In this document: piece after piece, positions 1-64,000 of the stretch | How positions within the stretch are numbered: the first letter of the stretch is position 1 | How the letters are laid out: the number at the start of each line of letters is the position of its first letter | From: Thermoflexibacter ruber | GTDB taxonomy: Bacteria; Bacteroidota; Bacteroidia; Cytophagales; Thermoflexibacteraceae | Length of the DNA stretch: 64,000 nucleotides | Direction: 5' to 3' | NCBI RefSeq assembly: GCF_900113045.1 | Contig: NZ_FONY01000011.1 | Coordinates: forward strand, 1 to 64,000 | The notes under the pieces: generated by a model | Databases searched by the model: none | What the model saw: the letters and a program-made list of their open reading frames with translations, nothing else | Told to the model about the DNA's origin: nothing | Position numbers and translations under genes: made by a program

Positions 1-345
1 AGATAAGGGTTATATTACTGCACTAAAAGAAGAATTTGCAGAAAGAAACTTGCACTTAATCACTAAGTTAAGAGCTAATATGAAGAAAAATCAAGTATTA
101 ACAGAACCACAAGCCTATTATTTAAGGCATAGAGGATTGATAGAAACTGCTTTCGATGTACTTAAAAATCAACTAAATATAGAACATTCAAGGCACAGAA
201 GCCCTAAAAATTTTCTTATTAATTTGCTGGCAGGCTTAATTGCTTATACATTTTTGGAAAAAACACCAAACATAAAAGCATATCCACAAAAATTAGAGGA
301 CAAACAAATTGTATTTATTCAAGAAAATGTAAAATAATTCACGTT
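1..345 (+). mobile_element. Right end of an IS982-family insertion sequence (partial)
   Basis: The window opens inside an insertion sequence whose transposase reads rightward and stops at 337. The sensor-kinase gene on the opposite strand runs into this element, and its G2 box near 355 is the last native kinase sequence I can recognise. The element end must therefore lie in roughly 338-350, and the end coordinate given is an estimate. The left end lies outside the window, so neither terminal inverted repeats nor a target-site duplication can be defined. Confidence 0.8.
2..337 (+). CDS. IS982-family transposase, C-terminal part
   Basis: The reading frame is open from base 2 and is cut by the window edge. 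A nominal TTG at 50 is internal, not a start. The visible 111 residues hold the IS982 signature: DKGYI near the start, LITKLRANMK, then RGLIETAFDVLKNQ followed by IEHSRHRSP and NLLAGLIAY. In this DDE family the Glu of the LIET segment is the third catalytic carboxylate; the first two Asp lie outside the window. The protein catalyses cut-and-paste movement of its own element. The C-terminal tail looks complete, so this copy may be intact. The family assignment is firm; activity is not known. Confidence 0.9.
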   Translation, partial: DKGYITALKEEFAERNLHLITKLRANMKKNQVLTEPQAYYLRHRGLIETAFDVLKNQLNIEHSRHRSPKNFLINLLAGLIAYTFLEKTPNIKAYPQKLEDKQIVFIQENVK

Positions 346-2370
346 TTTAGTAATGGCTAAGCCCAAACCTGTACCTCCGTATTTGCGTGTAGTTTCGGTA
401 GTAGCTTGGGTAAACCCTTCAAAGATGCTTTCTTGTTTTTCCTTAGGGATACCTATTCCTGTATCAGTTACCGTAAATATTATCTTGGCTTCTCCTTCTG
501 TTTTTTCAATTACTCTGAGATTGACTGTAACTTTCCCTCTTTGCGTAAATTTGAGAGCGTTACCTATCAGATTAGTAAGGATTTGACTTAGACGGGTAGG
601 GTCGCCTTTAAGAAAACTGGGTATCTGCTCGTCAATTTCTAACAAGAGTAGGTTTTTGTTGTTATCTGCGGCTATTTGAAATCCATTTTTAAGGTTCTTT
701 ACTAATTCTTTCAAATTAAAGTCTATGGATTCTAACACTACCTTTCCCGCTTCTATTTTGTTAAAATCTAATATATCATTGATGAGTACAAGGAGGTTTT
801 GAGCGGAGAATCTCAATGTAGTGAGGTTCTCAATCTGCTCAGGTTTAGGTTTCTCCTCCAATAATAGGTGAGAAATGCCTATGATAGCATTTAGAGGAGT
901 ACGTATTTCATGACTCATAGCAGAAAGGAACTGAGTCTTGCTTGCGGCAAGTTGTTCTGCGACTTCTTTGGCTTTTTTTAGCTGTACTTGAATATTTTTA
1001 AGTTCTGTAATATCTTTGATAGTTCCGTCAAAATATATTTCTCCATTTTCACCTTGCGTAACTATGGCAGACACCAACGCCCAGAAAGAAGTACCGTCTT
1101 TGCGTTTGTAAAGGACTTCCTCATTAGTAACTTGCTTTTCTTGGAGCATTTTGTTGATGAGCCTTATTCTGTCTTCTGCATATACATAAATTTCATTAGG
1201 ATGGGTTTGCAAAGCCTCCTCTACCGAGTCGAAGCCAAACATTCTGACATAAGCCTCATTGACGTATAGCCCACCATCTCTGACTGTACTCCTGAATATG
1301 CCCTCTTTGATATTCTGATTAATTGCCCTAAGCATCTCATCTTTTTGCTTGATGAGTCGCTCTGCTTGCCGTCTTTGCGTTATGTCTCTGCTAAAAAAGG
1401 TAGCACCTTGGACTTGTTGGTTGGAATCGAGGATAGGGGAAACTTGTGTTTCTACTTCTATACGCTTTTTTAGGTAGGTATTGAAATAGTGCCATTCTAT
1501 TTTAAAAGTTTCACCTTTGAATGCTCTTTCGTATATAGGTTGCCAATATTGCACCATTTCTTGGGGAAAACCAGCAAGAATATTATCACCTTCTTTGAAA
1601 GTAAGCCCAAATACGTTTTTACAAGTTTTTAAAAAGGCATTGTTCATAGCAATAAGGCGGTGCTGTGTATCTACTGCCCAGATATGGTCTTTGGTATGCT
1701 CTATCAGTGTTTTGAGTTTGGCTTCTGATTGCTCTAAAAGTGTAGCATTTTTTTCTTTCTCGCTGATTTCTGCTTTAAGGCGCTCCTTGTTTCTCTCGGT
1801 GATATTTACGTACATATAAGAAAGAAAAATCGCTCCAATGATAATCGCAAAAGAAACCACCATTTTCACCTGTTCTATATAATTTGAGGAGAGTTTTGGA
1901 TTAAATAAAGGTGCAAAATCTGTTAAAAATAGTATAGTAAGTAGCAAAATAGGTATACTGAGTGCTATGGAGAGGTTTTTTTTATTAGAAGCCCCAAACC
2001 CCATTACGATAGCAAAAAACAAAATAATAAACAATAGATGCGCATTGCTATCATAGCCAAAGATAGAAGAGACAATAAAAATACTGATAGCATAAAGGAA
2101 AAACAGATAAAGAGCAGCTATCAAATACCATTGAACGTAATTAAAAAGTAAAACAGCTAAGTAAAAACAGCTAAAAAGAAGACCATAGTGGGTGTATCCC
2201 AATGCGAAAAAAACATCTTTTAAGGCAATACATAGCAATAAGTTCAAGAAGAATGATACAAAAGCTGTTCTATTTACTAAGCTAATTTGTTGTTTTTGTT
2301 CTATCTTCAGTTGCTCATTTATTCCAATGCAAGAGAGTCTATACCACCATTTTGTTAGGAATTGCCTCAT
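319..2370 (-). CDS. PAS-domain sensor histidine kinase, 3' end cut off by an IS element
   Basis: This 683-residue product is a membrane sensor kinase that has lost its C-terminus. Residues 30-190 form about six hydrophobic helices with no large extracellular domain. A short coiled coil leads to two PAS domains (about 212-335 and 343-460). HisKA follows (SHEIRTPLNAIIG, phospho-acceptor His487), then a HATPase domain with N box at 600-604, G1 box DTGIGIP at 636-642 and G2 box GTGLGLAIT at 666-674. After the G2 box the sequence becomes a short unrelated tail (NVNYFTFS) read from the IS982 end. The last strands of the ATPase fold, and any receiver domains that often follow in this family, are missing. 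It starts 19 bp after a membrane-protein gene and is probably co-transcribed with it. Loss of kinase function is inferred. Confidence 0.88.
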   Translation of the reverse strand: MRQFLTKWWYRLSCIGINEQLKIEQKQQISLVNRTAFVSFFLNLLLCIALKDVFFALGYTHYGLLFSCFYLAVLLFNYVQWYLIAALYLFFLYAISIFIVSSIFGYDSNAHLLFIILFFAIVMGFGASNKKNLSIALSIPILLLTILFLTDFAPLFNPKLSSNYIEQVKMVVSFAIIIGAIFLSYMYVNITERNKERLKAEISEKEKNATLLEQSEAKLKTLIEHTKDHIWAVDTQHRLIAMNNAFLKTCKNVFGLTFKEGDNILAGFPQEMVQYWQPIYERAFKGETFKIEWHYFNTYLKKRIEVETQVSPILDSNQQVQGATFFSRDITQRRQAERLIKQKDEMLRAINQNIKEGIFRSTVRDGGLYVNEAYVRMFGFDSVEEALQTHPNEIYVYAEDRIRLINKMLQEKQVTNEEVLYKRKDGTSFWALVSAIVTQGENGEIYFDGTIKDITELKNIQVQLKKAKEVAEQLAASKTQFLSAMSHEIRTPLNAIIGISHLLLEEKPKPEQIENLTTLRFSAQNLLVLINDILDFNKIEAGKVVLESIDFNLKELVKNLKNGFQIAADNNKNLLLLEIDEQIPSFLKGDPTRLSQILTNLIGNALKFTQRGKVTVNLRVIEKTEGEAKIIFTVTDTGIGIPKEKQESIFEGFTQATTETTRKYGGTGLGLAITKNVNYFTFS

Positions 2371-2389
2371 TCTTTCTTATTTCAATATT

Positions 2390-3805
2390 TTATCTTTCTT
2401 CTAAGAATTGTACTTCGCGATTGCGCTGTATAATGTTTCTCAGCCTATTTCTTCTGTACCAATCATCTATTCGCTTATACACATACACTAAAAATGCTAA
2501 AAAGCCTACCATGACTGCCAGCACTTGACTATAAAATAATAAACCTATAATGATAATCAGTAAGAAAAAAATAACCCCTAAGTTTCTAAAAATACTCATG
2601 TAATACACTATGGGCTTTACTTCTTTGAGTAAGTCACTTGCAATAGTAATTTGTTGAGCAATTTTCTTGCTCAGAAAGTCTAAGCGATTTTTTAGCCTTG
2701 TTTTGTTTTCAAACTCCAAATGCAGCATAAAAACTTCCTCCTCCTTATCGTTGTAGGCTCTGGCTAATCGGATAGCGTTGTCCACATTTTCAATAATTTG
2801 GCTAAATTTTAAGCGCGAGGCAATCACCAAAAGGAAAAACATAGAACTCAGCAAAGTAACAAACATAATCCACACTACCAAAAAACGTCTGTCATCGCTT
2901 GAGTCCATGAAAATCTGGTAAGCAGAGTTAGAAAAATCAAATTTCAGCAGTAATACGTCTGCCATGATGCGTTTAATGCTATCCCCAAAGACAATCATTA
3001 GTTCATAATCAAGCCTATCTTTGTCTGAAGCTAATAAGGTCAAAAAGCCAGAGAAGGTCAAAGCACCAAACATAACACTTTCCAATATATATGCCTCTAC
3101 TCTATTTTGTAGATTTCTGATTTCCCCTTCCATTTCTACTATGGCAATATCATTGGCATCTACAATAGTTTCAGAGGGAATAACCTCAGAGCCATGTACT
3201 TGGCTCTCAAGCATCTGCTCTACGGTCTGGGGAGCTTTGCTAATATTTTTAGCATAGTTTGCCTTAATTTTCTCATTGCTTACCGCAGGAACGCTTATAG
3301 AGGAGATATAAAGCATAAATGCTCCGTACAAGAAAAAAGTTAAAGTGAAAGTAATGCCCATACTTGAGGGTCGGTCGCTATAACTCATCAGCGTTTTGAG
3401 GTCAAAAGAGGGGATATTGGAAACCACCTGTACTACCATAATGCAAAAAGTCAATAAAAGCCCAATGCGAATGATGACGGAAATGGAAGAACCCAAAGTT
3501 TCGTATAAAGGAGGCTCTGTAAAACCTTTTACAAAGAAATTGATAATATCATCTGTACTTTCGTCCTGTTTAGCTTCTGGGTCTATGCTCTTGCGGTAAC
3601 GGTACTCCCTATACCAACCGTAGCCTAAGGTAAAAAAAGTAATCAATAGCTGAAAAAAAAGAAACAGTCCATAGCTACCCTCTTCTTCTCTACTGGTGAT
3701 TCTATACAGACCCAACGAAAGCCAGCGAAGCGTATAGTCCGTGATAATCACTGCATTGGAGTATTCTGTAAGGGCAACTTCGTGCTTTTTTTTACTCTTT
3801 CCCAT
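2390..3805 (-). CDS. Multi-pass membrane protein of unknown function
   Basis: I do not recognise this 471-residue protein. It has about seven to eight hydrophobic segments: two near the N-terminus (about 45-65 and 105-130), one near 150-170, a pair around 245-265 and 310-335, and a tight hydrophobic block near the C-terminus (about 405-445). These are separated by charged stretches, including a coiled-coil-like region after residue 340 and a basic C-terminus rich in Arg. There is no signal peptide or catalytic motif that I can name. The gene lies just upstream of the IS-truncated sensor kinase in the same direction, 19 bp away, so the two may be functionally paired. That pairing is inference only. 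Confidence 0.75.
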   Translation of the reverse strand: MGKSKKKHEVALTEYSNAVIITDYTLRWLSLGLYRITSREEEGSYGLFLFFQLLITFFTLGYGWYREYRYRKSIDPEAKQDESTDDIINFFVKGFTEPPLYETLGSSISVIIRIGLLLTFCIMVVQVVSNIPSFDLKTLMSYSDRPSSMGITFTLTFFLYGAFMLYISSISVPAVSNEKIKANYAKNISKAPQTVEQMLESQVHGSEVIPSETIVDANDIAIVEMEGEIRNLQNRVEAYILESVMFGALTFSGFLTLLASDKDRLDYELMIVFGDSIKRIMADVLLLKFDFSNSAYQIFMDSSDDRRFLVVWIMFVTLLSSMFFLLVIASRLKFSQIIENVDNAIRLARAYNDKEEEVFMLHLEFENKTRLKNRLDFLSKKIAQQITIASDLLKEVKPIVYYMSIFRNLGVIFFLLIIIIGLLFYSQVLAVMVGFLAFLVYVYKRIDDWYRRNRLRNIIQRNREVQFLEER

Positions 3806-3964
3806 CTGTAATTTTATATGAAATAGGTCTTATTTATATGTTTATCTTGAAAAAATCGGGGTAAGACTAATTGAACCCTAAAATTGATAAAATTTTAGTT
3901 AAATTAAAAATCATACCTTACATTTTATATGTATTTCTATTTTTTGTAAAAAAAACGCCTCTGC

Positions 3965-4654
3965 TTACAGAGAATAAGCTACTGCTAAACTTGCTATACT
4001 CAGTGATTTACAATTAGCCTCTATGATAGGTAAGCCACAAGCCTCTGTGGTTGCACCTGTGGTGATGACATCATCGATAAGTAAAATATGTTTATCTTTA
4101 ACTTTTTCAGGCTTTTGTATGGAGAAAATGGCTTCTACATTCTCAAAGCGATTCATACGCTCTTGCTTAGTTTGAGAGATATTGGCTTTATTTCTCCTCA
4201 AAATAGTACTGTCCCAAGCGATACCCAACCCCTCTGCTAAGCCCTTGGCTATGCTATCGCATTGGTTATAACCTCTTTTCGCTAACTTACTCGGGTGCAA
4301 AGGTACAGGGAGTACCAAGTCAAATGCTTGGTCTAACGCAGCCTTTTTTAATTCATTCCCGTACCATTTGCCTAAGGTTTCACCTATTTCTTGCTTGCCG
4401 TAATATTTCAAATGATGTAAAAGTATTTGCACTTTTCCTGATTTGACAAATCGTAAATAAGCAAAAGCATACCTCAGAGGAATCCTTCCCCAAAATTTGC
4501 GTGCTAACTCGTTATCTGGCTGGAGATGAAAATTGGTTTTGGGTAGGTCATATCGGCAGTGCGTACAAATGAGTTCCTCATTTCTTTCCATAAGTCCGTG
4601 GCAAGAAATACAATGAGAAGGGAAAATCATGTCTATAAAATCTTTGATAAGCAT
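3965..4654 (-). CDS. comF: ComF-family phosphoribosyltransferase-like protein
   Basis: The 229-residue protein has the ComF layout. An N-terminal zinc-ribbon has two Cys pairs (Cys15/Cys18 and Cys30/Cys33). It is followed by a type I phosphoribosyltransferase fold ending in the PRPP-binding loop LLIDDVITTGAT near residues 190-201. The segment VPLHPSKLAKRGYNQ is typical of ComF. In naturally competent bacteria ComF acts in the cytoplasm during DNA uptake. In many Bacteroidota it is annotated only as an amidophosphoribosyltransferase-like protein, and the substrate is unknown. It is preceded by an outer-membrane-type gene 32 bp upstream on the same strand. Length and motifs are normal for the family. 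Confidence 0.9.
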   Translation of the reverse strand: MLIKDFIDMIFPSHCISCHGLMERNEELICTHCRYDLPKTNFHLQPDNELARKFWGRIPLRYAFAYLRFVKSGKVQILLHHLKYYGKQEIGETLGKWYGNELKKAALDQAFDLVLPVPLHPSKLAKRGYNQCDSIAKGLAEGLGIAWDSTILRRNKANISQTKQERMNRFENVEAIFSIQKPEKVKDKHILLIDDVITTGATTEACGLPIIEANCKSLSIASLAVAYSL

Positions 4655-4686
4655 TGCTTTAAAACTTTTAAAATTAAAAAAGGAGG

Positions 4687-5346
4687 CTAATCAAAGATAT
4701 AGGTAATCTTTGGTGTAATTTGATAAAAGCCCAGCCCGTTAGGGGCAGGAACAGAAGCATGGCTCATAATGCCCACTATCCAATGCTCAGCAAACTGATA
4801 ATTGACCTCAGTACGCAAAGCGAGCAGAATATACTCATCTACAGGGTAAAATTTTTGTATCTGATAGGATAACCTATCAGGAGATGTTTGATAAGTAACT
4901 TGGAATGAAGAAGTTTGATGACGCATCAAGCCAAAGCCCGTACCAATAGAGGCTTCCCATCGCTTTCTGTCCAGTATTTTGTAATTGTAAATAAGTGAAA
5001 CAGAGGTGTTGCTCTGTCTGCCATAATCTAATGCCTTGCCATCTTCTGGGGAAAGATAAGGGTATTTGAAACTATTAGAAATATCGCTAAAAAAATGATA
5101 TTGACCATGACTGAGATAGATAGACAAAAACTTTCGCTTTGAAAGTGAGGCATATAAGTCTATGCCATAAGCTAAGCCATGCTTGACATTTTTTTGGTAA
5201 ATAAAGTTATCCTCACCGTTGATGCCTACAACAGCAGAGAGCCTAAATAGACTTTCATTTTTCTGAGCGGTAGAAAAATGAACGACAGAAAAGAGGAAAA
5301 GTAAAAGCAAACGAAGTATTTTCATAGGGAAATAGGTTTTATCCAA
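4687..5346 (-). CDS. Secreted beta-rich, probable outer-membrane protein
   Basis: A 219-residue protein with an N-terminal signal peptide: hydrophobic core LLLLFLFSVVHF ending in STAQ, with ATG at residue 8 (MKILRLL) as a more typical start than the first Met. The rest is rich in alternating aromatic and polar residues, with glycine and tyrosine patches, and ends ITPKITYIFD. An aromatic C-terminal strand like this suits a small outer-membrane beta-barrel. I do not recognise a named family. It is followed by comF on the same strand. Role unknown; the beta-barrel call is inference from composition. Confidence 0.7.
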   Translation of the reverse strand: MDKTYFPMKILRLLLLFLFSVVHFSTAQKNESLFRLSAVVGINGEDNFIYQKNVKHGLAYGIDLYASLSKRKFLSIYLSHGQYHFFSDISNSFKYPYLSPEDGKALDYGRQSNTSVSLIYNYKILDRKRWEASIGTGFGLMRHQTSSFQVTYQTSPDRLSYQIQKFYPVDEYILLALRTEVNYQFAEHWIVGIMSHASVPAPNGLGFYQITPKITYIFD

Positions 5347-5514
5347 AAATAAGTAAAATGTTGGTTTTTCCCGTATCGTAGGCTGTTTTTAACATCAAAT
5401 ACTTTGTATCAATTATGGTTTGAGGGGGGAGAAACGGGGTAAAGAACTTAGATAGCGCAAAATAAGAGTAGGGAAAAATACCAGATTCAGATAAGAAAAT
5501 TTCTTTTACTCTAT

Positions 5515-5859
5515 CTACTTTAACTTACTTTTTAACTCTTCTAAAAAAGCCTTTACTTTCTCCAAAGTGTTGATAATCTGTACTGTATTGTCTGCAATTT
5601 GTTGCTTTTTTTGTAAAACTTCCTTTGCCCCTTGGAGCGTATAGCCTTTCTTTTTTACTAAAAAGTAAATAGTATTTAAGTTATCTATATCTTCTTTGGT
5701 ATATTGGCGAGTACCATTTTTGGTTTTGCGAGGTTTAATTACTTCAAAATGACTTTCCCAAAAACGAATGAGCGAAGGAGCAACGTCAAAAATCTGAGCT
5801 ACCTCCCCGATGCTGTAATATTTTTTTTCTATGTCATTATCTTCTTTGACCATACTCAA
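5515..5859 (-). CDS. MerR-family transcriptional regulator (short form)
   Basis: The 114-residue protein is essentially one MerR winged-helix DNA-binding domain. YYSIGEVAQIFDVAPSLIRFWE (about residues 14-35) gives the helix-turn-helix, and RKTKNGTRQYTKEDI followed by LNTIYFLVKKKGYTLQGAKE gives the wing and third helix. A C-terminal helix (about 80-114) could dimerise the protein. No ligand-binding domain or metal-binding Cys cluster follows, so the inducer is unknown. This compact form is common in Bacteroidota. No neighbour clearly identifies its target. Confidence 0.9.
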   Translation of the reverse strand: MSMVKEDNDIEKKYYSIGEVAQIFDVAPSLIRFWESHFEVIKPRKTKNGTRQYTKEDIDNLNTIYFLVKKKGYTLQGAKEVLQKKQQIADNTVQIINTLEKVKAFLEELKSKLK

Positions 5860-6143
5860 AATGAAGTAATTGAATGATATAAAATTAGCAAATTAAAGCC
5901 TTGCTTCAAGTAAAAGTCGTAAACTTTCTGAAAAAAAGCAAGTTATAGATATTTTTTATTTATTTTCTTAGCAGTAAGTAAGTACATGAGCAAATTAAAA
6001 CACATTTCTGCCCCTATCTAAATCTTTCCCCAAAGAAGATAGACTTCTTGATAATCAAAGACTTGACCCCTTTCCTCACTTGGGTGCGTAGTACAACTGA
6101 AGGGCTGAGGTTGAGGTGATTATTTTTGCTCAATTACCTACAT

Positions 6144-8711
6144 TTACATAGGGTCGACATCAGGAACGATGTGCAAGGTTTTATATCTCCTATTACTGGT
6201 CAGCCCTATGGTCTGTTCCTTAATTAACTGTTTGACTGCCTTTAAGTTAATCTTATCTCTTTCTAATTTTATCATTACATTTTGTAAGTATTGATTGCGG
6301 ATTTTTTCAATCAGGGCAGGTACAGGACCTAAAACCCGTCCCTCGCCTAATACTGCTTTTAATTTTTGGGTGAGTTCCGTTGCTGCTTCTATGGACAGGC
6401 TCTGCTCATCTGCTTTGACCGTAATGTTTATTACTCTGGAAAAAGGAGGATAAAAGTGTTTTTCTCGCTCTGCTATCTCGTCTTGGTAGAAGCCTTCGTA
6501 ATCATGGCTAATGACTCTTTGCAAAAGAGGGTGTTGAGGCTTAGCTGTCTGGATAAGTACGATGCCTTTTTTGTCCTTCCTACCTGCTCGCCCGCTTACT
6601 TGGGTAAGTAGCTGAAAAGTACGCTCATGGGAGCGAAAGTCAGGAAAATGAATAAGTCTGTCTATATCAAAAATACCTACCAGACTTACATGGTCAAAAT
6701 CCAAGCCCTTTGTTACCATTTGCGTACCGACCAGAACATCTATGCTCTGATTGGCAAAGTCGTCAATAATAGTCTGATAGCTGTACTTGGAGCGGGTAGT
6801 GTCTAAATCCATGCGTTGAACGACAATTTCAGGATAGATAAGTTTGAGTTCATCTTCTATTTTTTCTGTACCAAATCCTACAGTTTTGATTTTGGTAGAA
6901 CCGCAGTTCAGGCAAGAGGCAGGAGGCGACTCTCTATACCCGCAATAATGACAACGCAACTCATTGGAAGCAAGGTGAAAAGTCAAACTTACGGCACAGT
7001 TGATACAAGTAGGAATCCAGCTACACTCTTGGCAGGTTAAGTGAGGAGCAAAACCTCTTCGGTTTTGGAATAAAATAGTCTGCTCCTTTTTTTGCACATT
7101 TTCCTCAATGGCTTGGAGCATCAAAGAGGAAAAATTGTATTTTAAGGTTTTTTGTTTCCGCTCTATACTCATATTGACCAACTGAATTTCAGGAAGTTGG
7201 GCATCTCCAAAGCGTTTATCTGCTTTGATAAAGCCGTATTTTCCTTGTTGGGCTTGGTAATAGCTCTCCAAAGAAGGAGTCGCCGAGCCAAGCAGGACTT
7301 TGGCTTGGTGAATATGTGCTAAAATCAAGGCGGTATCTCTTGCATTGTAGCGAGGAGCGGGGTCGTACTGCTTGTAAGAGGGGTCGTGTTCTTCATCTAC
7401 AATGATTAGCCCTAAATTGTTGAAAGGCAAAAAGATAGAGGAGCGAACCCCTGCCACTATCGGAAATCTATTTTCCCAAACTCCTTTCCAGATTTCTACC
7501 CTTTCATTGTCAGAAAAGCGAGAATGATAAACCCCTAATTTTGCTCCAAATACCTTTTTCAAGCGACTGACTATCTGCGTAGTAAGTGCAATTTCAGGCA
7601 GTAAAAATAAAACCTGCTGACCTCTATCTAAGGTTTTGTTTATCAAGTCAATATACATCTCTGTTTTGCCGCTACCTGTAATTCCATGCAGTAAAACAGT
7701 TTGTTTTTCTTGAAAAGATTTTTCTATCTGACTGACAATCTCTTGTTGATAATCTGTCAATGTAATACTTTTCAAAGGCAAGGTATCGTATTCTTCAAAG
7801 CGAGAAACTATTTCTTCAAACTCCTCAAAAACTCCTTTCTTGATTAAAGCATGTAGCGAAGATTCTGAAATGCCTACTTTAACAAAGGCAGACTTGGGCA
7901 AACCTTGCTGATGAGTAGCGATGGGTGCATCAGCAGGGATTTCTGCCAAATATTTTAGAATGACATCTTGCTGCTTAGAAAAATTGCGTTTTTGAAGTGC
8001 CAAAGCATCTAAAAGTTCTGTAAGTTTATCTATATCAATAAGATAATGCTTTGTTAGGCGAATTTTTTTGACTATTTTGGGTTTATATTTTTCTTTGAGT
8101 TCCTCAAAAACGATGATTGCTTCTTTGAATAGCAAAGATTTGATGATAGGATAGACATTTTTGACATTCAATAAGTTCGCTATTTGCTCAAAAGTCAAGG
8201 CATTATCTCCTACTAAGTTGTCTATCAATATTTGCTCTTTGGCAGAGAGGGGAATTTGGTATTGGGCTTGTAAAGCAACAAAGCTGGGGTTAAATTGGAC
8301 TTTGGAAAGGCTGCTCAGCTTCAGCCCTGAGGGCAAGGCTACGTTCATTACTTCTCCCAGATAGCACATATAGTAATCGGCTATCCACTCCCAAAAACGC
8401 AGTTGAGAGGCATTGACCAAAGGTTGCTCGTCCAACAATTCCAATATATATTTGGCTTGGCGATTTTGAGGGGCTTCTTGGTGAACCCGCATGACTATTC
8501 CCGTCAATACACGCCTTTTGCCAAAATTTACCACTACTCTTGCCCCTTCTTGGACTTTTTCGCTAAGTTCGGCAGGAATACGGTAAGTAAATCTGCCTTC
8601 GACAGGTACAGGCAGAATTACATCGGCAAAAAAAGTATTTTTTTTCCCTTCTTTTATATTTTTTTCTGCGGATAATGTTTCTTCTGATATATGTTCTTCC
8701 TTGAAAAGCAA
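6144..8711 (-). CDS. priA: Primosomal replication-restart helicase PriA
   Basis: An 855-residue superfamily 2 helicase that reloads the replicative helicase at stalled forks. The N-terminal 3'-DNA-binding domain (FADVILPVPVEGRFTYRIP, from residue 28) leads to the helicase core: Walker A GITGSGKT (343-350), DEEH box (439-442), GSATPS (475-480) and a final QVSGRAGR motif (704-711). The helicase lobe contains the PriA zinc-binding insert with four Cys pairs (560/563, 569/572, 587/590, 600/603). The start is taken as TTG at 8711 because an in-frame stop lies just upstream and the next Met is far inside the fold. It begins 4 bp after the stop of a sensor-kinase gene, so the two are probably co-transcribed. 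Confidence 0.97.
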   Translation of the reverse strand: MLFKEEHISEETLSAEKNIKEGKKNTFFADVILPVPVEGRFTYRIPAELSEKVQEGARVVVNFGKRRVLTGIVMRVHQEAPQNRQAKYILELLDEQPLVNASQLRFWEWIADYYMCYLGEVMNVALPSGLKLSSLSKVQFNPSFVALQAQYQIPLSAKEQILIDNLVGDNALTFEQIANLLNVKNVYPIIKSLLFKEAIIVFEELKEKYKPKIVKKIRLTKHYLIDIDKLTELLDALALQKRNFSKQQDVILKYLAEIPADAPIATHQQGLPKSAFVKVGISESSLHALIKKGVFEEFEEIVSRFEEYDTLPLKSITLTDYQQEIVSQIEKSFQEKQTVLLHGITGSGKTEMYIDLINKTLDRGQQVLFLLPEIALTTQIVSRLKKVFGAKLGVYHSRFSDNERVEIWKGVWENRFPIVAGVRSSIFLPFNNLGLIIVDEEHDPSYKQYDPAPRYNARDTALILAHIHQAKVLLGSATPSLESYYQAQQGKYGFIKADKRFGDAQLPEIQLVNMSIERKQKTLKYNFSSLMLQAIEENVQKKEQTILFQNRRGFAPHLTCQECSWIPTCINCAVSLTFHLASNELRCHYCGYRESPPASCLNCGSTKIKTVGFGTEKIEDELKLIYPEIVVQRMDLDTTRSKYSYQTIIDDFANQSIDVLVGTQMVTKGLDFDHVSLVGIFDIDRLIHFPDFRSHERTFQLLTQVSGRAGRKDKKGIVLIQTAKPQHPLLQRVISHDYEGFYQDEIAEREKHFYPPFSRVINITVKADEQSLSIEAATELTQKLKAVLGEGRVLGPVPALIEKIRNQYLQNVMIKLERDKINLKAVKQLIKEQTIGLTSNRRYKTLHIVPDVDPM

Positions 8712-8715
8712 AGTA

Positions 8716-10134
8716 TTAAATAGGATTTAGTGATTTTTCGAATGTTAGTACATGCTCTTTTGGACTGTGTTTTTGAGTAGGCAAGCTAATACTTACCGTC
8801 GTCCCTTGATTTTCATTGGAGCGAATACGCATTTCTCCTTGATGCTTTTGTATAATTTTCTGTGTAAGAGCCAAACCTATGCCGCTTCCTGTATAGGTTC
8901 GTGCATTCTCGGCTCTGTAAAAAGGTTCAGTAATACGTTTTAAATCTTCTGCTGGAATGCCTATGCCTGTATCTATAATGTTGATTTTGATATGACTTTC
9001 ATACCAATTCATTTCGCAAATTACTTCTTGGTTATTTGAGTATTTGAGTGCGTTTTCTACTACATTGTTCAGGGCAACTCTCATGAGGTCTATATTGCCT
9101 TGAATTTTTAGTAAATCTTGATTTTCAGGCATTTGATTAAGTATTAATTTAAGTTTTGCAGTTTTATTACGCAAAAAAATTGTATCTTGAATTTCCCACA
9201 GCAATTCGTCTATTCTAAATATCTCTTTCATACCTTCTCCGTCTTGGAGGTGTGTGCGTGTAAAAACCAGCAAATCATCGATGATATTTTTTAGTAGCTT
9301 TGCCTCTTCCAATGCTTTTTCTATTCCTTTTTTATAATCTTGCGTACTTCTATCTCTTGTATTTAATACTTGCAACTCCCCAATAATTGCTGTAAGGGGA
9401 GTTCGCAATTCGTGGGAAGCAAGGCTGGCAAAACTGCGCTGTGCTTCAAAAGCTCCTTCTATGCGGTCTAACATTTCATTAAAAGTGCGCGTAAGCCTTC
9501 CTATTTCATCATTTTCATTTCCTGCTGAGACTCGCATACTGAGGTTAGAGTCAGTGATTTGCTTTACTTGAGTCATTACATCATTCATAGGGTTGAGGGC
9601 ATTATTAGCAAAAAAATGACCTGATAAGTAAATGATAATTAAGCCTATAGAAAAAGAAATAATAATGACTAACTGCAATTGTTTGATTTTGCTACTGCCT
9701 ACTTTGTCTATTGCAGAAGCAACTACGATAAATTCTTGATTGTTTTCTTGATGATAAACACCAACTACATAGCGGTTTTCTTTTTTAAAATTTAGTTTTT
9801 TTAATTTTTTAATTTGATTTAATTCCACTTGGGTAAGTTTCCAATTATCTTCTGTACTGATAAAAGTTACATTATTTTGCTTATCATAAATCTGTAATAC
9901 TTCGCGGCTTAGCTTTTCTAAGTCTTCTTGTTCAAACTCCACTAATAGTTGTTTGCTTAGCTGGTTTTTCTCCAAGTAAATCCTATAGGCAATGAAAGCT
10001 CGTTCTCTGAGTCTATCATAAAAGCTTGATTCGGAGTAATTGACGCTTAGCAAGTAAATAGCTGAGAGAATAGCAGTAAAAATTACTGCCACAATGGCTG
10101 TAAACAACAAAGTAAGCCTGTTTCTAATACTCAT
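8716..10134 (-). CDS. HAMP-domain sensor histidine kinase
   Basis: A 472-residue classical two-transmembrane sensor kinase. TM1 is about 7-30, with a periplasmic sensor region 31-152 that has no recognisable fold. TM2 is about 153-175, and HAMP spans 176-228. HisKA carries SHELRTPLTAIIGE with the phospho-acceptor at His241, and the HATPase domain has DTGIGIP and GSGIGLAL boxes. All catalytic motifs are present. No response-regulator gene is adjacent, which is unusual because such kinases normally sit beside an OmpR-type regulator. It is directly upstream of priA in the same direction (4 bp gap). The signal sensed is unknown. Confidence 0.95.
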   Translation of the reverse strand: MSIRNRLTLLFTAIVAVIFTAILSAIYLLSVNYSESSFYDRLRERAFIAYRIYLEKNQLSKQLLVEFEQEDLEKLSREVLQIYDKQNNVTFISTEDNWKLTQVELNQIKKLKKLNFKKENRYVVGVYHQENNQEFIVVASAIDKVGSSKIKQLQLVIIISFSIGLIIIYLSGHFFANNALNPMNDVMTQVKQITDSNLSMRVSAGNENDEIGRLTRTFNEMLDRIEGAFEAQRSFASLASHELRTPLTAIIGELQVLNTRDRSTQDYKKGIEKALEEAKLLKNIIDDLLVFTRTHLQDGEGMKEIFRIDELLWEIQDTIFLRNKTAKLKLILNQMPENQDLLKIQGNIDLMRVALNNVVENALKYSNNQEVICEMNWYESHIKINIIDTGIGIPAEDLKRITEPFYRAENARTYTGSGIGLALTQKIIQKHQGEMRIRSNENQGTTVSISLPTQKHSPKEHVLTFEKSLNPI

Positions 10135-10270
10135 TTTGCGATAAAAACTTTTTATAAAAGTAAATAAAATTTCTTTTGAAACATAAGAAAAAGCGATTAT
10201 TCATCTTATCAAGCCTCTTTACAGAGAAAAATGTGAGCATAAATTGACTGATTCATCTCAAAATCTTTGC

Positions 10271-10278
10271 TATTTTTG
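10271..10278 (+). promoter_or_regulatory. -7 promoter box TATTTTTG before the class IV aminotransferase gene
   Basis: The octamer TATTTTTG fits the Bacteroidota -7 consensus TAnnTTTG and lies 30 bp before the chosen ATG at 10309. A TTG at 10244-10246 is a possible but poorly spaced -33 element. The box supports choosing the ATG at 10309 over the earlier TTG at 10267, which would lie upstream of the transcription start. Confidence 0.5.
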
Positions 10279-10308
10279 CAAGCAATCAAATTACTAACAA
10301 ACACAATT

Positions 10309-11133
10309 ATGAGCTTTTATTGTTACATCAATGGGCAACTTCTCCTTGCTGAGCAGGCAAGCCTAAAAATTAATGACTTGGGCTTGTTGAGGGGATTTGG
10401 GCTTTTTGACTATATGCGTACCTACAATGGTAAACCTTTCATGCCTCAATGGTACATGGAAAGACTTTTTAACTCTGCTCAAGCAATGGACTTAGAGATA
10501 CCTACCAATGAAACAGAAATTTTGTATTATGTAGAAGAACTGTTTAATTTAGCTAAACAACCTGATTGTGCTTTTCGCTTTTTGCTTACAGGAGGTTATT
10601 CTATGGACAGCATGACCGTTAGGCAGCCTAATTTTGTGATTATGACTGAGCCTCTGCCTGTGCAGCCCCAAGAGCGATTTGATAGGGGAGTAAAAATTAT
10701 TAGTACAGAGCATCTTAGAGAGCTACCCGAAGTCAAATCTACTAACTACATCAAGCCAATACTGATGGCTAAGCAAATCAAAGCAAGCAATGCGTATGAT
10801 GTATTGTACTATAAAAATAATGAAATTTCAGAACTAAGTCGCAGTAATTTTTTTATTTTTAAAGGAGATACCCTGATTACCCCAGATAAAAATATCCTGA
10901 AAGGAATTACGCGAAGGCTGATATTAGAGTTGGCGAAGCCTTATTTCAAGATAGAAGAAAGAACAGTATCATTGGCAGAATTAAAACAAGCAGACGAAGC
11001 TTTTACCACAGGCACTACCAAAAAAGTAATGCCCATAGTTCAGATAGATGACTTGCTGATAGGCAATGGAGAGGTAGGGAAGCGAACCCGACACCTGCAA
11101 AACTTGTTTAATCACTTGATTGACAACTATTAA
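10309..11133 (+). CDS. Class IV (fold-type IV) PLP-dependent aminotransferase
   Basis: A 274-residue enzyme of the branched-chain aminotransferase / D-amino-acid aminotransferase / aminodeoxychorismate lyase superfamily. The PLP Schiff-base Lys is Lys143 in EVKSTNY. Glu175 in SELSRSNFF matches the Glu that binds the PLP ring nitrogen, and LKGITRR (197-203) is the phosphate-binding turn. TGTTKKVMPI near the C-terminus is also typical. The exact substrate cannot be read from the motifs; branched-chain amino acid transamination or 4-amino-4-deoxychorismate lysis are both possible. The start is ATG 10309 (MSFYCYINGQ), since the extra 14 upstream residues overlap the promoter. The next gene begins about 15 bp downstream. 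Confidence 0.9.
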   Translation: MSFYCYINGQLLLAEQASLKINDLGLLRGFGLFDYMRTYNGKPFMPQWYMERLFNSAQAMDLEIPTNETEILYYVEELFNLAKQPDCAFRFLLTGGYSMDSMTVRQPNFVIMTEPLPVQPQERFDRGVKIISTEHLRELPEVKSTNYIKPILMAKQIKASNAYDVLYYKNNEISELSRSNFFIFKGDTLITPDKNILKGITRRLILELAKPYFKIEERTVSLAELKQADEAFTTGTTKKVMPIVQIDDLLIGNGEVGKRTRHLQNLFNHLIDNY

Positions 11134-11148
11134 AAAAAATTGAACCTC

Positions 11149-11967
11149 ATGGAAAATGCACCTATTACGGTGAAAAAAGATAAGTATTACAAAAATGCAC
11201 CCATCTCAGAAGTAATTTTTGGCGTTACTTTCAGTAGAGGAATTTTAGGAATCAATAACCTCATTTTTGACCTGATTACTGATTTCAAAGATAACTACCC
11301 GATTGTTTATGCTCAAAACCCCTTATTTGATGAAGAATTGCAGGATTTTCGCTTACTCACCAATCTAAATCTACACCAAACAGGGCAAGCAGTTTATCGC
11401 TTGCAGAATGAAAGCGAGAAAAGACTTATCCAATTGCAGCACAATAAATTCTTTTTCAATTGGGTACGTAAGGACAATCAGTCTGTAGGGGAGTATCCCG
11501 GCTTTACTAAGCTATACAATCTTTTCTCCAATGGATATGAAAGTATTGTGAAAAAGTTTGCCAAATTGCTACCAGATATGGAAGTAGATAATTATGTCAA
11601 ATATTATGAACTGCATTACCAAGACCGCCTAAACTGGCAACAATACATCACAGACCTATCTGAAATAGATAAGATTCTCAAAATCCGAATTCCTTTTATG
11701 CCCAACCTGAATGGAGGGATATATGCACCTAATAATATTTTTTCTAAATTTACTATTCCGATGCCTGACCAAGTGGGGTTTAGTACTATTACTATCAGCA
11801 CAGCCTCTTCGGAGCAGGGCGAGCAGTTGTTAGTGGTAGAGTGTTCTATCAAGGGTAAAAAGGTAGAGGCTCTTAGCAGAAAAGAATGGTTTTTGAAAGC
11901 AAGAGATATGCAACTCCAACTTTTTGACCAACTTTTCCAAGCTGAGATTTTGCAATCTTGGGTTTGA
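11149..11967 (+). CDS. TIGR04255-family protein of unknown function
   Basis: The 272-residue protein matches the pattern I know for the sporadically distributed TIGR04255 family. It opens with an NAPISEVIFGVTF segment, has a central IQLQHNKFFFNWVRK stretch followed by EYPGFTKLYNLF, then LHYQDRLNWQQY, and ends with a long amphipathic helix. The family is cytoplasmic, lacks catalytic motifs I can name, and appears scattered among genomes in a way that suggests horizontal movement. ATG 11149 is chosen over TTG 11140. It follows the aminotransferase gene by about 15 bp on the same strand and is probably in one transcript. The function is not known. Confidence 0.75.
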   Translation: MENAPITVKKDKYYKNAPISEVIFGVTFSRGILGINNLIFDLITDFKDNYPIVYAQNPLFDEELQDFRLLTNLNLHQTGQAVYRLQNESEKRLIQLQHNKFFFNWVRKDNQSVGEYPGFTKLYNLFSNGYESIVKKFAKLLPDMEVDNYVKYYELHYQDRLNWQQYITDLSEIDKILKIRIPFMPNLNGGIYAPNNIFSKFTIPMPDQVGFSTITISTASSEQGEQLLVVECSIKGKKVEALSRKEWFLKARDMQLQLFDQLFQAEILQSWV

Positions 11968-12025
11968 AAATTAGCTATTTGTAGTTCTAAAAATATTTAC
12001 CTAAAACTAACTGATTCATAATATA

Positions 12026-13318
12026 CTGAAAAAAATATACATATTTTGCTCTTTGCTGCTTATTGTCCAAGTAAGTTCATCAGTCTATTGCCAGACCGTA
12101 GATGACCTGTATAAGTATTATCAACACATTGCCAGCAAGTACTTGGTCAAATCTAAGCAGGTAGAGAATTTTTTTTCCATAGATGCACGAGGGATAGCCA
12201 TGTATGCCTCAGCCGCAGACAAGAAAAAAAACACCCCTGAGTGCCTCATTTATTGGGACGAGATAGAAACTTATAAAAACTTAGTCCGTTCCAAAGACAA
12301 AAAAGAACAGTTGGAATATTATGAGAGCAAAAAGGACAAACGTTTTTCCTTATCGGAAAAAAAACGACTGACTACCACCCAATTACCTCCTCAAGCAAGT
12401 TTTGGGAAAGCAAGTGGCAAAAAACTTCAAGGCTACAAGATAGCTATAGACCCCGGACACATTGCAGGCACATTGGATATTGCCAAAGTAGAGCATCGCT
12501 TTATAGAAATGGAAATCAAAGGAAAAAAAGTGAGTTTCTTTGAAGGAGACTTGACCCTGCGAACTGCCTTGATACTCAAAGAGAAATTAGAAAAACAAGG
12601 AGCTACAGTATTTCTGACGCGCTCTCGCCCTAATACTACTGCTTACGGCAACTCTTTTAAACATTGGCGAAAAACTTACCTCCCTGAGATTCTTGATAAT
12701 GCCTTAGCAAGAAAACGTATGAGCAAATGGGAAAGAAATCGCTTGCTTTTTCGTGCCAAAGACACTGAGATTTTTCATGACTACTTCCTTCCAAGAGATT
12801 TAGAAATGCGAGCCTCTTTGATAAATGCTTTTAATCCTGACATTACCATAGTCATACATTTTAACGCCGCTCCCCAAAAAGAGCGTTGGAACATGGCAGT
12901 CAAAGAGAATTACAACATGGTTTTTATGCCAGGTGCTTTTTTATCTGACGATTTAAGCAATCCAACAGAACGCTTGGAGTTTTTGAACCTGCTTATCTTA
13001 GCCAACTTTGACAAATCTGCTAAGTTAGCAGGGCATCTCATCAAAGAATTTATCCAACAACTGGACGTTCCGCCTATACCTGTAAACAATAAAATCTCCT
13101 ATCTCCAGAAAATCAGCAATTTGGTAAGTGAGGGGGTTTACTGCCGCAATCTCAAACTTTGTCGTCAAATAAACAGTCCGCTATGTTATGGTGAAAGTCT
13201 TTATCAAGACAATGAACAGGAAGCACTAAGACTTTTTGAGAACAAAGAGAGGCGAATCAAGCAGGTGGCAGAAGCATATTACAATGCAGTACTTAAATAC
13301 TTTCAAGTAGTCAAATAA
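12026..13318 (+). CDS. N-acetylmuramoyl-L-alanine amidase (Amidase_3), exported
   Basis: A zinc amidase that cuts the bond between MurNAc and the peptide stem of peptidoglycan in the periplasm. The catalytic domain starts at KIAIDPGHIAG (metal-binding His), with a following acidic residue near FFEGDLTLR, the TVFLTRSRP strand, and IVIHFNAA carrying the second His. The first conventional start is TTG 12053, but it would give a signal peptide with no basic N-region. Reading upstream gives KKIYIFCSLLLIVQ immediately before it, with possible starts at CTG 12026 or ATA 12023; an in-frame stop sits at 12008-12010. I therefore place the start at 12026, as inference. A long insert (about residues 200-250) interrupts the domain compared with short AmiC-like enzymes. 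A terminator follows. Confidence 0.85.
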   Translation: MKKIYIFCSLLLIVQVSSSVYCQTVDDLYKYYQHIASKYLVKSKQVENFFSIDARGIAMYASAADKKKNTPECLIYWDEIETYKNLVRSKDKKEQLEYYESKKDKRFSLSEKKRLTTTQLPPQASFGKASGKKLQGYKIAIDPGHIAGTLDIAKVEHRFIEMEIKGKKVSFFEGDLTLRTALILKEKLEKQGATVFLTRSRPNTTAYGNSFKHWRKTYLPEILDNALARKRMSKWERNRLLFRAKDTEIFHDYFLPRDLEMRASLINAFNPDITIVIHFNAAPQKERWNMAVKENYNMVFMPGAFLSDDLSNPTERLEFLNLLILANFDKSAKLAGHLIKEFIQQLDVPPIPVNNKISYLQKISNLVSEGVYCRNLKLCRQINSPLCYGESLYQDNEQEALRLFENKERRIKQVAEAYYNAVLKYFQVVK

Positions 13319-13350
13319 AAAAAGCCACTCTTAAAAAGAATGGCTTTTTT
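13317..13350 (+). terminator. Rho-independent terminator after the amidase gene
   Basis: AAAAAAGCCA and TGGCTTTTTT form a stem around an inner TCTT/AAGA pairing and an AAA loop, ending in six T. It directly follows the amidase stop codon. Confidence 0.8.
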
Positions 13351-13629
13351 ATCTTCTTTCAACCAGCTATGAAAAGAATATTTAAGGCAAAACCCTAAAC
13401 ATTTACTATCTTAGTACAAACGTAATAAAACAAATTGAAAAAAGCAAAATTTTGTTAATAAAAAATTCTATGAAAAATAAAAATGAGTTACTTTTGGATA
13501 GTTTTAGTTTTATAGTATTTTTATTAATCTTCGTAATTAATACTAAAATGCTATTGTAACAAGTATTTGTATCTAATACAAAGTTACATTTATTTTATCT
13601 TTCATAACTTTTCACAACTATTAGTAAAT
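13351..13629. other. AT-rich intergenic stretch with one doubtful micro-ORF
   Basis: Between the amidase terminator and the STAS-like gene the sequence is very AT-rich. The only coding candidate is ATG 13470 to TAA 13559, a 29-residue peptide with a hydrophobic middle (SFIVFLLIFVIN) preceded by charged residues, like a single-pass micro-membrane protein. There is no ribosome-binding or promoter evidence, so chance is equally likely. I see no RNA gene here. Confidence 0.35.
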
Positions 13630-14037
13630 ATGGAACTTATCTTATCTACACCTTATTACACGATTCATCACAGCACGTCTGCCCACCTGTTCCTTGTAGA
13701 ATGGTCAGAAAAGGCAGAGAAAATCTCCAAAGAAGAATTTAAAAAGCATGTCAGCCAATTTGTAGCTAAGGTCAAAGAATACAATATCAAGCGATTTTTA
13801 GTGAATAGTCTTAAAGGACATATTATCATGGACATAGAAACTCAAGAATGGCATGATAAAGAAATTGCCCCTCAGTACATAGCACAGAAAATAGAAAAAA
13901 TTGCTTTTGTTCTGCCTGAAAAAGACTATTTTGCCTCTATTTCGTTAGAACAAGCCTTTGACGAAACCCAAGCCCAACAGCTTCAAACTCGATTTTTTCA
14001 AACTTTTGACCAAGCAATGCAATGGATAGAAAATTGA
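13630..14037 (+). CDS. STAS/SpoIIAA-like protein
   Basis: A 135-residue cytoplasmic protein starting at ATG 13630 (MELILSTPYY). The 21 codons upstream of this point are not protein-like. The alternating pattern matches SpoIIAA-like (STAS/SEC14-type) proteins common in Bacteroidota: strand HLFLVEWS, helix EEFKKHVSQFVAKVKE, strand KRFLVNSL, then IMDIETQEWHDKEI, IAFVLPEKDYFA and a C-terminal FFQTFDQAMQWI. STAS proteins act as phosphorylation-controlled binding partners in partner-switching signalling, though this subfamily often lacks a clear phospho-serine. A SpoIIE phosphatase gene lies 1.3 kb away beyond alaA. The link is suggestive only. It converges with alaA, with 5 bp between the stops. 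Confidence 0.65.
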   Translation: MELILSTPYYTIHHSTSAHLFLVEWSEKAEKISKEEFKKHVSQFVAKVKEYNIKRFLVNSLKGHIIMDIETQEWHDKEIAPQYIAQKIEKIAFVLPEKDYFASISLEQAFDETQAQQLQTRFFQTFDQAMQWIEN

Positions 14038-14042
14038 TTTTT

Positions 14043-15263
14043 TCAATCCCCATTTTCTCCTTGGTATTCTTTTAAAAATAGCTCTAAACGGTCTAAAGCA
14101 AGGGTTAGTTCCTCTACAATAGGCAAAAATACAATCCTAAAATGGTCAGGGGTGGCTAAGTTAAATCCTGTTCCATGTACCAAAAGGACTCTTTGCTGAG
14201 CCAGAAAGTCCAATACGAACTTTTCATCACTTTTGATGTTAAACTTTTTTACATCAATCTTAGGAAAGGCATAAAATGCTCCTTTGGGCTTCACGCAGGA
14301 GATTCCTTCTATCTCGTTGAGTCTTTGCCAAACGTAATCTCTTTGCTTGCGCAAGCGACCGTTAGGCAAGACTAACTCATTGATACTCTGATAACCTCCT
14401 AAGGCTGTCTGAATAGCAAATTGCGAAGGCACATTGCTACAAAGGCGCATGCTTGATAGTAAGTTTAGCCCTTCTATGTATGAGCCTGCATGTTTTTTAT
14501 CCCCACTCAAAATAAGCCACCCTGCGCGAAATCCTGCGGCACGATAGTTTTTGGACATGCCTCCCATAGTAACGAAAAGCGTATCGTCATTGAGGGCAGC
14601 AATGGAAGTATGCGAGGTATCGTCATACAAAATTTTGTCGTATATCTCATCGGAAAATACGATTAGCTTGTGTTTTACCGCTATTTCTGCTATTTTGTGG
14701 AGCAAATCAGAAGGATAAACCGCTCCTGTAGGGTTATTGGGATTAATGACGACGATTCCCTTCGTTTTGGAAGTAATCTTTTTTTCTATATCTGCCAAAT
14801 CAGGATACCAGTTGGATTCCTCATCACATACATAATGCACGGCTTTCCCACCTGAAAGGTTAATAGAGCAAGTCCAAAGTGGATAATCGGGAGAGGGAAC
14901 TAAAATCTCATCTCCATTATTGAGTAGGGCTTGCATGCTCATCATGATGAGTTCACTTACCCCGTTACCTATGTAAATATCGTCAATAGTTACATCTTTG
15001 ATAGATTTGAGTTGGGTATAGTGCATGACTGCCTTACGAGCGGCAAAAAGCCCCTTAGAGTCGCAGTAGCCTTGTGCATTGCGTAAATTAATAATTACAT
15101 CGTGAATAATCTCGTCAGGTGCGTCAAGTCCATGGGGGGCAGGATTACCGATATTTAGCTTAATGATTTTATACCCTTGCATTTCTAATTCTTGGGCTTT
15201 CTCATAGACGGGACCTCGTATATCATAAAAAACGTGGTCTAACTTATTACTTTTGCGGAACAT
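14043..15263 (-). CDS. alaA: AlaA-type alanine/pyruvate aminotransferase (class I)
   Basis: The 406-residue protein closely follows the E. coli AlaA (YfbQ) sequence pattern throughout: YDIRGPVYEKA, LNIGNPAPHGLDAPDEI, AQGYCDSKGL, YIGNGVSELI, and CSNVPSQFAIQTALGGYQSI. PLP residues are all present: NPNNPTG (174-180), Asp205 in SDEIYDKILYDD, and Schiff-base Lys238 in GGMSKNYRAAGFRAGW. A late FRIVFLP supplies the substrate-carboxylate Arg. AlaA transfers the amino group between glutamate and pyruvate to make alanine in the cytoplasm. Length is normal. It is a single gene, convergent with the STAS-like gene and 79 bp downstream of the SpoIIE phosphatase start side. Confidence 0.93.
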   Translation of the reverse strand: MFRKSNKLDHVFYDIRGPVYEKAQELEMQGYKIIKLNIGNPAPHGLDAPDEIIHDVIINLRNAQGYCDSKGLFAARKAVMHYTQLKSIKDVTIDDIYIGNGVSELIMMSMQALLNNGDEILVPSPDYPLWTCSINLSGGKAVHYVCDEESNWYPDLADIEKKITSKTKGIVVINPNNPTGAVYPSDLLHKIAEIAVKHKLIVFSDEIYDKILYDDTSHTSIAALNDDTLFVTMGGMSKNYRAAGFRAGWLILSGDKKHAGSYIEGLNLLSSMRLCSNVPSQFAIQTALGGYQSINELVLPNGRLRKQRDYVWQRLNEIEGISCVKPKGAFYAFPKIDVKKFNIKSDEKFVLDFLAQQRVLLVHGTGFNLATPDHFRIVFLPIVEELTLALDRLELFLKEYQGENGD

Positions 15264-15342
15264 GATGTATTTGTTTGAAAGTTAAGAGCCGCAAAGATAT
15301 GCTTAAAAAATGAAAATTTGGGTGTGTTAGTTTTTCAATTTA

Positions 15343-17403
15343 TCAAGTAATTCTTATGCCTATTACCATTACGTCATCTAATTGGCTCTCATTTCCTTTC
15401 CAAAGCTCAAACTCATTATCTAAAATAAAATGCTGGGTTTGCATATCATGTGGCTGTATGTCTGCCAAAAGTTTGCGGAGGCGATTAGGGGAGTATTTTC
15501 GCGAAGGCATATCTCTGTATCCACCAAATTGGTCTGCATAACCATCGGAAAACATGTAGAAAGTATCTCCTTTTTGGAAGTGTACTTCGTATTGGTTAAG
15601 TTCATACTTCTTTTTGCTGATACCCCCGATAGTAATTCGGTCGCCTTCTATTTCTCTAAATTCTCCATGCTGAAAATACCAAAGTGGACGATGCGCCCCT
15701 ACGAAATCTAATTTCATACGCGTCATATTCATCACACATAGAGCCATGTCCATGCCGTCATGTTTATTATGGTGATGCTGTACGTCTTCTTGTTTAAGGA
15801 TTTTCTTTACTCCGTTATTGAGTTTTCTCAGGATTTGGGCAGGCTGGAATGTACGCTCTACCACAATCACTTGGTACATCAAAGTGTCCCCAATCACCGA
15901 CATCAATGCTCCCGGTACCCCATGCCCCGTACAATCTACAGCTGCTACTACGATGAGTTCATCTCCATCTGGCGAACTAAGTTTGCGAAACCAGTAAAAA
16001 TCTCCACTTACAATATCTCGGGGTTTAAAAAGTACGAAAGATTCTCTAAAAAGACTTCTAATATATTCTCTATCTGGCAAAATAGCAGATTGGATACGTT
16101 CTGCATAATTAATACTTGAGGTAATATTTTTATTTTTTTTCTCTATTTCTTTTAACGCCAATTCCAATTCTCGTTTTTGGTAGCCAATTTTTTCATTATA
16201 GGCTTGGATTTCCTCATTTTTCATTTGGACTTCATCAAATTTTATTTTTAGTTGGTCATTGATGTTGATGAGTTCGTGATTCATGTCCTCCTGCTCCAAT
16301 ACTTTAAACTTAAGTCGCTCTGCCATAAAGATAAAGTTGTTCCACAACTTGCCTATCTCATCGTGTTTATGTCCAAATTCTTTTTTGTACTCAAATCGTG
16401 CATTTAAGTTGCCTTTCCCCAATTCTTCTGCGGCTTCTGTAAGTGCTATGATGGGCTGAGAAAAATAATAACCTAAAAATAAGGCTAAACACAAAGCTAC
16501 AAAAAGTATGGGAATAGAAGATAGGAACAGCCTATTACTAAGACTTTCTGCTGTTTTGAATGCCTCTGTCTTAGGAAGGCTCATAATGAATATCCAGCCT
16601 TGCCCATGATATACTGAATAGCCATTTTCTCTAATATAGAAAAATACTTTTTCCTTATTTTCAAAAAAGTTAGGCACCCAGCGTTTTTGTTTTATCTGTT
16701 TAGAAATATGCTGTTTGAGTACATCTATATCCGGATATGGGTCTTTGAGGATATTTACTTTGGGGTCGTTGGAATACAGAATATAACCAGTGCTGTCCAG
16801 CAATGCTACTCGCAAACCTTTACTTTGCCTTTCATCTTCTACTACACTTTTAAAAACTTCTTTGAGTTCTGTTACTAATACTCTTGATACAATTACCCCT
16901 ACGTAGATACCGCTTCCGTCATACACAGCAGAGGCAAAGTGCATAACAGGCTGATTTTCATAAGTATAAACATCTACAACAAGCTCTTCTTTGGGCAATC
17001 TTTTCCAAAATCTGTTACGTGTGCTTCGCTTGCCAATCTGCATACTATCCGTATCTGCAATGCGTAAGCGGGCAGTATCATAAAAGGAAAGGCTAAGATA
17101 TAAATTATTAGACTGTTTGAAAAGATGTAATCTTTCATTAATTTCCTCAGGTTTTGAAGCATTTTTGCTATAAGTCCCTTTACTAATTATTGCATCTTTG
17201 GCAAAAGTACGTATGTCATTGAGCCGTTCGTAAATAAAACGGTCAATATTTTCCATGGCAAAATTTGACTCGCGCTCTAACTTTACTCTTACCTCCTCTC
17301 TTAGTGAACTTTGAGTTTCATAATTAGCTACATAAAGCATTGCCAAGCAACTAAAAAGAACTAAAAAAAGGCAGAATAGCGTGAGTTTTATAGAAATATT
17401 CAT
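15343..17403 (-). CDS. Cache-HAMP membrane SpoIIE-type serine phosphatase
   Basis: A 686-residue transmembrane phosphatase. TM1 is about 5-27. A double-Cache-like periplasmic sensor spans about 40-285 (FAMENIDRFIYERLNDIRTF, then LLDSTGYILYS). TM2 is about 292-314, HAMP about 315-368, and a coiled coil about 370-425. The PP2C/SpoIIE domain spans about 430-686, starting ITSSINYAERIQSAILP and including GDFYW and DCTGHGVPGALMS (490-502) with metal-binding Asp residues, and ending in QLDDVMVIGIRIT. It should dephosphorylate a Ser/Thr-phosphorylated partner, classically a STAS anti-anti-sigma protein, in response to an extracellular ligand. The same catalytic module ends the giant kinase at 55922-61255. 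The signal and the partner are unknown. Confidence 0.93.
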   Translation of the reverse strand: MNISIKLTLFCLFLVLFSCLAMLYVANYETQSSLREEVRVKLERESNFAMENIDRFIYERLNDIRTFAKDAIISKGTYSKNASKPEEINERLHLFKQSNNLYLSLSFYDTARLRIADTDSMQIGKRSTRNRFWKRLPKEELVVDVYTYENQPVMHFASAVYDGSGIYVGVIVSRVLVTELKEVFKSVVEDERQSKGLRVALLDSTGYILYSNDPKVNILKDPYPDIDVLKQHISKQIKQKRWVPNFFENKEKVFFYIRENGYSVYHGQGWIFIMSLPKTEAFKTAESLSNRLFLSSIPILFVALCLALFLGYYFSQPIIALTEAAEELGKGNLNARFEYKKEFGHKHDEIGKLWNNFIFMAERLKFKVLEQEDMNHELININDQLKIKFDEVQMKNEEIQAYNEKIGYQKRELELALKEIEKKNKNITSSINYAERIQSAILPDREYIRSLFRESFVLFKPRDIVSGDFYWFRKLSSPDGDELIVVAAVDCTGHGVPGALMSVIGDTLMYQVIVVERTFQPAQILRKLNNGVKKILKQEDVQHHHNKHDGMDMALCVMNMTRMKLDFVGAHRPLWYFQHGEFREIEGDRITIGGISKKKYELNQYEVHFQKGDTFYMFSDGYADQFGGYRDMPSRKYSPNRLRKLLADIQPHDMQTQHFILDNEFELWKGNESQLDDVMVIGIRIT

Positions 17404-17599
17404 TTCACACTATCAAAACAAGAAACACCCTTATAACTATATCTATTTCCTATCCAATAATATTGTGGGGGTGGAATTTAGCTTGAGAAACCTCAACGCA
17501 ACCAAATAGAAATGCAAGTTACAAAATATAAACCAATTTGTATGTTTTCGTTTATCAAATTTCATGTCAATTTGATAAAACTTATTCTATATTTAAAAA

Positions 17600-17632
17600 A
17601 AATGTTCCATTTTTTTTCAAAACGGAACATTT
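17600..17632 (-). terminator. Terminator after the RND permease gene
   Basis: Read on the minus strand, AAATGTTCC pairs with GGAACATTT around a loop that contains a run of A, and is followed by a run of T. It lies about 30 bp beyond the RND permease stop and probably ends the efflux operon. Confidence 0.75.
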
Positions 17633-17663
17633 CAATTGCAATCACTTATTTGCACACAAAAAT

Positions 17664-20600
17664 TTATATAGTTACGGCTTCTTCTTTTTCAGGCTCTAAA
17701 ATTATTTCGTTTTGCTTAGCTTTTTTCACCTTGTTCTTAATTTTTCCTGCTGCTCTCTCAGCCAAGAGGAACATAACAGGCACAACTATCAGAGTCAAAA
17801 ATGTAGCAAAGGTCAGACCATATACCACTGTCCAAGCCATAGGCCCCCAGAAAGCCGCATTGTCGCCACCTGTGTAGATATTAGGGTCAAAATTTCTGTA
17901 AAGCGAGAAAAAGTCTAAGTTTAAGCCCACTGCCATAGGAATCAAGCCTAAGACGGTTGTAATAGCCGTGAGTAATACGGGACGCAGACGAGTATAACCT
18001 GCCTCTACCAAGACTTCTATCAAATCCTCTTTGTCGAGTTTATCTTTAGGGCTTAACCCTAAGGAAGCTAATTTTCTTCTTTCCAACTGTCCCGCATAGT
18101 CCACCAATACTATTGCATTGTTTACTACTACCCCTGCCAAAGAAATTATCCCAATACCTGTCATAATGATAATGAAAGGGTCGTTGAAAATAGCCATGCC
18201 TAAGAATACCCCTTGCAAGCTGAATAGCACCGAAGTCATAATGATAAATGGCTTGATAACAGAGTTAAACTGAGAAACCAAAATCAAGAATATAGTGGCT
18301 ACGGCTATGAGCATGGCTTTCATCAAAAATGCCATAGACTCTGCTTGTTCTTCTTGTTCCCCTGTAAACTTGAAGGTATAACCTTCTGGCATTTTATGAT
18401 TTGCTAACAAAGCCCTTACTTGTTCTACGATTTGGTTAGGGTTGTAACCCTCAGCTACTCCTGACCTTATTACAATTACTTTGTCCAAATCCTTGCGTTT
18501 TACAGAGCCATAAGAAGAAGTATAGCGCATATCCGCCACCGCAGAAATAGGGATTTGGTGGAATTTGCCCTTGTTATCTCTGAATGAGATTTTCTGGTCG
18601 TTCAAAGAGGCTAAATCGTAGCGATAGCGGTCTTGCAAACGCAGCTGTATAGGGTAGTCGTCATCGCCGTCTTTGAACTTAGAAACTTCTTTTCCATAAA
18701 TAGCAGTACGCATACTTGTTGCCAAAGAGGAAGTAGAAAGTCCCAATCTACGAGCTTTTTCTCTATCAATATTGAGCATTACTTCTGGCTTGCCTATCTC
18801 CAAATCAGTTGTCAATCCGTCTAAACCTTCTATGTTTGCTTTTTCTATGATGGTCTTAATTTTTTCTGCCTCATTAATGAGTGTTACGTAGTCCACCCCT
18901 TTTACCTCTATATTTACAGGGAAACCTGTGGGAGGTCCTGAGTTATTTTTCCCTGTAGTAATTTTCAGACCGGGGATAGATTCTGTCATTTCACTAAACT
19001 TTTTCAGGATTTCCGCTGTTTCCACGCCGTTTCTTTTTTCATAGTCTATAAAACCTATAGAAATCTTGCTTTTGTGTGGAGTAAAAGAGGAGGACATTCC
19101 CGCCCCTGGTCCTGCCATAGGGTTGCCTGTGCCTTCGCCTACATTGGTTACTATAGAGGTTACAATATTCTTATACGGCTTAAGGGTTTCAAACACTTTT
19201 TTCTCTAACTCTTTGGTAATCTTGTCTGTGGTTTCTATGTCTGTCCCCAAAGGAGCTTCATTGTATAAATAAATATAAAGTGGCTCATTATCAGGGAAAA
19301 GCAAAACTAAGGGTCTATTGGAAAAGAAAACTATAATTGACAAAATTAGAGTAACAAACATTCCTGCAAAAAATAGTATAGGTCTTTTCCCTGAAAGAGC
19401 AAAACGCAAGAAACGCAAATACACATTTTCTAACCAAACCAAAGCATTGTTTTGAAACCAAATAGCCGCCCCTCTGAGTACGTAGGCGTTTAGAAGCGTA
19501 AACAAACCAGCCGTCATCAATAAGTTAGGGAAAGTATAGCTTTCCTTGACCATGAAATAGAAAGGAAGCGATAAGGCAATTAAGGACAAACCTGTAATGG
19601 TAACTCTTTTCCTATTAGGCTTGTGGTCTTTGTCATCGAGTTTCATAAAAGCAGCCGCTAATACAGGATTCACAAATAAGCCTACAAAAAGCGAGGAACT
19701 CAATACAGCAATTAAGGTAACAGGAAGGATACCCATGAACTCACCAATGATACCTCCCCAAAATATCAGAGGTACGAATGCCGCCAAAGTAGTCAGTGTA
19801 GAGCTGATGATGGGCCAAGCGACCTCTCCAACGCCATGCTTGGCTGCACTTTCTCGCTCCTCTCCGTCTTCCATTTGCCGATAAATATTCTCGATAACTA
19901 CTATCCCATTATCCACCAACATACCCAAAGCCAATATCAACCCAAAAAGCACCATAATATTGACCGTATAGCCCATAGCATTCAAGATAATGAAGGAAAT
20001 AAACATAGAAAGCGGAATGGCTATCCCCACAAAAAGTGCATTTCTTAAACCCATGAAAAATAACAATACGCTGATAACCAATAAGGTACTGAAAATGATA
20101 TTGTTCTCTAAGTTCAAGATTTGCGTTTTCATGTTATCTGCCTGATTGTCAGTATAAACAATATTCAAATCGGCAGGAAGAATGGTCTTTTTAGCTTCTT
20201 CTACTATTTTCTTAATTTTCTCATCAGCATTGATGAGGTTTTCTCCATTCTTTTTTACTACTCGCAAAGAAATCACTGGGAAATTGCCCTTTTCTGCAAA
20301 ATCTCCTGTTGCTAAGCGTGCGTAGCTTTTGCGTTCTACGAAAGTATCTTTTACCTCAGCTACATCTTTGAGGTAAATAGGGGTTAAATCCTCTGACTTA
20401 ATAATAGTATTGGCTATTTCCTCTACGGATTTAAACTCGCCTGAGATACGCATGGAGCGTCTGTAACCATCTGTAAGGACTTCTCCCCCAGACATAGAGA
20501 TATTTTCTGCACGAATAGCATTTTCTATGTCGCTAAAAGTTACCTTTCTTGCATCCATCTTGTAGATGTCTGCATTGATTTGAATTTCTCTTTCCAAAGC

Positions 20601-21161
20601 CCCAATCAAGTTAGCACTCGATACCTCAGGAAGCTCCTCAAACCTATCTTCTAAGTACTCTGCATAATAGCGTAGCTTTTGCATATCATAGTTCCCTGAA
20701 ATATTAACCATGACGATAGGAATTTGGGAAACATCTACCTCCAATACTTGGGGGTCAGTGTCCAAGTCAGTAGGTAAGTTGCGCTTAGACTTATCTACCG
20801 CATCTTTGGTATCTTGCAAAGCCTTGCTAATCTGTACGTTTTCGTTGAACTCTACGGTAATAACGGACACATCTTGGGAAGAAGTAGAGTTAATCTTTTT
20901 TACTCCTTTGACGGATTTTACTTCTTTCTCAATGTGCCTTGTTATTAAGTTTTCTATGTCCACAGGAGAGTTTCCTGGGTACACCGTGTTGATAATCACC
21001 GTAGGAATCACTACTTCGGGGAACTGCTCTTTGGGCATAGAACCATAAGAAATCAAGCCAAAGACAGCAATAATAGCCGATAAGATGAATACGCTTGTTT
21101 TGTTGTTAATGGCAAACGTACTCAATGCAAATTCAGGTAGTTTAGATTTTTTATTTTCCAT
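17664..21161 (-). CDS. RND efflux pump inner-membrane permease (AcrB/MexB type)
   Basis: An 1165-residue RND transporter, the proton-driven inner-membrane part of a tripartite pump. The N-terminal TM1 (FILSAIIAVFGLISYGSMP) is followed by the large periplasmic porter domain with PEVVIPTVIINTVYPGNSP and VKSVKGVKKINS. A cluster of helices carries LALGMLVDNGIVVIENIYRQM; here the usual Asp-Asp pair of TM4 is Asp-Asn. A second porter half and a second helix cluster follow. A longer than usual segment with extra hydrophobic residues (about 510-600) lies between the halves. It is the last gene of the operon tetR, ACP-like, tolC-like, adaptor, permease. It is separated from the adaptor by 432 bp of foreign-looking sequence. 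The substrate is not predictable. Confidence 0.95.
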   Translation of the reverse strand: MENKKSKLPEFALSTFAINNKTSVFILSAIIAVFGLISYGSMPKEQFPEVVIPTVIINTVYPGNSPVDIENLITRHIEKEVKSVKGVKKINSTSSQDVSVITVEFNENVQISKALQDTKDAVDKSKRNLPTDLDTDPQVLEVDVSQIPIVMVNISGNYDMQKLRYYAEYLEDRFEELPEVSSANLIGALEREIQINADIYKMDARKVTFSDIENAIRAENISMSGGEVLTDGYRRSMRISGEFKSVEEIANTIIKSEDLTPIYLKDVAEVKDTFVERKSYARLATGDFAEKGNFPVISLRVVKKNGENLINADEKIKKIVEEAKKTILPADLNIVYTDNQADNMKTQILNLENNIIFSTLLVISVLLFFMGLRNALFVGIAIPLSMFISFIILNAMGYTVNIMVLFGLILALGMLVDNGIVVIENIYRQMEDGEERESAAKHGVGEVAWPIISSTLTTLAAFVPLIFWGGIIGEFMGILPVTLIAVLSSSLFVGLFVNPVLAAAFMKLDDKDHKPNRKRVTITGLSLIALSLPFYFMVKESYTFPNLLMTAGLFTLLNAYVLRGAAIWFQNNALVWLENVYLRFLRFALSGKRPILFFAGMFVTLILSIIVFFSNRPLVLLFPDNEPLYIYLYNEAPLGTDIETTDKITKELEKKVFETLKPYKNIVTSIVTNVGEGTGNPMAGPGAGMSSSFTPHKSKISIGFIDYEKRNGVETAEILKKFSEMTESIPGLKITTGKNNSGPPTGFPVNIEVKGVDYVTLINEAEKIKTIIEKANIEGLDGLTTDLEIGKPEVMLNIDREKARRLGLSTSSLATSMRTAIYGKEVSKFKDGDDDYPIQLRLQDRYRYDLASLNDQKISFRDNKGKFHQIPISAVADMRYTSSYGSVKRKDLDKVIVIRSGVAEGYNPNQIVEQVRALLANHKMPEGYTFKFTGEQEEQAESMAFLMKAMLIAVATIFLILVSQFNSVIKPFIIMTSVLFSLQGVFLGMAIFNDPFIIIMTGIGIISLAGVVVNNAIVLVDYAGQLERRKLASLGLSPKDKLDKEDLIEVLVEAGYTRLRPVLLTAITTVLGLIPMAVGLNLDFFSLYRNFDPNIYTGGDNAAFWGPMAWTVVYGLTFATFLTLIVVPVMFLLAERAAGKIKNKVKKAKQNEIILEPEKEEAVTI

Positions 21162-21180
21162 TTGTTTTGTATTGGTTGTT

Positions 21181-21480
21181 TCAAAAACTCAAAGAATAAT
21201 TTGTGATGTTAAGAGCCAATTTGGGGACATTGCGCTCCTTACCAATTTCTACATTTATCAAATTTGAAATATCTACTACTGCCCCAAACTCGATAAATGT
21301 ATCATAAAAACGCTGAGGATGACTGCCCCAGTAAATCATAGCACAAGCCATTGGTGCACCCTTACCGCTATCTTGACCATTTTCTAAAAAACGTAATCTT
21401 GTATCATACAAGAAACAAATTGCTCGTGCTTGAGTAAAAACACATTTTTCCCAATGAGCAGTATTGGGTGCAACAGGGTA
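21181..21480 (-). pseudogene. 5'-truncated remnant resembling the C-terminus of a phage-type DNA adenine methyltransferase
   Basis: An open frame of 99 codons runs from an in-frame stop at 21481-21483 to the stop at 21181. It has no ATG near its 5' end; TTG at 21411 is internal to the conserved part. The translation holds VAPNTAHWEK, ARAICFLYDTRLRFLENG, GKGAPMACAMIYWG and RFYDTFIEFGAVVDIS. This order resembles the end of phage Dam-like N6-adenine methyltransferases, where aromatic, RLRF, APFPSALV and FG motifs occur in the same sequence. The catalytic DPPY region is absent. It lies between the adaptor and permease genes of an RND operon, where no gene is expected. The family call is moderate; the remnant status is clear from the missing start and missing N-terminal domain. 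Confidence 0.5.
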
Positions 21481-21593
21481 TTAATCAATACTTTTCATGC
21501 TAAAAGCTACATTGTGATTCAAGTCAAAAAAAGCTCATTGGTTTTCTCAAAGAATTAGGTAAAAAGGCTGTACAACTTAGAAAGTTATACCCC

Positions 21594-22790
21594 TTACTGA
21601 TTCATTGAAATTTTTGGCTCAGTCTTTTGGATATTTACTTCCTCACCGTCAATGACTTCATTGTATCCTTTGCTCACCAAAATATCTCCTGCTTGCAAAC
21701 CTTCCGTTACTAATGTTTCCCCGCCGTAAGATTTACCTGTTTTGATGAGTACTTTTGCTACTGTATTTTTCTTTTCGTTTTGGCGAACTACAAAGACAAA
21801 CTCTTGCCCATTAGTACTTTGCTGAATCAAGAAAGTGGGAATCACTATAGCATTTTTTTGCCCAAAATCTTTAATTTTCACTACTGCTAAGGTATTGGGT
21901 TTCAAGAAACCATCTTTATTTGCCAATTTCATCTCCACCTTGAATGTGCGGTTGGCTGGCTCTATGAACTGACCTACGTTAGATATTCTCACGGGCATTT
22001 CCTTTTGCAAAGAAGGAAAAGATACTACTACTTCATCTCCTTTTCTTACGTTTGGTACATAAGCCTCTGATACATCAGCTTTTATCTGCACTTCTGAAAG
22101 ATTTACTACCCTTGCCAAAGGCATAGCTGGATTTGCCATTTCTCCTTGTTTCATGAAAAGCTCATCTACTACTCCACTGATAGGGGATTTTACATAAGCC
22201 TTTTTCAGTTGTGCTTTCAATCCGTCCAAGCTACGTTCTAAGGATTCCTTGCTATTTTTAGCTTGCAAATACTGCATCTCTGAGCCAATTTGCTGTTTCC
22301 ACAAATTTTCTTGGCGTTCAAACATGGTCTTTGCTAATTCTAAGCGAGTTTCTAATTCGCTGATATTCTTGCGGATAGGTTCTGCATCTATTTCTGCAAT
22401 TACCTGCCCTTGACTTACCGCTTGTCCACGCTCAACATTGATGCGTAAGATGATTCCGTTCATCTCTGGAGCAACGGAAACGTTCTTATCTGACTCTACA
22501 TTACCTTGAACCTCAATGAAGTGAGCAAAGTCTTTTTGAACCACAGGCTGCGTTTCAATCAGTTTAAGATTTACCTTGTTTGCGATGCCATCTTTCTCTC
22601 TTAGCTCATTTTCCAAAGCATCTATTTTGGCTTTGAGGTCGGCGTACTGTTTTTTATAAGCCTCTAATAGCTTTTCTTTGTTCTCTTCGCTTATTTCTAC
22701 TGAAGCATTGTCCCCTCCACAACTTGCTAAGTACAAGCTACTTAGTACAAGCAGAGCTATGAAAAATATATTAAATAACTTTGTTTTCAT
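21594..22790 (-). CDS. RND efflux periplasmic adaptor (membrane-fusion) lipoprotein
   Basis: A 398-residue HlyD/AcrA-type adaptor. A lipoprotein signal ends in the lipobox LASC (Cys24), followed by GGDN. A coiled coil at about 40-70 precedes the lipoyl half-motif SVAPEMNGIILRINVERGQAVSQGQ and a helical hairpin with ELETRLELAKTMFERQ and EMQYLQAKNSKESLERSL. The second lipoyl half contains KSPISGVVDELFMKQGEM. The beta-barrel and membrane-proximal domains end in VTEGLQAGDILVSKGYNEVIDGEEV. It bridges the permease and the outer-membrane TolC-like channel. It lies 92 bp after the TolC-like gene in the same operon. Confidence 0.95.
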   Translation of the reverse strand: MKTKLFNIFFIALLVLSSLYLASCGGDNASVEISEENKEKLLEAYKKQYADLKAKIDALENELREKDGIANKVNLKLIETQPVVQKDFAHFIEVQGNVESDKNVSVAPEMNGIILRINVERGQAVSQGQVIAEIDAEPIRKNISELETRLELAKTMFERQENLWKQQIGSEMQYLQAKNSKESLERSLDGLKAQLKKAYVKSPISGVVDELFMKQGEMANPAMPLARVVNLSEVQIKADVSEAYVPNVRKGDEVVVSFPSLQKEMPVRISNVGQFIEPANRTFKVEMKLANKDGFLKPNTLAVVKIKDFGQKNAIVIPTFLIQQSTNGQEFVFVVRQNEKKNTVAKVLIKTGKSYGGETLVTEGLQAGDILVSKGYNEVIDGEEVNIQKTEPKISMNQ

Positions 22791-22882
22791 TTTTATATAA
22801 TTTTTGATTTTATAGTCTATTGAGATTTTGGTGTTTCCTATGTTTTATTCCAGATTTCACATTTGCCATTTGCAATTAATCA

Positions 22883-24274
22883 TTACTTCATCAAGTTCCC
22901 TTTTGCTTTGTCCAAATCTACTTTGGCAATGAGGGCATCGTAAAATGCTGAATAGTAGTTAGTTTGGGCAGTAATGTACGCACTTTCTGCATCTATCACC
23001 TCGTTGTTTGTCCCTACACCTTCTTTGTACTTAATTTTGGTAATTCGAGCAATTTCACCTGCCAAATCCATATTTTTTCTCTGAGCATCAAGGCTTTCCA
23101 AAGCATTGCGAAGGTTAATTAAGGCTTGCTTAATTTCTAAGTCTATTCCTCTTTTCGTTTCTTTCAAAGTATTTTCTGCTTTTAGCAAATCTACTTTTGC
23201 CCTCTGAATTTGATTATGTCGGCGTAAGCCATCAAAAATGGGAACAGATAAGGTAAGTCCCCATGCTCCATTGGTAAACCAGCGGCTGTGAAATTCAAAT
23301 AATTGATTAAACTGATTAGCCCCTGTGTTTGTTCCGTAGCCAAAATTCAGGTTTAGTCTTGGGTAATAACCTACTCTAAAACGACGTACATTGTATTTTT
23401 CCAACACAATTTGTGTGTTAAGTACCTGTGTTTCAATGCGCTGAGAATAGTCAAAACCCTCTTCCTTTTCTGCCAAAGCAGCACGAAGCTCGTTTAGTTG
23501 TAGGCTTTCTAATTCTTGGATTGAGCCTTTCACACTTATTTCATCTTGAACTTGCATTCCCATTTGGAATTTTAATAGGGTGTAAGATAGCTCCAACATT
23601 CTCAGCATTTTTTGCTTTTCAATGACCAAAGCATTGTAGTTTACCTCTATTCTATCCACATCTATTTTTTCTACAAAACCTTGCTTATACAAAGCTCTTG
23701 TATCATTCAAAAGAGATTCTATGCGTTTCATATTGGCATCTACCAGTTCCAAACGCTGTTTAGTAATCAAGGCAGTATAAAAAGCCTTAGCGACATTATT
23801 TGCTACATCTATTTCTGTTTTTACAGCTAATTTTTCGGTAAGTTCGCTATAGACCTTTGCGGCTTTTAGTCCTAAAAAATAAGTACCATCAAAAAGTAAT
23901 TGATTTACATTGAAAGCTAAAGAGCTTGTATAGCTGATGCCAAACCTCAATTTTAGAATTTCATTAGGATTCCCACCCGGAAAGGCATCACCTGCCAAGA
24001 TAGAAATAGGAATGAGGTAGTTATTAGTGAAGTTGGCGTTGGCATTGACTTGTGGCAAACCATCTGCGAAAATTATCCCAATGTCTGCTTTTGCTTTTGC
24101 AACATCTAACTTAGCATTTACAGCAGAAATGCTGTGTTTCAAGCCATAATCAATACATTCTTTCAAGCCTACATTTTCTAATTTCACCTTATCTTGGGCT
24201 TGTACTTTACTTATCAGTATGAAAGGTGTTCCTGTAAAAAGTAAGAAAGATAAGATAAACGGTTTAAGTTTCAT
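22883..24274 (-). CDS. TolC-family outer-membrane efflux channel
   Basis: A 463-residue protein with a signal peptide (cleavage likely after SKVQA) and the two-repeat TolC pattern. The first half has ECIDYGLKHSISAVNAKLDVAKAKADIG, the second YNVRRFRVGYYPRLNLNFGYG and LTLSVPIFDGLRRHNQIQRAKVDL. Long helices include EVIDAESAYITAQTNYYSAFYDALIAKVDL near the end. It trimerises to a beta-barrel plus periplasmic tunnel that receives substrate from the adaptor and permease encoded downstream. Length is normal. It is the third gene of the operon, 47 bp after the ACP-like gene. Confidence 0.95.
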   Translation of the reverse strand: MKLKPFILSFLLFTGTPFILISKVQAQDKVKLENVGLKECIDYGLKHSISAVNAKLDVAKAKADIGIIFADGLPQVNANANFTNNYLIPISILAGDAFPGGNPNEILKLRFGISYTSSLAFNVNQLLFDGTYFLGLKAAKVYSELTEKLAVKTEIDVANNVAKAFYTALITKQRLELVDANMKRIESLLNDTRALYKQGFVEKIDVDRIEVNYNALVIEKQKMLRMLELSYTLLKFQMGMQVQDEISVKGSIQELESLQLNELRAALAEKEEGFDYSQRIETQVLNTQIVLEKYNVRRFRVGYYPRLNLNFGYGTNTGANQFNQLFEFHSRWFTNGAWGLTLSVPIFDGLRRHNQIQRAKVDLLKAENTLKETKRGIDLEIKQALINLRNALESLDAQRKNMDLAGEIARITKIKYKEGVGTNNEVIDAESAYITAQTNYYSAFYDALIAKVDLDKAKGNLMK

Positions 24275-24321
24275 AAATTCAATTAGTTGTGTTTTTGAGT
24301 ATTCAAGTAAAATCTTTTGTT

Positions 24322-24561
24322 TTACTGCATTTGAGATTGATTAATGTATTTTACTATGTCGCGTACCCTTCTAATTTTAGGGATTTCGTTGTCAGCGATT
24401 TGTATGTGAAAAGCATTTTCTGTATGGGCAATCATCGCTACAAATTCGCTTTCGCTTAGTTTCAAATCCTCGTAAAAAGACTTGGTATAACCTACTGCAT
24501 CGGGCTTTACAAAAAAGTTTTGTGTAAGCACTTTTTGAAATTCTTTTAAGATTTGTTCCAT
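24322..24561 (-). CDS. Acyl-carrier-protein-like protein without a clear phosphopantetheine serine motif
   Basis: A 79-residue acidic helical protein with the size and helix spacing of an acyl carrier protein. An N-terminal helix (EQILKEFQKVLTQNF) is followed by FYEDLKLSESEFVAMIAHTENAFHIQIADNEIPKIRRVRDIVKYI. In a normal ACP the second helix opens with DSL, whose Ser carries the cofactor. Here the aligned stretch reads LSESEF, so the usual Ser position holds Glu and a Ser lies one place earlier. It may be an ACP-fold protein used without the cofactor, or an atypical carrier. It lies between tetR and the TolC-like gene in the efflux operon (36 and 47 bp gaps). Confidence 0.6.
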   Translation of the reverse strand: MEQILKEFQKVLTQNFFVKPDAVGYTKSFYEDLKLSESEFVAMIAHTENAFHIQIADNEIPKIRRVRDIVKYINQSQMQ

Positions 24562-24597
24562 AAGTAATTGTAAGTTAAGTTTTTAGTTGCTAAAAAT

Positions 24598-25230
24598 TTA
24601 ATATTGGGCAGATGCAATAGTTTCTTGGTTTTGTTTTTTATACTGATTGAGCAAGGTCAGTCCTTTGAGCGTAATAATGCCGTAGAGAAAATGCTCAAAT
24701 ATCTGTTCGTTTACTTCCCAAAAGTTAAACTGCGCAGGTGGAAAAACTTTAGGGTCAAAAATAAGCTGTACTACTTCCATTCTTACTCTTGCCAAAATTT
24801 CTACATCTATGTTTGACCTGAACATACCTTGGTTGATTCCTTTTCGCAAAGTTTGAATGAAATGCTCTTTCATCTCTCTGTCTTTGCATTGGCTAAATAC
24901 CTCCCACGCTTTGGGGTGATACTTCTTCATTTCAAAAAGCAGTAAAGGATTCATTTGGCTGAACATTTCCTTCGTTTTTATCATTATCCTGTAGAGTTCT
25001 TCTATCACATTCTCACTGCTCTCTGCAATTTCTTGCATTTGCTTGGTCTGCTCGCTCATGCCTATTTGCATAAGCTGATATACCAAATCATCTTTGTCAG
25101 AAAAGTACTGATAGATTGTTTTTTTGGACATACCAATATGCTTGGCAATCTCGTCCATGCTTACATTACGAATCCCATAAGTTAAAAATAATTGCCATGC
25201 GCCCTCTAAGATTCTGTCTTTCGTTTCCAA
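24598..25230 (-). CDS. TetR/AcrR-family repressor of the efflux operon
   Basis: A 210-residue TetR regulator. The N-terminal helix-turn-helix is METKDRILEGAWQLFLTYGIRNVSMDEIAKHIGMSKKTIYQYFSDKDDL in overall pattern (about residues 1-48), with the hallmark KTIYQYFSDKD. The remaining residues form the all-helical ligand-binding and dimerisation domain, with no assignable ligand. It is the first gene of the RND operon, and a GGAAAC/GTTTCC inverted repeat overlaps the promoter in front of it, so autorepression together with pump control is likely. That is inference from position. Confidence 0.92.
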   Translation of the reverse strand: METKDRILEGAWQLFLTYGIRNVSMDEIAKHIGMSKKTIYQYFSDKDDLVYQLMQIGMSEQTKQMQEIAESSENVIEELYRIMIKTKEMFSQMNPLLLFEMKKYHPKAWEVFSQCKDREMKEHFIQTLRKGINQGMFRSNIDVEILARVRMEVVQLIFDPKVFPPAQFNFWEVNEQIFEHFLYGIITLKGLTLLNQYKKQNQETIASAQY

Positions 25231-25280
25231 TGTTTCTACAAAGTAAAAGTTTAGATAAGAGTTGTATCAAAAAATTTTTG

Positions 25281-25323
25281 CAAAGCTACACATAGGAAAC
25301 GAATCAAGCAAAAAAATGTTTCC
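25281..25323 (-). promoter_or_regulatory. Promoter and possible TetR operator of the RND operon
   Basis: On the minus strand TTTG (25312-25309) and TAGCTTTG (25288-25281) are separated by 20 bases, an excellent match to the Bacteroidota -33/-7 promoter (TTTG and TAnnTTTG). The inverted repeat GGAAAC-N17-GTTTCC (25323-25295 on the minus strand) brackets the -33 element. This is where a TetR repressor would block the polymerase. A further GGAAAC half-site lies at the first codons of tetR. Confidence 0.6.
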
Positions 25324-25601
25324 AAAGTTTAAAAAAATTAATACAAAATCAACGTGGTTTGCTTTTTCCTTAACAGAAAAGATAAATAGGGCTAATAGTC
25401 AAAAGAAATTACCTGTGAAATAAAAAGGAATGATATGCAATAATTACCTAAACGCAAAAGTAGAGAAAAAGTTTAACTCTTTTGAAAATTTTTATTGATT
25501 TTTTATTTAAAATTGATAAACAATGTGAAAAATGCTCAGACGGTAAGAAGCGCTGCTGTGTTTTGTACTTTTACGGAAAGCTAAGTTTGGCAAAAATAAC
25601 A
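25324..25601. other. AT-rich intergenic region between the tetR promoter and the sahH terminator
   Basis: I find no gene, RNA or repeat here. It is rich in A and T runs, has no reading frame with a signal or domain pattern, and separates two minus-strand units: the RND operon and the S-adenosylhomocysteinase gene. Confidence 0.5.
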
Positions 25602-25632
25602 AAGGAGTAAAGCATTTACAGCTCTACTCCTT
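25602..25632 (-). terminator. Probable terminator after adenosylhomocysteinase
   Basis: AAGGAGTA, one mismatch, then GCT/AGC pairing around a loop and TACTCCTT form an imperfect stem. On the minus strand it is followed by a T-rich stretch. It begins about 28 bp past the sahH stop codon. Confidence 0.6.
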
Positions 25633-25659
25633 GTAAAGTGGAATAAGTTTATATTACAT

Positions 25660-26970
25660 TTAGTATCTGTAATAATCAGGCTTGAAAGGTCCTGTTTGGC
25701 TTACACCGATGTACTCTGCTTGCTCAGGAGAAAGTTCTTCTAACTCTACACCTATTTTTGCTAAGTGCAACCTTGCTACTTTCTCGTCCAAGTGCTTAGG
25801 CAACATATAGACTTTGTTTTCATATTTTTGGTGATTCGTCCAAAGTTCTATTTGTGCTAATACTTGATTGGTGAAGGAGTTAGACATGACAAAAGAGGGG
25901 TGCCCCATAGCACAGCCTAAGTTTACCAATCTGCCCTCAGCCAATACAATGATGTCTTTGCCATCAATATTATACAAATCTACCTGTGGTTTGATTTCTT
26001 GCTTGGTATGTCCGTAGTTTTTGTTCAGCCAAGCCATGTCTATTTCTGTATCGAAGTGTCCGATGTTGGCAAAAATAGTTTTGTCTTTGGCAGCGCGGAA
26101 TACTTTTTCGTTTACAATGCCCACATTACCTGTAGCTGTGACCACAATATCTGCATTTTTAATGGCATTTTCCATTTTCAATACTTGGTATCCGTCCATA
26201 GCGGCTTGTAAAGCACAGATAGGGTCTATTTCAGTAACAATTACTCTTGCTCCTGCCCCTCTGAGCGAAGCCGCCGAGCCTTTGCCTACATCTCCGTAAC
26301 CAGCTACTACTGCTACTTTCCCCGCAATCATTACATCAGTAGCTCTGCGAATCGCATCTACACAAGATTCTTTGCAACCATACTTGTTATCAAACTTAGA
26401 TTTAGTAACAGAGTCATTGATATTGATAGCAGGAAGTGGTAGTTTCCCTTTTTTCATTCGCTCATATAAGCGGTGAACGCCCGTAGTTGTTTCCTCCGAA
26501 ATTCCTCTGATGCCCGCAATCAGTTCTGGATAGCGGTCTAAGACCATATTTGTCAGGTCGCCTCCGTCATCTAAAATCATATTTAGTGGTTTGCGGTCTT
26601 CGCCAAAGAACAGTGTTTGTTCTATACACCAATCAAACTCCTCCTCGGTCATGCCTTTCCAAGCGTACACGGGAATCCCTGCGGCAGCAATGGCGGCAGC
26701 GGCGTGGTCTTGGGTAGAGAAAATATTGCAAGAAGACCAAGTAACTTCTGCTCCTAACTCTACCAAAGTTTCTATCAAAACGGCAGTTTGGATAGTCATG
26801 TGCAAGCAACCTGCAATACGCGCTCCTTTTAAGGGTTTAGAAGCACCATACTCGGCACGCAAAGCCATTAACCCCGGCATTTCTGCTTCTGCTAATCTGA
26901 TTTCTTTTCTGCCCCACTCGGCAAGTTTGATGTCCTTTACTTTGTAAGGAATATAAGTTTCTACTGTCAT
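25660..26970 (-). CDS. ahcY: S-adenosylhomocysteine hydrolase
   Basis: A 436-residue cytoplasmic enzyme that reversibly splits S-adenosylhomocysteine to homocysteine and adenosine, clearing the inhibitor left by methyltransferases. Family landmarks are all present: [50 protein letters not shown], the NAD-binding [28 protein letters not shown], and the invariant C-terminus ending PDYYRY. It is a single gene. A clear Shine-Dalgarno-like AAAAGGAGA precedes the ATG, unusual in this window. On the minus strand TAATTTTG upstream fits a -7 promoter box. Confidence 0.98.
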
Positions 26971-27085
26971 TAGAATCTCCTTTTATTTTAAAATTTGGAC
27001 GCAAAATTAATACAAATTCAGTAGATTATAGTAAATAATACCGAAGAAATTTGCTAAGGGTTTTGCGAACCCTACTGGTTGGCTC

Positions 27086-27826
27086 TCACTTCAAAATCTT
27101 CCAACTCCAAATGCCTGCTTTTGCCAAAGCATAACGCAGGGATACTCCTAATACTCCCATGCCATACTTTACGCTACGGCGGAAGTTGATAGAGGAAGCC
27201 TCTGCAAAGTACTTGGTAGGGCAGGTGATTTCTGCTATCTCAAAGCCATGATAAAATATTTGAGCAATCATTTGATTATCAAATACAAAGTCATCTGAGT
27301 TTTTGTAAAAAGGGACTTTTTCCAAGACCTCGCGAGCATATGCGCGATAGCCTGTATGATATTCGGAGAGTTTCTGTCCCATTAAAATATTTTGGAATAA
27401 GGTCAAGAAACGGTTAGCAATATACTTGTACAAAGGCATTCCTCCTTTTAATGCTCCTTTCCCCAAAATACGTGAGCCAAAAACCACAGGGTACAGACCC
27501 TGCCCAATCACCGAAACCATAGCGGTAATAAGTTTAGGTGTGTATTGATAATCAGGGTGAAGCATAACTACAATGTCTGCCCCTATTTCTAAGGCTTTTT
27601 GATAACAAGTTTTCTGATTACCACCATAACCTTTGTTCTTTTCATGTTTAATGACATGATTGATACCCAACTGCCTTGATACTTCTGTAGTGTCGTCTTT
27701 GCTTGCATCGTCCACCAAAATCACCTCATCTACTATCTCAAAAGGGATTTCTTGGTAGGTTTGGGCTACTGTCTTTGAGGCGTTGTAAGCAGGCATGACG
27801 ATAACCACTTTTTTATTTAGATACAT
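27086..27826 (-). CDS. Family 2 glycosyltransferase (dolichyl/polyprenyl-phosphate sugar synthase-like)
   Basis: A 246-residue GT-A enzyme starting at ATG 27826 (MYLNKKVVIVMPAYN). A 12-codon upstream extension to 27862 is less protein-like. The nucleotide-sugar site is VDDASKDDT, and the metal-binding motif is in MLHPDYQY. GGNQKTCYQKALEIGADI, SRILGKGALKGGMPLYKYIANRFLT and the acceptor motif YHTGYRAYARE match polyprenyl-phosphate glycosyltransferases and related GT2 proteins. One hydrophobic stretch near the C-terminus may contact the membrane. It would transfer a sugar to a lipid carrier or glycan; the sugar is not predictable. It lies 55 bp downstream of bshC. Confidence 0.88.
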   Translation of the reverse strand: MYLNKKVVIVMPAYNASKTVAQTYQEIPFEIVDEVILVDDASKDDTTEVSRQLGINHVIKHEKNKGYGGNQKTCYQKALEIGADIVVMLHPDYQYTPKLITAMVSVIGQGLYPVVFGSRILGKGALKGGMPLYKYIANRFLTLFQNILMGQKLSEYHTGYRAYAREVLEKVPFYKNSDDFVFDNQMIAQIFYHGFEIAEITCPTKYFAEASSINFRRSVKYGMGVLGVSLRYALAKAGIWSWKILK

Positions 27827-27881
27827 AAAAATAAAATTTGCGAGTTTTTTTAAAAGTCGCAAAAATAAAATTTTTTACTTA

Positions 27882-29435
27882 TTACATCACTATTACATTA
27901 AAATCAAAATCAAAGGGGTCAAGTAAATCGGCTATTTTGTTCAAAAATTCTTTGTCATTGAGATAAAAGTTCAAAAAATTGTCAGTGCGTTCCTGCAAAC
28001 CTCCATTAGGAAAAAGTTTGTTGTGCAAATCTAATAATTGATTAGTTTCTGTACTAAATTTTTGATTCTGAGATTTTTGTATTCTCCCTTCTATTTGTTC
28101 TAAGGAAGCCAAAGTTTTCTGCTTCATCGCCCCGACAAATTCTTTTAACGATTTGTCTTGCATGACTGCTTTTTCAGTTATCTGCTCAAAAATCTGTTCT
28201 ACTTGTGCGATTTCGTCTTGCAAATGCACAGGTTCGGCAATATTTTTTGCCAACCAAGTATTTTTAAAATCGTCTGCATTTACAAATAAATCATTGATAC
28301 TCACCGCTAATTTTTCCATTTTCCCTTGAATGGCTTTGGAGAGAATGAGGGCAAAATTTCTCGGTAGAAGAATGGGAAAAGGCACATCAAAATTGGCGAA
28401 AACTTCTTTGAGTTGTAGCCAATAAGCAAACTCCCCCGGTCCGCCTGTATAGGAAAGATTGGGCAAAATAACTTCCTGATAAACAGGACGCAAAGTTACA
28501 TTGGGGCTAAATTTTTCTGGAGAGGCATCTATGAGTTGGTTGATTTCGCTTGCTGAAAAACTGAGAGAGGTATTCAGTACTTTATAGCTATTTCCCTCTT
28601 TTACAATTCTTTCTCTTAGGTTTTCATCTAAGTAAAATAGGTTAATTTCTCTTGGGAAAACCTGAGCCGAATAACCTAAGCGTTCTAACTCTTTATTCGT
28701 TTGGGTAATAGCTTGGTAGGTAGGTTGCTCAAAAATTTCTTTTTTAATGATAGGTTTAAAAAGACCTTTTAGTTCTCTATCATCTCCGTCAATGACTAAC
28801 AAGCCTTCATGCCCGTATAACTCATTGACTATGTAGCGAGTAGCGTCTGCTAAGGTTTGACTATTTGCATAGGCTTCTTTGAAAATGCTGTCCATTTCAG
28901 GCGTTTGTGCTATCACCTCGCTCAAAGAATGTGGGTCAAATCTACCTACTGCACCTTTTTGCTCTGTCTGCCAAGTGTATTTTTTCCAAAACAAGTTAAA
29001 GCTACTAATTTCCTCAAAATCATGGTCTTCGCTTGCCATCCAATATACAGGAATGAAATTGTATTGGGGGTATTTCATTCTTAGTTGTTTGGCGGCATTG
29101 ATGACGGTAATAATTTTAAAATGAAAGTAAAGAGGTCCTGTAAATATATTGAGTTGGTGTCCTGTAGTGAGCGTAAAAGTATTGGGCTGTAAGAGCAGGT
29201 CTATCGTAAGTTGCGGTTTTCGTTGAATAGAAGCGTATTGTTGGTCTATAGCTTGGTGCAAAACTTTGCGGTGCGTAGCGGGAAAATCTTGCTTTATTTG
29301 GATTTGTTTTGCATAGTTTTCAATAGAAGGAAATAAGTGGTAAAAAGAGCTTAACTGATGATGACAACAAATATAATCTATGAAAATGTCAGAGAATTGT
29401 TTGACATCTGCACAGGGGATTTTAGTATTGTTCAT
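27882..29435 (-). CDS. bshC: Bacillithiol biosynthesis cysteine-adding enzyme BshC
   Basis: A 517-residue protein with the BshC landmarks FTLTTGHQLNIFTGPLYFHFKIIT, IPVYWMASEDHDFEEISSFNLF, GLLVIDGDDRELKGLF, and RPVYQEVILPNLSYTGGPGEFAYWLQL. It adds cysteine to glucosaminyl-malate in the last step of bacillithiol synthesis, a low-molecular-weight thiol used in place of glutathione in many Firmicutes and Bacteroidota. The BshA and BshB genes are not in this window. A long C-terminal coiled coil (about 380-460) is part of the normal fold. Length is usual. Confidence 0.95.
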   Translation of the reverse strand: MNNTKIPCADVKQFSDIFIDYICCHHQLSSFYHLFPSIENYAKQIQIKQDFPATHRKVLHQAIDQQYASIQRKPQLTIDLLLQPNTFTLTTGHQLNIFTGPLYFHFKIITVINAAKQLRMKYPQYNFIPVYWMASEDHDFEEISSFNLFWKKYTWQTEQKGAVGRFDPHSLSEVIAQTPEMDSIFKEAYANSQTLADATRYIVNELYGHEGLLVIDGDDRELKGLFKPIIKKEIFEQPTYQAITQTNKELERLGYSAQVFPREINLFYLDENLRERIVKEGNSYKVLNTSLSFSASEINQLIDASPEKFSPNVTLRPVYQEVILPNLSYTGGPGEFAYWLQLKEVFANFDVPFPILLPRNFALILSKAIQGKMEKLAVSINDLFVNADDFKNTWLAKNIAEPVHLQDEIAQVEQIFEQITEKAVMQDKSLKEFVGAMKQKTLASLEQIEGRIQKSQNQKFSTETNQLLDLHNKLFPNGGLQERTDNFLNFYLNDKEFLNKIADLLDPFDFDFNVIVM

Positions 29436-29587
29436 TTTGAGCTAAAAATTTTATATGTTTGATTACCAAAGATATATTTGATTGTAGGTTGAGTTTGCTG
29501 ATACGAAAATCTCAATTTTATTCAAATTATGTATGATTAGATAAACAGATTAACAGAAATTTGCAAAGAATAGTTTACGCTGAGTAT

Positions 29588-30331
29588 TTATAATGCTCGC
29601 TGGTGTTGGTTGATTTCTTTTTGTATGATTTCAAAAACTTTTTGCTTTAAATAAGGGATATGTTCTACTGTAAGACCTTCTGTTTCAATAGGTTCATGAA
29701 AAATAACTTTGAGTCTGTGATGAATAAATGGTGGAAATGACTTGTCAGGCATGGCTATCCAGTTATAAGGCATAGTAACAGGCACAATTGGGACTCTTTC
29801 CTCTATCGCAAGGCGAAATGCACCTTCTTTGAAGGGAGTCATAGCAGGGGGGGCTTGGGTAAGGATACCACCTTCGGGAAAGATAACTACGCTTCTACGC
29901 CTTTTGACTGCAATTTTAGATTTTTCTAACACATTGTACTTGCTCCTTACCTTGCTTCTATCTACGGTAATGTGCATTTTTTTATAGACATAGCCTGCCA
30001 TAGGCACTTTGGAGATGGAACTTTTGCCTACAAAAATAAAAAACTGCTTCACTGCAAACATAAGCAAAAGTATGTCTAAGTAAGAAGTATGATTGGGAGT
30101 AAATACATATACCTGCTTGCGGTTGGGCTTGAAGCGATATTCTATTTCTAAAGGTAAAAAATTGATTTTTAAGAAAATACCTACCCAAAACTTGGTAAGT
30201 CTATAAATGTAAATATGCCACTTAGCCCTATGAACAAGGATAAGTGGCAAAGGTATCAGAAATAGGAAACAGATAAGTAAGGTAAAATAAAACCAAAAAG
30301 TAGATAGTGTATTTTTCACTTGCTCTTTCAT
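29588..30331 (-). CDS. plsC: 1-acyl-sn-glycerol-3-phosphate acyltransferase
   Basis: A 247-residue membrane-associated PlsC-family enzyme. Two hydrophobic N-terminal helices precede the catalytic HX4D box in NHTSYLD (about residues 79-85). A second box lies in FPEGGILT with the motif block around VVIFPEGG, and VPIVPVTMPYNW provides the later conserved strand. It moves an acyl chain from acyl-ACP or acyl-CoA onto lysophosphatidic acid in phospholipid synthesis. It starts 5 bp after the DUF4290 gene ends, so the two are very likely in one transcript. Confidence 0.93.
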   Translation of the reverse strand: MKEQVKNTLSTFWFYFTLLICFLFLIPLPLILVHRAKWHIYIYRLTKFWVGIFLKINFLPLEIEYRFKPNRKQVYVFTPNHTSYLDILLLMFAVKQFFIFVGKSSISKVPMAGYVYKKMHITVDRSKVRSKYNVLEKSKIAVKRRRSVVIFPEGGILTQAPPAMTPFKEGAFRLAIEERVPIVPVTMPYNWIAMPDKSFPPFIHHRLKVIFHEPIETEGLTVEHIPYLKQKVFEIIQKEINQHQRAL

Positions 30332-30336
30332 TTTCC

Positions 30337-30984
30337 TTATTTTCTCTTTCTGTCTTTATTTTTCTTTCTGCTGTTGTTATTGTTATTATTACGATTTCTG
30401 TCTTTGTGATGCTCTCTGTCGCCTCTTTCTCCATGACTGTGGGCTTCACTACGCATGGCTTGCAAGTCTATAGAAAGTTGCCCTTTGGAAAGTTCTCTCA
30501 GCTGATTGGCAATGGTAATATCATCTACTGTTTCTTTGTTCCAAGAAGCATAAAAAGACTTCATTAGCTTGAATATGAATGACATAGCCTGTTGTTTTTC
30601 CTCTGGCTCAGTGATTTTAGCAGCTTTGGTAATTAAGATTTCTATATTTCTTCCATAATGCTTATAAGTAACTTCACCTACCCTATAAGTCATGGATTTA
30701 GGCTTTTTATGTAAAATAGACCGCTCAGGTATAGGATAAGGACTATCTATATCCAGATTAAAGTCAGACATAAGAAACAAGTGGTCCCAAATGCGTTGTG
30801 CGTTATCGTTATGCTCTCTTACAGAGGGATTTAACTGCTTCATAAGTGAGATAAGCGTATGGGCATATCGGGTTCTCTCCTCTTTAGAAGACAAAGTAGC
30901 GATATATTCTACTAATTTCTGCACGTTTCTGCCGTACTCTTTCAGAATCAAAGGCGTTTTCTGCGTATTGTAATCTTTTTCCAT
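30337..30984 (-). CDS. DUF4290 family protein with an Asn/Lys/Arg-rich tail
   Basis: A 215-residue protein (ATG 30984; a start 27 bp upstream is also open). The body matches the Bacteroidota-specific DUF4290 pattern, with EYGRNVQKLVEYI, KEERTRYAHTLISLMKQLNPS and RIWDHLFLMSDFNLDIDSPYP near the start, and EVTYKHYGRNIEILI in the middle. It ends in a low-complexity tail of Asn and basic residues (HKDRNRNNNNNNSRKKNKDRK), encoded by a run of AAT-like codons. The family is cytoplasmic, alpha-helical and of unknown function. The basic tail could bind nucleic acid (inference). It is co-transcribed with plsC. Confidence 0.9.
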   Translation of the reverse strand: MEKDYNTQKTPLILKEYGRNVQKLVEYIATLSSKEERTRYAHTLISLMKQLNPSVREHNDNAQRIWDHLFLMSDFNLDIDSPYPIPERSILHKKPKSMTYRVGEVTYKHYGRNIEILITKAAKITEPEEKQQAMSFIFKLMKSFYASWNKETVDDITIANQLRELSKGQLSIDLQAMRSEAHSHGERGDREHHKDRNRNNNNNNSRKKNKDRKRK

Positions 30985-31145
30985 GCGTAATTCAAACAAA
31001 TTATATTTCACAAATGTAGTTTGTTTTATGAGAAATAATGATAAATAAAATTTATTTTTTCCTCATCTTTGTTTTATGTGTTTATACATAACACTCCTCT
31101 TATTTAATTTATTGTGTTATTTATTTTTACTTTGATGAAAGCATT

Positions 31146-34121
31146 ATGAAAAAGCGACTTTTACTTATTTTACCTTGCTTACTAATTTTCAGTTTGTTCT
31201 GCTCGGTTTCTTTTGCTCAAAAGAAAGCAAGTAAACCTACCGAGCCTACTTTGCCCAAAGCAACCTCTGCGACAGACCGTATGAAGGGCTTTGAGAAACG
31301 CAAAGAGTTGATAAATAACTCTTTGGTAGCTAATATTCCCTTTCATAATATAGGACCTACGGTGATGAGTGGTAGAGTAGTGGATATAGACGTAAACCCA
31401 CAAGACCCAAGTGTATTTTTAGTAGCCTATGCTTCTGGGGGACTTTGGATAACTGAAAACAATGGAAGCACTTTTAAGCCACTTTTTGACAATGAGGCAG
31501 TAATGACCATTGGTGATATTGCCGCAGAGTGGAAAAAAGACGGTAGCTTAGGCAATATCTGGGTAGGTACGGGAGAAAATAACTCGAGCCGTTCTTCTTA
31601 CTCAGGGACAGGAATTTACAAAAGTGCTGACGGAGGGAAAACTTGGACGCATTTGGGCTTAGAAGAAAGCCATCACATCGGAAGAATCGTCTTGCACCCT
31701 ACCGACCCCAATACAGTTTGGGTAGCCGCTTTGGGGCATTTGTACTCACCCAATCCAGAAAGAGGGCTTTACAAAACCACCGATGGAGGGAAATCTTGGG
31801 CTAAGACCTTGTTTGTCAATGACAATACAGGCGCAATTGACTTAGTAATAGACCCTACAAATCCACAAATTTTGTATGCCGCTACTTGGGAACGCAGCAG
31901 GCAAGCGTGGGATTTTGTAGGCAATGGTAAAGGCTCAGGCATTTACAAAAGCACTGACGGAGGCAATACTTGGGCAAAAGTTACTACCGAAGGAAGCGGT
32001 TTCCCCACCACCGCAGGCGTAGGGCGCATAGGTTTAGATATTTATCCTAAAAATCCTAATATCATTTATGCGGTCATGGACAATCAAGATGCTCAAGAGA
32101 AAAAAGCAGAAGAAACTGCTAATACGCTTAAAATCAAACCTTCTATGTTGAAAACCATGAGTGCAGACGACTTTATGAAGCAAAGTGATGAGGATATTAC
32201 TGCTTATTTAGACCGCTACGGAATCCCTGCTATTTACTCCGCTAAATCTATCAAAGAGGACATCAAAAATGGGAAATATACTCCTAAAGCCCTTGCAGAT
32301 TACATCAATGCTAACGATGATTTGTTTGAGATTACCGTCAAAGGATTGGAAGTCTATCGCTCTGATGATGCAGGAAGAACTTGGAAACGCACCCACGAAA
32401 AATACTTGGAAGGGGTAGTTTACACTTACGGGTATTACTTCAGCCAAGTGCGAGTAAATCCTAATGATGAACAGGAGGTTTTTACTATGGGCGTACCTGT
32501 CATTCGCTCCAATGACGGTGGAAAAACTTGGACAGCCTTAGACGACACCAATGCCCACTCCGACCACCATGCCCTTTGGATAAATCCTAACCGTAAAGGG
32601 CATCTGATTTTGGGCAATGATGGCGGTTTGAATATTTCTTATGACAATGGAGATTCTTGGTTCAAGTTGAATAATATTCCTGTGGGTCAGTTTTATTCTG
32701 TCAATGTGGATATGGCTACCCCTTACAATGTATATGGAGGCTTGCAAGACAATGGTGTTTGGGGAGGAAGCAGTCAAAACAAGCCAACTAAGGATTGGCA
32801 CGACTCAGGTCGCTATCCTTTCCAATCCTTAATGGGAGGGGACGGTATGCAAGTAGAAATAGATACCAGAGATAATGCGACAATTTATACAGGCTTTCAA
32901 TTTGGTAACTATTTTAGAATCAATAAAAATACGCAAGAAAGAAAGTTTATTACGCCTAAACACCAATTAGGAGAAACGCCTTACCGTTGGAATTGGGAAA
33001 CGCCTATTCATCTTTCTCGTCATAACCAAGATATTTTATACATGGGTTCGCATCGCTTCCACCGCTCTCTGAATAAAGGAGATAGCTTTGAAACCCTGTC
33101 AGGCGACTTGACCAAAGGAGGAAAGGAAGGCAATGTACCTTTCGGGACACTGACTGTCATTCATGAATCGCCTAAGAAATTTGGCTTGCTCTATGTGGGT
33201 TCTGATGACGGACTAATTCACGTAAGCAAGGACGGTGGCTATACTTGGAAACGTATTTCTGATAACCTTCCTCAAAACTTGTGGGTGAGCCAAGTTTATG
33301 CTTCTCACCATGTAGAATCAAGGGTTTACGCATCTTTGAACGGCTACCGCAACGACCATTTTGAGACTTATGTATATGTTTCTGAAAATTATGGAGAAAC
33401 TTGGCAAAGAATAGGCACTGCCCTCCCTGCCGAGCCTGTAAATGTGGTAAAAGAAGACCCTGAAAATCAGAATATCATTTACGTTGGGACTGACCATGGG
33501 GCTTACGCTTCGTTGGACAGGGGGCAGACTTTCCACGCTTTTGTCAAGGACTTCCCCGCAGTACCTGTGCATGACTTAGTAGTCCACCCCAGAGATAAGG
33601 AAATTGTTTTAGCTACTCACGGTCGTTCTTTTTATGTGGGGAATGTGGCTCATTTACAGCAGCTAAAACCTGAAATTTTGGCAAAAGAAGTACATATTTT
33701 TGCTTTGAAAAACACCAATTTCAATGAAAGATGGGGAGCTTCCAGAGGTGAGTTTTCCACTCCTTTTACCCCTTCTTTTGAAATTGCTTTTTATGCTAAT
33801 AAGAATATGGAAAATACGGTTAAAATTCTCTCAGCCAACGGCTTGCCTTTGAAAGAAATCAAAGACAGTAGCGAAAAAGGATTAAATTTTGTCAATTACG
33901 ATTTGACCTTAGACGAAAAAGTGGTAGAAAGCTATCAAAAGGAACTCTCAGACAAAGCCAAGAAGGAAGTCAAATTGAAAAAAGCTCAAGACGGCAAATA
34001 TTACTTGCAAGCGGGGGAATATACCGTACAAATTGGAAATGAAAAGCAAACTTTTAAAATAGAAGCACCCAGAGAAAGAGGAGGGAGGAGAAGTACAGAG
34101 GCTTCGCCTGAAAGAGAGTAA
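31146..34121 (+). CDS. Secreted BNR/VPS10-type beta-propeller protein
   Basis: A 991-residue protein with a 24-residue signal peptide (MKKRLLLILPCLLIF core, cleaved after SFAQ). Many BNR Asp-box repeats follow, of the form S-x-D-x-G-x-x-W (for example KSADGGKTW, KTTDGGKSW, KSTDGGNTW, RSDDAGRTW, RSNDGGKTW, VSKDGGYTW), typical of two fused sortilin/VPS10-like propellers. The final 150 residues differ and contain a Lys-rich stretch. Such proteins are often annotated as glycosyl-hydrolase-like, but the catalytic residues of true sialidases are not recognised, so a binding role is as likely. It is a single gene with a terminator directly after it. Confidence 0.92.
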   Translation: MKKRLLLILPCLLIFSLFCSVSFAQKKASKPTEPTLPKATSATDRMKGFEKRKELINNSLVANIPFHNIGPTVMSGRVVDIDVNPQDPSVFLVAYASGGLWITENNGSTFKPLFDNEAVMTIGDIAAEWKKDGSLGNIWVGTGENNSSRSSYSGTGIYKSADGGKTWTHLGLEESHHIGRIVLHPTDPNTVWVAALGHLYSPNPERGLYKTTDGGKSWAKTLFVNDNTGAIDLVIDPTNPQILYAATWERSRQAWDFVGNGKGSGIYKSTDGGNTWAKVTTEGSGFPTTAGVGRIGLDIYPKNPNIIYAVMDNQDAQEKKAEETANTLKIKPSMLKTMSADDFMKQSDEDITAYLDRYGIPAIYSAKSIKEDIKNGKYTPKALADYINANDDLFEITVKGLEVYRSDDAGRTWKRTHEKYLEGVVYTYGYYFSQVRVNPNDEQEVFTMGVPVIRSNDGGKTWTALDDTNAHSDHHALWINPNRKGHLILGNDGGLNISYDNGDSWFKLNNIPVGQFYSVNVDMATPYNVYGGLQDNGVWGGSSQNKPTKDWHDSGRYPFQSLMGGDGMQVEIDTRDNATIYTGFQFGNYFRINKNTQERKFITPKHQLGETPYRWNWETPIHLSRHNQDILYMGSHRFHRSLNKGDSFETLSGDLTKGGKEGNVPFGTLTVIHESPKKFGLLYVGSDDGLIHVSKDGGYTWKRISDNLPQNLWVSQVYASHHVESRVYASLNGYRNDHFETYVYVSENYGETWQRIGTALPAEPVNVVKEDPENQNIIYVGTDHGAYASLDRGQTFHAFVKDFPAVPVHDLVVHPRDKEIVLATHGRSFYVGNVAHLQQLKPEILAKEVHIFALKNTNFNERWGASRGEFSTPFTPSFEIAFYANKNMENTVKILSANGLPLKEIKDSSEKGLNFVNYDLTLDEKVVESYQKELSDKAKKEVKLKKAQDGKYYLQAGEYTVQIGNEKQTFKIEAPRERGGRRSTEASPERE

Positions 34122-34122
34122 G

Positions 34123-34166
34123 CACAAAAAAAAGCATACCGAAATTTTAGTAGGTATGCTTTTGTG
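34123..34166. terminator. Bidirectional terminator between the propeller and giant secreted-protein genes
   Basis: CACAAAAAAAAGCATACC pairs with GGTATGCTTTTGTG across a 12-base loop, with A-rich and T-rich flanks. It follows the propeller stop on the plus strand and lies 26 bp from the end of the opposing 1842-residue gene. Confidence 0.75.
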
Positions 34167-34191
34167 TTTTATCTTATTATGCTTTCATTTT

Positions 34192-37100
34192 TTACCTTCC
34201 ATCTCCATCATCATCTTTCTCTTCCTCAATCGTATTAGTGTCATCATCTTCCTCCTCAGGCTCTATGGGTGTGTCCAGCCCTAAATAGGCTCTACGGAAG
34301 CGACTAACAAAGCCAATTCTCGCACTTTTTGGCAATAGTTCATAGCCATCTTTACTTTGCTTCTTCTTGGGGTCGGCGATGTCATTGAACTTGGTATTGG
34401 AGGAGAGCAGATATAGCTTATCTTTGCGATAAGAGATATAGTACCAACGCTTAGGACTGATTTCTAAGTAGATATTCAAAGTAACTTTCTCATCGTTTGG
34501 CACCATCGGTATTTCTATGTAACCATCAATGCTTTGGCTAATATTTTTGTTGTAAATACTTGCCAATTGGATTTTTCCTACGCTGTAAAAGGCTTTATAT
34601 TCCTTGCTCCATTTGAGGGTTACGTCTGAAATCACTAAGGCTTTTTTGTCTAATAATCTTGATAGTTCCCCTCTGCCATTTTGCATTCTTCTAATATGAG
34701 CTTTGAGTTCGGCTTCACTGACTTGCGCACCTAATTTGTATAATAAATCGTCATTATTGGCAATAGGTGAATCTTCTGCATCAGCTTGGCTTAGGATATT
34801 GCTTGCCATTTCTCGGAAAGCATCGCCAGAGAGTGTACCTAAGTCGAGAGTAAGCATGGCATTCATGGAGTAGATATTAGTTTTCATGTTGCCCTTGCCT
34901 ATACAGGAAGTTTTAATAGTAAAATTAGGCTTGTTATAGTTAAATAAATTCACTTCACCTTCAAACTCTACTTCCCCGGTAGCATTGCTGTAGGTGAGTT
35001 TATTTCCTATGTAGTTTTCGGCTTCTTTTTGACCTTCTAAAGGTTGGCGTTCTTTGTATGCAATGGTATATTTTTTAGTCTTAGGGTCTTGTCTGATGTC
35101 TGCTCCCTTATCAGGAAGGAAAAGCGGAATATCTCGTTTATGATTAAGTGGTTTGTTTATTACTGTATAAAGTCCACTGCCTTCCTGCTCCAAGTCATGG
35201 GAAAGATACAAGCCTGTTTCTACTTTTTGTCCGTCAGCATCTTTCTCATTGCCGCTATGTGTAAGAATCTGCCCACTACCTCCTGATGTCCTAATCCATA
35301 AACCTTCGGGGTCATCGGAGTCTTTGATGTAGCCGTCAAACTCCAACTCTTTGCGTGTGGCATACATTTTTACTATTCCTTTAAAAAGTTTGCCGCCTTG
35401 TTTTTCAAAATTATCTTCTTCTGTGATATAGGCTTCGGCATAGGTAAAATGCTTTTTGTCAGGATTTAAGGAATCTTTTTTATTAAATAAGAACTCGCTA
35501 AACTTGATTTTGTATGTGTGAGGCACATCATTGGTGTAGTAATAAATGCCGTTACCTGTATATTTTTGGCGGTTATGTATAGTAATATTGGCATTGCGGA
35601 GTACGTGAGCAGTGTCCTTACCAATCATAATACGCACGTTGCAGTTTCTTAATTCTTCCATTTTTGCGCCTTCTTTTACAGTAACTAAACCACTATCAGG
35701 GACTATCTCGGCATCTACCGAACGAATAAAAGGCACCCCACCAACATTTAAAGTATGATTATTGATGTCGTAAAGTGCCGTCGTACCTATGAAAGAAACA
35801 TTTAAGCTATCTGACTTTTTATAGTGCGTAGAGGTAAAAATAGAAGTAGTCGCATCGCTTCCTGCCGCTACGTTCATAATAACTTTCTTGGCATCAAACT
35901 CCCAGCGAGCCTGCCCCAGCGAGGTAGCATACTCTACAAAAGGAAACTTAAAGTTTTGTCTTCGTGGGTTATTGGTAACAATGGTAGAAAATCTCTCTTC
36001 TAAGTCATAGTCTATGCGTACATTCTCCGCTCTTAAAGCAGGCTTTTTAGGGTCAGTAGATTTGATTTCAAAGTACTCGGCATTGTCGGCATGATACCTA
36101 CTCATTTGGAAAACAAAATTATCCGATTTAGCAATAGCTCCTTTGTTTTGAATAGTACCATCGCCTGCTAACTGCTTAGGATTCAAGACCAAAGTTCCCT
36201 CAAAGGTACTTACCAAAGAGGTATCATTGGCATCGAGTTTATAGGCTACAGGTTTGCCATATATCTCAAATGGGATAGGTTTTTTGATTGTCTTTTTGGG
36301 ATTATTAGGGTCTTTGACCTCATCGAAAGTCGAGGTAAGTCGCATACTATCTGCCCTTACAGCCCAGTTCATTCTAAAATTTCGCATAGACACATCGGGG
36401 TAGCTAATGCCATTAAAATTTGGATTTGCCTCGATAAAGCCCCAAGATTGTGGCTCAACGGGAGGAAGTTTGTCAAAATTGGTTTTACTCAGCGTCAAAT
36501 CAGTTTTAAGGAGCATTTTTTTCTTTATTGCCATTTTTCCTAAGGCAGTAGTAGAGTCAGGATAAAATACATAATCGTTGGAACTTAGCTGTGCGGTAAG
36601 ATAATTGATTTTTCCGTTACCTCTAATGCCTTGATTATTAAGCATTATGTTCCATTGATTGGTGATTTCTTTGCCATCTTTTTCATGCCTATCATAAGCC
36701 CAACGTTTTTCATCATCATGGTCTGTAAAGATTGCCGCATTTTCTCCTTTGATATTCCTATAAAGTGGATAGCCCTCTGCGTACTTTCCTGTGGGTTCTT
36801 TGTCCAGAGAATCTCTGTGATTTTTAAAATCGTGCATAAAGCCAAAGGATTTATCTGGCATAATACGAGCTGTAATCTTAAAATCAGGGAAAATACCTCC
36901 ACTATGAAACATTCCGTCTAAGACAGTTTTCTCGACTCCTCTACTTGTCAAACTATCCATGCGGAATTTTTCCAAATCTATCCGTACTTTATTTCGCCCT
37001 GTGGTACTATCTATTTGGCTATATGAGCCATCTAAAACCTCTTTACCGTCAAAAGCAATATAAGCACCTGGTTCTGCGGCAAAATAGGGATAGGGTTTAG

Positions 37101-39720
37101 ATTGCTGAAAATATCTTTTTAATTCTCCAGATTTGTTTTTAGGTAAAGCTAAACGCAATACCCCATTGGCACTTTTTACTTTGTTTGCCATTTCTTTGAA
37201 ATTCCCCAGTGAATCTTTAACAGGTCTATTGAGTGAATCTCTCTCGATAAAACCAATTTCTGCCTCTTTCATGGCTACTTGGAAAGTATCATAATCAAAA
37301 GTTAAGCCTTTGGCGCGATAGTTTGCCTGCCCTACGGTTTGTATTTCTCCATCAAAAACCAATCTACGATTTTGCTTGATTATCACCTTTTTACTCTTTG
37401 GTTTCGCCCAAACGTCTAAGCGGTCTTTGGGCAAGGTATCGTTAGCATCGTCTTCTAAACTTAGGTTAGGGCGGCGGCGCAGCGGGAAAATAGGCACATC
37501 ATTGACTATCAAATCATTGGTATTCAAGTCCAACTTCATATTGGTATGCGCGCCCTCTGAAAGTGAGAAAAGTTCTAATTTATCATAGTCCAAAGCCCCA
37601 TTGTACGCATTGGCGTAAAGCACTCCTTTGCGGGTAAGTCTTACCGAATCGCTAAAACTCGTGTAGCCGTCAAAAGTAACATAACCTAATCTTTGTAAAC
37701 TTTTCATTGAGGAACGAATATGCTCGGGTTTACGCTTGACAAAGTTGGCTAAACCTGACATAGTAAATTTAGTAGATTTGATTTGCTTAGAGTATGCCAA
37801 AGCTGCCGCCAAAGGGTGATAATCATTCAATCCTTTGAGTCTAATGTATTCATACTCATTGAAATAGTCCATAGAACGAACCTCTGCTTTGATTTTGTCC
37901 ATAGAAATATCCTCTGCATAGTTTTTGACTACATCGCCGCTACCTGTCATTCCTTTGGCGATGGCTTTGGGGTTTTTGGACAATGCGTAATCCTCTTGTG
38001 GGCGGTTAGAAACTTCCATTACATCAGGATTAAATCCTCGCTTTTCTTTTTGTTTTTCGGCTTCTTTCCTTGCTTTTTCTGCCTCTTTTTCTTTTTGTTT
38101 TTCGCTTTTATTTGCCTCCTTTTCGGCTTGTTTTTTTGCCTCCTCTTCGTCTATAGCTTGCAAGCCTTTAAGTTTGGCTTTCTTATTGGGGTCTTCGGTC
38201 ATAGAAACTTTGGCAGAGTCAGGGATATTGCCTGTAAGCATCGCAATCGTCATGCTGTCTTGGGTTACGTTCCACTCTACGTAGTCTGCAAAAATTTCCA
38301 TGCGGTGATAGGAGTCAAAAAAAGGAGCATAGCGATATTCGTGTTTTTCTTTCCTTGCTCTCAACAGCCCTGTATTTAAGTTATAGCGAAGTTGCGCCCC
38401 ATTATGCTCTATAAAAAGGCTGTCGTTATTGTGCATAAAAATTTTTATTTGGGCAAGTGGGTTGAGAATCAAAGAATCAGAAAAGAAAAACTCCTGCCTT
38501 GAGCTTGCCTCAAACTTTTTCTGACCGTTCCGACTAATTGTAATTTTAGAAGGCAAATTACTCAAATTTACACTTGAAAAACGCCTGCCTACTAAGCTAC
38601 ATCCTCCTTTGTAAGTTACCTCTTTGGCTATATTTTTTACTATAGCATCAGCGTAATAGGAGGTAAATTTAGGATAGCGTACATATTCCCTTTTAGCTAC
38701 TCTTTCACTTTTGTACTCAAAGTCCCCTAATACTGTGCCTTCAATTTTTGATTTGTAGGTAAGTTTGCAATACAATGCCTTGAGTTCGGGAAGTCTTGTA
38801 TTGAACTCATAGTTGTCCAACTCACAAAACGCATCGGTAGGCGAAATCCCCTCTCCTTCCCAATCCGCTGTACCTCCCGTGCCATGAAAAGTATAAGCTG
38901 CAAGCTCGACCTTGCCCGTAGTCCCTTTGATTTTCAAGGTGTCGTACAGGGAGAGCATCTCTAAATCAATATTTTCAAACTTAATAACGGGTCCTGTTAC
39001 AGGTCTTTGAATAGGCTTTTCAAAAATATACTTGCTTAATAAGACTGGTGGCTCAGCTACAGGTCCGGTTTCAAAACCTTTGAGTGCCTCGTCTGCGGTG
39101 TAGAAGCCAGAAGTATCAAACTCTGAGGAAGGAGCCTCTACTGCTACAGTATCTTCCGAAGCGGCTATGGCAATGTCTTCTTTGAGCAATTCGGTAGCGG
39201 CATTTACATACTCAAAAGTAAATTTGGCATTTTTTGAAACCCTCAAATTGTAGGAAGGTGATTTATAGAGTAAGTCTTCCTCTAAGAATGAGCGAGAGTT
39301 GGTGAAAAATCTTGAAAGTATATACACACTGTAATTATAACGCTCTGCCGTTTTTCCTGCGGTTTCTATAAACTTGCTCACTTCCTCCGAACTCACCCGC
39401 TTGATGTCCACCAAAGCAGTAATACAGCCATAAAAGTTCTCCAAATGCACGAGAGGGTCTAAGGCTTTGATAGAGATAGCTTTACTTATCTCAAATACTT
39501 TTTTCTGTTGCTCAGGAGAGAGCTTCCCCCAAGTTGCCTCGAACTTGCTTTCTGTTTCGTTTGCCCTGCGACTTGCCGACTTTGAGAGTGCGGCTTTAAT
39601 ATCCTGAAGGAAAGTAGCTTCATTGGTTAGTTTAGCTACTTGAGCTTTAGCAGAAGTAGCCCCTACTACCCAAAATAAGAGCAAGCAAAAATACCACAAA
39701 ATCGTTTTTATATTTTTCAT
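34192..39720 (-). CDS. Very large exported protein of unknown function (about 1842 residues)
   Basis: I do not recognise this protein. It starts at ATG 39720 with a signal peptide (MKNIKTILWYFCLLLFWVVG, cut after AKAQ). The N-terminal 190 residues are helical. A long beta-rich body of repeated strand patterns follows, some of which (for example GTTALYDINNHTLNVGGVPFI) resemble LptA/OstA-type stacked beta repeats. A Lys/Glu-rich stretch with the EEAKKQAEK and EKEAEKARKEAEK pattern (about 515-570) is a likely coiled coil. Next, about 620-740, is a segment (SGLANFVKRKPEHIRSSMKSLQ) that looks like a winged helix. The C-terminus is acidic (EPEEEDDDTNTIEEEKDDDGDGR). It is probably periplasmic. The gene stands alone and converges with the propeller gene. 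Confidence 0.7.
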   Translation of the reverse strand: MKNIKTILWYFCLLLFWVVGATSAKAQVAKLTNEATFLQDIKAALSKSASRRANETESKFEATWGKLSPEQQKKVFEISKAISIKALDPLVHLENFYGCITALVDIKRVSSEEVSKFIETAGKTAERYNYSVYILSRFFTNSRSFLEEDLLYKSPSYNLRVSKNAKFTFEYVNAATELLKEDIAIAASEDTVAVEAPSSEFDTSGFYTADEALKGFETGPVAEPPVLLSKYIFEKPIQRPVTGPVIKFENIDLEMLSLYDTLKIKGTTGKVELAAYTFHGTGGTADWEGEGISPTDAFCELDNYEFNTRLPELKALYCKLTYKSKIEGTVLGDFEYKSERVAKREYVRYPKFTSYYADAIVKNIAKEVTYKGGCSLVGRRFSSVNLSNLPSKITISRNGQKKFEASSRQEFFFSDSLILNPLAQIKIFMHNNDSLFIEHNGAQLRYNLNTGLLRARKEKHEYRYAPFFDSYHRMEIFADYVEWNVTQDSMTIAMLTGNIPDSAKVSMTEDPNKKAKLKGLQAIDEEEAKKQAEKEANKSEKQKEKEAEKARKEAEKQKEKRGFNPDVMEVSNRPQEDYALSKNPKAIAKGMTGSGDVVKNYAEDISMDKIKAEVRSMDYFNEYEYIRLKGLNDYHPLAAALAYSKQIKSTKFTMSGLANFVKRKPEHIRSSMKSLQRLGYVTFDGYTSFSDSVRLTRKGVLYANAYNGALDYDKLELFSLSEGAHTNMKLDLNTNDLIVNDVPIFPLRRRPNLSLEDDANDTLPKDRLDVWAKPKSKKVIIKQNRRLVFDGEIQTVGQANYRAKGLTFDYDTFQVAMKEAEIGFIERDSLNRPVKDSLGNFKEMANKVKSANGVLRLALPKNKSGELKRYFQQSKPYPYFAAEPGAYIAFDGKEVLDGSYSQIDSTTGRNKVRIDLEKFRMDSLTSRGVEKTVLDGMFHSGGIFPDFKITARIMPDKSFGFMHDFKNHRDSLDKEPTGKYAEGYPLYRNIKGENAAIFTDHDDEKRWAYDRHEKDGKEITNQWNIMLNNQGIRGNGKINYLTAQLSSNDYVFYPDSTTALGKMAIKKKMLLKTDLTLSKTNFDKLPPVEPQSWGFIEANPNFNGISYPDVSMRNFRMNWAVRADSMRLTSTFDEVKDPNNPKKTIKKPIPFEIYGKPVAYKLDANDTSLVSTFEGTLVLNPKQLAGDGTIQNKGAIAKSDNFVFQMSRYHADNAEYFEIKSTDPKKPALRAENVRIDYDLEERFSTIVTNNPRRQNFKFPFVEYATSLGQARWEFDAKKVIMNVAAGSDATTSIFTSTHYKKSDSLNVSFIGTTALYDINNHTLNVGGVPFIRSVDAEIVPDSGLVTVKEGAKMEELRNCNVRIMIGKDTAHVLRNANITIHNRQKYTGNGIYYYTNDVPHTYKIKFSEFLFNKKDSLNPDKKHFTYAEAYITEEDNFEKQGGKLFKGIVKMYATRKELEFDGYIKDSDDPEGLWIRTSGGSGQILTHSGNEKDADGQKVETGLYLSHDLEQEGSGLYTVINKPLNHKRDIPLFLPDKGADIRQDPKTKKYTIAYKERQPLEGQKEAENYIGNKLTYSNATGEVEFEGEVNLFNYNKPNFTIKTSCIGKGNMKTNIYSMNAMLTLDLGTLSGDAFREMASNILSQADAEDSPIANNDDLLYKLGAQVSEAELKAHIRRMQNGRGELSRLLDKKALVISDVTLKWSKEYKAFYSVGKIQLASIYNKNISQSIDGYIEIPMVPNDEKVTLNIYLEISPKRWYYISYRKDKLYLLSSNTKFNDIADPKKKQSKDGYELLPKSARIGFVSRFRRAYLGLDTPIEPEEEDDDTNTIEEEKDDDGDGR

Positions 39721-39744
39721 AATTAATGAGTTATTTCTAATCAT

Positions 39745-40087
39745 TGATACCCCATAATTGATAACAGAACCTAATAAAAAGTAAACTAATTTTTCTTTGT
39801 TTCAGAAAAAAGAAAGGCATTTTTATTTTAACGCAAAAAAGATTCAACATGGTGTTAAAAATCCTAAATTTACAAAATAAGTAAGATAAAGTTTGCCACA
39901 AAATGGATTTTTTGCGGTTATATAAAAAAAAGAAAATTTATTTGTTTTCAAGTTTCCTATTTCTAACTTTGCCATGCGTTTTTGTATTATATATATACTT
40001 AAAAAATTGATTATTAATGAATTATTAAGCAAATATGAAGTTAAAATCTTTTAAACAATTCTAATTTTTTTCTGTTCTTTTATTAAC
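39745..40087. other. AT-rich intergenic region between divergent genes
   Basis: This stretch separates the giant secreted-protein gene (minus) from the fasciclin lipoprotein gene (plus) and must carry both promoters. I see no RNA gene or repeat. A short minus-strand frame at 39844-40032 has no domain pattern and is not counted as a gene. Confidence 0.5.
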
Positions 40088-40095
40088 TAATTTTG
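40088..40095 (+). promoter_or_regulatory. -7 promoter box TAATTTTG of the fasciclin gene
   Basis: TAATTTTG fits the TAnnTTTG consensus and is 46 bp before the fasciclin ATG. No good -33 element is visible. Confidence 0.5.
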
Positions 40096-40141
40096 CATTC
40101 ATCACAAATATTAATTAACCTATCAAAACATTAGAAAAACT

Positions 40142-40732
40142 ATGAGATTTTTAGCAGTATTATTTACAGTTACTGTATTTGCGGTAGCATTTACAGGTTG
40201 CGGAAAAGGCGAAAAAGAAGCCCAAGAAAAAGCACGCCAAGACTCTATCAGAGTAGCTGATTCTATGGCAAAAGCAGAGGCTGCTGCAAAAAGAGTGGCT
40301 GATTCTTTAGCGGCATTGCCAAAAACTATTGCAGAGGAAGCTATGAAAATCAGCGATTTAAGCACACTTGTATCAGCCTTGCAAGCAGCTGAGTTGGTAG
40401 ATGTATTTAAAGGTAGTGATGCCTATACTGTGTTTGCCCCTACTAATAAGGCTTTTGCTACAATTCAAAAAGATGTAGATATGCTTTTGAAGCCAGAGAA
40501 CAAGTCTAAGTTGCAGAATGTGTTGAAGTATCACGTAGTAGCGGGTGCAGTAAAGTCTTCTGATTTGAAAGATGGTCAGAAAGTAAAGACCTTGCAAGGT
40601 GAAGAGCTAACTGTATCTATCAAAGACGGTAAAGTAATGATTAACGGGGCAGAAGTTACTACTGCTGATGCTCCTGCAAGCAATGGTGTAGTTCATATCA
40701 TTAGCAAGGTAGTATTGCCAAAGAAAATGTAA
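40142..40732 (+). CDS. Fasciclin-domain lipoprotein
   Basis: A 196-residue lipoprotein. The signal ends in a lipobox at AFTGC (Cys20). A charged helical spacer with repeated RVADSMAKAEAAAKRVADSLA-like sequence (about 33-55) acts as a tether. The fasciclin (FAS1) domain runs from about 60 to 196: LSTLVSALQAAELVDVFKGSDAYTVFAPTNKAFATI is the H1 region, and LQNVLKYHVVAGAVKSSDL with NGVVHIISKVVLP the H2 region. FAS1 domains mediate adhesion. The spacer holds an internal direct repeat of ADS(M/L)AxxxA. It is a single gene followed by a terminator. Confidence 0.95.
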   Translation: MRFLAVLFTVTVFAVAFTGCGKGEKEAQEKARQDSIRVADSMAKAEAAAKRVADSLAALPKTIAEEAMKISDLSTLVSALQAAELVDVFKGSDAYTVFAPTNKAFATIQKDVDMLLKPENKSKLQNVLKYHVVAGAVKSSDLKDGQKVKTLQGEELTVSIKDGKVMINGAEVTTADAPASNGVVHIISKVVLPKKM

Positions 40733-40769
40733 GATTTTTTAGCAGTTTTATTTTAATTAATCGATGCTT

Positions 40770-40811
40770 AAACCCTTAATGTTCTTAAAACATTGAGGGT
40801 TTGATTTTTTT
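40770..40811 (+). terminator. Terminator after the fasciclin gene
   Basis: AAACCCTTAATGTT pairs with AACATTGAGGGTTT (one G-T pair) and is followed by a T-run. It lies 38 bp after the stop. Confidence 0.8.
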
Positions 40812-40833
40812 AGGAAAGGTAGGATTTTATGAT

Positions 40834-40841
40834 TACTTTTG
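40834..40841 (+). promoter_or_regulatory. -7 promoter box TACTTTTG of the capA-murQ-nuclease cluster
   Basis: TACTTTTG matches the -7 consensus and sits 43 bp before ATG 40884. The TTG at 40839, which could be read as a start codon, lies inside this box and is therefore rejected as the translation start. Confidence 0.55.
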
Positions 40842-40883
40842 CACAAAATAACCAGAAACCAAAACAATAAACGAGATAACTTA

Positions 40884-42194
40884 ATGTTTGCTGACTTGAT
40901 GCGTACTACCTTACCTATTGTAAGCCTGATTTTATTTTTTTACCTGATTTTTGAACCTACTCCATATAGGAAAGCCCCAAGGGAAAAAGAAAAAACCAAG
41001 GATAGTCTTATTTATCTGTCTATCACTACTGTAGGTGATTTGATGTGTCATAGTAGCCAATACCATTACGCTAAAAATGAAGATGATACTTATAATTTCC
41101 TGCCTGTATTTGATTTAGTTAAAGATTATTTAAGCGATGCAGACTTTACTATTGCCAACTTAGAAACTGTTTTAGCAGGCACAACCAAGCATTTTTCAGG
41201 CTATCCTCAATTCAATACCCCCAATGAGTATGCAGATGCACTTAAAAGAGTTGGTTTTGATGCCTTATTTACTACCAATAACCACTCCTACGACCAAGGA
41301 GACAATGGAGTTTTACGAACTTTAGATGAGTTGAAAGCGCGAAATATACCTGCAATCGGAACTTTTTATTCTCAAAAAGACAGAGACTCTGTCAGAGTTT
41401 TCGACATCAAGGGCTTTAAAATAGGTATTTTGGCTTACACTCAGTTCTCTAATATTACCGTTCCAGAAAGTAAAAAATTCTTGGTCAATCATATTGATTC
41501 TGCACTCATCGCCAAAGATATTAAACAAGCCAGAGCCAAAGGAGCAGAGTTAATACTGATAAATTTGCATTGGGGGGCAGAGTACCAACATTTTCCTAAT
41601 GAGTATCAAAAGAAAATAGGAAGCTATATAGCAAGTTTGGGAGCAGACATTATTTTTGGTGAGCATCCCCATGTCCTGCAACCGATTACTTTCCTAAAGA
41701 CAGGGGCAGGAGCTTCTTTGGACAGTTGTCTGCTTGCCTATTCTTTGGGCAATTTTATCTCTGCCCAATACAAACGCTATACTGATGCGGGCGTAATGCT
41801 TACTGTACGGTTAGCTAAAAATCTCAAAGACAATAAAATAAAAATTATTTCTGTTGAGTATGTCCCTACTTGGGTTTTTAAAGGCAAACTTGACGAAAAA
41901 ATGCAATTTAAAATTTTTCCTGCTTTTTTAGCAGAAGCAAAAAACTATCCTTTGACGATGAGAAACTTAATCCCGCAAGAGTTTAATCAACTTTCCGATG
42001 AGCATTTACAAAAAATGAAACAAGCAGGGGAAGATAGCAAAGAAATTTTGACCTACTACCAGAAAAATTTAAAAAATATTATTTGGAAAAAGCCTTTTGC
42101 CCAAGATAGTATTGTATCTTTACCTCTGAATATTAGTGCTTTACCAGATTCAGTCTTTAGGAAAAAAATACTGTTAAAACCCCAAGGAAAATAG
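40884..42194 (+). CDS. CapA-family metallophosphoesterase-like membrane protein
   Basis: A 436-residue protein beginning at ATG 40884 (MFADLMRTTL). An N-terminal transmembrane helix (LPIVSLILFFYLIFE) anchors it, facing outside. The CapA/poly-gamma-glutamate capsule fold shows the metal-binding pattern TTVGDLMCHSSQYHYA, FTIANLETVLAG, TTNNHSYDQGDNGV, NLHWGAEYQHFPN and FGEHPHVLQP. The family includes capsule enzymes and calcineurin-like phosphatases; the substrate here is unknown. It is the first of three closely spaced plus-strand genes (CapA, MurQ, S1/P1 nuclease). Confidence 0.9.
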   Translation: MFADLMRTTLPIVSLILFFYLIFEPTPYRKAPREKEKTKDSLIYLSITTVGDLMCHSSQYHYAKNEDDTYNFLPVFDLVKDYLSDADFTIANLETVLAGTTKHFSGYPQFNTPNEYADALKRVGFDALFTTNNHSYDQGDNGVLRTLDELKARNIPAIGTFYSQKDRDSVRVFDIKGFKIGILAYTQFSNITVPESKKFLVNHIDSALIAKDIKQARAKGAELILINLHWGAEYQHFPNEYQKKIGSYIASLGADIIFGEHPHVLQPITFLKTGAGASLDSCLLAYSLGNFISAQYKRYTDAGVMLTVRLAKNLKDNKIKIISVEYVPTWVFKGKLDEKMQFKIFPAFLAEAKNYPLTMRNLIPQEFNQLSDEHLQKMKQAGEDSKEILTYYQKNLKNIIWKKPFAQDSIVSLPLNISALPDSVFRKKILLKPQGK

Positions 42195-42224
42195 TATATC
42201 TATTCAAATCAAAACATTGATGCT

Positions 42225-43028
42225 ATGTCTATCACAGAGTCAAGTTCTTACTACGAAGATTTAGAAAAAATGTCAGTCTTAGATTTGCTGACAAATATTA
42301 ACAATGAGGATAAAAAAGTACCTATAGCAGTAGAAAAAGCTATTCCCCAAATAGAAAAATTAGTAACAGCAATAGTGGCGCGAATGAAAAGAGGAGGGAG
42401 GCTTTTTTACATAGGAGCAGGAACAAGTGGGCGGTTGGGAATAGTTGATGCCTCAGAATGTCCACCAACCTATGGTGTACCTCATGGCTTGGTAGTAGGC
42501 ATTATAGCTGGTGGAGATACAGCCATTCGCAAAGCAGTAGAGTTTGCCGAAGATGATGAAATGCAAGCATGGAAAGATTTGCAGGAACATTTGGTCAATG
42601 AAGACGATACTGTAATAGGCATAGCCGCCTCAGGGCGTACTCCTTATGTAATTGGAGGCGTGAGAGATGCCCGCAAAAATGGCTTACTTACAGGGTGTAT
42701 TACTTGCAATCCAGCCACCAAGTTAGCCGAGTCTGTAGAGTTTCCTGTTGAGGTTATTGTAGGACCTGAGTTTGTAACAGGTAGTACACGTATGAAGTCG
42801 GGGACTGCTCAAAAACTGGTACTAAATATGATTTCTACCAGTGTAATGGTACAGTTAGGACGTGTCAAAGGCAACCGCATGGTAGATATGCAGCTCTCTA
42901 ACAACAAGTTAGTAGATAGAGGTACGCGTATGGTCATGGAAGCATTAGAGATTCCTTATGAACAAGCCTCTCAACTTTTAGAAAAATATGGAAGTGTAAG
43001 AAAAGCTATAGATGGATATAGAAAATAA
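42225..43028 (+). CDS. murQ: N-acetylmuramic acid 6-phosphate etherase MurQ
   Basis: A 267-residue cytoplasmic lyase that removes lactate from MurNAc-6-phosphate in peptidoglycan recycling, yielding GlcNAc-6-phosphate. Landmarks of the SIS fold are present: LFYIGAGTSGRLGIVDASECPPTYG, VIGIAASGRTPYVIGG, ATKLAESVEFPVEVIVGPEFVTGSTRMKSGTAQKLVLNMIST and VDMQLSNNKLVDRGTRMV. The protein is shorter than the E. coli enzyme at the C-terminus, as is usual in Bacteroidota. It lies 30 bp after the CapA gene. The amidase at 12026-13318 may feed the same recycling pathway. Confidence 0.97.
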   Translation: MSITESSSYYEDLEKMSVLDLLTNINNEDKKVPIAVEKAIPQIEKLVTAIVARMKRGGRLFYIGAGTSGRLGIVDASECPPTYGVPHGLVVGIIAGGDTAIRKAVEFAEDDEMQAWKDLQEHLVNEDDTVIGIAASGRTPYVIGGVRDARKNGLLTGCITCNPATKLAESVEFPVEVIVGPEFVTGSTRMKSGTAQKLVLNMISTSVMVQLGRVKGNRMVDMQLSNNKLVDRGTRMVMEALEIPYEQASQLLEKYGSVRKAIDGYRK

Positions 43029-43066
43029 AAACAATCATACAACTAAAAAATAGAATGATACTTACC

Positions 43067-43867
43067 ATGAAATATCTATTGCAATTTTTTGCGTTACTAA
43101 TTTTTTTGACTTTACATATTTCAGTAGCCAATGCCAAAAACGTTAAACCTTATTGGGGAGATACAGGGCATCGAGTCATTGGATATATTGCAGATAAGCA
43201 TTTGAGCAAGAAAGCACGCAGAATGGTCAAGCAAATTCTTGGCAATGAATCGCTGGCAATGTCAAGCACATGGGCAGATTTCATCAAATCAGACTCTATA
43301 CTCAATGCTCAGACTTCTGCGTGGCACTATGTCAATATTCCCGATGGACAGACCTATGAGCAGATGCAAAAGAATCCACAGGGAGATGTGATAGAAGCCA
43401 CAGACAGAATGATAAGGGATTTGAAAGCCCCTAATTTAAGCATAGAAAAAAAGAGATTTGCACTTCGTTTTTTGGTGCATCTCATTGGCGACCTTCACCA
43501 ACCTCTACATGCAGGTAAGGCTGAGGATTTGGGAGGAAACAGAATTAGGATAAGATGGTTTGGGAGGGACAGCAATTTGCATAGGTTATGGGACTCAGAC
43601 CTCATAGACCATCTTAATTTGAGCTATACCGAACTTGCAGAAGCCATCAACTTTCCTACTCAAGAGCAGATTCGCCTGTGGCAAAGCACAGACCATAGAG
43701 TTTGGGTAGAGGAGTCAAGAATCTTAGCTCAAAAAGTATATAATTCTGCTAAAAATAACGATAACTTAGGGTATCGCTATGCATACGATTTTGATGAAGA
43801 CTTAAAACTTAAATTATTACAAGGAGGTGTTAGATTAGCTGGCTTGTTAAATCAGATATTTAATTGA
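43067..43867 (+). CDS. Secreted S1/P1-family nuclease
   Basis: A 266-residue exported nuclease starting at ATG 43067 (MKYLLQFF), with a signal peptide ending near ISVANA. Zinc ligands of the S1/P1 fold are visible: the Trp and His of YWGDTGHRVIGYIAD, then TWADFIKSD, SAWHYVNIP, FLVHLIGDLHQPLHAG, and GGNRIRIRWFGRDSNLHRLWDSDLID. The enzyme cuts single-stranded RNA and DNA and can act as a 3'-nucleotidase to gain phosphate and nucleosides. It is the third gene of the CapA-MurQ cluster (38 bp gap) and converges with the Rpn gene. Confidence 0.95.
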   Translation: MKYLLQFFALLIFLTLHISVANAKNVKPYWGDTGHRVIGYIADKHLSKKARRMVKQILGNESLAMSSTWADFIKSDSILNAQTSAWHYVNIPDGQTYEQMQKNPQGDVIEATDRMIRDLKAPNLSIEKKRFALRFLVHLIGDLHQPLHAGKAEDLGGNRIRIRWFGRDSNLHRLWDSDLIDHLNLSYTELAEAINFPTQEQIRLWQSTDHRVWVEESRILAQKVYNSAKNNDNLGYRYAYDFDEDLKLKLLQGGVRLAGLLNQIFN

Positions 43868-43894
43868 TAATGAGTATTATGCTAAAAAATAAAC

Positions 43895-44890
43895 CTACTT
43901 GAAGGAGTTGAAAATAGTCATTACCTCTTCCAAAGAAAGACCGGTGAGTTCACTTGTTTCCTCAACACTCATTCCTTTGGCGTGGCATTTTTCTATGACC
44001 TGCCTCATTTTCTGCCAAATTTCCTCTTTTTGCCTTCTTTCTTCCTCTTTTTGCCTTCTTTCTTCTTCTGCTTTTTGTGTAGCTTTTTCTACTTCCTTCT
44101 TCGCTTCCTCTATCATACGTTCATAGTCTTCCAATTCCGACAAAAAGTCATCTTCCAATTGCATTTTGTTTCTTACCACCTGCTCGCTTGCCGCCTTCTG
44201 CAAACGCCTGATAACGGCTCGGTATTTCTCAGGAAAATCCTCTTCGCTCACATTCAAGATATGATGACTTGCATCTATGCTACTTTGGTCAAAAATACTC
44301 AAGAGGACTTCCAATTCATTGCGTTTTTTCTCACTCAAATCTGGGATACTGATAATGTAACTCTTGTGGGTAAGACTTTCTACAAAATCTTCTCTATGCT
44401 CTATCTTTTTACCTGAATACAAATCTATTGCCTCATTATTGACCATGACAATAGGAATGCCTTGCAGTTTGTCCAGTCTTTCTCCTAAAAAATAAATACT
44501 TACGATAGGAAACCCTACCTTTATCTCCTTGCCACTTTGGGTTTTCTTGATGAAAAAATAGTCAGGATTTTGGTATTGCTTGCCTAAGTACTTGCGAAAA
44601 CGCATGATGTCGTTGAGCAGTTTTGCTTTCTGAATTTCTATGATGATGACTTGTTCTCCTTCTTCTGTTTGTACTTTGGCAGAGAAATCCAAGCGATAGA
44701 CGGTAAGTTGGGGAATAAACTCCTCTTTTGTTCTTCTTACCAAATCCAATTCTCCAGAAATTTCTTGGGGCAGGAAATCCAACTCCAAGATTTCTTGCCC
44801 AATAATAGCAGAAAGCAGGAGTTTAGCCACCTTGCTGTCCTCCATGAGGTACTTAAAAACTACATCGTATATAGGATTGGCTATGAGCAT
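43895..44890 (-). CDS. Rpn/PD-(D/E)XK-type transposase-like nuclease with a coiled-coil tail
   Basis: A 331-residue protein of the PD-(D/E)XK nuclease family transposase group (Rpn/PDDEXK_2 type). The start NPIYDVVFKYLMED and the body with YRLDFSAKVQTEEGEQVIIIEIQKAK supply the PD-EXK-like core (Asp in LDF, Glu and Gln in IEIQK). It probably promotes recombination or restricts DNA in some settings; the role is unsure. After residue 235 the protein is a charged coiled coil with an EERRQKEEERRQKEE block encoded by a perfect 21-bp tandem repeat at 44021-44062. The very end (MSVEETSELTGLSLEEVMTIF) looks like a small helical domain. It is a single gene. Confidence 0.85.
   Translation of the reverse strand: MLIANPIYDVVFKYLMEDSKVAKLLLSAIIGQEILELDFLPQEISGELDLVRRTKEEFIPQLTVYRLDFSAKVQTEEGEQVIIIEIQKAKLLNDIMRFRKYLGKQYQNPDYFFIKKTQSGKEIKVGFPIVSIYFLGERLDKLQGIPIVMVNNEAIDLYSGKKIEHREDFVESLTHKSYIISIPDLSEKKRNELEVLLSIFDQSSIDASHHILNVSEEDFPEKYRAVIRRLQKAASEQVVRNKMQLEDDFLSELEDYERMIEEAKKEVEKATQKAEEERRQKEEERRQKEEIWQKMRQVIEKCHAKGMSVEETSELTGLSLEEVMTIFNSFK
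44021..44062. repeat. 21-bp perfect tandem repeat (two copies) inside the Rpn gene
   Basis: The unit ttcctctttttgccttctttc occurs twice in a row, then continues partly. On the minus strand each copy encodes one heptad of the charged coiled coil (EERRQKE). The exact repeat could expand or contract by slippage in steps of seven residues without a frameshift. Confidence 0.85.
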
Positions 44891-44953
44891 GGGTGTATGT
44901 TTTTCATGTAAAAATACAAAAAATAAATGAAATAAAATTTTGTATCAAGAGTT

Positions 44954-45640
44954 TCATCTTATTATCTGGTCATCTTTCCACTCTCCATTGAGTTTCTCCT
45001 TTCCATTTTTATCGAGTACCTTTCCTTTTCCGTGTCTTTTATCATTTCTCCAATAGCCCTCATACCTTTCTCCATTTTTCCAAAAATAGATGCCAAAGGC
45101 ATTTCGCTCATCTTTGACAAACTCTCCTTCGTATTTTTCTCCATCAGCCCATTGGTAAATTCCTTTCCCTTCTCTAAAATTATTTTTCCAACTGCCTTCG
45201 TAAATCGCACCTGTTTCTAAAATTCCGATACCTTGTCCGTTTGCTTTTCCATTAGCGACCTCTCCTAAATAAATGACTTGCTTGCCTTTGGAGTTTTTGA
45301 ATCGCAATACTTCTTTTTGAGGAACAGGAATATTAATGAGGCTATCTGCTATTTTTAGTTCATTGTTCATCTGGTGGAGTGCAATTTGCAAAGAATCAAT
45401 AAAATGCTGGTTTGCCTCTTCTTGTATTTTTTGAGATACTGCCATTTCCCATATTTTTTGCTGATTCACCCTAATAAAACTCTGATAATTGGCTAATTCT
45501 TTTTTAAAGTGAGCAAGCAAAGCATGATGGCTTTCTACTTTTTCTTGGGTAGTTTGGTGCGCCTCCTGCCTTTTTTCTATAAGTATTTTTGAGTTTGGAT
45601 ACTCCTTAGAGTGCTTGGTATTTTTGCAAGGCTTGCTCAA
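44954..45640 (-). CDS. MORN-repeat protein, C-terminal part of a frameshifted gene
   Basis: The C-terminal half of a protein whose start lies in another frame (45606-45869). It begins with a charged helical stretch (about 20-110), then a block of MORN repeats (YLGEVANGKANGQG, YEGSWKNNFREGKG, YEGEFVKDERNAFG, YEGYWRNDKRHGKG) that form a beta-hairpin sheet. The nominal start at 45640 (TTG) is internal. If one base were removed near 45606, the preceding frame would continue as QALKEYPNSK, a normal TPR-like helix. MORN proteins often bind lipid or act as scaffolds. Whether the frame change is real or a sequencing error cannot be told. Confidence 0.7.
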   Translation of the reverse strand: MSKPCKNTKHSKEYPNSKILIEKRQEAHQTTQEKVESHHALLAHFKKELANYQSFIRVNQQKIWEMAVSQKIQEEANQHFIDSLQIALHQMNNELKIADSLINIPVPQKEVLRFKNSKGKQVIYLGEVANGKANGQGIGILETGAIYEGSWKNNFREGKGIYQWADGEKYEGEFVKDERNAFGIYFWKNGERYEGYWRNDKRHGKGKVLDKNGKEKLNGEWKDDQIIR

Positions 45641-45869
45641 AATTCCCTTCTATAAAGTCTTCATCAGCTTCTGATTTTTTGCTCAAATATGCTAAATCAA
45701 CTCTATTTTTCTCTTGCTCATTTTTTAGCTGTATCCAATCTTGGAGAAGGGCTGAGTAAGAATTGTATAGCATCAGGCTTGAGATACTCAGTCCAAGACA
45801 GATGATAACCAATAATATTATGATGCTGAAACGATGCCTGTCTATTGGTTTTTTTATTTTTTCAAACAT
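45606..45869 (-). CDS. N-terminal membrane-anchor part of the frameshifted MORN protein
   Basis: An 87-residue frame starting MFEKIKKPIDRH, with one transmembrane helix (FSIIILLVIICLGLSISSLML) and a charged helix that ends DFIEGNFEQALQKYQAL then a stop at 45606. The last residues look like the start of a TPR, and the next frame continues with KEYPNSKILIEKRQEA. The two frames overlap in 45606-45640. Together they would make a single-pass membrane protein with a helical stalk and a MORN-repeat domain. I read the pair as one gene split by a single-base insertion. Confidence 0.7.
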   Translation of the reverse strand: MFEKIKKPIDRHRFSIIILLVIICLGLSISSLMLYNSYSALLQDWIQLKNEQEKNRVDLAYLSKKSEADEDFIEGNFEQALQKYQAL

Positions 45870-45893
45870 ATTTTTCTGGTTTTATTTTTTTGA

Positions 45894-46806
45894 CTAATCG
45901 CTAAATCTCACAGGTTGTGCTTTGCCCTTTCGCACACCCAAAAGGCTGATTTGGTCTATATAAGCCTCTATCATCAGTCCCTGCCCATGGTCAAACTCTA
46001 TGCCTGCTGCTCCTCTGGTTCTGAACCTATTTACGTAGCGAATTTCTATGCGCGCAGCATTCAAAAAGCGATAGCCAATGCCTACATAAAGTCGGTTTTG
46101 GTTAAAAGTATTGTAGGTTACATTTTTGTCGATATTTAACCAATTTCATTAGAAATCGCTACATAGAGAATATTATTGGCGTAAAAATCTGCCTTATTGA
46201 TGCCTATTCTGATGCGATAACGGAAGCAAAACCTATTGAAATAGAGGTAGTTATCTTCGTTAGGGTTGTATTGCCAGCGCAGTTCGTACCTGTATCGCCA
46301 AGTGTGCATAATTTACCCTCCCAATTGTTTAATGTGGTGAAAGAACAAAAAGTAGTACGCCATTCGTGGTAAGGTCGTCTTTGAAAGTCCTCTATTTTCC
46401 CAGTGTATTCATGCGTATTCATGTAGCCAATGGGAGAAAGAGAAAAACGAGCATAAGAAGAAAACTGATAGTGAAACCAGGGGCAAATACTCTCTCGCAA
46501 GCGTTCTTGGAACATATTACCTTGATTGAGAGCGTTTTTGCGTCTATATACGAAATCTAAACCCACCCCAAAGCGATTATTTTTGTCTAATTGATTGATT
46601 TCAAACTTGTACCAGAAAACTCGATGAGGATAAACGATTTTGCCACTTTGGGCAAAAGAGGTTTTATTTAAAAAGAGAAATAACTTGATTAACAGACACT
46701 TAAAAATAGTTTTTTTTATGGATGCGTATTTTAAAAATTGCTGATTTTCAAGGTGAATCGCCAAAAATACGATTTTTTTAATTAAATTTATAGGGGTAAA
46801 GAGCAT
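45894..46806 (-). pseudogene. DUF2490 outer-membrane protein, broken by two frameshifts
   Basis: A single DUF2490-like coding sequence is spread over three frames. Frame A (46806 to about 46310) has a signal-like start and VYPHRVFWYKFEINQ through RPYHEWRTTFCSF. Frame B (from about 46309 to the stop at 46136) continues HTWRYRYELRWQYNPNEDNY through VAISNEIG. Frame C (from 46139 to TAG 45894) gives LNIDKNVTYNTFNQNRLYVGIGYRF and ends QPVRFSD. Each junction is restored by adding one T in a short T run (near 46312 and near 46143), so the changes are single-base deletions. DUF2490 proteins are presumed outer-membrane beta-barrels of unknown role. A homopolymer sequencing error would look the same. 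Confidence 0.75.
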
Positions 46807-47264
46807 AAGCTACATTAACCTTTTGTTATGTCTTTAAAATATATCTGCCAAATATTGGTTTTGTCGTTTTATTTGTAGAACTTTGCACCTGCAAATAGAA
46901 ATGGTAGCCGGATATTTTTGAAAATCAATTAAATATAATGTACTTGTCAAAAATATCAACGATAATATTCCCTCACTTTTGTATGCTGTTGTATCAGCAA
47001 TTTATACCTTTTGGCTCGGTAGAAGTGAAAAAAATATTATCTCCGAGAATCTTCCTTCACTCATTTGCCAGTTTAATAATTTCTTATTTTAAAAAAATCA
47101 AAAATTAGTGCTTAGGTTTTGATTGGGTTTCCTCGAATAGGCGTTTCCTTTTAGCCAATATTGATGCTAACAGGGGTTAGCAAGCTTTGTATAAAGGTAT
47201 CATGATATAAGGAAGGCTTATTGCTCGTGAATTTAGATAAACTAAAAGCACTGACACATCATTC
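46807..47264. other. Long leader/intergenic region before the DEAD-box helicase gene
   Basis: No gene or RNA is recognised in these 458 bases. A perfect small hairpin, GCTAAC-AGGG-GTTAGC, lies at 47166-47181, and imperfect pairings follow before the start codon. Long untranslated leaders occur on some cold-inducible helicase mRNAs, but nothing here proves such control. Confidence 0.45.
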
Positions 47265-48851
47265 ATGGAAAATTTAACCTTTGAGGAGCTTGGCTTATCA
47301 AGCGAAATCATGTCTGCCGTAAGCGAAATGGGCTTTATTTCGGCAACACCTATTCAATCACAAGCTATCCCCGCCGCTCTTGCAGGACGCGATGTGCTTG
47401 GGCAGGCACAGACAGGCACAGGAAAAACAGCTGCTTTTGGCTTGCCCTTATTAGAAAAAATAGACCCTACACTCAAAAAACCGCAAGCAATGGTGCTTTG
47501 TCCAACCAGAGAGTTGGCAGTACAAGTGGCAGAGGAATTGAAAAAATTTGCTAAACACATCAAAGGCTTGCACATCGTAGCTATCTATGGGGGCGATTCT
47601 ATGGAGCGTCAGTTGAGAGAGTTGCGTAGAGGGGTGCAGGTAATCGTAGGTACACCGGGACGTATGATAGACCACTTGGGGAGAAATTCTTTTAGTACAG
47701 AAAATATTGATACTGTCGTGCTTGACGAGGCAGATGAGATGCTCAATATGGGCTTTGTGGAAGACATAGAGCATATTTTTGAGCAGTTGCCAGAAGAAAG
47801 ACAGACACTATTGTTTTCTGCAACTATGTCCCCCCCCATTTTAGCCTTGACCAAAAAATACCTGAACAATCCCGTCAATATCAAAGTAGCTAAAAATGAG
47901 GTAACTTCTAATTCTATCGCTCAATACTATTTTGTGGTCAAAGGCAATCAGAAAATCGAGGTCATGGCAAGATTGATAGAACTGCACGACTTGAAACTGA
48001 TGTTGGTATTTTGCAATACAAAAAAGCAAGTAGATGAATTAGTTGCCCAGCTCCAGCAGAAAGGCTTAGAAGCAGAGGGGATTCATGGAGATTTGAAGCA
48101 ATCTCAGCGCACCAACGTCATGGCAAAGTTCAGAAATAGCACCGTAAATATCTTAGTTGCTACTGACGTAGCGGCAAGAGGCATAGATGTAAGCAATGTA
48201 GATGCAGTTTTCAACTTTGATATTCCTATGGACAACGAATATTACGTACACAGAATAGGAAGAACAGGCAGAGCAGGAAAAAGTGGAATGTCTTTTTCTT
48301 TGATTACTCCGCGTGAAATCAGCAAAATAAAAGAAATAGAGCGTTATACTAAATCTACGATTGAGAAAGGCAATATCCCAAGTGCAAAGGAAATACAAAC
48401 TGTTCGCCAACAACGCTTTGCAGGAAAGCTAAAAGAGGAAATCGCCAAAGGAGAATTAGAAAAGTTCCTTCCCGTCATCAATGAGCTGACCAAAGAAGGA
48501 GTTGAAATCCAACAGATTGCGGCGGCATTGGTACGCATGAACTTAGGAGAGATGCGTCAGTTAGAAGAATTGGAAAGTAATGTGGCAGAGGTAAGTCAGT
48601 TCAATAATATGCCAAAAATGACTCGCTTATTTATCAATATTGGTAAAAAGCAACGCATCAGCAAAGGCGACATCTTAGGAGCAATCGCAGGAGAAACAGG
48701 CATCAAAGGCAAAATGATAGGAGAAATAGAGATATTGGAAAAGTTTTCTTTTGTAGAAGTGCCTGATAGCGAAGTCCGTAGAGTAATTAAAATCATGGAC
48801 AACAACACTATCAAAGGGAAAAGAGTAAACTTAGAGATTGCGAAAAATTAA
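47265..48851 (+). CDS. deaD: DEAD-box ATP-dependent RNA helicase
   Basis: A 528-residue RNA helicase. The Q motif is FEELGLSSEIMSAVSEMGFISATPIQSQ. Walker A is in AQTGTGKTAAF; then PTRELAVQ, VGTPGRMIDH, DEAD at VLDEADEML, SAT in LFSATMS, ATDVAARGIDV, and HRIGRTGRAG. A C-terminal DbpA-like RNA-binding domain (about residues 450-528, MTRLFINIGKKQRISKGDILGAI, KRVNLEIAKN) recognises RNA. It unwinds short RNA duplexes in ribosome assembly or mRNA turnover, especially in the cold. The CsdA/DeaD versus DbpA assignment is not resolved by motifs alone. It is followed by a strong terminator. Confidence 0.95.
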   Translation: MENLTFEELGLSSEIMSAVSEMGFISATPIQSQAIPAALAGRDVLGQAQTGTGKTAAFGLPLLEKIDPTLKKPQAMVLCPTRELAVQVAEELKKFAKHIKGLHIVAIYGGDSMERQLRELRRGVQVIVGTPGRMIDHLGRNSFSTENIDTVVLDEADEMLNMGFVEDIEHIFEQLPEERQTLLFSATMSPPILALTKKYLNNPVNIKVAKNEVTSNSIAQYYFVVKGNQKIEVMARLIELHDLKLMLVFCNTKKQVDELVAQLQQKGLEAEGIHGDLKQSQRTNVMAKFRNSTVNILVATDVAARGIDVSNVDAVFNFDIPMDNEYYVHRIGRTGRAGKSGMSFSLITPREISKIKEIERYTKSTIEKGNIPSAKEIQTVRQQRFAGKLKEEIAKGELEKFLPVINELTKEGVEIQQIAAALVRMNLGEMRQLEELESNVAEVSQFNNMPKMTRLFINIGKKQRISKGDILGAIAGETGIKGKMIGEIEILEKFSFVEVPDSEVRRVIKIMDNNTIKGKRVNLEIAKN

Positions 48852-48860
48852 CCTTAAATA

Positions 48861-48894
48861 AACGTATAAGGTTTTGCTGACCTTATACGTTTTT
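48861..48894 (+). terminator. Terminator after the DEAD-box helicase gene
   Basis: AACGTATAAGG and CCTTATACGTT form a perfect 11-bp stem around a 9-base loop, then a T run. It follows the stop by about 10 bp. Confidence 0.88.
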
Positions 48895-48910
48895 ATAAAT
48901 AGCAAATTAT

Positions 48911-48918
48911 TATTTTTG
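48911..48918 (+). promoter_or_regulatory. -7 promoter box TATTTTTG of the lipoprotein-Nudix pair
   Basis: TATTTTTG fits the -7 consensus and lies 35 bp before the lipoprotein ATG, just after the helicase terminator. Confidence 0.5.
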
Positions 48919-48953
48919 CTTAAAAAAATCATAGGACTAAAATTTGGAATATC

Positions 48954-49583
48954 ATGAAAAACATAAGTTTCCTATTAGTTTGTGTGATTGTCTGCTGGGG
49001 CTGTGCCAAAAAGACAACTACAAGTAATACCACTAAGCAAGAAAATAAAAAAGAGGAGGCAAAAGTGGTAGAAAGCAAGACTGATACAAAAGAAGATAAT
49101 AGCGGAGGTTTAAGACCTAATATTTCTTTTGTAAACACTGATGAAACTGAAATTGTTACAAACTATACATGGGCAAAAGTAAACTATATTTATCAGATAA
49201 CCAAAGACCTAAGAAGAGCAGACCTCTACGATGTAACGATTAAGAAACCTATTACAGGCAAAGACATTGGTGGACACCACACAGCCTTTGTAACTTCTAT
49301 GAGTACCAATAAGACTAATGATAAATATACCGTCAAAGTCAGATTTGCCGAGAAAAAGTCTGAGTATGAATGGAAACCCAATCCCGCTTCCTACATAGAT
49401 TGTATTTTTGATTTACAAGCTGGAACAGTTACTTACAATTTAGTAGGTACACATTGGCAGAAATTCCAAAAGAATAATAATGTAATTAAAAATATTCCAA
49501 GTGGGAGTTTTTCTTCTAAAAAAGCCATGTCTATAGCGGTTGAGCACATCATCGCTAACTATAATGGGGCTTTTGACCACTAA
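48954..49583 (+). CDS. Lipoprotein of unknown function
   Basis: A 209-residue lipoprotein with the lipobox CWGC (Cys17 after MKNISFLLVCVIVCWG). A Lys/Thr/Glu-rich linker (about 20-50) is followed by a beta-rich domain (NYTWAKVNYIYQITKDLRRADLYDVTI, YTVKVRFAEKKSEYEWKPN, CIFDLQAGTVTYNLVGTHWQKF). I do not recognise the fold. It is probably anchored in the inner leaflet of the outer membrane or in the periplasm. The Nudix gene follows 30 bp downstream. Confidence 0.8.
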   Translation: MKNISFLLVCVIVCWGCAKKTTTSNTTKQENKKEEAKVVESKTDTKEDNSGGLRPNISFVNTDETEIVTNYTWAKVNYIYQITKDLRRADLYDVTIKKPITGKDIGGHHTAFVTSMSTNKTNDKYTVKVRFAEKKSEYEWKPNPASYIDCIFDLQAGTVTYNLVGTHWQKFQKNNNVIKNIPSGSFSSKKAMSIAVEHIIANYNGAFDH

Positions 49584-49613
49584 TTTTTAGAAAAGAAAAA
49601 TTTTTACCTCACC

Positions 49614-50279
49614 ATGCAAATATTTACTAACGAAGTATTAATCAATATTTTTGATGAGCCTTTGGAGTTTAGCGAGGGAGTATATGCTAAGGCAAGCACC
49701 GCAAGCGAAATCATTAGGGTTTATGAGCAGATTAAGAGTGCTATCACACCTCTTAGCAGGCAATATCACTTTGAAGTAATAGACTATGATAAGGTTGTTC
49801 AGGACTTCAAAAGTCATTTCAAAGTCATTAAAGCGGCGGGGGGCATAGTTACTAAAAAAGATAAAATATTGTTTATTAAACGCTTAGGGAAATGGGATTT
49901 TCCCAAAGGGAAGATAGATAAAGGAGAAGAAGAAGAAACTGCGGCGGTTCGAGAGGTAGCAGAAGAATGTGGGGTAAGTACGGTAATAAAAAGTAAAATA
50001 GGAACTACTTGGCATACGTATCTACAAGGAGGACAAGATATTTTGAAAAAAACAGTGTGGTTTGAAATGGAATGTGTCGATGATACTAATTTAAAACCAC
50101 AAATAGAAGAAGATATTTCTGCAATCGCATGGGGCAAACTTTATAAGGCAGACAAGTATTTAGCTAATACTTATCAGTCTATTCGCTCTATTTACCAAAA
50201 GTTTTTGATGAAAAAAATGAAAAAACTGTTGAAAGCAAACAAGAAGCAAAATAAAGAGGCTTCCCCTTACATAGCATAG
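49614..50279 (+). CDS. Nudix hydrolase
   Basis: A 221-residue enzyme. About 75 residues precede the Nudix domain (AGGIVTKKDKILFIKRLGKWDFPKGKIDKGEEEETAAVREV overall pattern), and these are not recognised. The Nudix box GX5EX7REUXEEXGU is complete in GKIDKGEEEETAAVREVAEE followed by CGV. The family cuts nucleoside diphosphates linked to another group, such as oxidised nucleotides, NADH or diadenosine polyphosphates. The substrate is unknown. The C-terminus is a basic helix (KKMKKLLKANKKQNK). It converges with the glycogen synthase gene. Confidence 0.93.
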   Translation: MQIFTNEVLINIFDEPLEFSEGVYAKASTASEIIRVYEQIKSAITPLSRQYHFEVIDYDKVVQDFKSHFKVIKAAGGIVTKKDKILFIKRLGKWDFPKGKIDKGEEEETAAVREVAEECGVSTVIKSKIGTTWHTYLQGGQDILKKTVWFEMECVDDTNLKPQIEEDISAIAWGKLYKADKYLANTYQSIRSIYQKFLMKKMKKLLKANKKQNKEASPYIA

Positions 50280-50312
50280 CTGTCCTTATTTTGCTTGCTT
50301 ATGCTTAAAAAA

Positions 50313-52115
50313 TTATCTCCTGTCCATGGCTAAGCGGTAGGCTCTGTCATAGTAGATACTCAAATTTTTCCAGTCAAATTCTACTGAGGCAGCTTCGGTT
50401 CTGTTCCTTTGGCTGATTCTCTCGCGCCTTGATTGCTGCACGAAAGCAAACATTTGTTCTGTGAGTTCATTAGCTGCTTCATCAAAACTCTTATTATGGC
50501 GTTTGACTACATACATTCCTTTATTTTGGTGGTCGGGAATATTTTTAAGTACATAATCGCCAAAGCCAGACAAATCGCTGGTGATAGAAGGTACGCCACT
50601 TGCATTGCATTCCAAAGGTGTATAGCCCCAAGGCTCATAGTAACTTGGGAAGACCCCTAAGTGGCAACCGCGAACAAACTGCCCGTAGTCCATGCCAAAA
50701 AGAGGACTGGAAGTAGTAATAAAATCGGGGTGATAGACAATTTTTACTTTATCATAGGCATTATTTACCAAGTGTGCCGCCCTAAGGAAGTTCAAAATTT
50801 CATCTTTGGCATCATCTACCAAATTATGAGTAACGACTATAGGAAGTTGCGAAGTACGCCACGACTGTACTGCTCTACGCAAACGCAATTTCCAATAATC
50901 ATCTATAAAATCGTTTAACGCAGGAAGTTTGGGAGCGACTCCTGCATCTACCTCATAAAACATTCTTTCGCCTACTTGCTTGGTAATTGCCTCACAGGTT
51001 TGTCTAATTTCTTCTAATAAAGCTCTGGATTGCAAGGCATTAGGATTGATACTATAGTAAGGTCTTTTAGTAACAAAAAACATCACCACAGTTTTATCTA
51101 TATTATATAGTCGCATTAACCCGTTGAGCCTTGCCAAAGCCTCCAGAGTCAGGTCAAAACCTTTATTTTTAAACTCATATCTTCCTGAGGTAAAAAAATA
51201 CAGCGTTTTGTCTAAATCAAATTTATAATTATGGAAAAAATGCCCCATGACAAACTGATTGATTTGCTCTTTGTATTCTTTGTGGAGATTCTGAAACTCA
51301 TGCAAAGCAACAAAGCGTTCAATGTTGAGTCCATTAGGAAGAATCAGGTCGCACTTGCGTCCTAAGAGGTAAGTACATTCTTGGTCTGTAACCTCACTTA
51401 CGGTGGTAAATACATGAGAGCCGTGTGCGGCAGCTCTTTCTATGGCTACCGAAGGTTCTATATTAAAATGTTTGGATTCTTTGACCCAATCGTAAAAAGG
51501 CAGATGGTTGTAAAAATTGGGGTCATTCATTGCCAAGTAACGTCCTAAAAGTGTAGCATGAGTAGTAAAAACGATTTGCACTGGTAGTCCCATTTTTCGC
51601 ATCTCGGGTATAGGAGTTCCTGCCATCCATTCGTGAAAGTGTGCTATTAAAGGCTGTTGGGTGGTTTCGCCGTCAGCTAAAAATCGGAAAAACTCTTTGA
51701 CCAAATAGCCAAAAGCGACTACTTGGTCTATCAAATCTACGTCATTGGGCGTACCAATGCCATGATGTTCCCAAAGTTCATATTTGATATGTCCAAGCCT
51801 ATTGTAAACGCTAAAAGGATTAAAAAGAGCCACCAAAGGTTTCCCTGTTACTAACCATGAACCATAATGCACCTCAAAACCTGCTTGGCGCATTTTGAGT
51901 ACGGCTTTGCCAAGAGGGTGGCTATAGTCATCGGAAGGCTCAAATTCAGCCAAGACATTAGGGGACATATAAGGACCGAGTAGGCAGTATCTGCTCCCCC
52001 ACTTATCTACTGTTGCTGGGACTTTGCTGCGAATCACGGTATAAATACCTCCCACTTGGTTGCAAACTTCCCAAGCAGTTTCTATCAAGAGGGGTTCAGT
52101 TTCGTTGATTACCAT
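50313..52115 (-). CDS. Glycogen synthase of the GT3 (eukaryote-like) family
   Basis: A 600-residue glycosyltransferase of family 3, the type of glycogen synthase found in animals, fungi and some Bacteroidota, distinct from bacterial GlgA. Typical segments are ETAWEVCNQVGGIYTVIRSK, LGPYMSPNV, FHEWMAGTPIPEM, VFTTHATLLGRYLA, FTTVSEVTDQECTYLLGR, LILPNGLNIERF, FFVTKRPYYSIN, GVFPSYYEPWGYTPLECNASGVPSITSDLSGFG. It adds glucose from UDP-glucose to glycogen in the cytoplasm. The regulatory phosphorylation ends of the animal enzyme are not apparent. It is a single gene, opposite the Nudix gene. Confidence 0.95.
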   Translation of the reverse strand: MVINETEPLLIETAWEVCNQVGGIYTVIRSKVPATVDKWGSRYCLLGPYMSPNVLAEFEPSDDYSHPLGKAVLKMRQAGFEVHYGSWLVTGKPLVALFNPFSVYNRLGHIKYELWEHHGIGTPNDVDLIDQVVAFGYLVKEFFRFLADGETTQQPLIAHFHEWMAGTPIPEMRKMGLPVQIVFTTHATLLGRYLAMNDPNFYNHLPFYDWVKESKHFNIEPSVAIERAAAHGSHVFTTVSEVTDQECTYLLGRKCDLILPNGLNIERFVALHEFQNLHKEYKEQINQFVMGHFFHNYKFDLDKTLYFFTSGRYEFKNKGFDLTLEALARLNGLMRLYNIDKTVVMFFVTKRPYYSINPNALQSRALLEEIRQTCEAITKQVGERMFYEVDAGVAPKLPALNDFIDDYWKLRLRRAVQSWRTSQLPIVVTHNLVDDAKDEILNFLRAAHLVNNAYDKVKIVYHPDFITTSSPLFGMDYGQFVRGCHLGVFPSYYEPWGYTPLECNASGVPSITSDLSGFGDYVLKNIPDHQNKGMYVVKRHNKSFDEAANELTEQMFAFVQQSRRERISQRNRTEAASVEFDWKNLSIYYDRAYRLAMDRR

Positions 52116-52233
52116 ATTTTATGCTATAAAATTAGAAGCCAATTCATAAGTTTTATGTTCTCGATGTGAATTTTAAATAAAATCTTTGAATTGTGCAATA
52201 TATAAGCATAAATTAATTTTTTATCCCCTTTTT

Positions 52234-52638
52234 TTACTCTCCGCTACCTTCTTTTTTACTCTTTTTTTCTACTACCTCTCCTTCTATTTTTAGCCAAAAT
52301 ACCTGGTTGTGGTCTGTCATCACCGTAACTGTCTTGCTGAACTCGCCCCAGCGACCTTTAGGGGCAAACTTCACAGTAATCTTGCCTTTTTCCTGAGGAT
52401 TGATAGTTTCTTTTGACCAGTCAGGCGTAGTACAGCCACAAGAGGGTTGCACCATGACTATTTTGGTAGGTTTGAAACCATTGGTGTATTCAAAGTCTAT
52501 GCTTACTTCGCCCCCTGACTCCAGCACTTCACCAAATTGATGAGTTACCTTTTTGAACTCTATTTGTGCGAAGGCACTATCAATAAGAGCCAATATGCTA
52601 AACAGTACAAAAACAAAACAAAAATGTAATTTTTTCAT
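52234..52638 (-). CDS. DUF1573-domain exported protein
   Basis: A 134-residue protein with a signal peptide (MKKLHFCFVFVLFSILALI, cut after SAFA). One Ig-like DUF1573 domain follows: EFKKVTHQFGEVLESGGEVSIDFEYTN and VQPSCGCTTPDWSKE, with the paired Cys of the SCGC motif, ending in VMTDHNQVFWLKIEGEV. DUF1573 is typical of Bacteroidota and exported; the function is not known. The Lys/Glu-rich C-terminus is non-conserved in appearance. It is a single gene. Confidence 0.93.
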   Translation of the reverse strand: MKKLHFCFVFVLFSILALIDSAFAQIEFKKVTHQFGEVLESGGEVSIDFEYTNGFKPTKIVMVQPSCGCTTPDWSKETINPQEKGKITVKFAPKGRWGEFSKTVTVMTDHNQVFWLKIEGEVVEKKSKKEGSGE

Positions 52639-52768
52639 AGTTCAATTATTGGGAAAATTAGCTTACAAAGGACAAAATCTATGCGAGAAAATATACAAAA
52701 TTTGCGAATTTATTTTTTAAATTGGTTTATTATTCGGTAAAATTTAAACTAAGAATCTATCATAAGTG

Positions 52769-53839
52769 ATGCTTCGCAAAATCATTCATATAGATATGGA
52801 CGCATTTTTTGCTTCCGTGGAGCAGAGAGATTTTCCACAATATAGAGGAAAACCTTTGGCAGTAGGCGGAGCGGGAGAGCGAGGAGTAGTAGCCGCTGCA
52901 AGCTATGAGGCGCGTCGATATGGAGTCAAATCAGCGATGTCATCTAAAATTGCGCTGCGAAAGTGTCCACACCTGATTTTTGCCAAGCCAAGATTTGATG
53001 TATATGCCTCTGTTTCTAAGCAAATTAGGGCTATTTTTTACGAATATACTGACTTAGTAGAGCCACTTTCGCTTGACGAAGCCTACTTGGATATTACTGA
53101 CAATAAGTTCAATAATCCTTCTGCGACCTTAATAGCCAAAGAAATCAAAGAAAAAATTAAAGCACAAACTTTTCTTACAGCTTCGGCAGGCGTATCTTAC
53201 AACAAGTTTTTAGCGAAAGTAGCCTCAGATATGCAAAAACCTGACGGGTTGACGGTAATCACTCCAGATAAGGCAGAAAAGTTTTTAGAGGAACTGCCCA
53301 TAGAAAAGTTTTATGGCATTGGCAAAGTTACTGCTGAGAAAATGCAAAAGATGGGCATATATAAGGGAGCAGACTTGAAAAAAATAGAGAAAAATGTTCT
53401 TTTAAAACAGTTTGGCAAATATGGGGGAATGTATTATGATATAGTGAGAGGCATAGATGAAAGACAGGTCAGCCCTGACCGCACCCGAAAGTCTTTGGGC
53501 ATAGAGCATACTTTTCATAAAGACTTGGACAATTTGAGAGAAATGTTCGAGGCACTTAGCGAGCTTGCAGACCTTTTTGTAGATAGGTTGCGAAAGAGTA
53601 ATGTTTATGGCAGAACTTTGACCTTGAAAATAAAATTTGCTGATTTTGAGCAGATTACACGTAGCAGAACTGTATCTCATAAACTTACCAACAGAGAAAT
53701 TATTTATAGGTTGGCAGAGGAACTGCTCATTCATGCTATTACTGACCAAGAGGTAAGTATTAGACTATTAGGGCTTTCTGTGTCTAATTTAGATGAGCCA
53801 GAAATAAGCAAAAATGGACAGTTAGCTTTTACTTTTTAG
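52769..53839 (+). CDS. dinB: DNA polymerase IV (DinB)
   Basis: A 356-residue Y-family translesion DNA polymerase, starting at ATG 52769 (a GTG three bases upstream is also possible). Catalytic acids are in IIHIDMDAFFASVEQR and PLSLDEAYLDIT. The steric gate region, YRGKPLAVGG, and the thumb/finger motif YGVKSAMSS follow, then the little finger with RKSLGIEHTFHKDL and YGRTLTLKIKFADFEQITRS. It copies past lesions and can cause point mutations. It ends at residue 356 (NGQLAFTF) without an obvious long clamp-binding tail beyond that. No imuB or lexA neighbour is present. Confidence 0.96.
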   Translation: MLRKIIHIDMDAFFASVEQRDFPQYRGKPLAVGGAGERGVVAAASYEARRYGVKSAMSSKIALRKCPHLIFAKPRFDVYASVSKQIRAIFYEYTDLVEPLSLDEAYLDITDNKFNNPSATLIAKEIKEKIKAQTFLTASAGVSYNKFLAKVASDMQKPDGLTVITPDKAEKFLEELPIEKFYGIGKVTAEKMQKMGIYKGADLKKIEKNVLLKQFGKYGGMYYDIVRGIDERQVSPDRTRKSLGIEHTFHKDLDNLREMFEALSELADLFVDRLRKSNVYGRTLTLKIKFADFEQITRSRTVSHKLTNREIIYRLAEELLIHAITDQEVSIRLLGLSVSNLDEPEISKNGQLAFTF

Positions 53840-53869
53840 CTATCGCGTTTTTATACTTTTTTATATTCC

Positions 53870-54730
53870 TCAATTTACCTTTCTATTCAGCATTTCAATT
53901 TGAGCAAGAAGCCCTTTTGTATCAAAATTGTGTTTTTCACAGATGTCAATAGCTTTCTTATAAAAATCAATCGCTTCTTTGTAATGTTGTTTTTTCTTTT
54001 TTCCATTGAATAGCCCAGAGGTTTTGTCGCCTGTTTGCTCTTCTATTTTTGCCTTCGCAATCAGTTCATTGACTTGGGCTTGGGCTTTTTCTTCCTCTAT
54101 CTTTTGAGCGCGTACTTCTGCTTGCCTGAGTTGCTCTTGGGTACTTTCTAATTCTTGACTTTTAACAGAGATAATTTGCTCTTTATGAGCAGTTTCTGTT
54201 TGTAGCATGTTTACTGTAATCTTCAGTTCTCCTAACTCCTGTCTTAGAAGAGCTATCTCCTGCTCTTTCATTCTGAGTTGCACTTTGAGTTGCTCTATTA
54301 GTTTTTTTAATCCCAAGTTGTTGAGTTTAGTAGTAGGAATAGGAGGGCTTTGGATATTAGTTTCAGCAGATTGGGCTTCGTTGGTAGTCTGACGATTTTG
54401 CTGAACGACCAATTTTTCTTCCAATAAGTTCACCTGCTCTTGAGTACGTCCTAAGAGAGCTTCCATCTCCATGAGTTTCCTACGCATTTCTGTAATGCCT
54501 ACGTTCCTCACTTTTTTCCTTTTCTCCTCGTTCAAATCATTTTGTAAGATACTAATAGAATCCAAGTAATTAGCCACTACTAACATCAAAGAATCGTTCT
54601 TTCTTTGGAAATCCAATTCTTTGGGAGAAAGTCTAAGTAAAGCATCTTCTATCTTTTTCTCTGCGTTTTCTTCAGTTTGGCAAGCCAGTAAGCATAATGA
54701 GAAAGAAAAAAGTAAAATTGTATTTTTCAT
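53870..54730 (-). CDS. Coiled-coil lipoprotein with a TPR-like C-terminus
   Basis: A 286-residue lipoprotein starting at ATG 54730 (MKNTILLFSFSLCLLACQ). The lipobox is LLAC. A long coiled coil (about 40-215) with leucine/glutamine-rich heptads and a Thr/Pro-rich break near 120 makes up most of the protein. The end (KKKQHYKEAIDFYKKAIDICEKHNFDTKGLLAQI) is a TPR-like helical pair. I do not recognise the family. It is probably a periplasmic scaffold. It converges with dinB. Confidence 0.8.
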   Translation of the reverse strand: MKNTILLFSFSLCLLACQTEENAEKKIEDALLRLSPKELDFQRKNDSLMLVVANYLDSISILQNDLNEEKRKKVRNVGITEMRRKLMEMEALLGRTQEQVNLLEEKLVVQQNRQTTNEAQSAETNIQSPPIPTTKLNNLGLKKLIEQLKVQLRMKEQEIALLRQELGELKITVNMLQTETAHKEQIISVKSQELESTQEQLRQAEVRAQKIEEEKAQAQVNELIAKAKIEEQTGDKTSGLFNGKKKKQHYKEAIDFYKKAIDICEKHNFDTKGLLAQIEMLNRKVN

Positions 54731-54887
54731 GGATTGTAGGTTTATCAAAATAGAGAATAGCACTCAAAGTTCTAAGCAAAAAATTGACCTACAAAAATAC
54801 ACACCTTTTGAAAAAAATAGCAGTAATTTGGAAAAAAAGGCTAAAAATTACGATGATTTGAATAGTTTTCTTAAATTTGAAATTAAG

Positions 54888-54895
54888 TATTTTTG
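54888..54895 (+). promoter_or_regulatory. -7 promoter box TATTTTTG of the ABC ATPase gene
   Basis: TATTTTTG matches the -7 consensus and is 35 bp before the GTG start at 54931. No good -33 element is seen. Confidence 0.5.
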
Positions 54896-54930
54896 CCTAT
54901 TAATTACTTAAACGCTAACGAATAACCTTT

Positions 54931-55833
54931 GTGAATATTTTGCAAGTTAAAAATGTGGTAAAGCAATATGCAAATCATACCGCATTGAATAATGTAAGCA
55001 TCAATGTATCTAAGGGAAGCATTTATGGTTTACTCGGACCTAACGGCGCAGGTAAAACTTCCCTAATTCGGATTATTACTCAGATTACTGCTGCCGACAG
55101 TGGAGAAATACTTATGCACGGCGAGCCGCTTACCCCAAAGCATATCCAAGACATAGGTTATATGCCTGAGGAGAGAGGACTATATCGCAAAATGAAAGTA
55201 GGAGAACAGTTGCTATACTTAGCCCGCTTGAAAGGGGTAGGGCTGGCAGAAGCGAAAAATCGGATTAGAGACTGGCTCAGACGGTTGGATATTGAAAGTT
55301 GGTGGAATAAAAACGTAGAAGACCTCTCCAAAGGTATGCAGCAAAAGGTGCAGTTTATTGCCACTGTCTTGCATCAGCCAGATCTGATTATTTTAGACGA
55401 ACCTTTTTCAGGCTTAGACCCTGTAAATGAAAATATTATTAGAGATGAAATTTTAGCACTAAGAAAAAAAGGCAGTACGATTATCTTCTCTACGCATCGT
55501 ATGGAAACAGTAGAGGAACTCTGCGACGAGATTACTTTGATTAATAAAGCTCAAAAAATATTGGAAGGTAAAAAAAGACTTATCAAAGAAGATTATAAAA
55601 CACATACTTTTTTAGTAGAAACTGTGGAGAAACTTACGCAAGTATCAAATCAGTTCAGATTGATAGAGTCAAAACCAAATGAAAATGGTAACTTTGTAAG
55701 TCGAGTCAAAATTTTACATGGGACTAATAACGAACTCATCAATGAAATTATGCGATATGCCAATATAATTTCATTTAAGGAGGAACTTCCAACCATGCAC
55801 GATATATTCGTAGAACTCGTGAAAGGAAAATAA
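54931..55833 (+). CDS. ABC-2-type transporter ATP-binding protein
   Basis: A 300-residue ATPase with a GTG start at 54931. The nucleotide-binding domain has Walker A GPNGAGKTSLI, a MPEERGLYRKMKVGEQLLYLARLKG Q-loop region, signature LSKGMQQKV, and Walker B LIILDEPFSGLDP, then the H-loop ending STHRMET. The last 80 residues form the extra C-terminal domain seen in ABC-2 type exporters (LVETVEKLTQVSN). The permease gene normally found next to it is not in this place; instead the giant kinase gene follows about 90 bp downstream. The partner permease is unknown. Confidence 0.93.
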   Translation: MNILQVKNVVKQYANHTALNNVSINVSKGSIYGLLGPNGAGKTSLIRIITQITAADSGEILMHGEPLTPKHIQDIGYMPEERGLYRKMKVGEQLLYLARLKGVGLAEAKNRIRDWLRRLDIESWWNKNVEDLSKGMQQKVQFIATVLHQPDLIILDEPFSGLDPVNENIIRDEILALRKKGSTIIFSTHRMETVEELCDEITLINKAQKILEGKKRLIKEDYKTHTFLVETVEKLTQVSNQFRLIESKPNENGNFVSRVKILHGTNNELINEIMRYANIISFKEELPTMHDIFVELVKGK

Positions 55834-55921
55834 ATTTACCTATACCTTAGATAAATATCTTGTCTTATTATTTTGATATAGCTATTTTTTTTTATAAAAA
55901 AAGTCAAAGTGATTTACACTT

Positions 55922-58900
55922 ATGCTTCCGATAAGTAGCCAATTGCTGTACGATGGGAATTATTCTGCTCTGTATTTTCAGGTAGCCTCTGAGAGTACAA
56001 AACCTTGCCTCATAAAGGTACTTAAGAGTAATCAGGCGCATGCCTTAGAAAATAACCAACTTAGTAATGAGTTGATGATGACTCAGTTACTCCATGAGGT
56101 AAGTGGAGTACGGAAGGCTATTCGGAAAGAAAACGTCAATGGCTATCCTGCCATACTGTTAGAGTATGTGCAGGGCATAACTGTTAAAGAGTTTTTCGCA
56201 AGCAGTAGAAACTCTATCGCTACTTTTTTAAAGGTAGCTATCCAAATTGCTGATACACTTGCTCAGATTCATCAGTACAATATCATACACAAAGATATTA
56301 ACTCGAATAATATCATTTATAACCCACAAACCAATGAGGTAAAAATTATAGACTTTGGAATCTCGACCAAGATGAGCCTCAAAGCTCAGCACTTAGGCAA
56401 CCCAAGCAAGTTAGAGGGAACGCTGGCATATATTTCTCCAGAGCAAACTGGAAGAATGAATCGTACAGTGGACCACAGGAGCGACTTGTACTCTTTGGGA
56501 ATTACTTTTTTTGAGATGCTTACAGGAAGATTGCCTTTTGAAGTAGATGACCCTATAGAATTAGTGCATTGCCACATCGCTAAAACACCACCCAAAGCGA
56601 ATGATTTGGATATACAAATTCCAGAAGTAGTAGCCCAAATCATACAAAAACTTTTAGCCAAAAGCACAGAGGCTCGTTATCAATCAGCCTTAGGACTGAG
56701 AAATGACTTAGAGATAGTCCTTAAATCCATAGAAACTAATGCAGACCTCCCCGCCGATTTCCAACTTGGTCAAAAAGATTTCTCTGCTAAATTCCAAATT
56801 CCACAAAAATTGTATGGAAGGGAAAAAGAAATCGCCGAGTTACTTTTGACCTACGAAAGAGTAAGTGAGGGGAGTACAGAAATACTGTTGGTGAGCGGAG
56901 CGTCGGGAACGGGAAAATCACAGCTTATCCATGAAATACACCCAGCTTTAACTGCTAAAAGAGGTTGGTTTATCGAGGGCAAGTTTGAGCAGTTTCAGAA
57001 AAATATTCCTTATAAGGCTTGGATTCAGGCTTTTGAGGATTTTGTTAGCCTTTTGCTTACTGAAACGGCGGAAGCTTTGGCAGATTGGAGGCAGAAAATA
57101 TTAGACGCAGTAGGGGAGAATGCCAAATTGCTGACTGATTTGATTCCTAAGTTAGAACTAATTATAGGGGAACAGTCGGCATTAGCAGATTTGGAAGCCG
57201 CAGAAGCACAAAGCCGCTTCAATCATGTAATCCAACATTTTGTCAAAATTATTGCTCAGCCTGCACATCCCCTGGTGGTATTTTTAGATGATTTGCAATG
57301 GGCAGACATTGCTTCTTTGAACTTATTGGAACTTCTGTTAAAAGAAAAGCAAGTCAATTATTTGCTACTTATTTGTGCTTATCGAAGCCAAGAGGTTTCG
57401 CCTTCGCACCCTTTCATGATGGGAATAGAAGAAATCAGAAAAGCACAAGTACCAATCAACGAGTTACAAATTCTTCCACTTACCCAAGCCAATATCAACG
57501 AATTGTTAGTAGATACGCTTGGCAGTTCTTTGGAATACACAGAGCCACTTGCTAAGTTGATTTATGAAAAAACACAAGGCAATGCCTTTTTTGTCAATCA
57601 GTTTTTACAAAGTTTATACGAACAGGAGTTACTCTCTTTCAAAATCAAACAAACACCCTACGGACAAAAAGCGGCTTGGGAATGGGATACTTATTACATA
57701 CAACAGCTCAATTTTACAGATAACGTCATTGACTTATTAGTAACTAAAATAGAAAAACTGCCCCCAACTACCCAAGAAACCATAAAAATTGCGGCTTGCT
57801 TAGGCAATCGCTTCGATTTGCATACTCTTGAACTGATTAGCAAAAAAAATAGTGAGCAAATCAATCAAGATTTAGAAAGTGCCGTTGCAGAAAATTTGAT
57901 TTTACCTACCGATTTTAATAATTATAAATTTGCTCACGACCGTATTCAGCAGGCTGTTTATTCGCTCATTAGTGAAGAAGAAAAAATACAAACCCATTTT
58001 AATATTGGGAATGCCCTTGTTGCTTCTATGGACAAGGAAGAGCAAGAGGAAAACCTTTTTGAGTTGGTCAATCAGTTAAATTTAGGAATTAGCCTAATTA
58101 CTACCCAAAAGGAAAAAGCAAGGCTGGCACACCTCAATTACCAAGCGGGTCTGAAAGCAGAAGATTCTACTGCTTTCGAGGCTGCTTTTGATTATCTCAA
58201 AAGCAGTATCAGTCTATTAGAGCCAAGTTGTTGGGAAAAAGATTATAGTTTTACCTATCAAGTTTATAAAACTGCCGCTCAGAATGCTTTTTATTGCAGT
58301 AAGTTCAAAGAGGCAAACGAAATAGGGAAAGGTATATTAGCTCATGCGAAGAATGTAGTTGAGAAAGCACCTATCTATGAAATCCAACTCAAAGCCCTAC
58401 TTTCTCAGAATCAAATAGCCCAAATGCTTGACCAAAGCATAGAAATACTGAAAGAGTTTAAGATTCATCTACCACGCAAAGCCTCTAATTTAGATATAGT
58501 TAAGAGTCTAATCTCTTTAAAAATGGCTATCCGTGGGAAGACTCCGGAGTCTTTTGCACAGCTCCCGCCTATGCAAGACGAAACAGCGAAGGCTCTTATC
58601 AGATTATACGAAGCGATAGGACAAGCCGCTTATTTTGCAGAGCCTACACTGCTGGCAATCATCATTTTTAATCAAGTCAAGTTAGCAGCAAAATATGGCA
58701 ATACAGAGGATACGATTTACTCCTATGCCTCTTATGGTTTATTGCTTTGTGGGGTATTGAACGACATAGAAACTGGCTATCGCTTTGGGAAAGTGGCAGA
58801 TAAACTGTTGGTAGAGTGGAAAGTAAAACGCTTAGAAGCAAAAACTGCTTTTGTCAATAACTACTTTATCTACCACTGGAAAGAGCCTCTGCAAAACTCC

Positions 58901-61255
58901 GCCAAGGGTTTGGAAAATGCCTACAAAAAATCCCTTGAATATGGTTTAGACCCTCTTTTTACCGCTTACTGCATCACTCTTGCCGATGTGCTTTACTTCA
59001 TGTCGGGCAAATATCTGCCTGATTTGCAAAAACAAAGTGCAGAAAGTGCCAAAGTTTGCTTAAAAGTAGGGCAGGAGCAGTCTTATCAACACTCATTAAC
59101 TTTGCAACAGTTAGTAGCTAACTTAGCCCAAGAAACTGACAACCCCACAATTTTAGCTGGTAATTTCTACCATTCAGAAAATAACAAGGCAAAGAGAGAA
59201 GCCTCCAAAGACCAAGCACACATTTTTACAGTACTGTTTGATGAGATGATATTAAGTTATCTTTTTGGAGATAATGAAAATGCTTGGAAAAATAGTGAGG
59301 AAGCACGAAAAAATATGGGAACGGCTATGGGGTCGCCTTTTTTATACTTTTATTATTTTTATGACTCGCTTATTATTCTAAATAAAAAAGAGCGAAGTAA
59401 GAAAGAACTTAGCAGAATAAGACAGAACCAAAAAAAGTTGCAAGTCTGGTCTAAACTATGTCCTAACAATAGTTTGCAGAAATATTATTTGGTAGAGGCA
59501 GAGTTAGCCCAAGCCGATGCCAAGCCAGAACTTGCGAAACAACACTACGACAAAGCCATTTCCTTAGCTAATAAGCACCAATTCATCAACGATGAGGCTT
59601 TAGCATGGGAATTGGCAGGCAGATTCTACATAAACACTAACGAAACCTATTTGGCTAATTTTTACTTACAAAATGCTGTCCGTTGCTACGGAGCTTGGGG
59701 AGCATTAGCGAAAGTAAAGCACTTAGAAAATCAATATCCACAAATCAGCCAATTTACCGTCAAAACAGCCACCGCTACTACAAGTAAAACCATTACGCTC
59801 TCTAAAAGTGCTACTATTACAGGCAGTATGAGTATGCAAGGCACAGTAACGATGAGTTCTGTCTTGGATATGCGAAGCATCATCAAAGCCTCTCAAACGC
59901 TTTCTGGAGAGGTAGTTTTGAGCAAGCTATTAGAAAAGATGCTCCAAATAGTCATGGAAAATGCAGGAGCAGAGTTTGCGGTACTCTTGCAAAGAGCGGA
60001 GGGAGGGCAGTTCAAAGTGATAGCAGAATCCAATGGAGTAGGCAACTACCAATCTATAGACCAACTCCCCATAGAAGAATATGGGAGAATTGCTACTTCT
60101 ATAGTGAACTATGTAATTCGCACCAAAGATTCGGTAGTATTGAATAATGCGGCAGAAGATAAAAAGTACAATACCGATGCCTACATCAAAACCCATCAGC
60201 CCAAGTCAGTACTTTGTTTCCCAATTACTTATAAGGGTAGAACCGCAGGAATTTTTTACTTAGAAAATAACTTGGTAGAGGGCGTATTTACGGCTGACCG
60301 ATTAGAAATCTTGAAGCTACTCTCAGCCCAAATTTCTATCTCCTTAGAAAATGCCTTGCTCTATGAAAACTTAGAAGAGAAAGTAAGAGAAAGGACTAAA
60401 AAACTCCACGAAAGAAACGAGGAAGTCAGAGCGCAGGCAGAAGTCTTAGCCGCAACCAATAAGGAATTAGACAGTAAAAATCAAGCAATTACCGCAAGTA
60501 TCAATTATGCGCAGAGGATTCAATCGGCAATGCTTCCTTTGGCAGAGGACTTTCGTAAGTACTTTCAAGACCATTTTATTCTTTTCCGCCCAAGAGATAT
60601 AGTCAGTGGAGATTTTTATTGGTTAGAGGAGAAAGAAGGTAAAATCATCGTATCGGCAATAGACTGTACCGGGCATGGGGTACCAGGGGCTTTTATGTCT
60701 TTGATTTCTGAGGCAAAACTCAATGAAGTTATTAACTTACAGCATATTACCCAAGCAGACGAAATTCTTAATACCCTGAACAGACAAGTAAAGGTATTCC
60801 TCCAACAAGATGAAACCAATAACCGCGACGGTATGGATATGGCGATTTGCATTATAGACAAGCAAGCCCAAGTCATGGAATATGCAGGCGCAGGTAATCC
60901 ACTTATCTATATACAAAATGATGATGCTGGCACACCCCAATTGCACTACATCAAAGCAGATATTTTCCCTATTGGAGGTTTTAATAAGAATACTTCTTAT
61001 ACATTCAAAAGGCATTTGATAGATATTTCCGTGCCAACTACTTTCTATATTTTTTCTGATGGCTACCAAGACCAATTTGGAGGGATAGAAAGACGCAAGT
61101 TCATGACTAAGCGTTTTAGAGAACTACTCTTTGAGATTCATACCCAGCCTATGCAAGAACAAAGAGCCATACTCAATAGCACCTTAGAGGCTTGGATGCA
61201 GGAGGGAAATAGCTCACAGGTAGATGATATATTGGTGATGGGCTTTAGAATTTAG
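55922..61255 (+). CDS. Giant Ser/Thr kinase - AAA ATPase - GAF - SpoIIE phosphatase fusion
   Basis: A 1777-residue cytoplasmic protein joining opposite activities. Residues 1-270 form a protein kinase: candidate Lys32, a catalytic HKDINSNN segment (HKD 123-125, not HRD), DFG 144-146, and SPEQTGRMN in the activation segment. An ATPase of the NACHT/AAA-like type follows, with Walker A GASGTGKS (326-333) and Walker B VVFLDDLQWAD (about 450). A helical TPR-like region with several AFDYLKSSISLLE-like pairs follows to about 1300. A GAF domain (about 1310-1475) leads through a coiled coil to a SpoIIE/PP2C domain (about 1520-1777, DCTGHGVPGAFMS near 1581) ending QVDDILVMGFRI. It resembles large CHK1-like bacterial kinases, but ends in a phosphatase instead of a histidine kinase. 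The ligand of its GAF or ATPase module is unknown. Confidence 0.93.
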   Translation: MLPISSQLLYDGNYSALYFQVASESTKPCLIKVLKSNQAHALENNQLSNELMMTQLLHEVSGVRKAIRKENVNGYPAILLEYVQGITVKEFFASSRNSIATFLKVAIQIADTLAQIHQYNIIHKDINSNNIIYNPQTNEVKIIDFGISTKMSLKAQHLGNPSKLEGTLAYISPEQTGRMNRTVDHRSDLYSLGITFFEMLTGRLPFEVDDPIELVHCHIAKTPPKANDLDIQIPEVVAQIIQKLLAKSTEARYQSALGLRNDLEIVLKSIETNADLPADFQLGQKDFSAKFQIPQKLYGREKEIAELLLTYERVSEGSTEILLVSGASGTGKSQLIHEIHPALTAKRGWFIEGKFEQFQKNIPYKAWIQAFEDFVSLLLTETAEALADWRQKILDAVGENAKLLTDLIPKLELIIGEQSALADLEAAEAQSRFNHVIQHFVKIIAQPAHPLVVFLDDLQWADIASLNLLELLLKEKQVNYLLLICAYRSQEVSPSHPFMMGIEEIRKAQVPINELQILPLTQANINELLVDTLGSSLEYTEPLAKLIYEKTQGNAFFVNQFLQSLYEQELLSFKIKQTPYGQKAAWEWDTYYIQQLNFTDNVIDLLVTKIEKLPPTTQETIKIAACLGNRFDLHTLELISKKNSEQINQDLESAVAENLILPTDFNNYKFAHDRIQQAVYSLISEEEKIQTHFNIGNALVASMDKEEQEENLFELVNQLNLGISLITTQKEKARLAHLNYQAGLKAEDSTAFEAAFDYLKSSISLLEPSCWEKDYSFTYQVYKTAAQNAFYCSKFKEANEIGKGILAHAKNVVEKAPIYEIQLKALLSQNQIAQMLDQSIEILKEFKIHLPRKASNLDIVKSLISLKMAIRGKTPESFAQLPPMQDETAKALIRLYEAIGQAAYFAEPTLLAIIIFNQVKLAAKYGNTEDTIYSYASYGLLLCGVLNDIETGYRFGKVADKLLVEWKVKRLEAKTAFVNNYFIYHWKEPLQNSAKGLENAYKKSLEYGLDPLFTAYCITLADVLYFMSGKYLPDLQKQSAESAKVCLKVGQEQSYQHSLTLQQLVANLAQETDNPTILAGNFYHSENNKAKREASKDQAHIFTVLFDEMILSYLFGDNENAWKNSEEARKNMGTAMGSPFLYFYYFYDSLIILNKKERSKKELSRIRQNQKKLQVWSKLCPNNSLQKYYLVEAELAQADAKPELAKQHYDKAISLANKHQFINDEALAWELAGRFYINTNETYLANFYLQNAVRCYGAWGALAKVKHLENQYPQISQFTVKTATATTSKTITLSKSATITGSMSMQGTVTMSSVLDMRSIIKASQTLSGEVVLSKLLEKMLQIVMENAGAEFAVLLQRAEGGQFKVIAESNGVGNYQSIDQLPIEEYGRIATSIVNYVIRTKDSVVLNNAAEDKKYNTDAYIKTHQPKSVLCFPITYKGRTAGIFYLENNLVEGVFTADRLEILKLLSAQISISLENALLYENLEEKVRERTKKLHERNEEVRAQAEVLAATNKELDSKNQAITASINYAQRIQSAMLPLAEDFRKYFQDHFILFRPRDIVSGDFYWLEEKEGKIIVSAIDCTGHGVPGAFMSLISEAKLNEVINLQHITQADEILNTLNRQVKVFLQQDETNNRDGMDMAICIIDKQAQVMEYAGAGNPLIYIQNDDAGTPQLHYIKADIFPIGGFNKNTSYTFKRHLIDISVPTTFYIFSDGYQDQFGGIERRKFMTKRFRELLFEIHTQPMQEQRAILNSTLEAWMQEGNSSQVDDILVMGFRI

Positions 61256-61293
61256 CATAAAAGCCATAGTATTTATTCATCATAAATTCATGC

Positions 61294-61322
61294 TTGCATA
61301 ACCTAAATCTCCTCTATTCTTG
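61294..61322 (+). promoter_or_regulatory. Candidate promoter before the YncE-phosphoesterase gene
   Basis: TTG at 61294-61296 and TATTCTTG at 61315-61322 are separated by 18 bases, near the -33/-7 spacing of this group (one mismatch in the -7 box). It lies 35 bp before the ATG at 61358. Confidence 0.4.
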
Positions 61323-61357
61323 CTTTATTTGGGTTCAAACTCAAGCCCTTCAAAAGT

Positions 61358-64000
61358 ATGAAAAATAGTTATTTTTTGCTTTTTATTTTTTTATTTCTTG
61401 CTTCGTGCAGTACAAGTAATGATAATGAGCAAGGACAGTGGATAGCTTATGCCCCTGCGGGTAGCGAATATGTGAGAATAGATAAAAATGGAAAAACTAT
61501 TTTGCCCAATGGGAGATTTATTACGCCACTTGGGAAACAAATAACGACCGCTCCCCATCCTTATGGACTTATTCTCAGCCCAGATGGAAACATAGCTGTA
61601 ACTGCTAACTCAGGAACTTCACCTTTTTCTATTACTGTAATAAAAAATCTGCTGAGCGAGAATCCTATCGTTCAGCAAATTCCCGAAGGAGCAAAAACTG
61701 ATGAAGGTATTTTAGAAGCCGTTTTCATGGGCTTGGCGATTTCTCCTGATAACCAAACGCTCTACGTAGCAGGTGGAGAAACCAATAAAGTATTTATTTT
61801 TGACTTGAATACCAATCAGAAAAAGGGAGAAATCAACTGTGCGATGAAGATAGAAAATGAAGATTTTACACATGGTTATTTGGGAGATATGATTTTGAGC
61901 AAAGACGGAAAAACGCTCTACATAGTCGACCAAATCAACTTCCGCCTGATTATCATAGATACTGAAAAGCAAACTCTTATAGCCAATGTTCCCACAGGGC
62001 GTTATCCTTTTGGCATAGCACTCTCCCCTGACGAAAAGCAAGCCTATGTTGCTAATGTGGGAGTTTTTGAGTACAAATTCCTTAAAGATGTAGATTTGAA
62101 AGATTTGAAAAATACTTCCAGACCTTACGCAAGCACAGGCTACAACACCAAAGAAATGCGAGAAGGTAATGACTCTCTGGGTATCCCTCCTCTTGGCGAC
62201 CCCAATGCGCCAGAGGCTTTTTCTATTTGGGCGATTGACTTGGCAAAAAAAGAAACTACTGCCAAAATCAAAACGGGCTACTTGGTAGGGCAAAAAGTAG
62301 AGGACTTCCCTACAGTGGGTGGTTCCAGCCCAAACTCGGTGGTAGCTACCGATAAGTATGTATTTGTCAGCAATGGGAACAATGATTGCATTTCTGTTAT
62401 TGACATCAAAACTAACAAAGTAGTCAAAGATATTTTCCTTGTGCTTGATGAGCGATTAGGCAATTTGCGAGGAGTCATTCCCTTTGGCTTGGCTCTCTCT
62501 CCTGATAACAAGCGATTGTACGTGGCAGAGGCAGGCATCAATGCAGTAGGGGTAATTGACGTAGAAAGTTTGAAACTGTTGGGTCATTTGCCCGTAGGCT
62601 GGTTTCCTTCTAAACTCAAAGTAAGCAATGACGGTAAAAAACTCATCGTTGCCAATGCCAAAGGATACGGAAGCGGACCTAACGGGGGAAAAGATTTTCA
62701 AGCAGGAGCAGAGGGAAGCTACATCGGTGCTTTGATGAAAGGCACAGTATCTATTTTTACTATCCCTCAAGATATTGAATTAGAAAACTTTACTAAGCAA
62801 GTGGTAGAAAATAATTTTAAATTTGAGAAAATAACTAATCCCTCTGAACAAGCCAAAAAGCCTACTCTTAACCCCATTCCTCTCTATTCTAAGTATTCTG
62901 AATCACCTATCAAGTACATCGTCTTTATTTCCAAAGAAAACCGTACTTACGATGAGGTTTTTGCCCAAAATACGAATGGCAAAGGCGATACTACTTTGGC
63001 GCGCTTTGGGCTTAATCGTACTTTTGCCAATAGAAAAGGGGACTTGAAACTCTCAGGAGTAGATGTCATGCCCAATCACCATGCCTTAGCAAAGCGTTTT
63101 GCTATGTCCGATAATTTTTACTGCGACTCTGATGTATCAGCCGATGGGCATAGGTGGCTGGTAGGAACTTACCCTAATGAATGGGTGGAAACCAGTACTG
63201 CCGCCGCTTATGGGGGGAAACGCAGTATGAGGATAGATTCTAAGGCAAAAGGAAATTTGGCTTTTGTAGGGGCGGCAGGAGCAATTTTCCCCGAGGATTA
63301 CAACGAGGCAGGCTCTATTTGGGAACATTTGGACAGAAATAAAATTGATTTTTTCAACTTTGGCTTTGGGGTAGAAATGGGAAGTGCCTTGTATAGCGAT
63401 AGCACGCTCAAATATGGCGGAGTAAAGTATATCGTGAACTATCCCCTGCCTGAACCTCTTTTTGCAAAAACTTCCAAAATTTATCCTACCTACAACATGG
63501 CGATTCCTGACCAGTTTAGAGTTGATATATTTAAAAAGGAATTTGAAGAAAAGTGGCTTAGCACGAACAAGCCCCTCCCCCAAGTCCTGACCATTATCAT
63601 TCCCAATGACCATGGAGCGAGAGAAAGACCTCATGCAGGATTTCCTTTCTTAGAAAGCTATATGGCGGATAACGACCTTGCGATAGGCAGGATAGTGGAG
63701 TATTTGTCCAATACACCTTATTGGAAAAATATGGCAATCATCATCACGGAAGACGACCCTCAGGGAGGACGCGACCATATAGACGCACACCGCAGTATTC
63801 TTATGGTGATTTCTCCCTATACCAAGAAAAACTATGTAAGCCATATACATTATAGTTTTGGTAGTATCTTTAAAACATTTTGGCATATCTTGGGCTTGCC
63901 CTATTTGAATCAATATGATGCTGGGGCTACCGACATGTCTGATATGTTTACCTCTGAGCCTGACTTTACGCCTTACAAAGCACTGCCCATAGACAAATGT
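61358..64000 (+). CDS. YncE-like propeller plus phosphoesterase lipoprotein, cut by the window end
   Basis: The frame stays open for 881 codons from ATG 61358 to the last base, so the C-terminus lies outside. A lipobox LASC (Cys16) follows a hydrophobic signal. The first half has YVTN-type propeller blades (for example GLAISPDNQTLYVAG, GIALSPDEKQAYVAN and GLALSPDNKRLYVAE). The second half (from about residue 500) is a phosphoesterase/alkaline-phosphatase-like domain: KYIVFISKENRTYDEVFAQNT, HHALAKRFAMSDNFYCDSD, PNDHGARERPHAGFPF and EDDPQGGRDHIDAHRS, with metal-binding Asp/His residues. This bifunctional arrangement is known in Bacteroidota and Planctomycetes; the substrate is unknown. Confidence 0.93.
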   Translation, partial: MKNSYFLLFIFLFLASCSTSNDNEQGQWIAYAPAGSEYVRIDKNGKTILPNGRFITPLGKQITTAPHPYGLILSPDGNIAVTANSGTSPFSITVIKNLLSENPIVQQIPEGAKTDEGILEAVFMGLAISPDNQTLYVAGGETNKVFIFDLNTNQKKGEINCAMKIENEDFTHGYLGDMILSKDGKTLYIVDQINFRLIIIDTEKQTLIANVPTGRYPFGIALSPDEKQAYVANVGVFEYKFLKDVDLKDLKNTSRPYASTGYNTKEMREGNDSLGIPPLGDPNAPEAFSIWAIDLAKKETTAKIKTGYLVGQKVEDFPTVGGSSPNSVVATDKYVFVSNGNNDCISVIDIKTNKVVKDIFLVLDERLGNLRGVIPFGLALSPDNKRLYVAEAGINAVGVIDVESLKLLGHLPVGWFPSKLKVSNDGKKLIVANAKGYGSGPNGGKDFQAGAEGSYIGALMKGTVSIFTIPQDIELENFTKQVVENNFKFEKITNPSEQAKKPTLNPIPLYSKYSESPIKYIVFISKENRTYDEVFAQNTNGKGDTTLARFGLNRTFANRKGDLKLSGVDVMPNHHALAKRFAMSDNFYCDSDVSADGHRWLVGTYPNEWVETSTAAAYGGKRSMRIDSKAKGNLAFVGAAGAIFPEDYNEAGSIWEHLDRNKIDFFNFGFGVEMGSALYSDSTLKYGGVKYIVNYPLPEPLFAKTSKIYPTYNMAIPDQFRVDIFKKEFEEKWLSTNKPLPQVLTIIIPNDHGARERPHAGFPFLESYMADNDLAIGRIVEYLSNTPYWKNMAIIITEDDPQGGRDHIDAHRSILMVISPYTKKNYVSHIHYSFGSIFKTFWHILGLPYLNQYDAGATDMSDMFTSEPDFTPYKALPIDKC

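Follow-up and report, generated by a model that had tools for sequence, protein, structure and literature searches.

The DNA analysed here, hereafter the window, comprises positions 1 to 64,000 of contig NZ_FONY01000011.1 of Thermoflexibacter ruber. It contains the gene for a giant protein, referred to below as the giant, which starts with a PknB-like Ser/Thr kinase domain and ends with a PP2C/SpoIIE phosphatase domain (Table 1). An earlier note on this DNA had already placed both enzymes at opposite ends of one protein, and the single frame, the Pfam matches and the AlphaFold2 models confirm this arrangement.

Table 1. Features of the window, with the domains of the giant in order
Feature	Position	Strand	Remarks
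STAS candidate of the earlier note	13567..14037	+	multi-copy family of the order
Second SiaA-like phosphatase in the window	15343..17403	-	HAMP, SpoIIE; dCache_1 under cut-off
ABC transporter ATPase gene	54931..55833	+	88 bp upstream of the giant
Giant, whole gene	55922..61255	+	1777 aa, single uninterrupted frame
PknB-like Ser/Thr kinase domain	55952..56683	+	residues 11-254, Pfam Pkinase 3.7e-32
AAA_16/STAND-type ATPase	56807..57373	+	residues 296-484, Pfam AAA_16 1.6e-42
Remainder of predicted ATPase core, helices and short strands	57374..58081	+	residues 485-720, AlphaFold2
Middle region without a Pfam family, helical repeats putative	58082..59833	+	residues 721-1304
GAF domain	59921..60349	+	residues 1334-1476, Pfam GAF_2 7.5e-14
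Single predicted 80-residue helix	60293..60532	+	residues 1458-1537, AlphaFold2
PP2C/SpoIIE phosphatase, SiaA type	60635..61249	+	Pfam SpoIIE residues 1572-1776, 5.8e-14

The four Pfam matches of the giant (Pkinase, AAA_16, GAF_2 and SpoIIE) all exceed their family cut-offs, and the NCBIfam SiaA model spans residues 1481 to 1777. AlphaFold2 models of residues 1-720 (31 sequences, mean pLDDT 86.9) and 1305-1777 (24 sequences, mean pLDDT 92.1) agree with this layout and contain one helix that bridges GAF and phosphatase. The giant is full-length in two congeneric homologues with 71% and 67% identity. The ATPase, which had been described as NACHT-like, is an ATPase with Walker A (GASGTGKS, 326-333) and Walker B (LDDLQWAD, 455-462) motifs, but its Pfam match over cut-off is AAA_16 (STAND-type): weaker AAA, nSTAND and ATPase_2 models were among the Pfam matches listed, while NACHT was not. 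Residues 485 to 720 may include a winged-helix-like part. In the middle region, Pfam detected no TPR and gave a sole match to an unrelated family (E 0.098); the TPR label is therefore unproven, because Pfam gives no family match there. The stretch 1458-1540 is heptad-like, with 68% hydrophobic residues at the a and d positions, a value equalled by 38 of 2000 shuffles, and the modelled helix at 1458-1537 is a candidate for a dimerising signalling helix.

The upstream ABC transporter gene adjoins the giant in three of three congeneric genomes, one of which has a 203-aa frame in between, and it was not present at nine more distant loci compared, where one weak ABC match was seen. A link between transporter and giant was rejected, since conservation is confined to the genus among the loci compared. 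Elsewhere in the window, a frame of 1850 aa (34192-39744) matched neither Pfam nor NCBIfam models at E 0.001.

Kinase and front end across homologues

Residues 1-933 of the giant have matches at E 0.001 in 36 of 59 related genomes (among the matches listed), and a SpoIIE-type giant occurs in 13 of the 59 genomes and in four of 22 families. The 37 long frames of the own order comprise 29 with a SpoIIE output, four with a histidine kinase, two with a cyclase and two that run off their contigs; one genome (G007) contains eight matching places, corresponding to seven intact SpoIIE giants and a broken one. A scan of named genomes provided the best 80 loci, which are mostly cyanobacterial, the other lineages being Bacteroidota, Pseudomonadota, desulfobacterial, myxobacterial, clostridial and other records. 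The own-order frames and these 80 loci form a set of 112 comparable homologues, from which seven frames with no readable output (L070, L086, the second frame of L099, L104, L122, L128 and L149), two short frames (L135 and the second of L109) and the broken copy L065 had been dropped. In the wider phylum, 14 of 395 genomes, including the window's own, match at 1e-150; with two candidates scored per genome, the 15 other matches are by similarity seven histidine kinase-like, seven cyclase-like and one unreadable fragment, two of the 15 being genes of genome G045 that were already counted.

The same front end is followed by a variety of output domains. Among the 112 homologues, 55 end in a histidine kinase, 35 in SpoIIE, 11 in a class III cyclase, six in GGDEF, two in a sigma-54 activator and one in STAS, and in two the output is not visible, leaving 110 readable outputs (L137 and L155 run off their stretch before the output). 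The suggestion that the common version of this architecture ends in a histidine kinase is thus borne out by 55 of the 110, and in 75 cases the same kinase front end precedes an output other than a phosphatase. The histidine kinase label is based on HATPase regions in 55 of 59 cluster rows, detected with a profile built from nine HATPase regions that Pfam had confirmed, and in 12 of the 55 directly by Pfam; for the SpoIIE, cyclase, GGDEF and STAS clusters, Pfam was run on 10 representatives (3, 4, 2 and 1, respectively) and the others were assigned via cluster profiles. The STAS domain ends a giant of Sorangium cellulosum (L144, 7929-13082), and the sigma-54 activators, each with an HTH, end giants of Syntrophobacteraceae and of a Deltaproteobacteria MAG (L162, 1640-7507, and L166, 7953-13424).

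Mapping the five larger labels onto front-end trees gave 22 output changes for the kinase-ATPase tree and 23 for the tree of ATPase plus middle region, compared with means of about 45 after shuffling. Well-supported branches of these quick trees, which were built without bootstrap and without L162, L166, L137 and L155, force at least five and at least seven changes of the SpoIIE label, respectively, and a single origin of the fusion was rejected on this ground. The many output changes indicate that the front end is a reusable input module, and from this output swapping it follows that the kinase is not specifically the antagonist of the phosphatase. The phosphatase tree, from which the separate-phosphatase loci L015 and L018 are absent, forces just one change between fused and separate copies, so that the SiaA-type domain may have been captured in one or in several events; the giants of one cyanobacterial (L115) and one Desulfobacteraceae locus (L147) carry a phosphatase of another, more RsbU/SpoIIE-like lineage with a support of 100.

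The kinase domain of the giant contains K32, E50, HKD (123-125), N130 and DFG (144-146), while its glycine-rich loop, as read from the sequence, is poor. In a fold comparison that listed kinases only, Mycobacterium tuberculosis PknB (5u94) was the top match, with a Z-score of 31.4 and 250 residues superimposed at 1.9 Å. The N-terminal kinase is probably active. The HKD in place of HRD, to which the earlier note had drawn attention, is real but ordinary: it is the family norm, being found in 92 of 112 homologues, whereas five have HRD. PADLOC models of defence kinases also match the giant, the 25 best of 33 matches peaking within residues 8-281; a role in a defence system was rejected, as the matches listed are generic kinase-domain matches.

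Conservation of the kinase core was scored on four residues (K, HxD, N and the Asp of DFG). The core is intact in 83 of 112 homologues, which shows that not every relative has degenerate kinase residues; the remaining 29 lack at least one of them, and 14 changes between intact and broken cores occurred on the kinase-ATPase tree. Many proteobacterial histidine kinase versions, for example, have GFG in place of DFG. In contrast, the Walker A lysine is present in 111 of 112 homologues, and by sequence it is the ATPase rather than the kinase that is the constant part of the front end. The frequent losses, together with the poor glycine loop of the window protein, would fit a kinase that serves as a catalytically dispensable regulatory domain, as is apparently the case in many relatives. 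For the giant itself this is highly improbable, because it retains K, E, HxD, N and DFG and the four counted residues are kept in 33 of 35 SpoIIE-type members.

The extent of conservation differs with the output: the core is kept in 33 of 35 SpoIIE and 11 of 11 cyclase versions versus 35 of 55 histidine kinase, two of six GGDEF and none of two sigma-54 activator versions. These counts are in line with a reading in which the kinase autophosphorylates the receptor, for example on the linker or the GAF domain, and the phosphatase resets this mark, thereby combining feedback with output. Five independent pairs, a comparison of SpoIIE with all other outputs that corrects for kinship, lean in the same direction, yet the association is not significant (median p 0.25), and two SpoIIE-type members retain the phosphatase while their kinase core is broken. 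Such self-regulation is thus unlikely, and selection for an intact kinase in combination with SpoIIE, although favoured by the raw counts, was rejected on the same test.

The phosphatase and the Sia partner-switch genes

The phosphatase of the giant is SiaA-like and not RsbU-like according to its sequence. It reaches 188.5 bits with the NCBIfam SiaA model, close to two phosphatases from a sia operon of the same genome (179 and 201 bits on contig C47), whereas two classic RsbU/SpoIIE-like phosphatases of this genome score about 35 bits. Nonetheless, the giant is not a SiaA equivalog, since the full-length cut-off of that model (NF038263) is 700 bits. Among solved structures, SiaA-PP2C is the best relative both by sequence (7.7e-34) and by fold (E 3e-21, target TM-score 0.90, 28% identity in the structure alignment). 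The metal-ligand aspartates 1564, 1581, 1713 and 1768/1769 occur in all 35 fused copies; with the kinase core kept in 33 of these 35, core residues are present for both of the opposing enzymes that the earlier note saw joined in one chain.

The GAF-to-phosphatase end of the giant is matched by 61 other places in the genome, several of which are pieces of one frame, and all 61 matches are confined to this end. One of them is the second phosphatase of the window at 15343-17403, for which a common target with the giant had been considered on account of its similar layout. The two are indeed alike (43% identity), but not exceptionally so: the second phosphatase ranks 25th of the 61 places, 24 scoring higher, and the phosphatase tree contains no well-supported link between the two. 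It belongs to a set of dozens of similar paralogues, and the likeness is a family trait of proteins of the same class; a role as a specific same-target partner was therefore rejected.

In Pseudomonas aeruginosa, SiaB phosphorylates and SiaA dephosphorylates SiaC within the peptide LLYLNTSSIK (T68), as stated in the available parts of PMC7647112 and PMC8457831. The genome of the window encodes seven SiaC, four SiaB and three STAS proteins; all seven SiaC proteins have YFNT at the site corresponding to the phosphorylated peptide, and on contig C47 two SiaA-type phosphatases, SiaB and SiaC are encoded in line. Three of the seven SiaC genes (on C57, C115 and C103) have no adjoining SiaB gene, so another kinase is conceivable for these proteins. 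Several dozen SiaA-like phosphatase domains in the 5.5-Mb genome (the 61 places and L199, 1-8726) face the seven SiaC and four SiaB proteins, i.e. many inputs converge on few switches, and several relatives show a similar picture in counts limited to 45. Directly downstream of another siaB-siaC pair (C54), a frame for a 205-aa protein with no family match over cut-off (L200, 4572-5189) is a candidate SiaC partner.

Within the 64-kb window there is no siaB or siaC gene, and none of the sia genes was seen in the short flanks fetched with the own-order giants. SiaC and SiaB profiles run over 117 fetched loci (1.62 Mb) matched at L157 and L146 only. In L157, a Gallionella MAG (sp. STC_38), the genes for the giant, SiaB, SiaC and a class III cyclase follow each other on one strand (7932-15563), the first three being separated by 68 and 15 bp, while siaC and the cyclase gene overlap by 8 bp. 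The SiaB protein reaches 173 bits with the NCBIfam SiaB_fam_kinase model (cut-off 85), and SiaC scores 122 bits, under the equivalog cut-off of 150. This gene order suggests that diguanylate cyclases may not be the only nucleotide cyclases under SiaC control. In L146 (Desulfobacteraceae), siaC is followed by the gene for a hybrid histidine kinase and then by the giant; the hybrid kinase (436-2982; HisKA, HATPase, two receivers and Hpt) is a candidate for a SiaC-controlled output. In both loci, the SiaC site reads NSSSS and not NT. Among the best 80 named loci, SiaC or SiaB genes are nearby for two of six SpoIIE-type giants versus none of 69 others (Fisher p 0.005), an operon evidence that consists of two MAG contigs, both from outside the phylum of the window.

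A similar association is visible at the level of genome content. The 13 genomes with SpoIIE giants encode between four and 42 SiaC proteins, compared with zero to two in four genomes that have only histidine kinase or cyclase giants (p 0.004; one-sided p 0.003 at the family level), a co-occurrence that is confounded by kinship and by the overall abundance of PP2C domains. Genomes without any giant have a median of one SiaC, and SiaC-rich genomes without a giant exist (G014 with 14 copies); G003, whose copies extend past contig ends, was excluded from the comparison.

If the phosphatase instead acted in the manner of RsbU, its substrate would be a STAS anti-anti-sigma protein and its output the control of a sigma factor. 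The components are at hand, as the genome has three STAS proteins and six HATPase_c_2 matches over cut-off, including two strong ones (94 and 82 bits), one of which is encoded beside a STAS gene, and the giants of L115 and L147 do carry a more RsbU/SpoIIE-like phosphatase. The phosphatase in the window, however, is of the SiaA type, and STAS counts are no higher in SpoIIE-giant genomes (three to six) than in those with other outputs only (four to six); compared with genomes lacking a giant, the difference is weak (p 0.015, and 0.07 at the family level). In addition, the STAS substrate proposed at 13630-14037 found no backing: the enclosing frame has no STAS match in Pfam or NCBIfam and nothing over a Pfam cut-off, and a search against solved structures gave nothing useful. 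An RsbU-type output is thus quite improbable. The family of this frame has many copies per genome in the order (32 places in G007), several of them with in-frame stops.

The earlier note also proposed that the giant both sets and resets a phosphorylation state, which would mean that kinase and phosphatase oppose each other on one target while the STAND and GAF input decides which of them dominates. The core residues of both enzymes in 33 of 35 SpoIIE-type members, the three SiaC genes without SiaB beside them and the kinase-PP2C fusions known elsewhere (PMC1262709 and PMC9239204, in the parts available) are in line with this idea. It fared less well against the 75 non-phosphatase outputs of the same kinase front end, the 29 of 112 kinases that miss a core residue, the two of 35 SpoIIE-type members with an intact phosphatase and a broken kinase core, and the existence of SiaB kinases, one of which is encoded separately in the same operon as a giant (L157). 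This reading is possible but rather unlikely, and it is weaker than one in which the giant is a receptor acting on SiaC. Very improbable, too, is the narrower version in which the N-terminal kinase would phosphorylate the SiaC proteins without an adjoining SiaB, such that one ligand-gated chain, a SiaA fused to a Hanks-type replacement of SiaB, would both write and erase the SiaC phosphate.

Proposed working and relation to known systems

We propose, with moderate confidence, that the giant is a soluble STAND-kinase receptor with a SiaA-type PP2C output, which dephosphorylates SiaC-type proteins and is opposed by separate SiaB-type kinases, with the fused kinase as a part of its input. A ligand signal would bind to the middle region or STAND ATPase and the GAF domain and shift the oligomeric state. 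The long helix between GAF and phosphatase could relay this change to a phosphatase dimer, by analogy with RsbU, for which a coiled-coil linker mechanism is described in the available part of PMC12143880 (Baral et al.). The phosphatase would then remove the phosphate from a SiaC-type phosphoprotein, with separately encoded SiaB-type HATPase kinases as likely antagonists, and dephosphorylated SiaC would bind and switch an output enzyme. In P. aeruginosa the published output enzyme is a diguanylate cyclase; in Gallionella, going by the gene order, it is perhaps the class III cyclase. The N-terminal kinase would be part of an input module common to the histidine kinase, cyclase, GGDEF, sigma-54 activator and STAS versions, and may target the receptor itself or another protein. 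If this proposal is true, a Sia partner switch, and perhaps also a nucleotide cyclase, can receive its input from receptors with a Hanks-type kinase, and SiaC provides a concrete candidate substrate class for a greatly expanded group of phosphatases (dozens per genome versus seven SiaC here).

A search of full-text literature, mostly non-subscription and mostly judged on title and abstract opening, returned no identifiable description of the kinase-STAND-GAF-SpoIIE order, and the available parts of PMC8638967 (Leptospira regulators) and PMC7159879 (STAND conflict systems) name no such layout. In the literature searched, the domain order has thus not been characterised with another role. Several known systems share parts of it. 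The closest counterpart of the output is SiaA of the SiaABCD partner switch of P. aeruginosa (PMC7647112 and PMC8457831, in the parts available), which has a similar PP2C domain; the giant differs in having a soluble kinase-STAND-GAF module of about 1,480 residues as its input and in not being encoded beside SiaB and SiaC in the window, while its relative in L157 has both neighbours and that in L146 has SiaC alone. Both opposing enzymes are combined in single-chain PP2C-kinase fusions, as outlined in the available parts of a 2005 report on Pseudomonas (PMC1262709) and of a description from Campylobacterota (PMC9239204). In the Pseudomonas protein, unlike in the giant, the phosphatase is N-terminal to the kinase, and the available descriptions of these fusions name neither STAND nor GAF. 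The TOMM kinase/cyclase fusions (NCBIfam TIGR03903) share the STAND region, but by the name of the model they have a cyclase output and a TOMM gene context, and the giant scores 157 bits against a cut-off of 706, with the best stretch at residues 296-710.

Proteins with a Ser/Thr kinase and a histidine kinase in one chain are well described, and in the available parts of PMC2176072 and PMC1262709 the dual kinases HstK and cbSTKIII of cyanobacteria resemble the giant, by description, in their N-terminal Ser/Thr kinase, GAF domain and C-terminal signalling enzyme. Thirteen cyanobacterial rows of our alignment (A3) are 41-48% identical to residues 1-720 of the giant, and the cyanobacterial histidine kinase-type loci found here are presumably cbSTKIII proteins. 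The giant has the traits of this type of kinase-STAND-GAF receptor, namely a kinase homologous to that of the histidine kinase-type giants, an AAA_16 domain with Walker A and B motifs and a GAF domain in front of the output, but it carries a PP2C phosphatase where HstK and cbSTKIII have HisKA and HATPase. That one kinase-STAND-GAF front end is combined with six or more types of output agrees with the published concept of an exchangeable coiled-coil signalling toolkit and broadens it, this family being a large natural example that adds class III cyclase, sigma-54 activator and STAS outputs. Within this range, the giant is a relative of cbSTKIII, and not a member as published, in which the C-terminal histidine kinase is replaced by SpoIIE.
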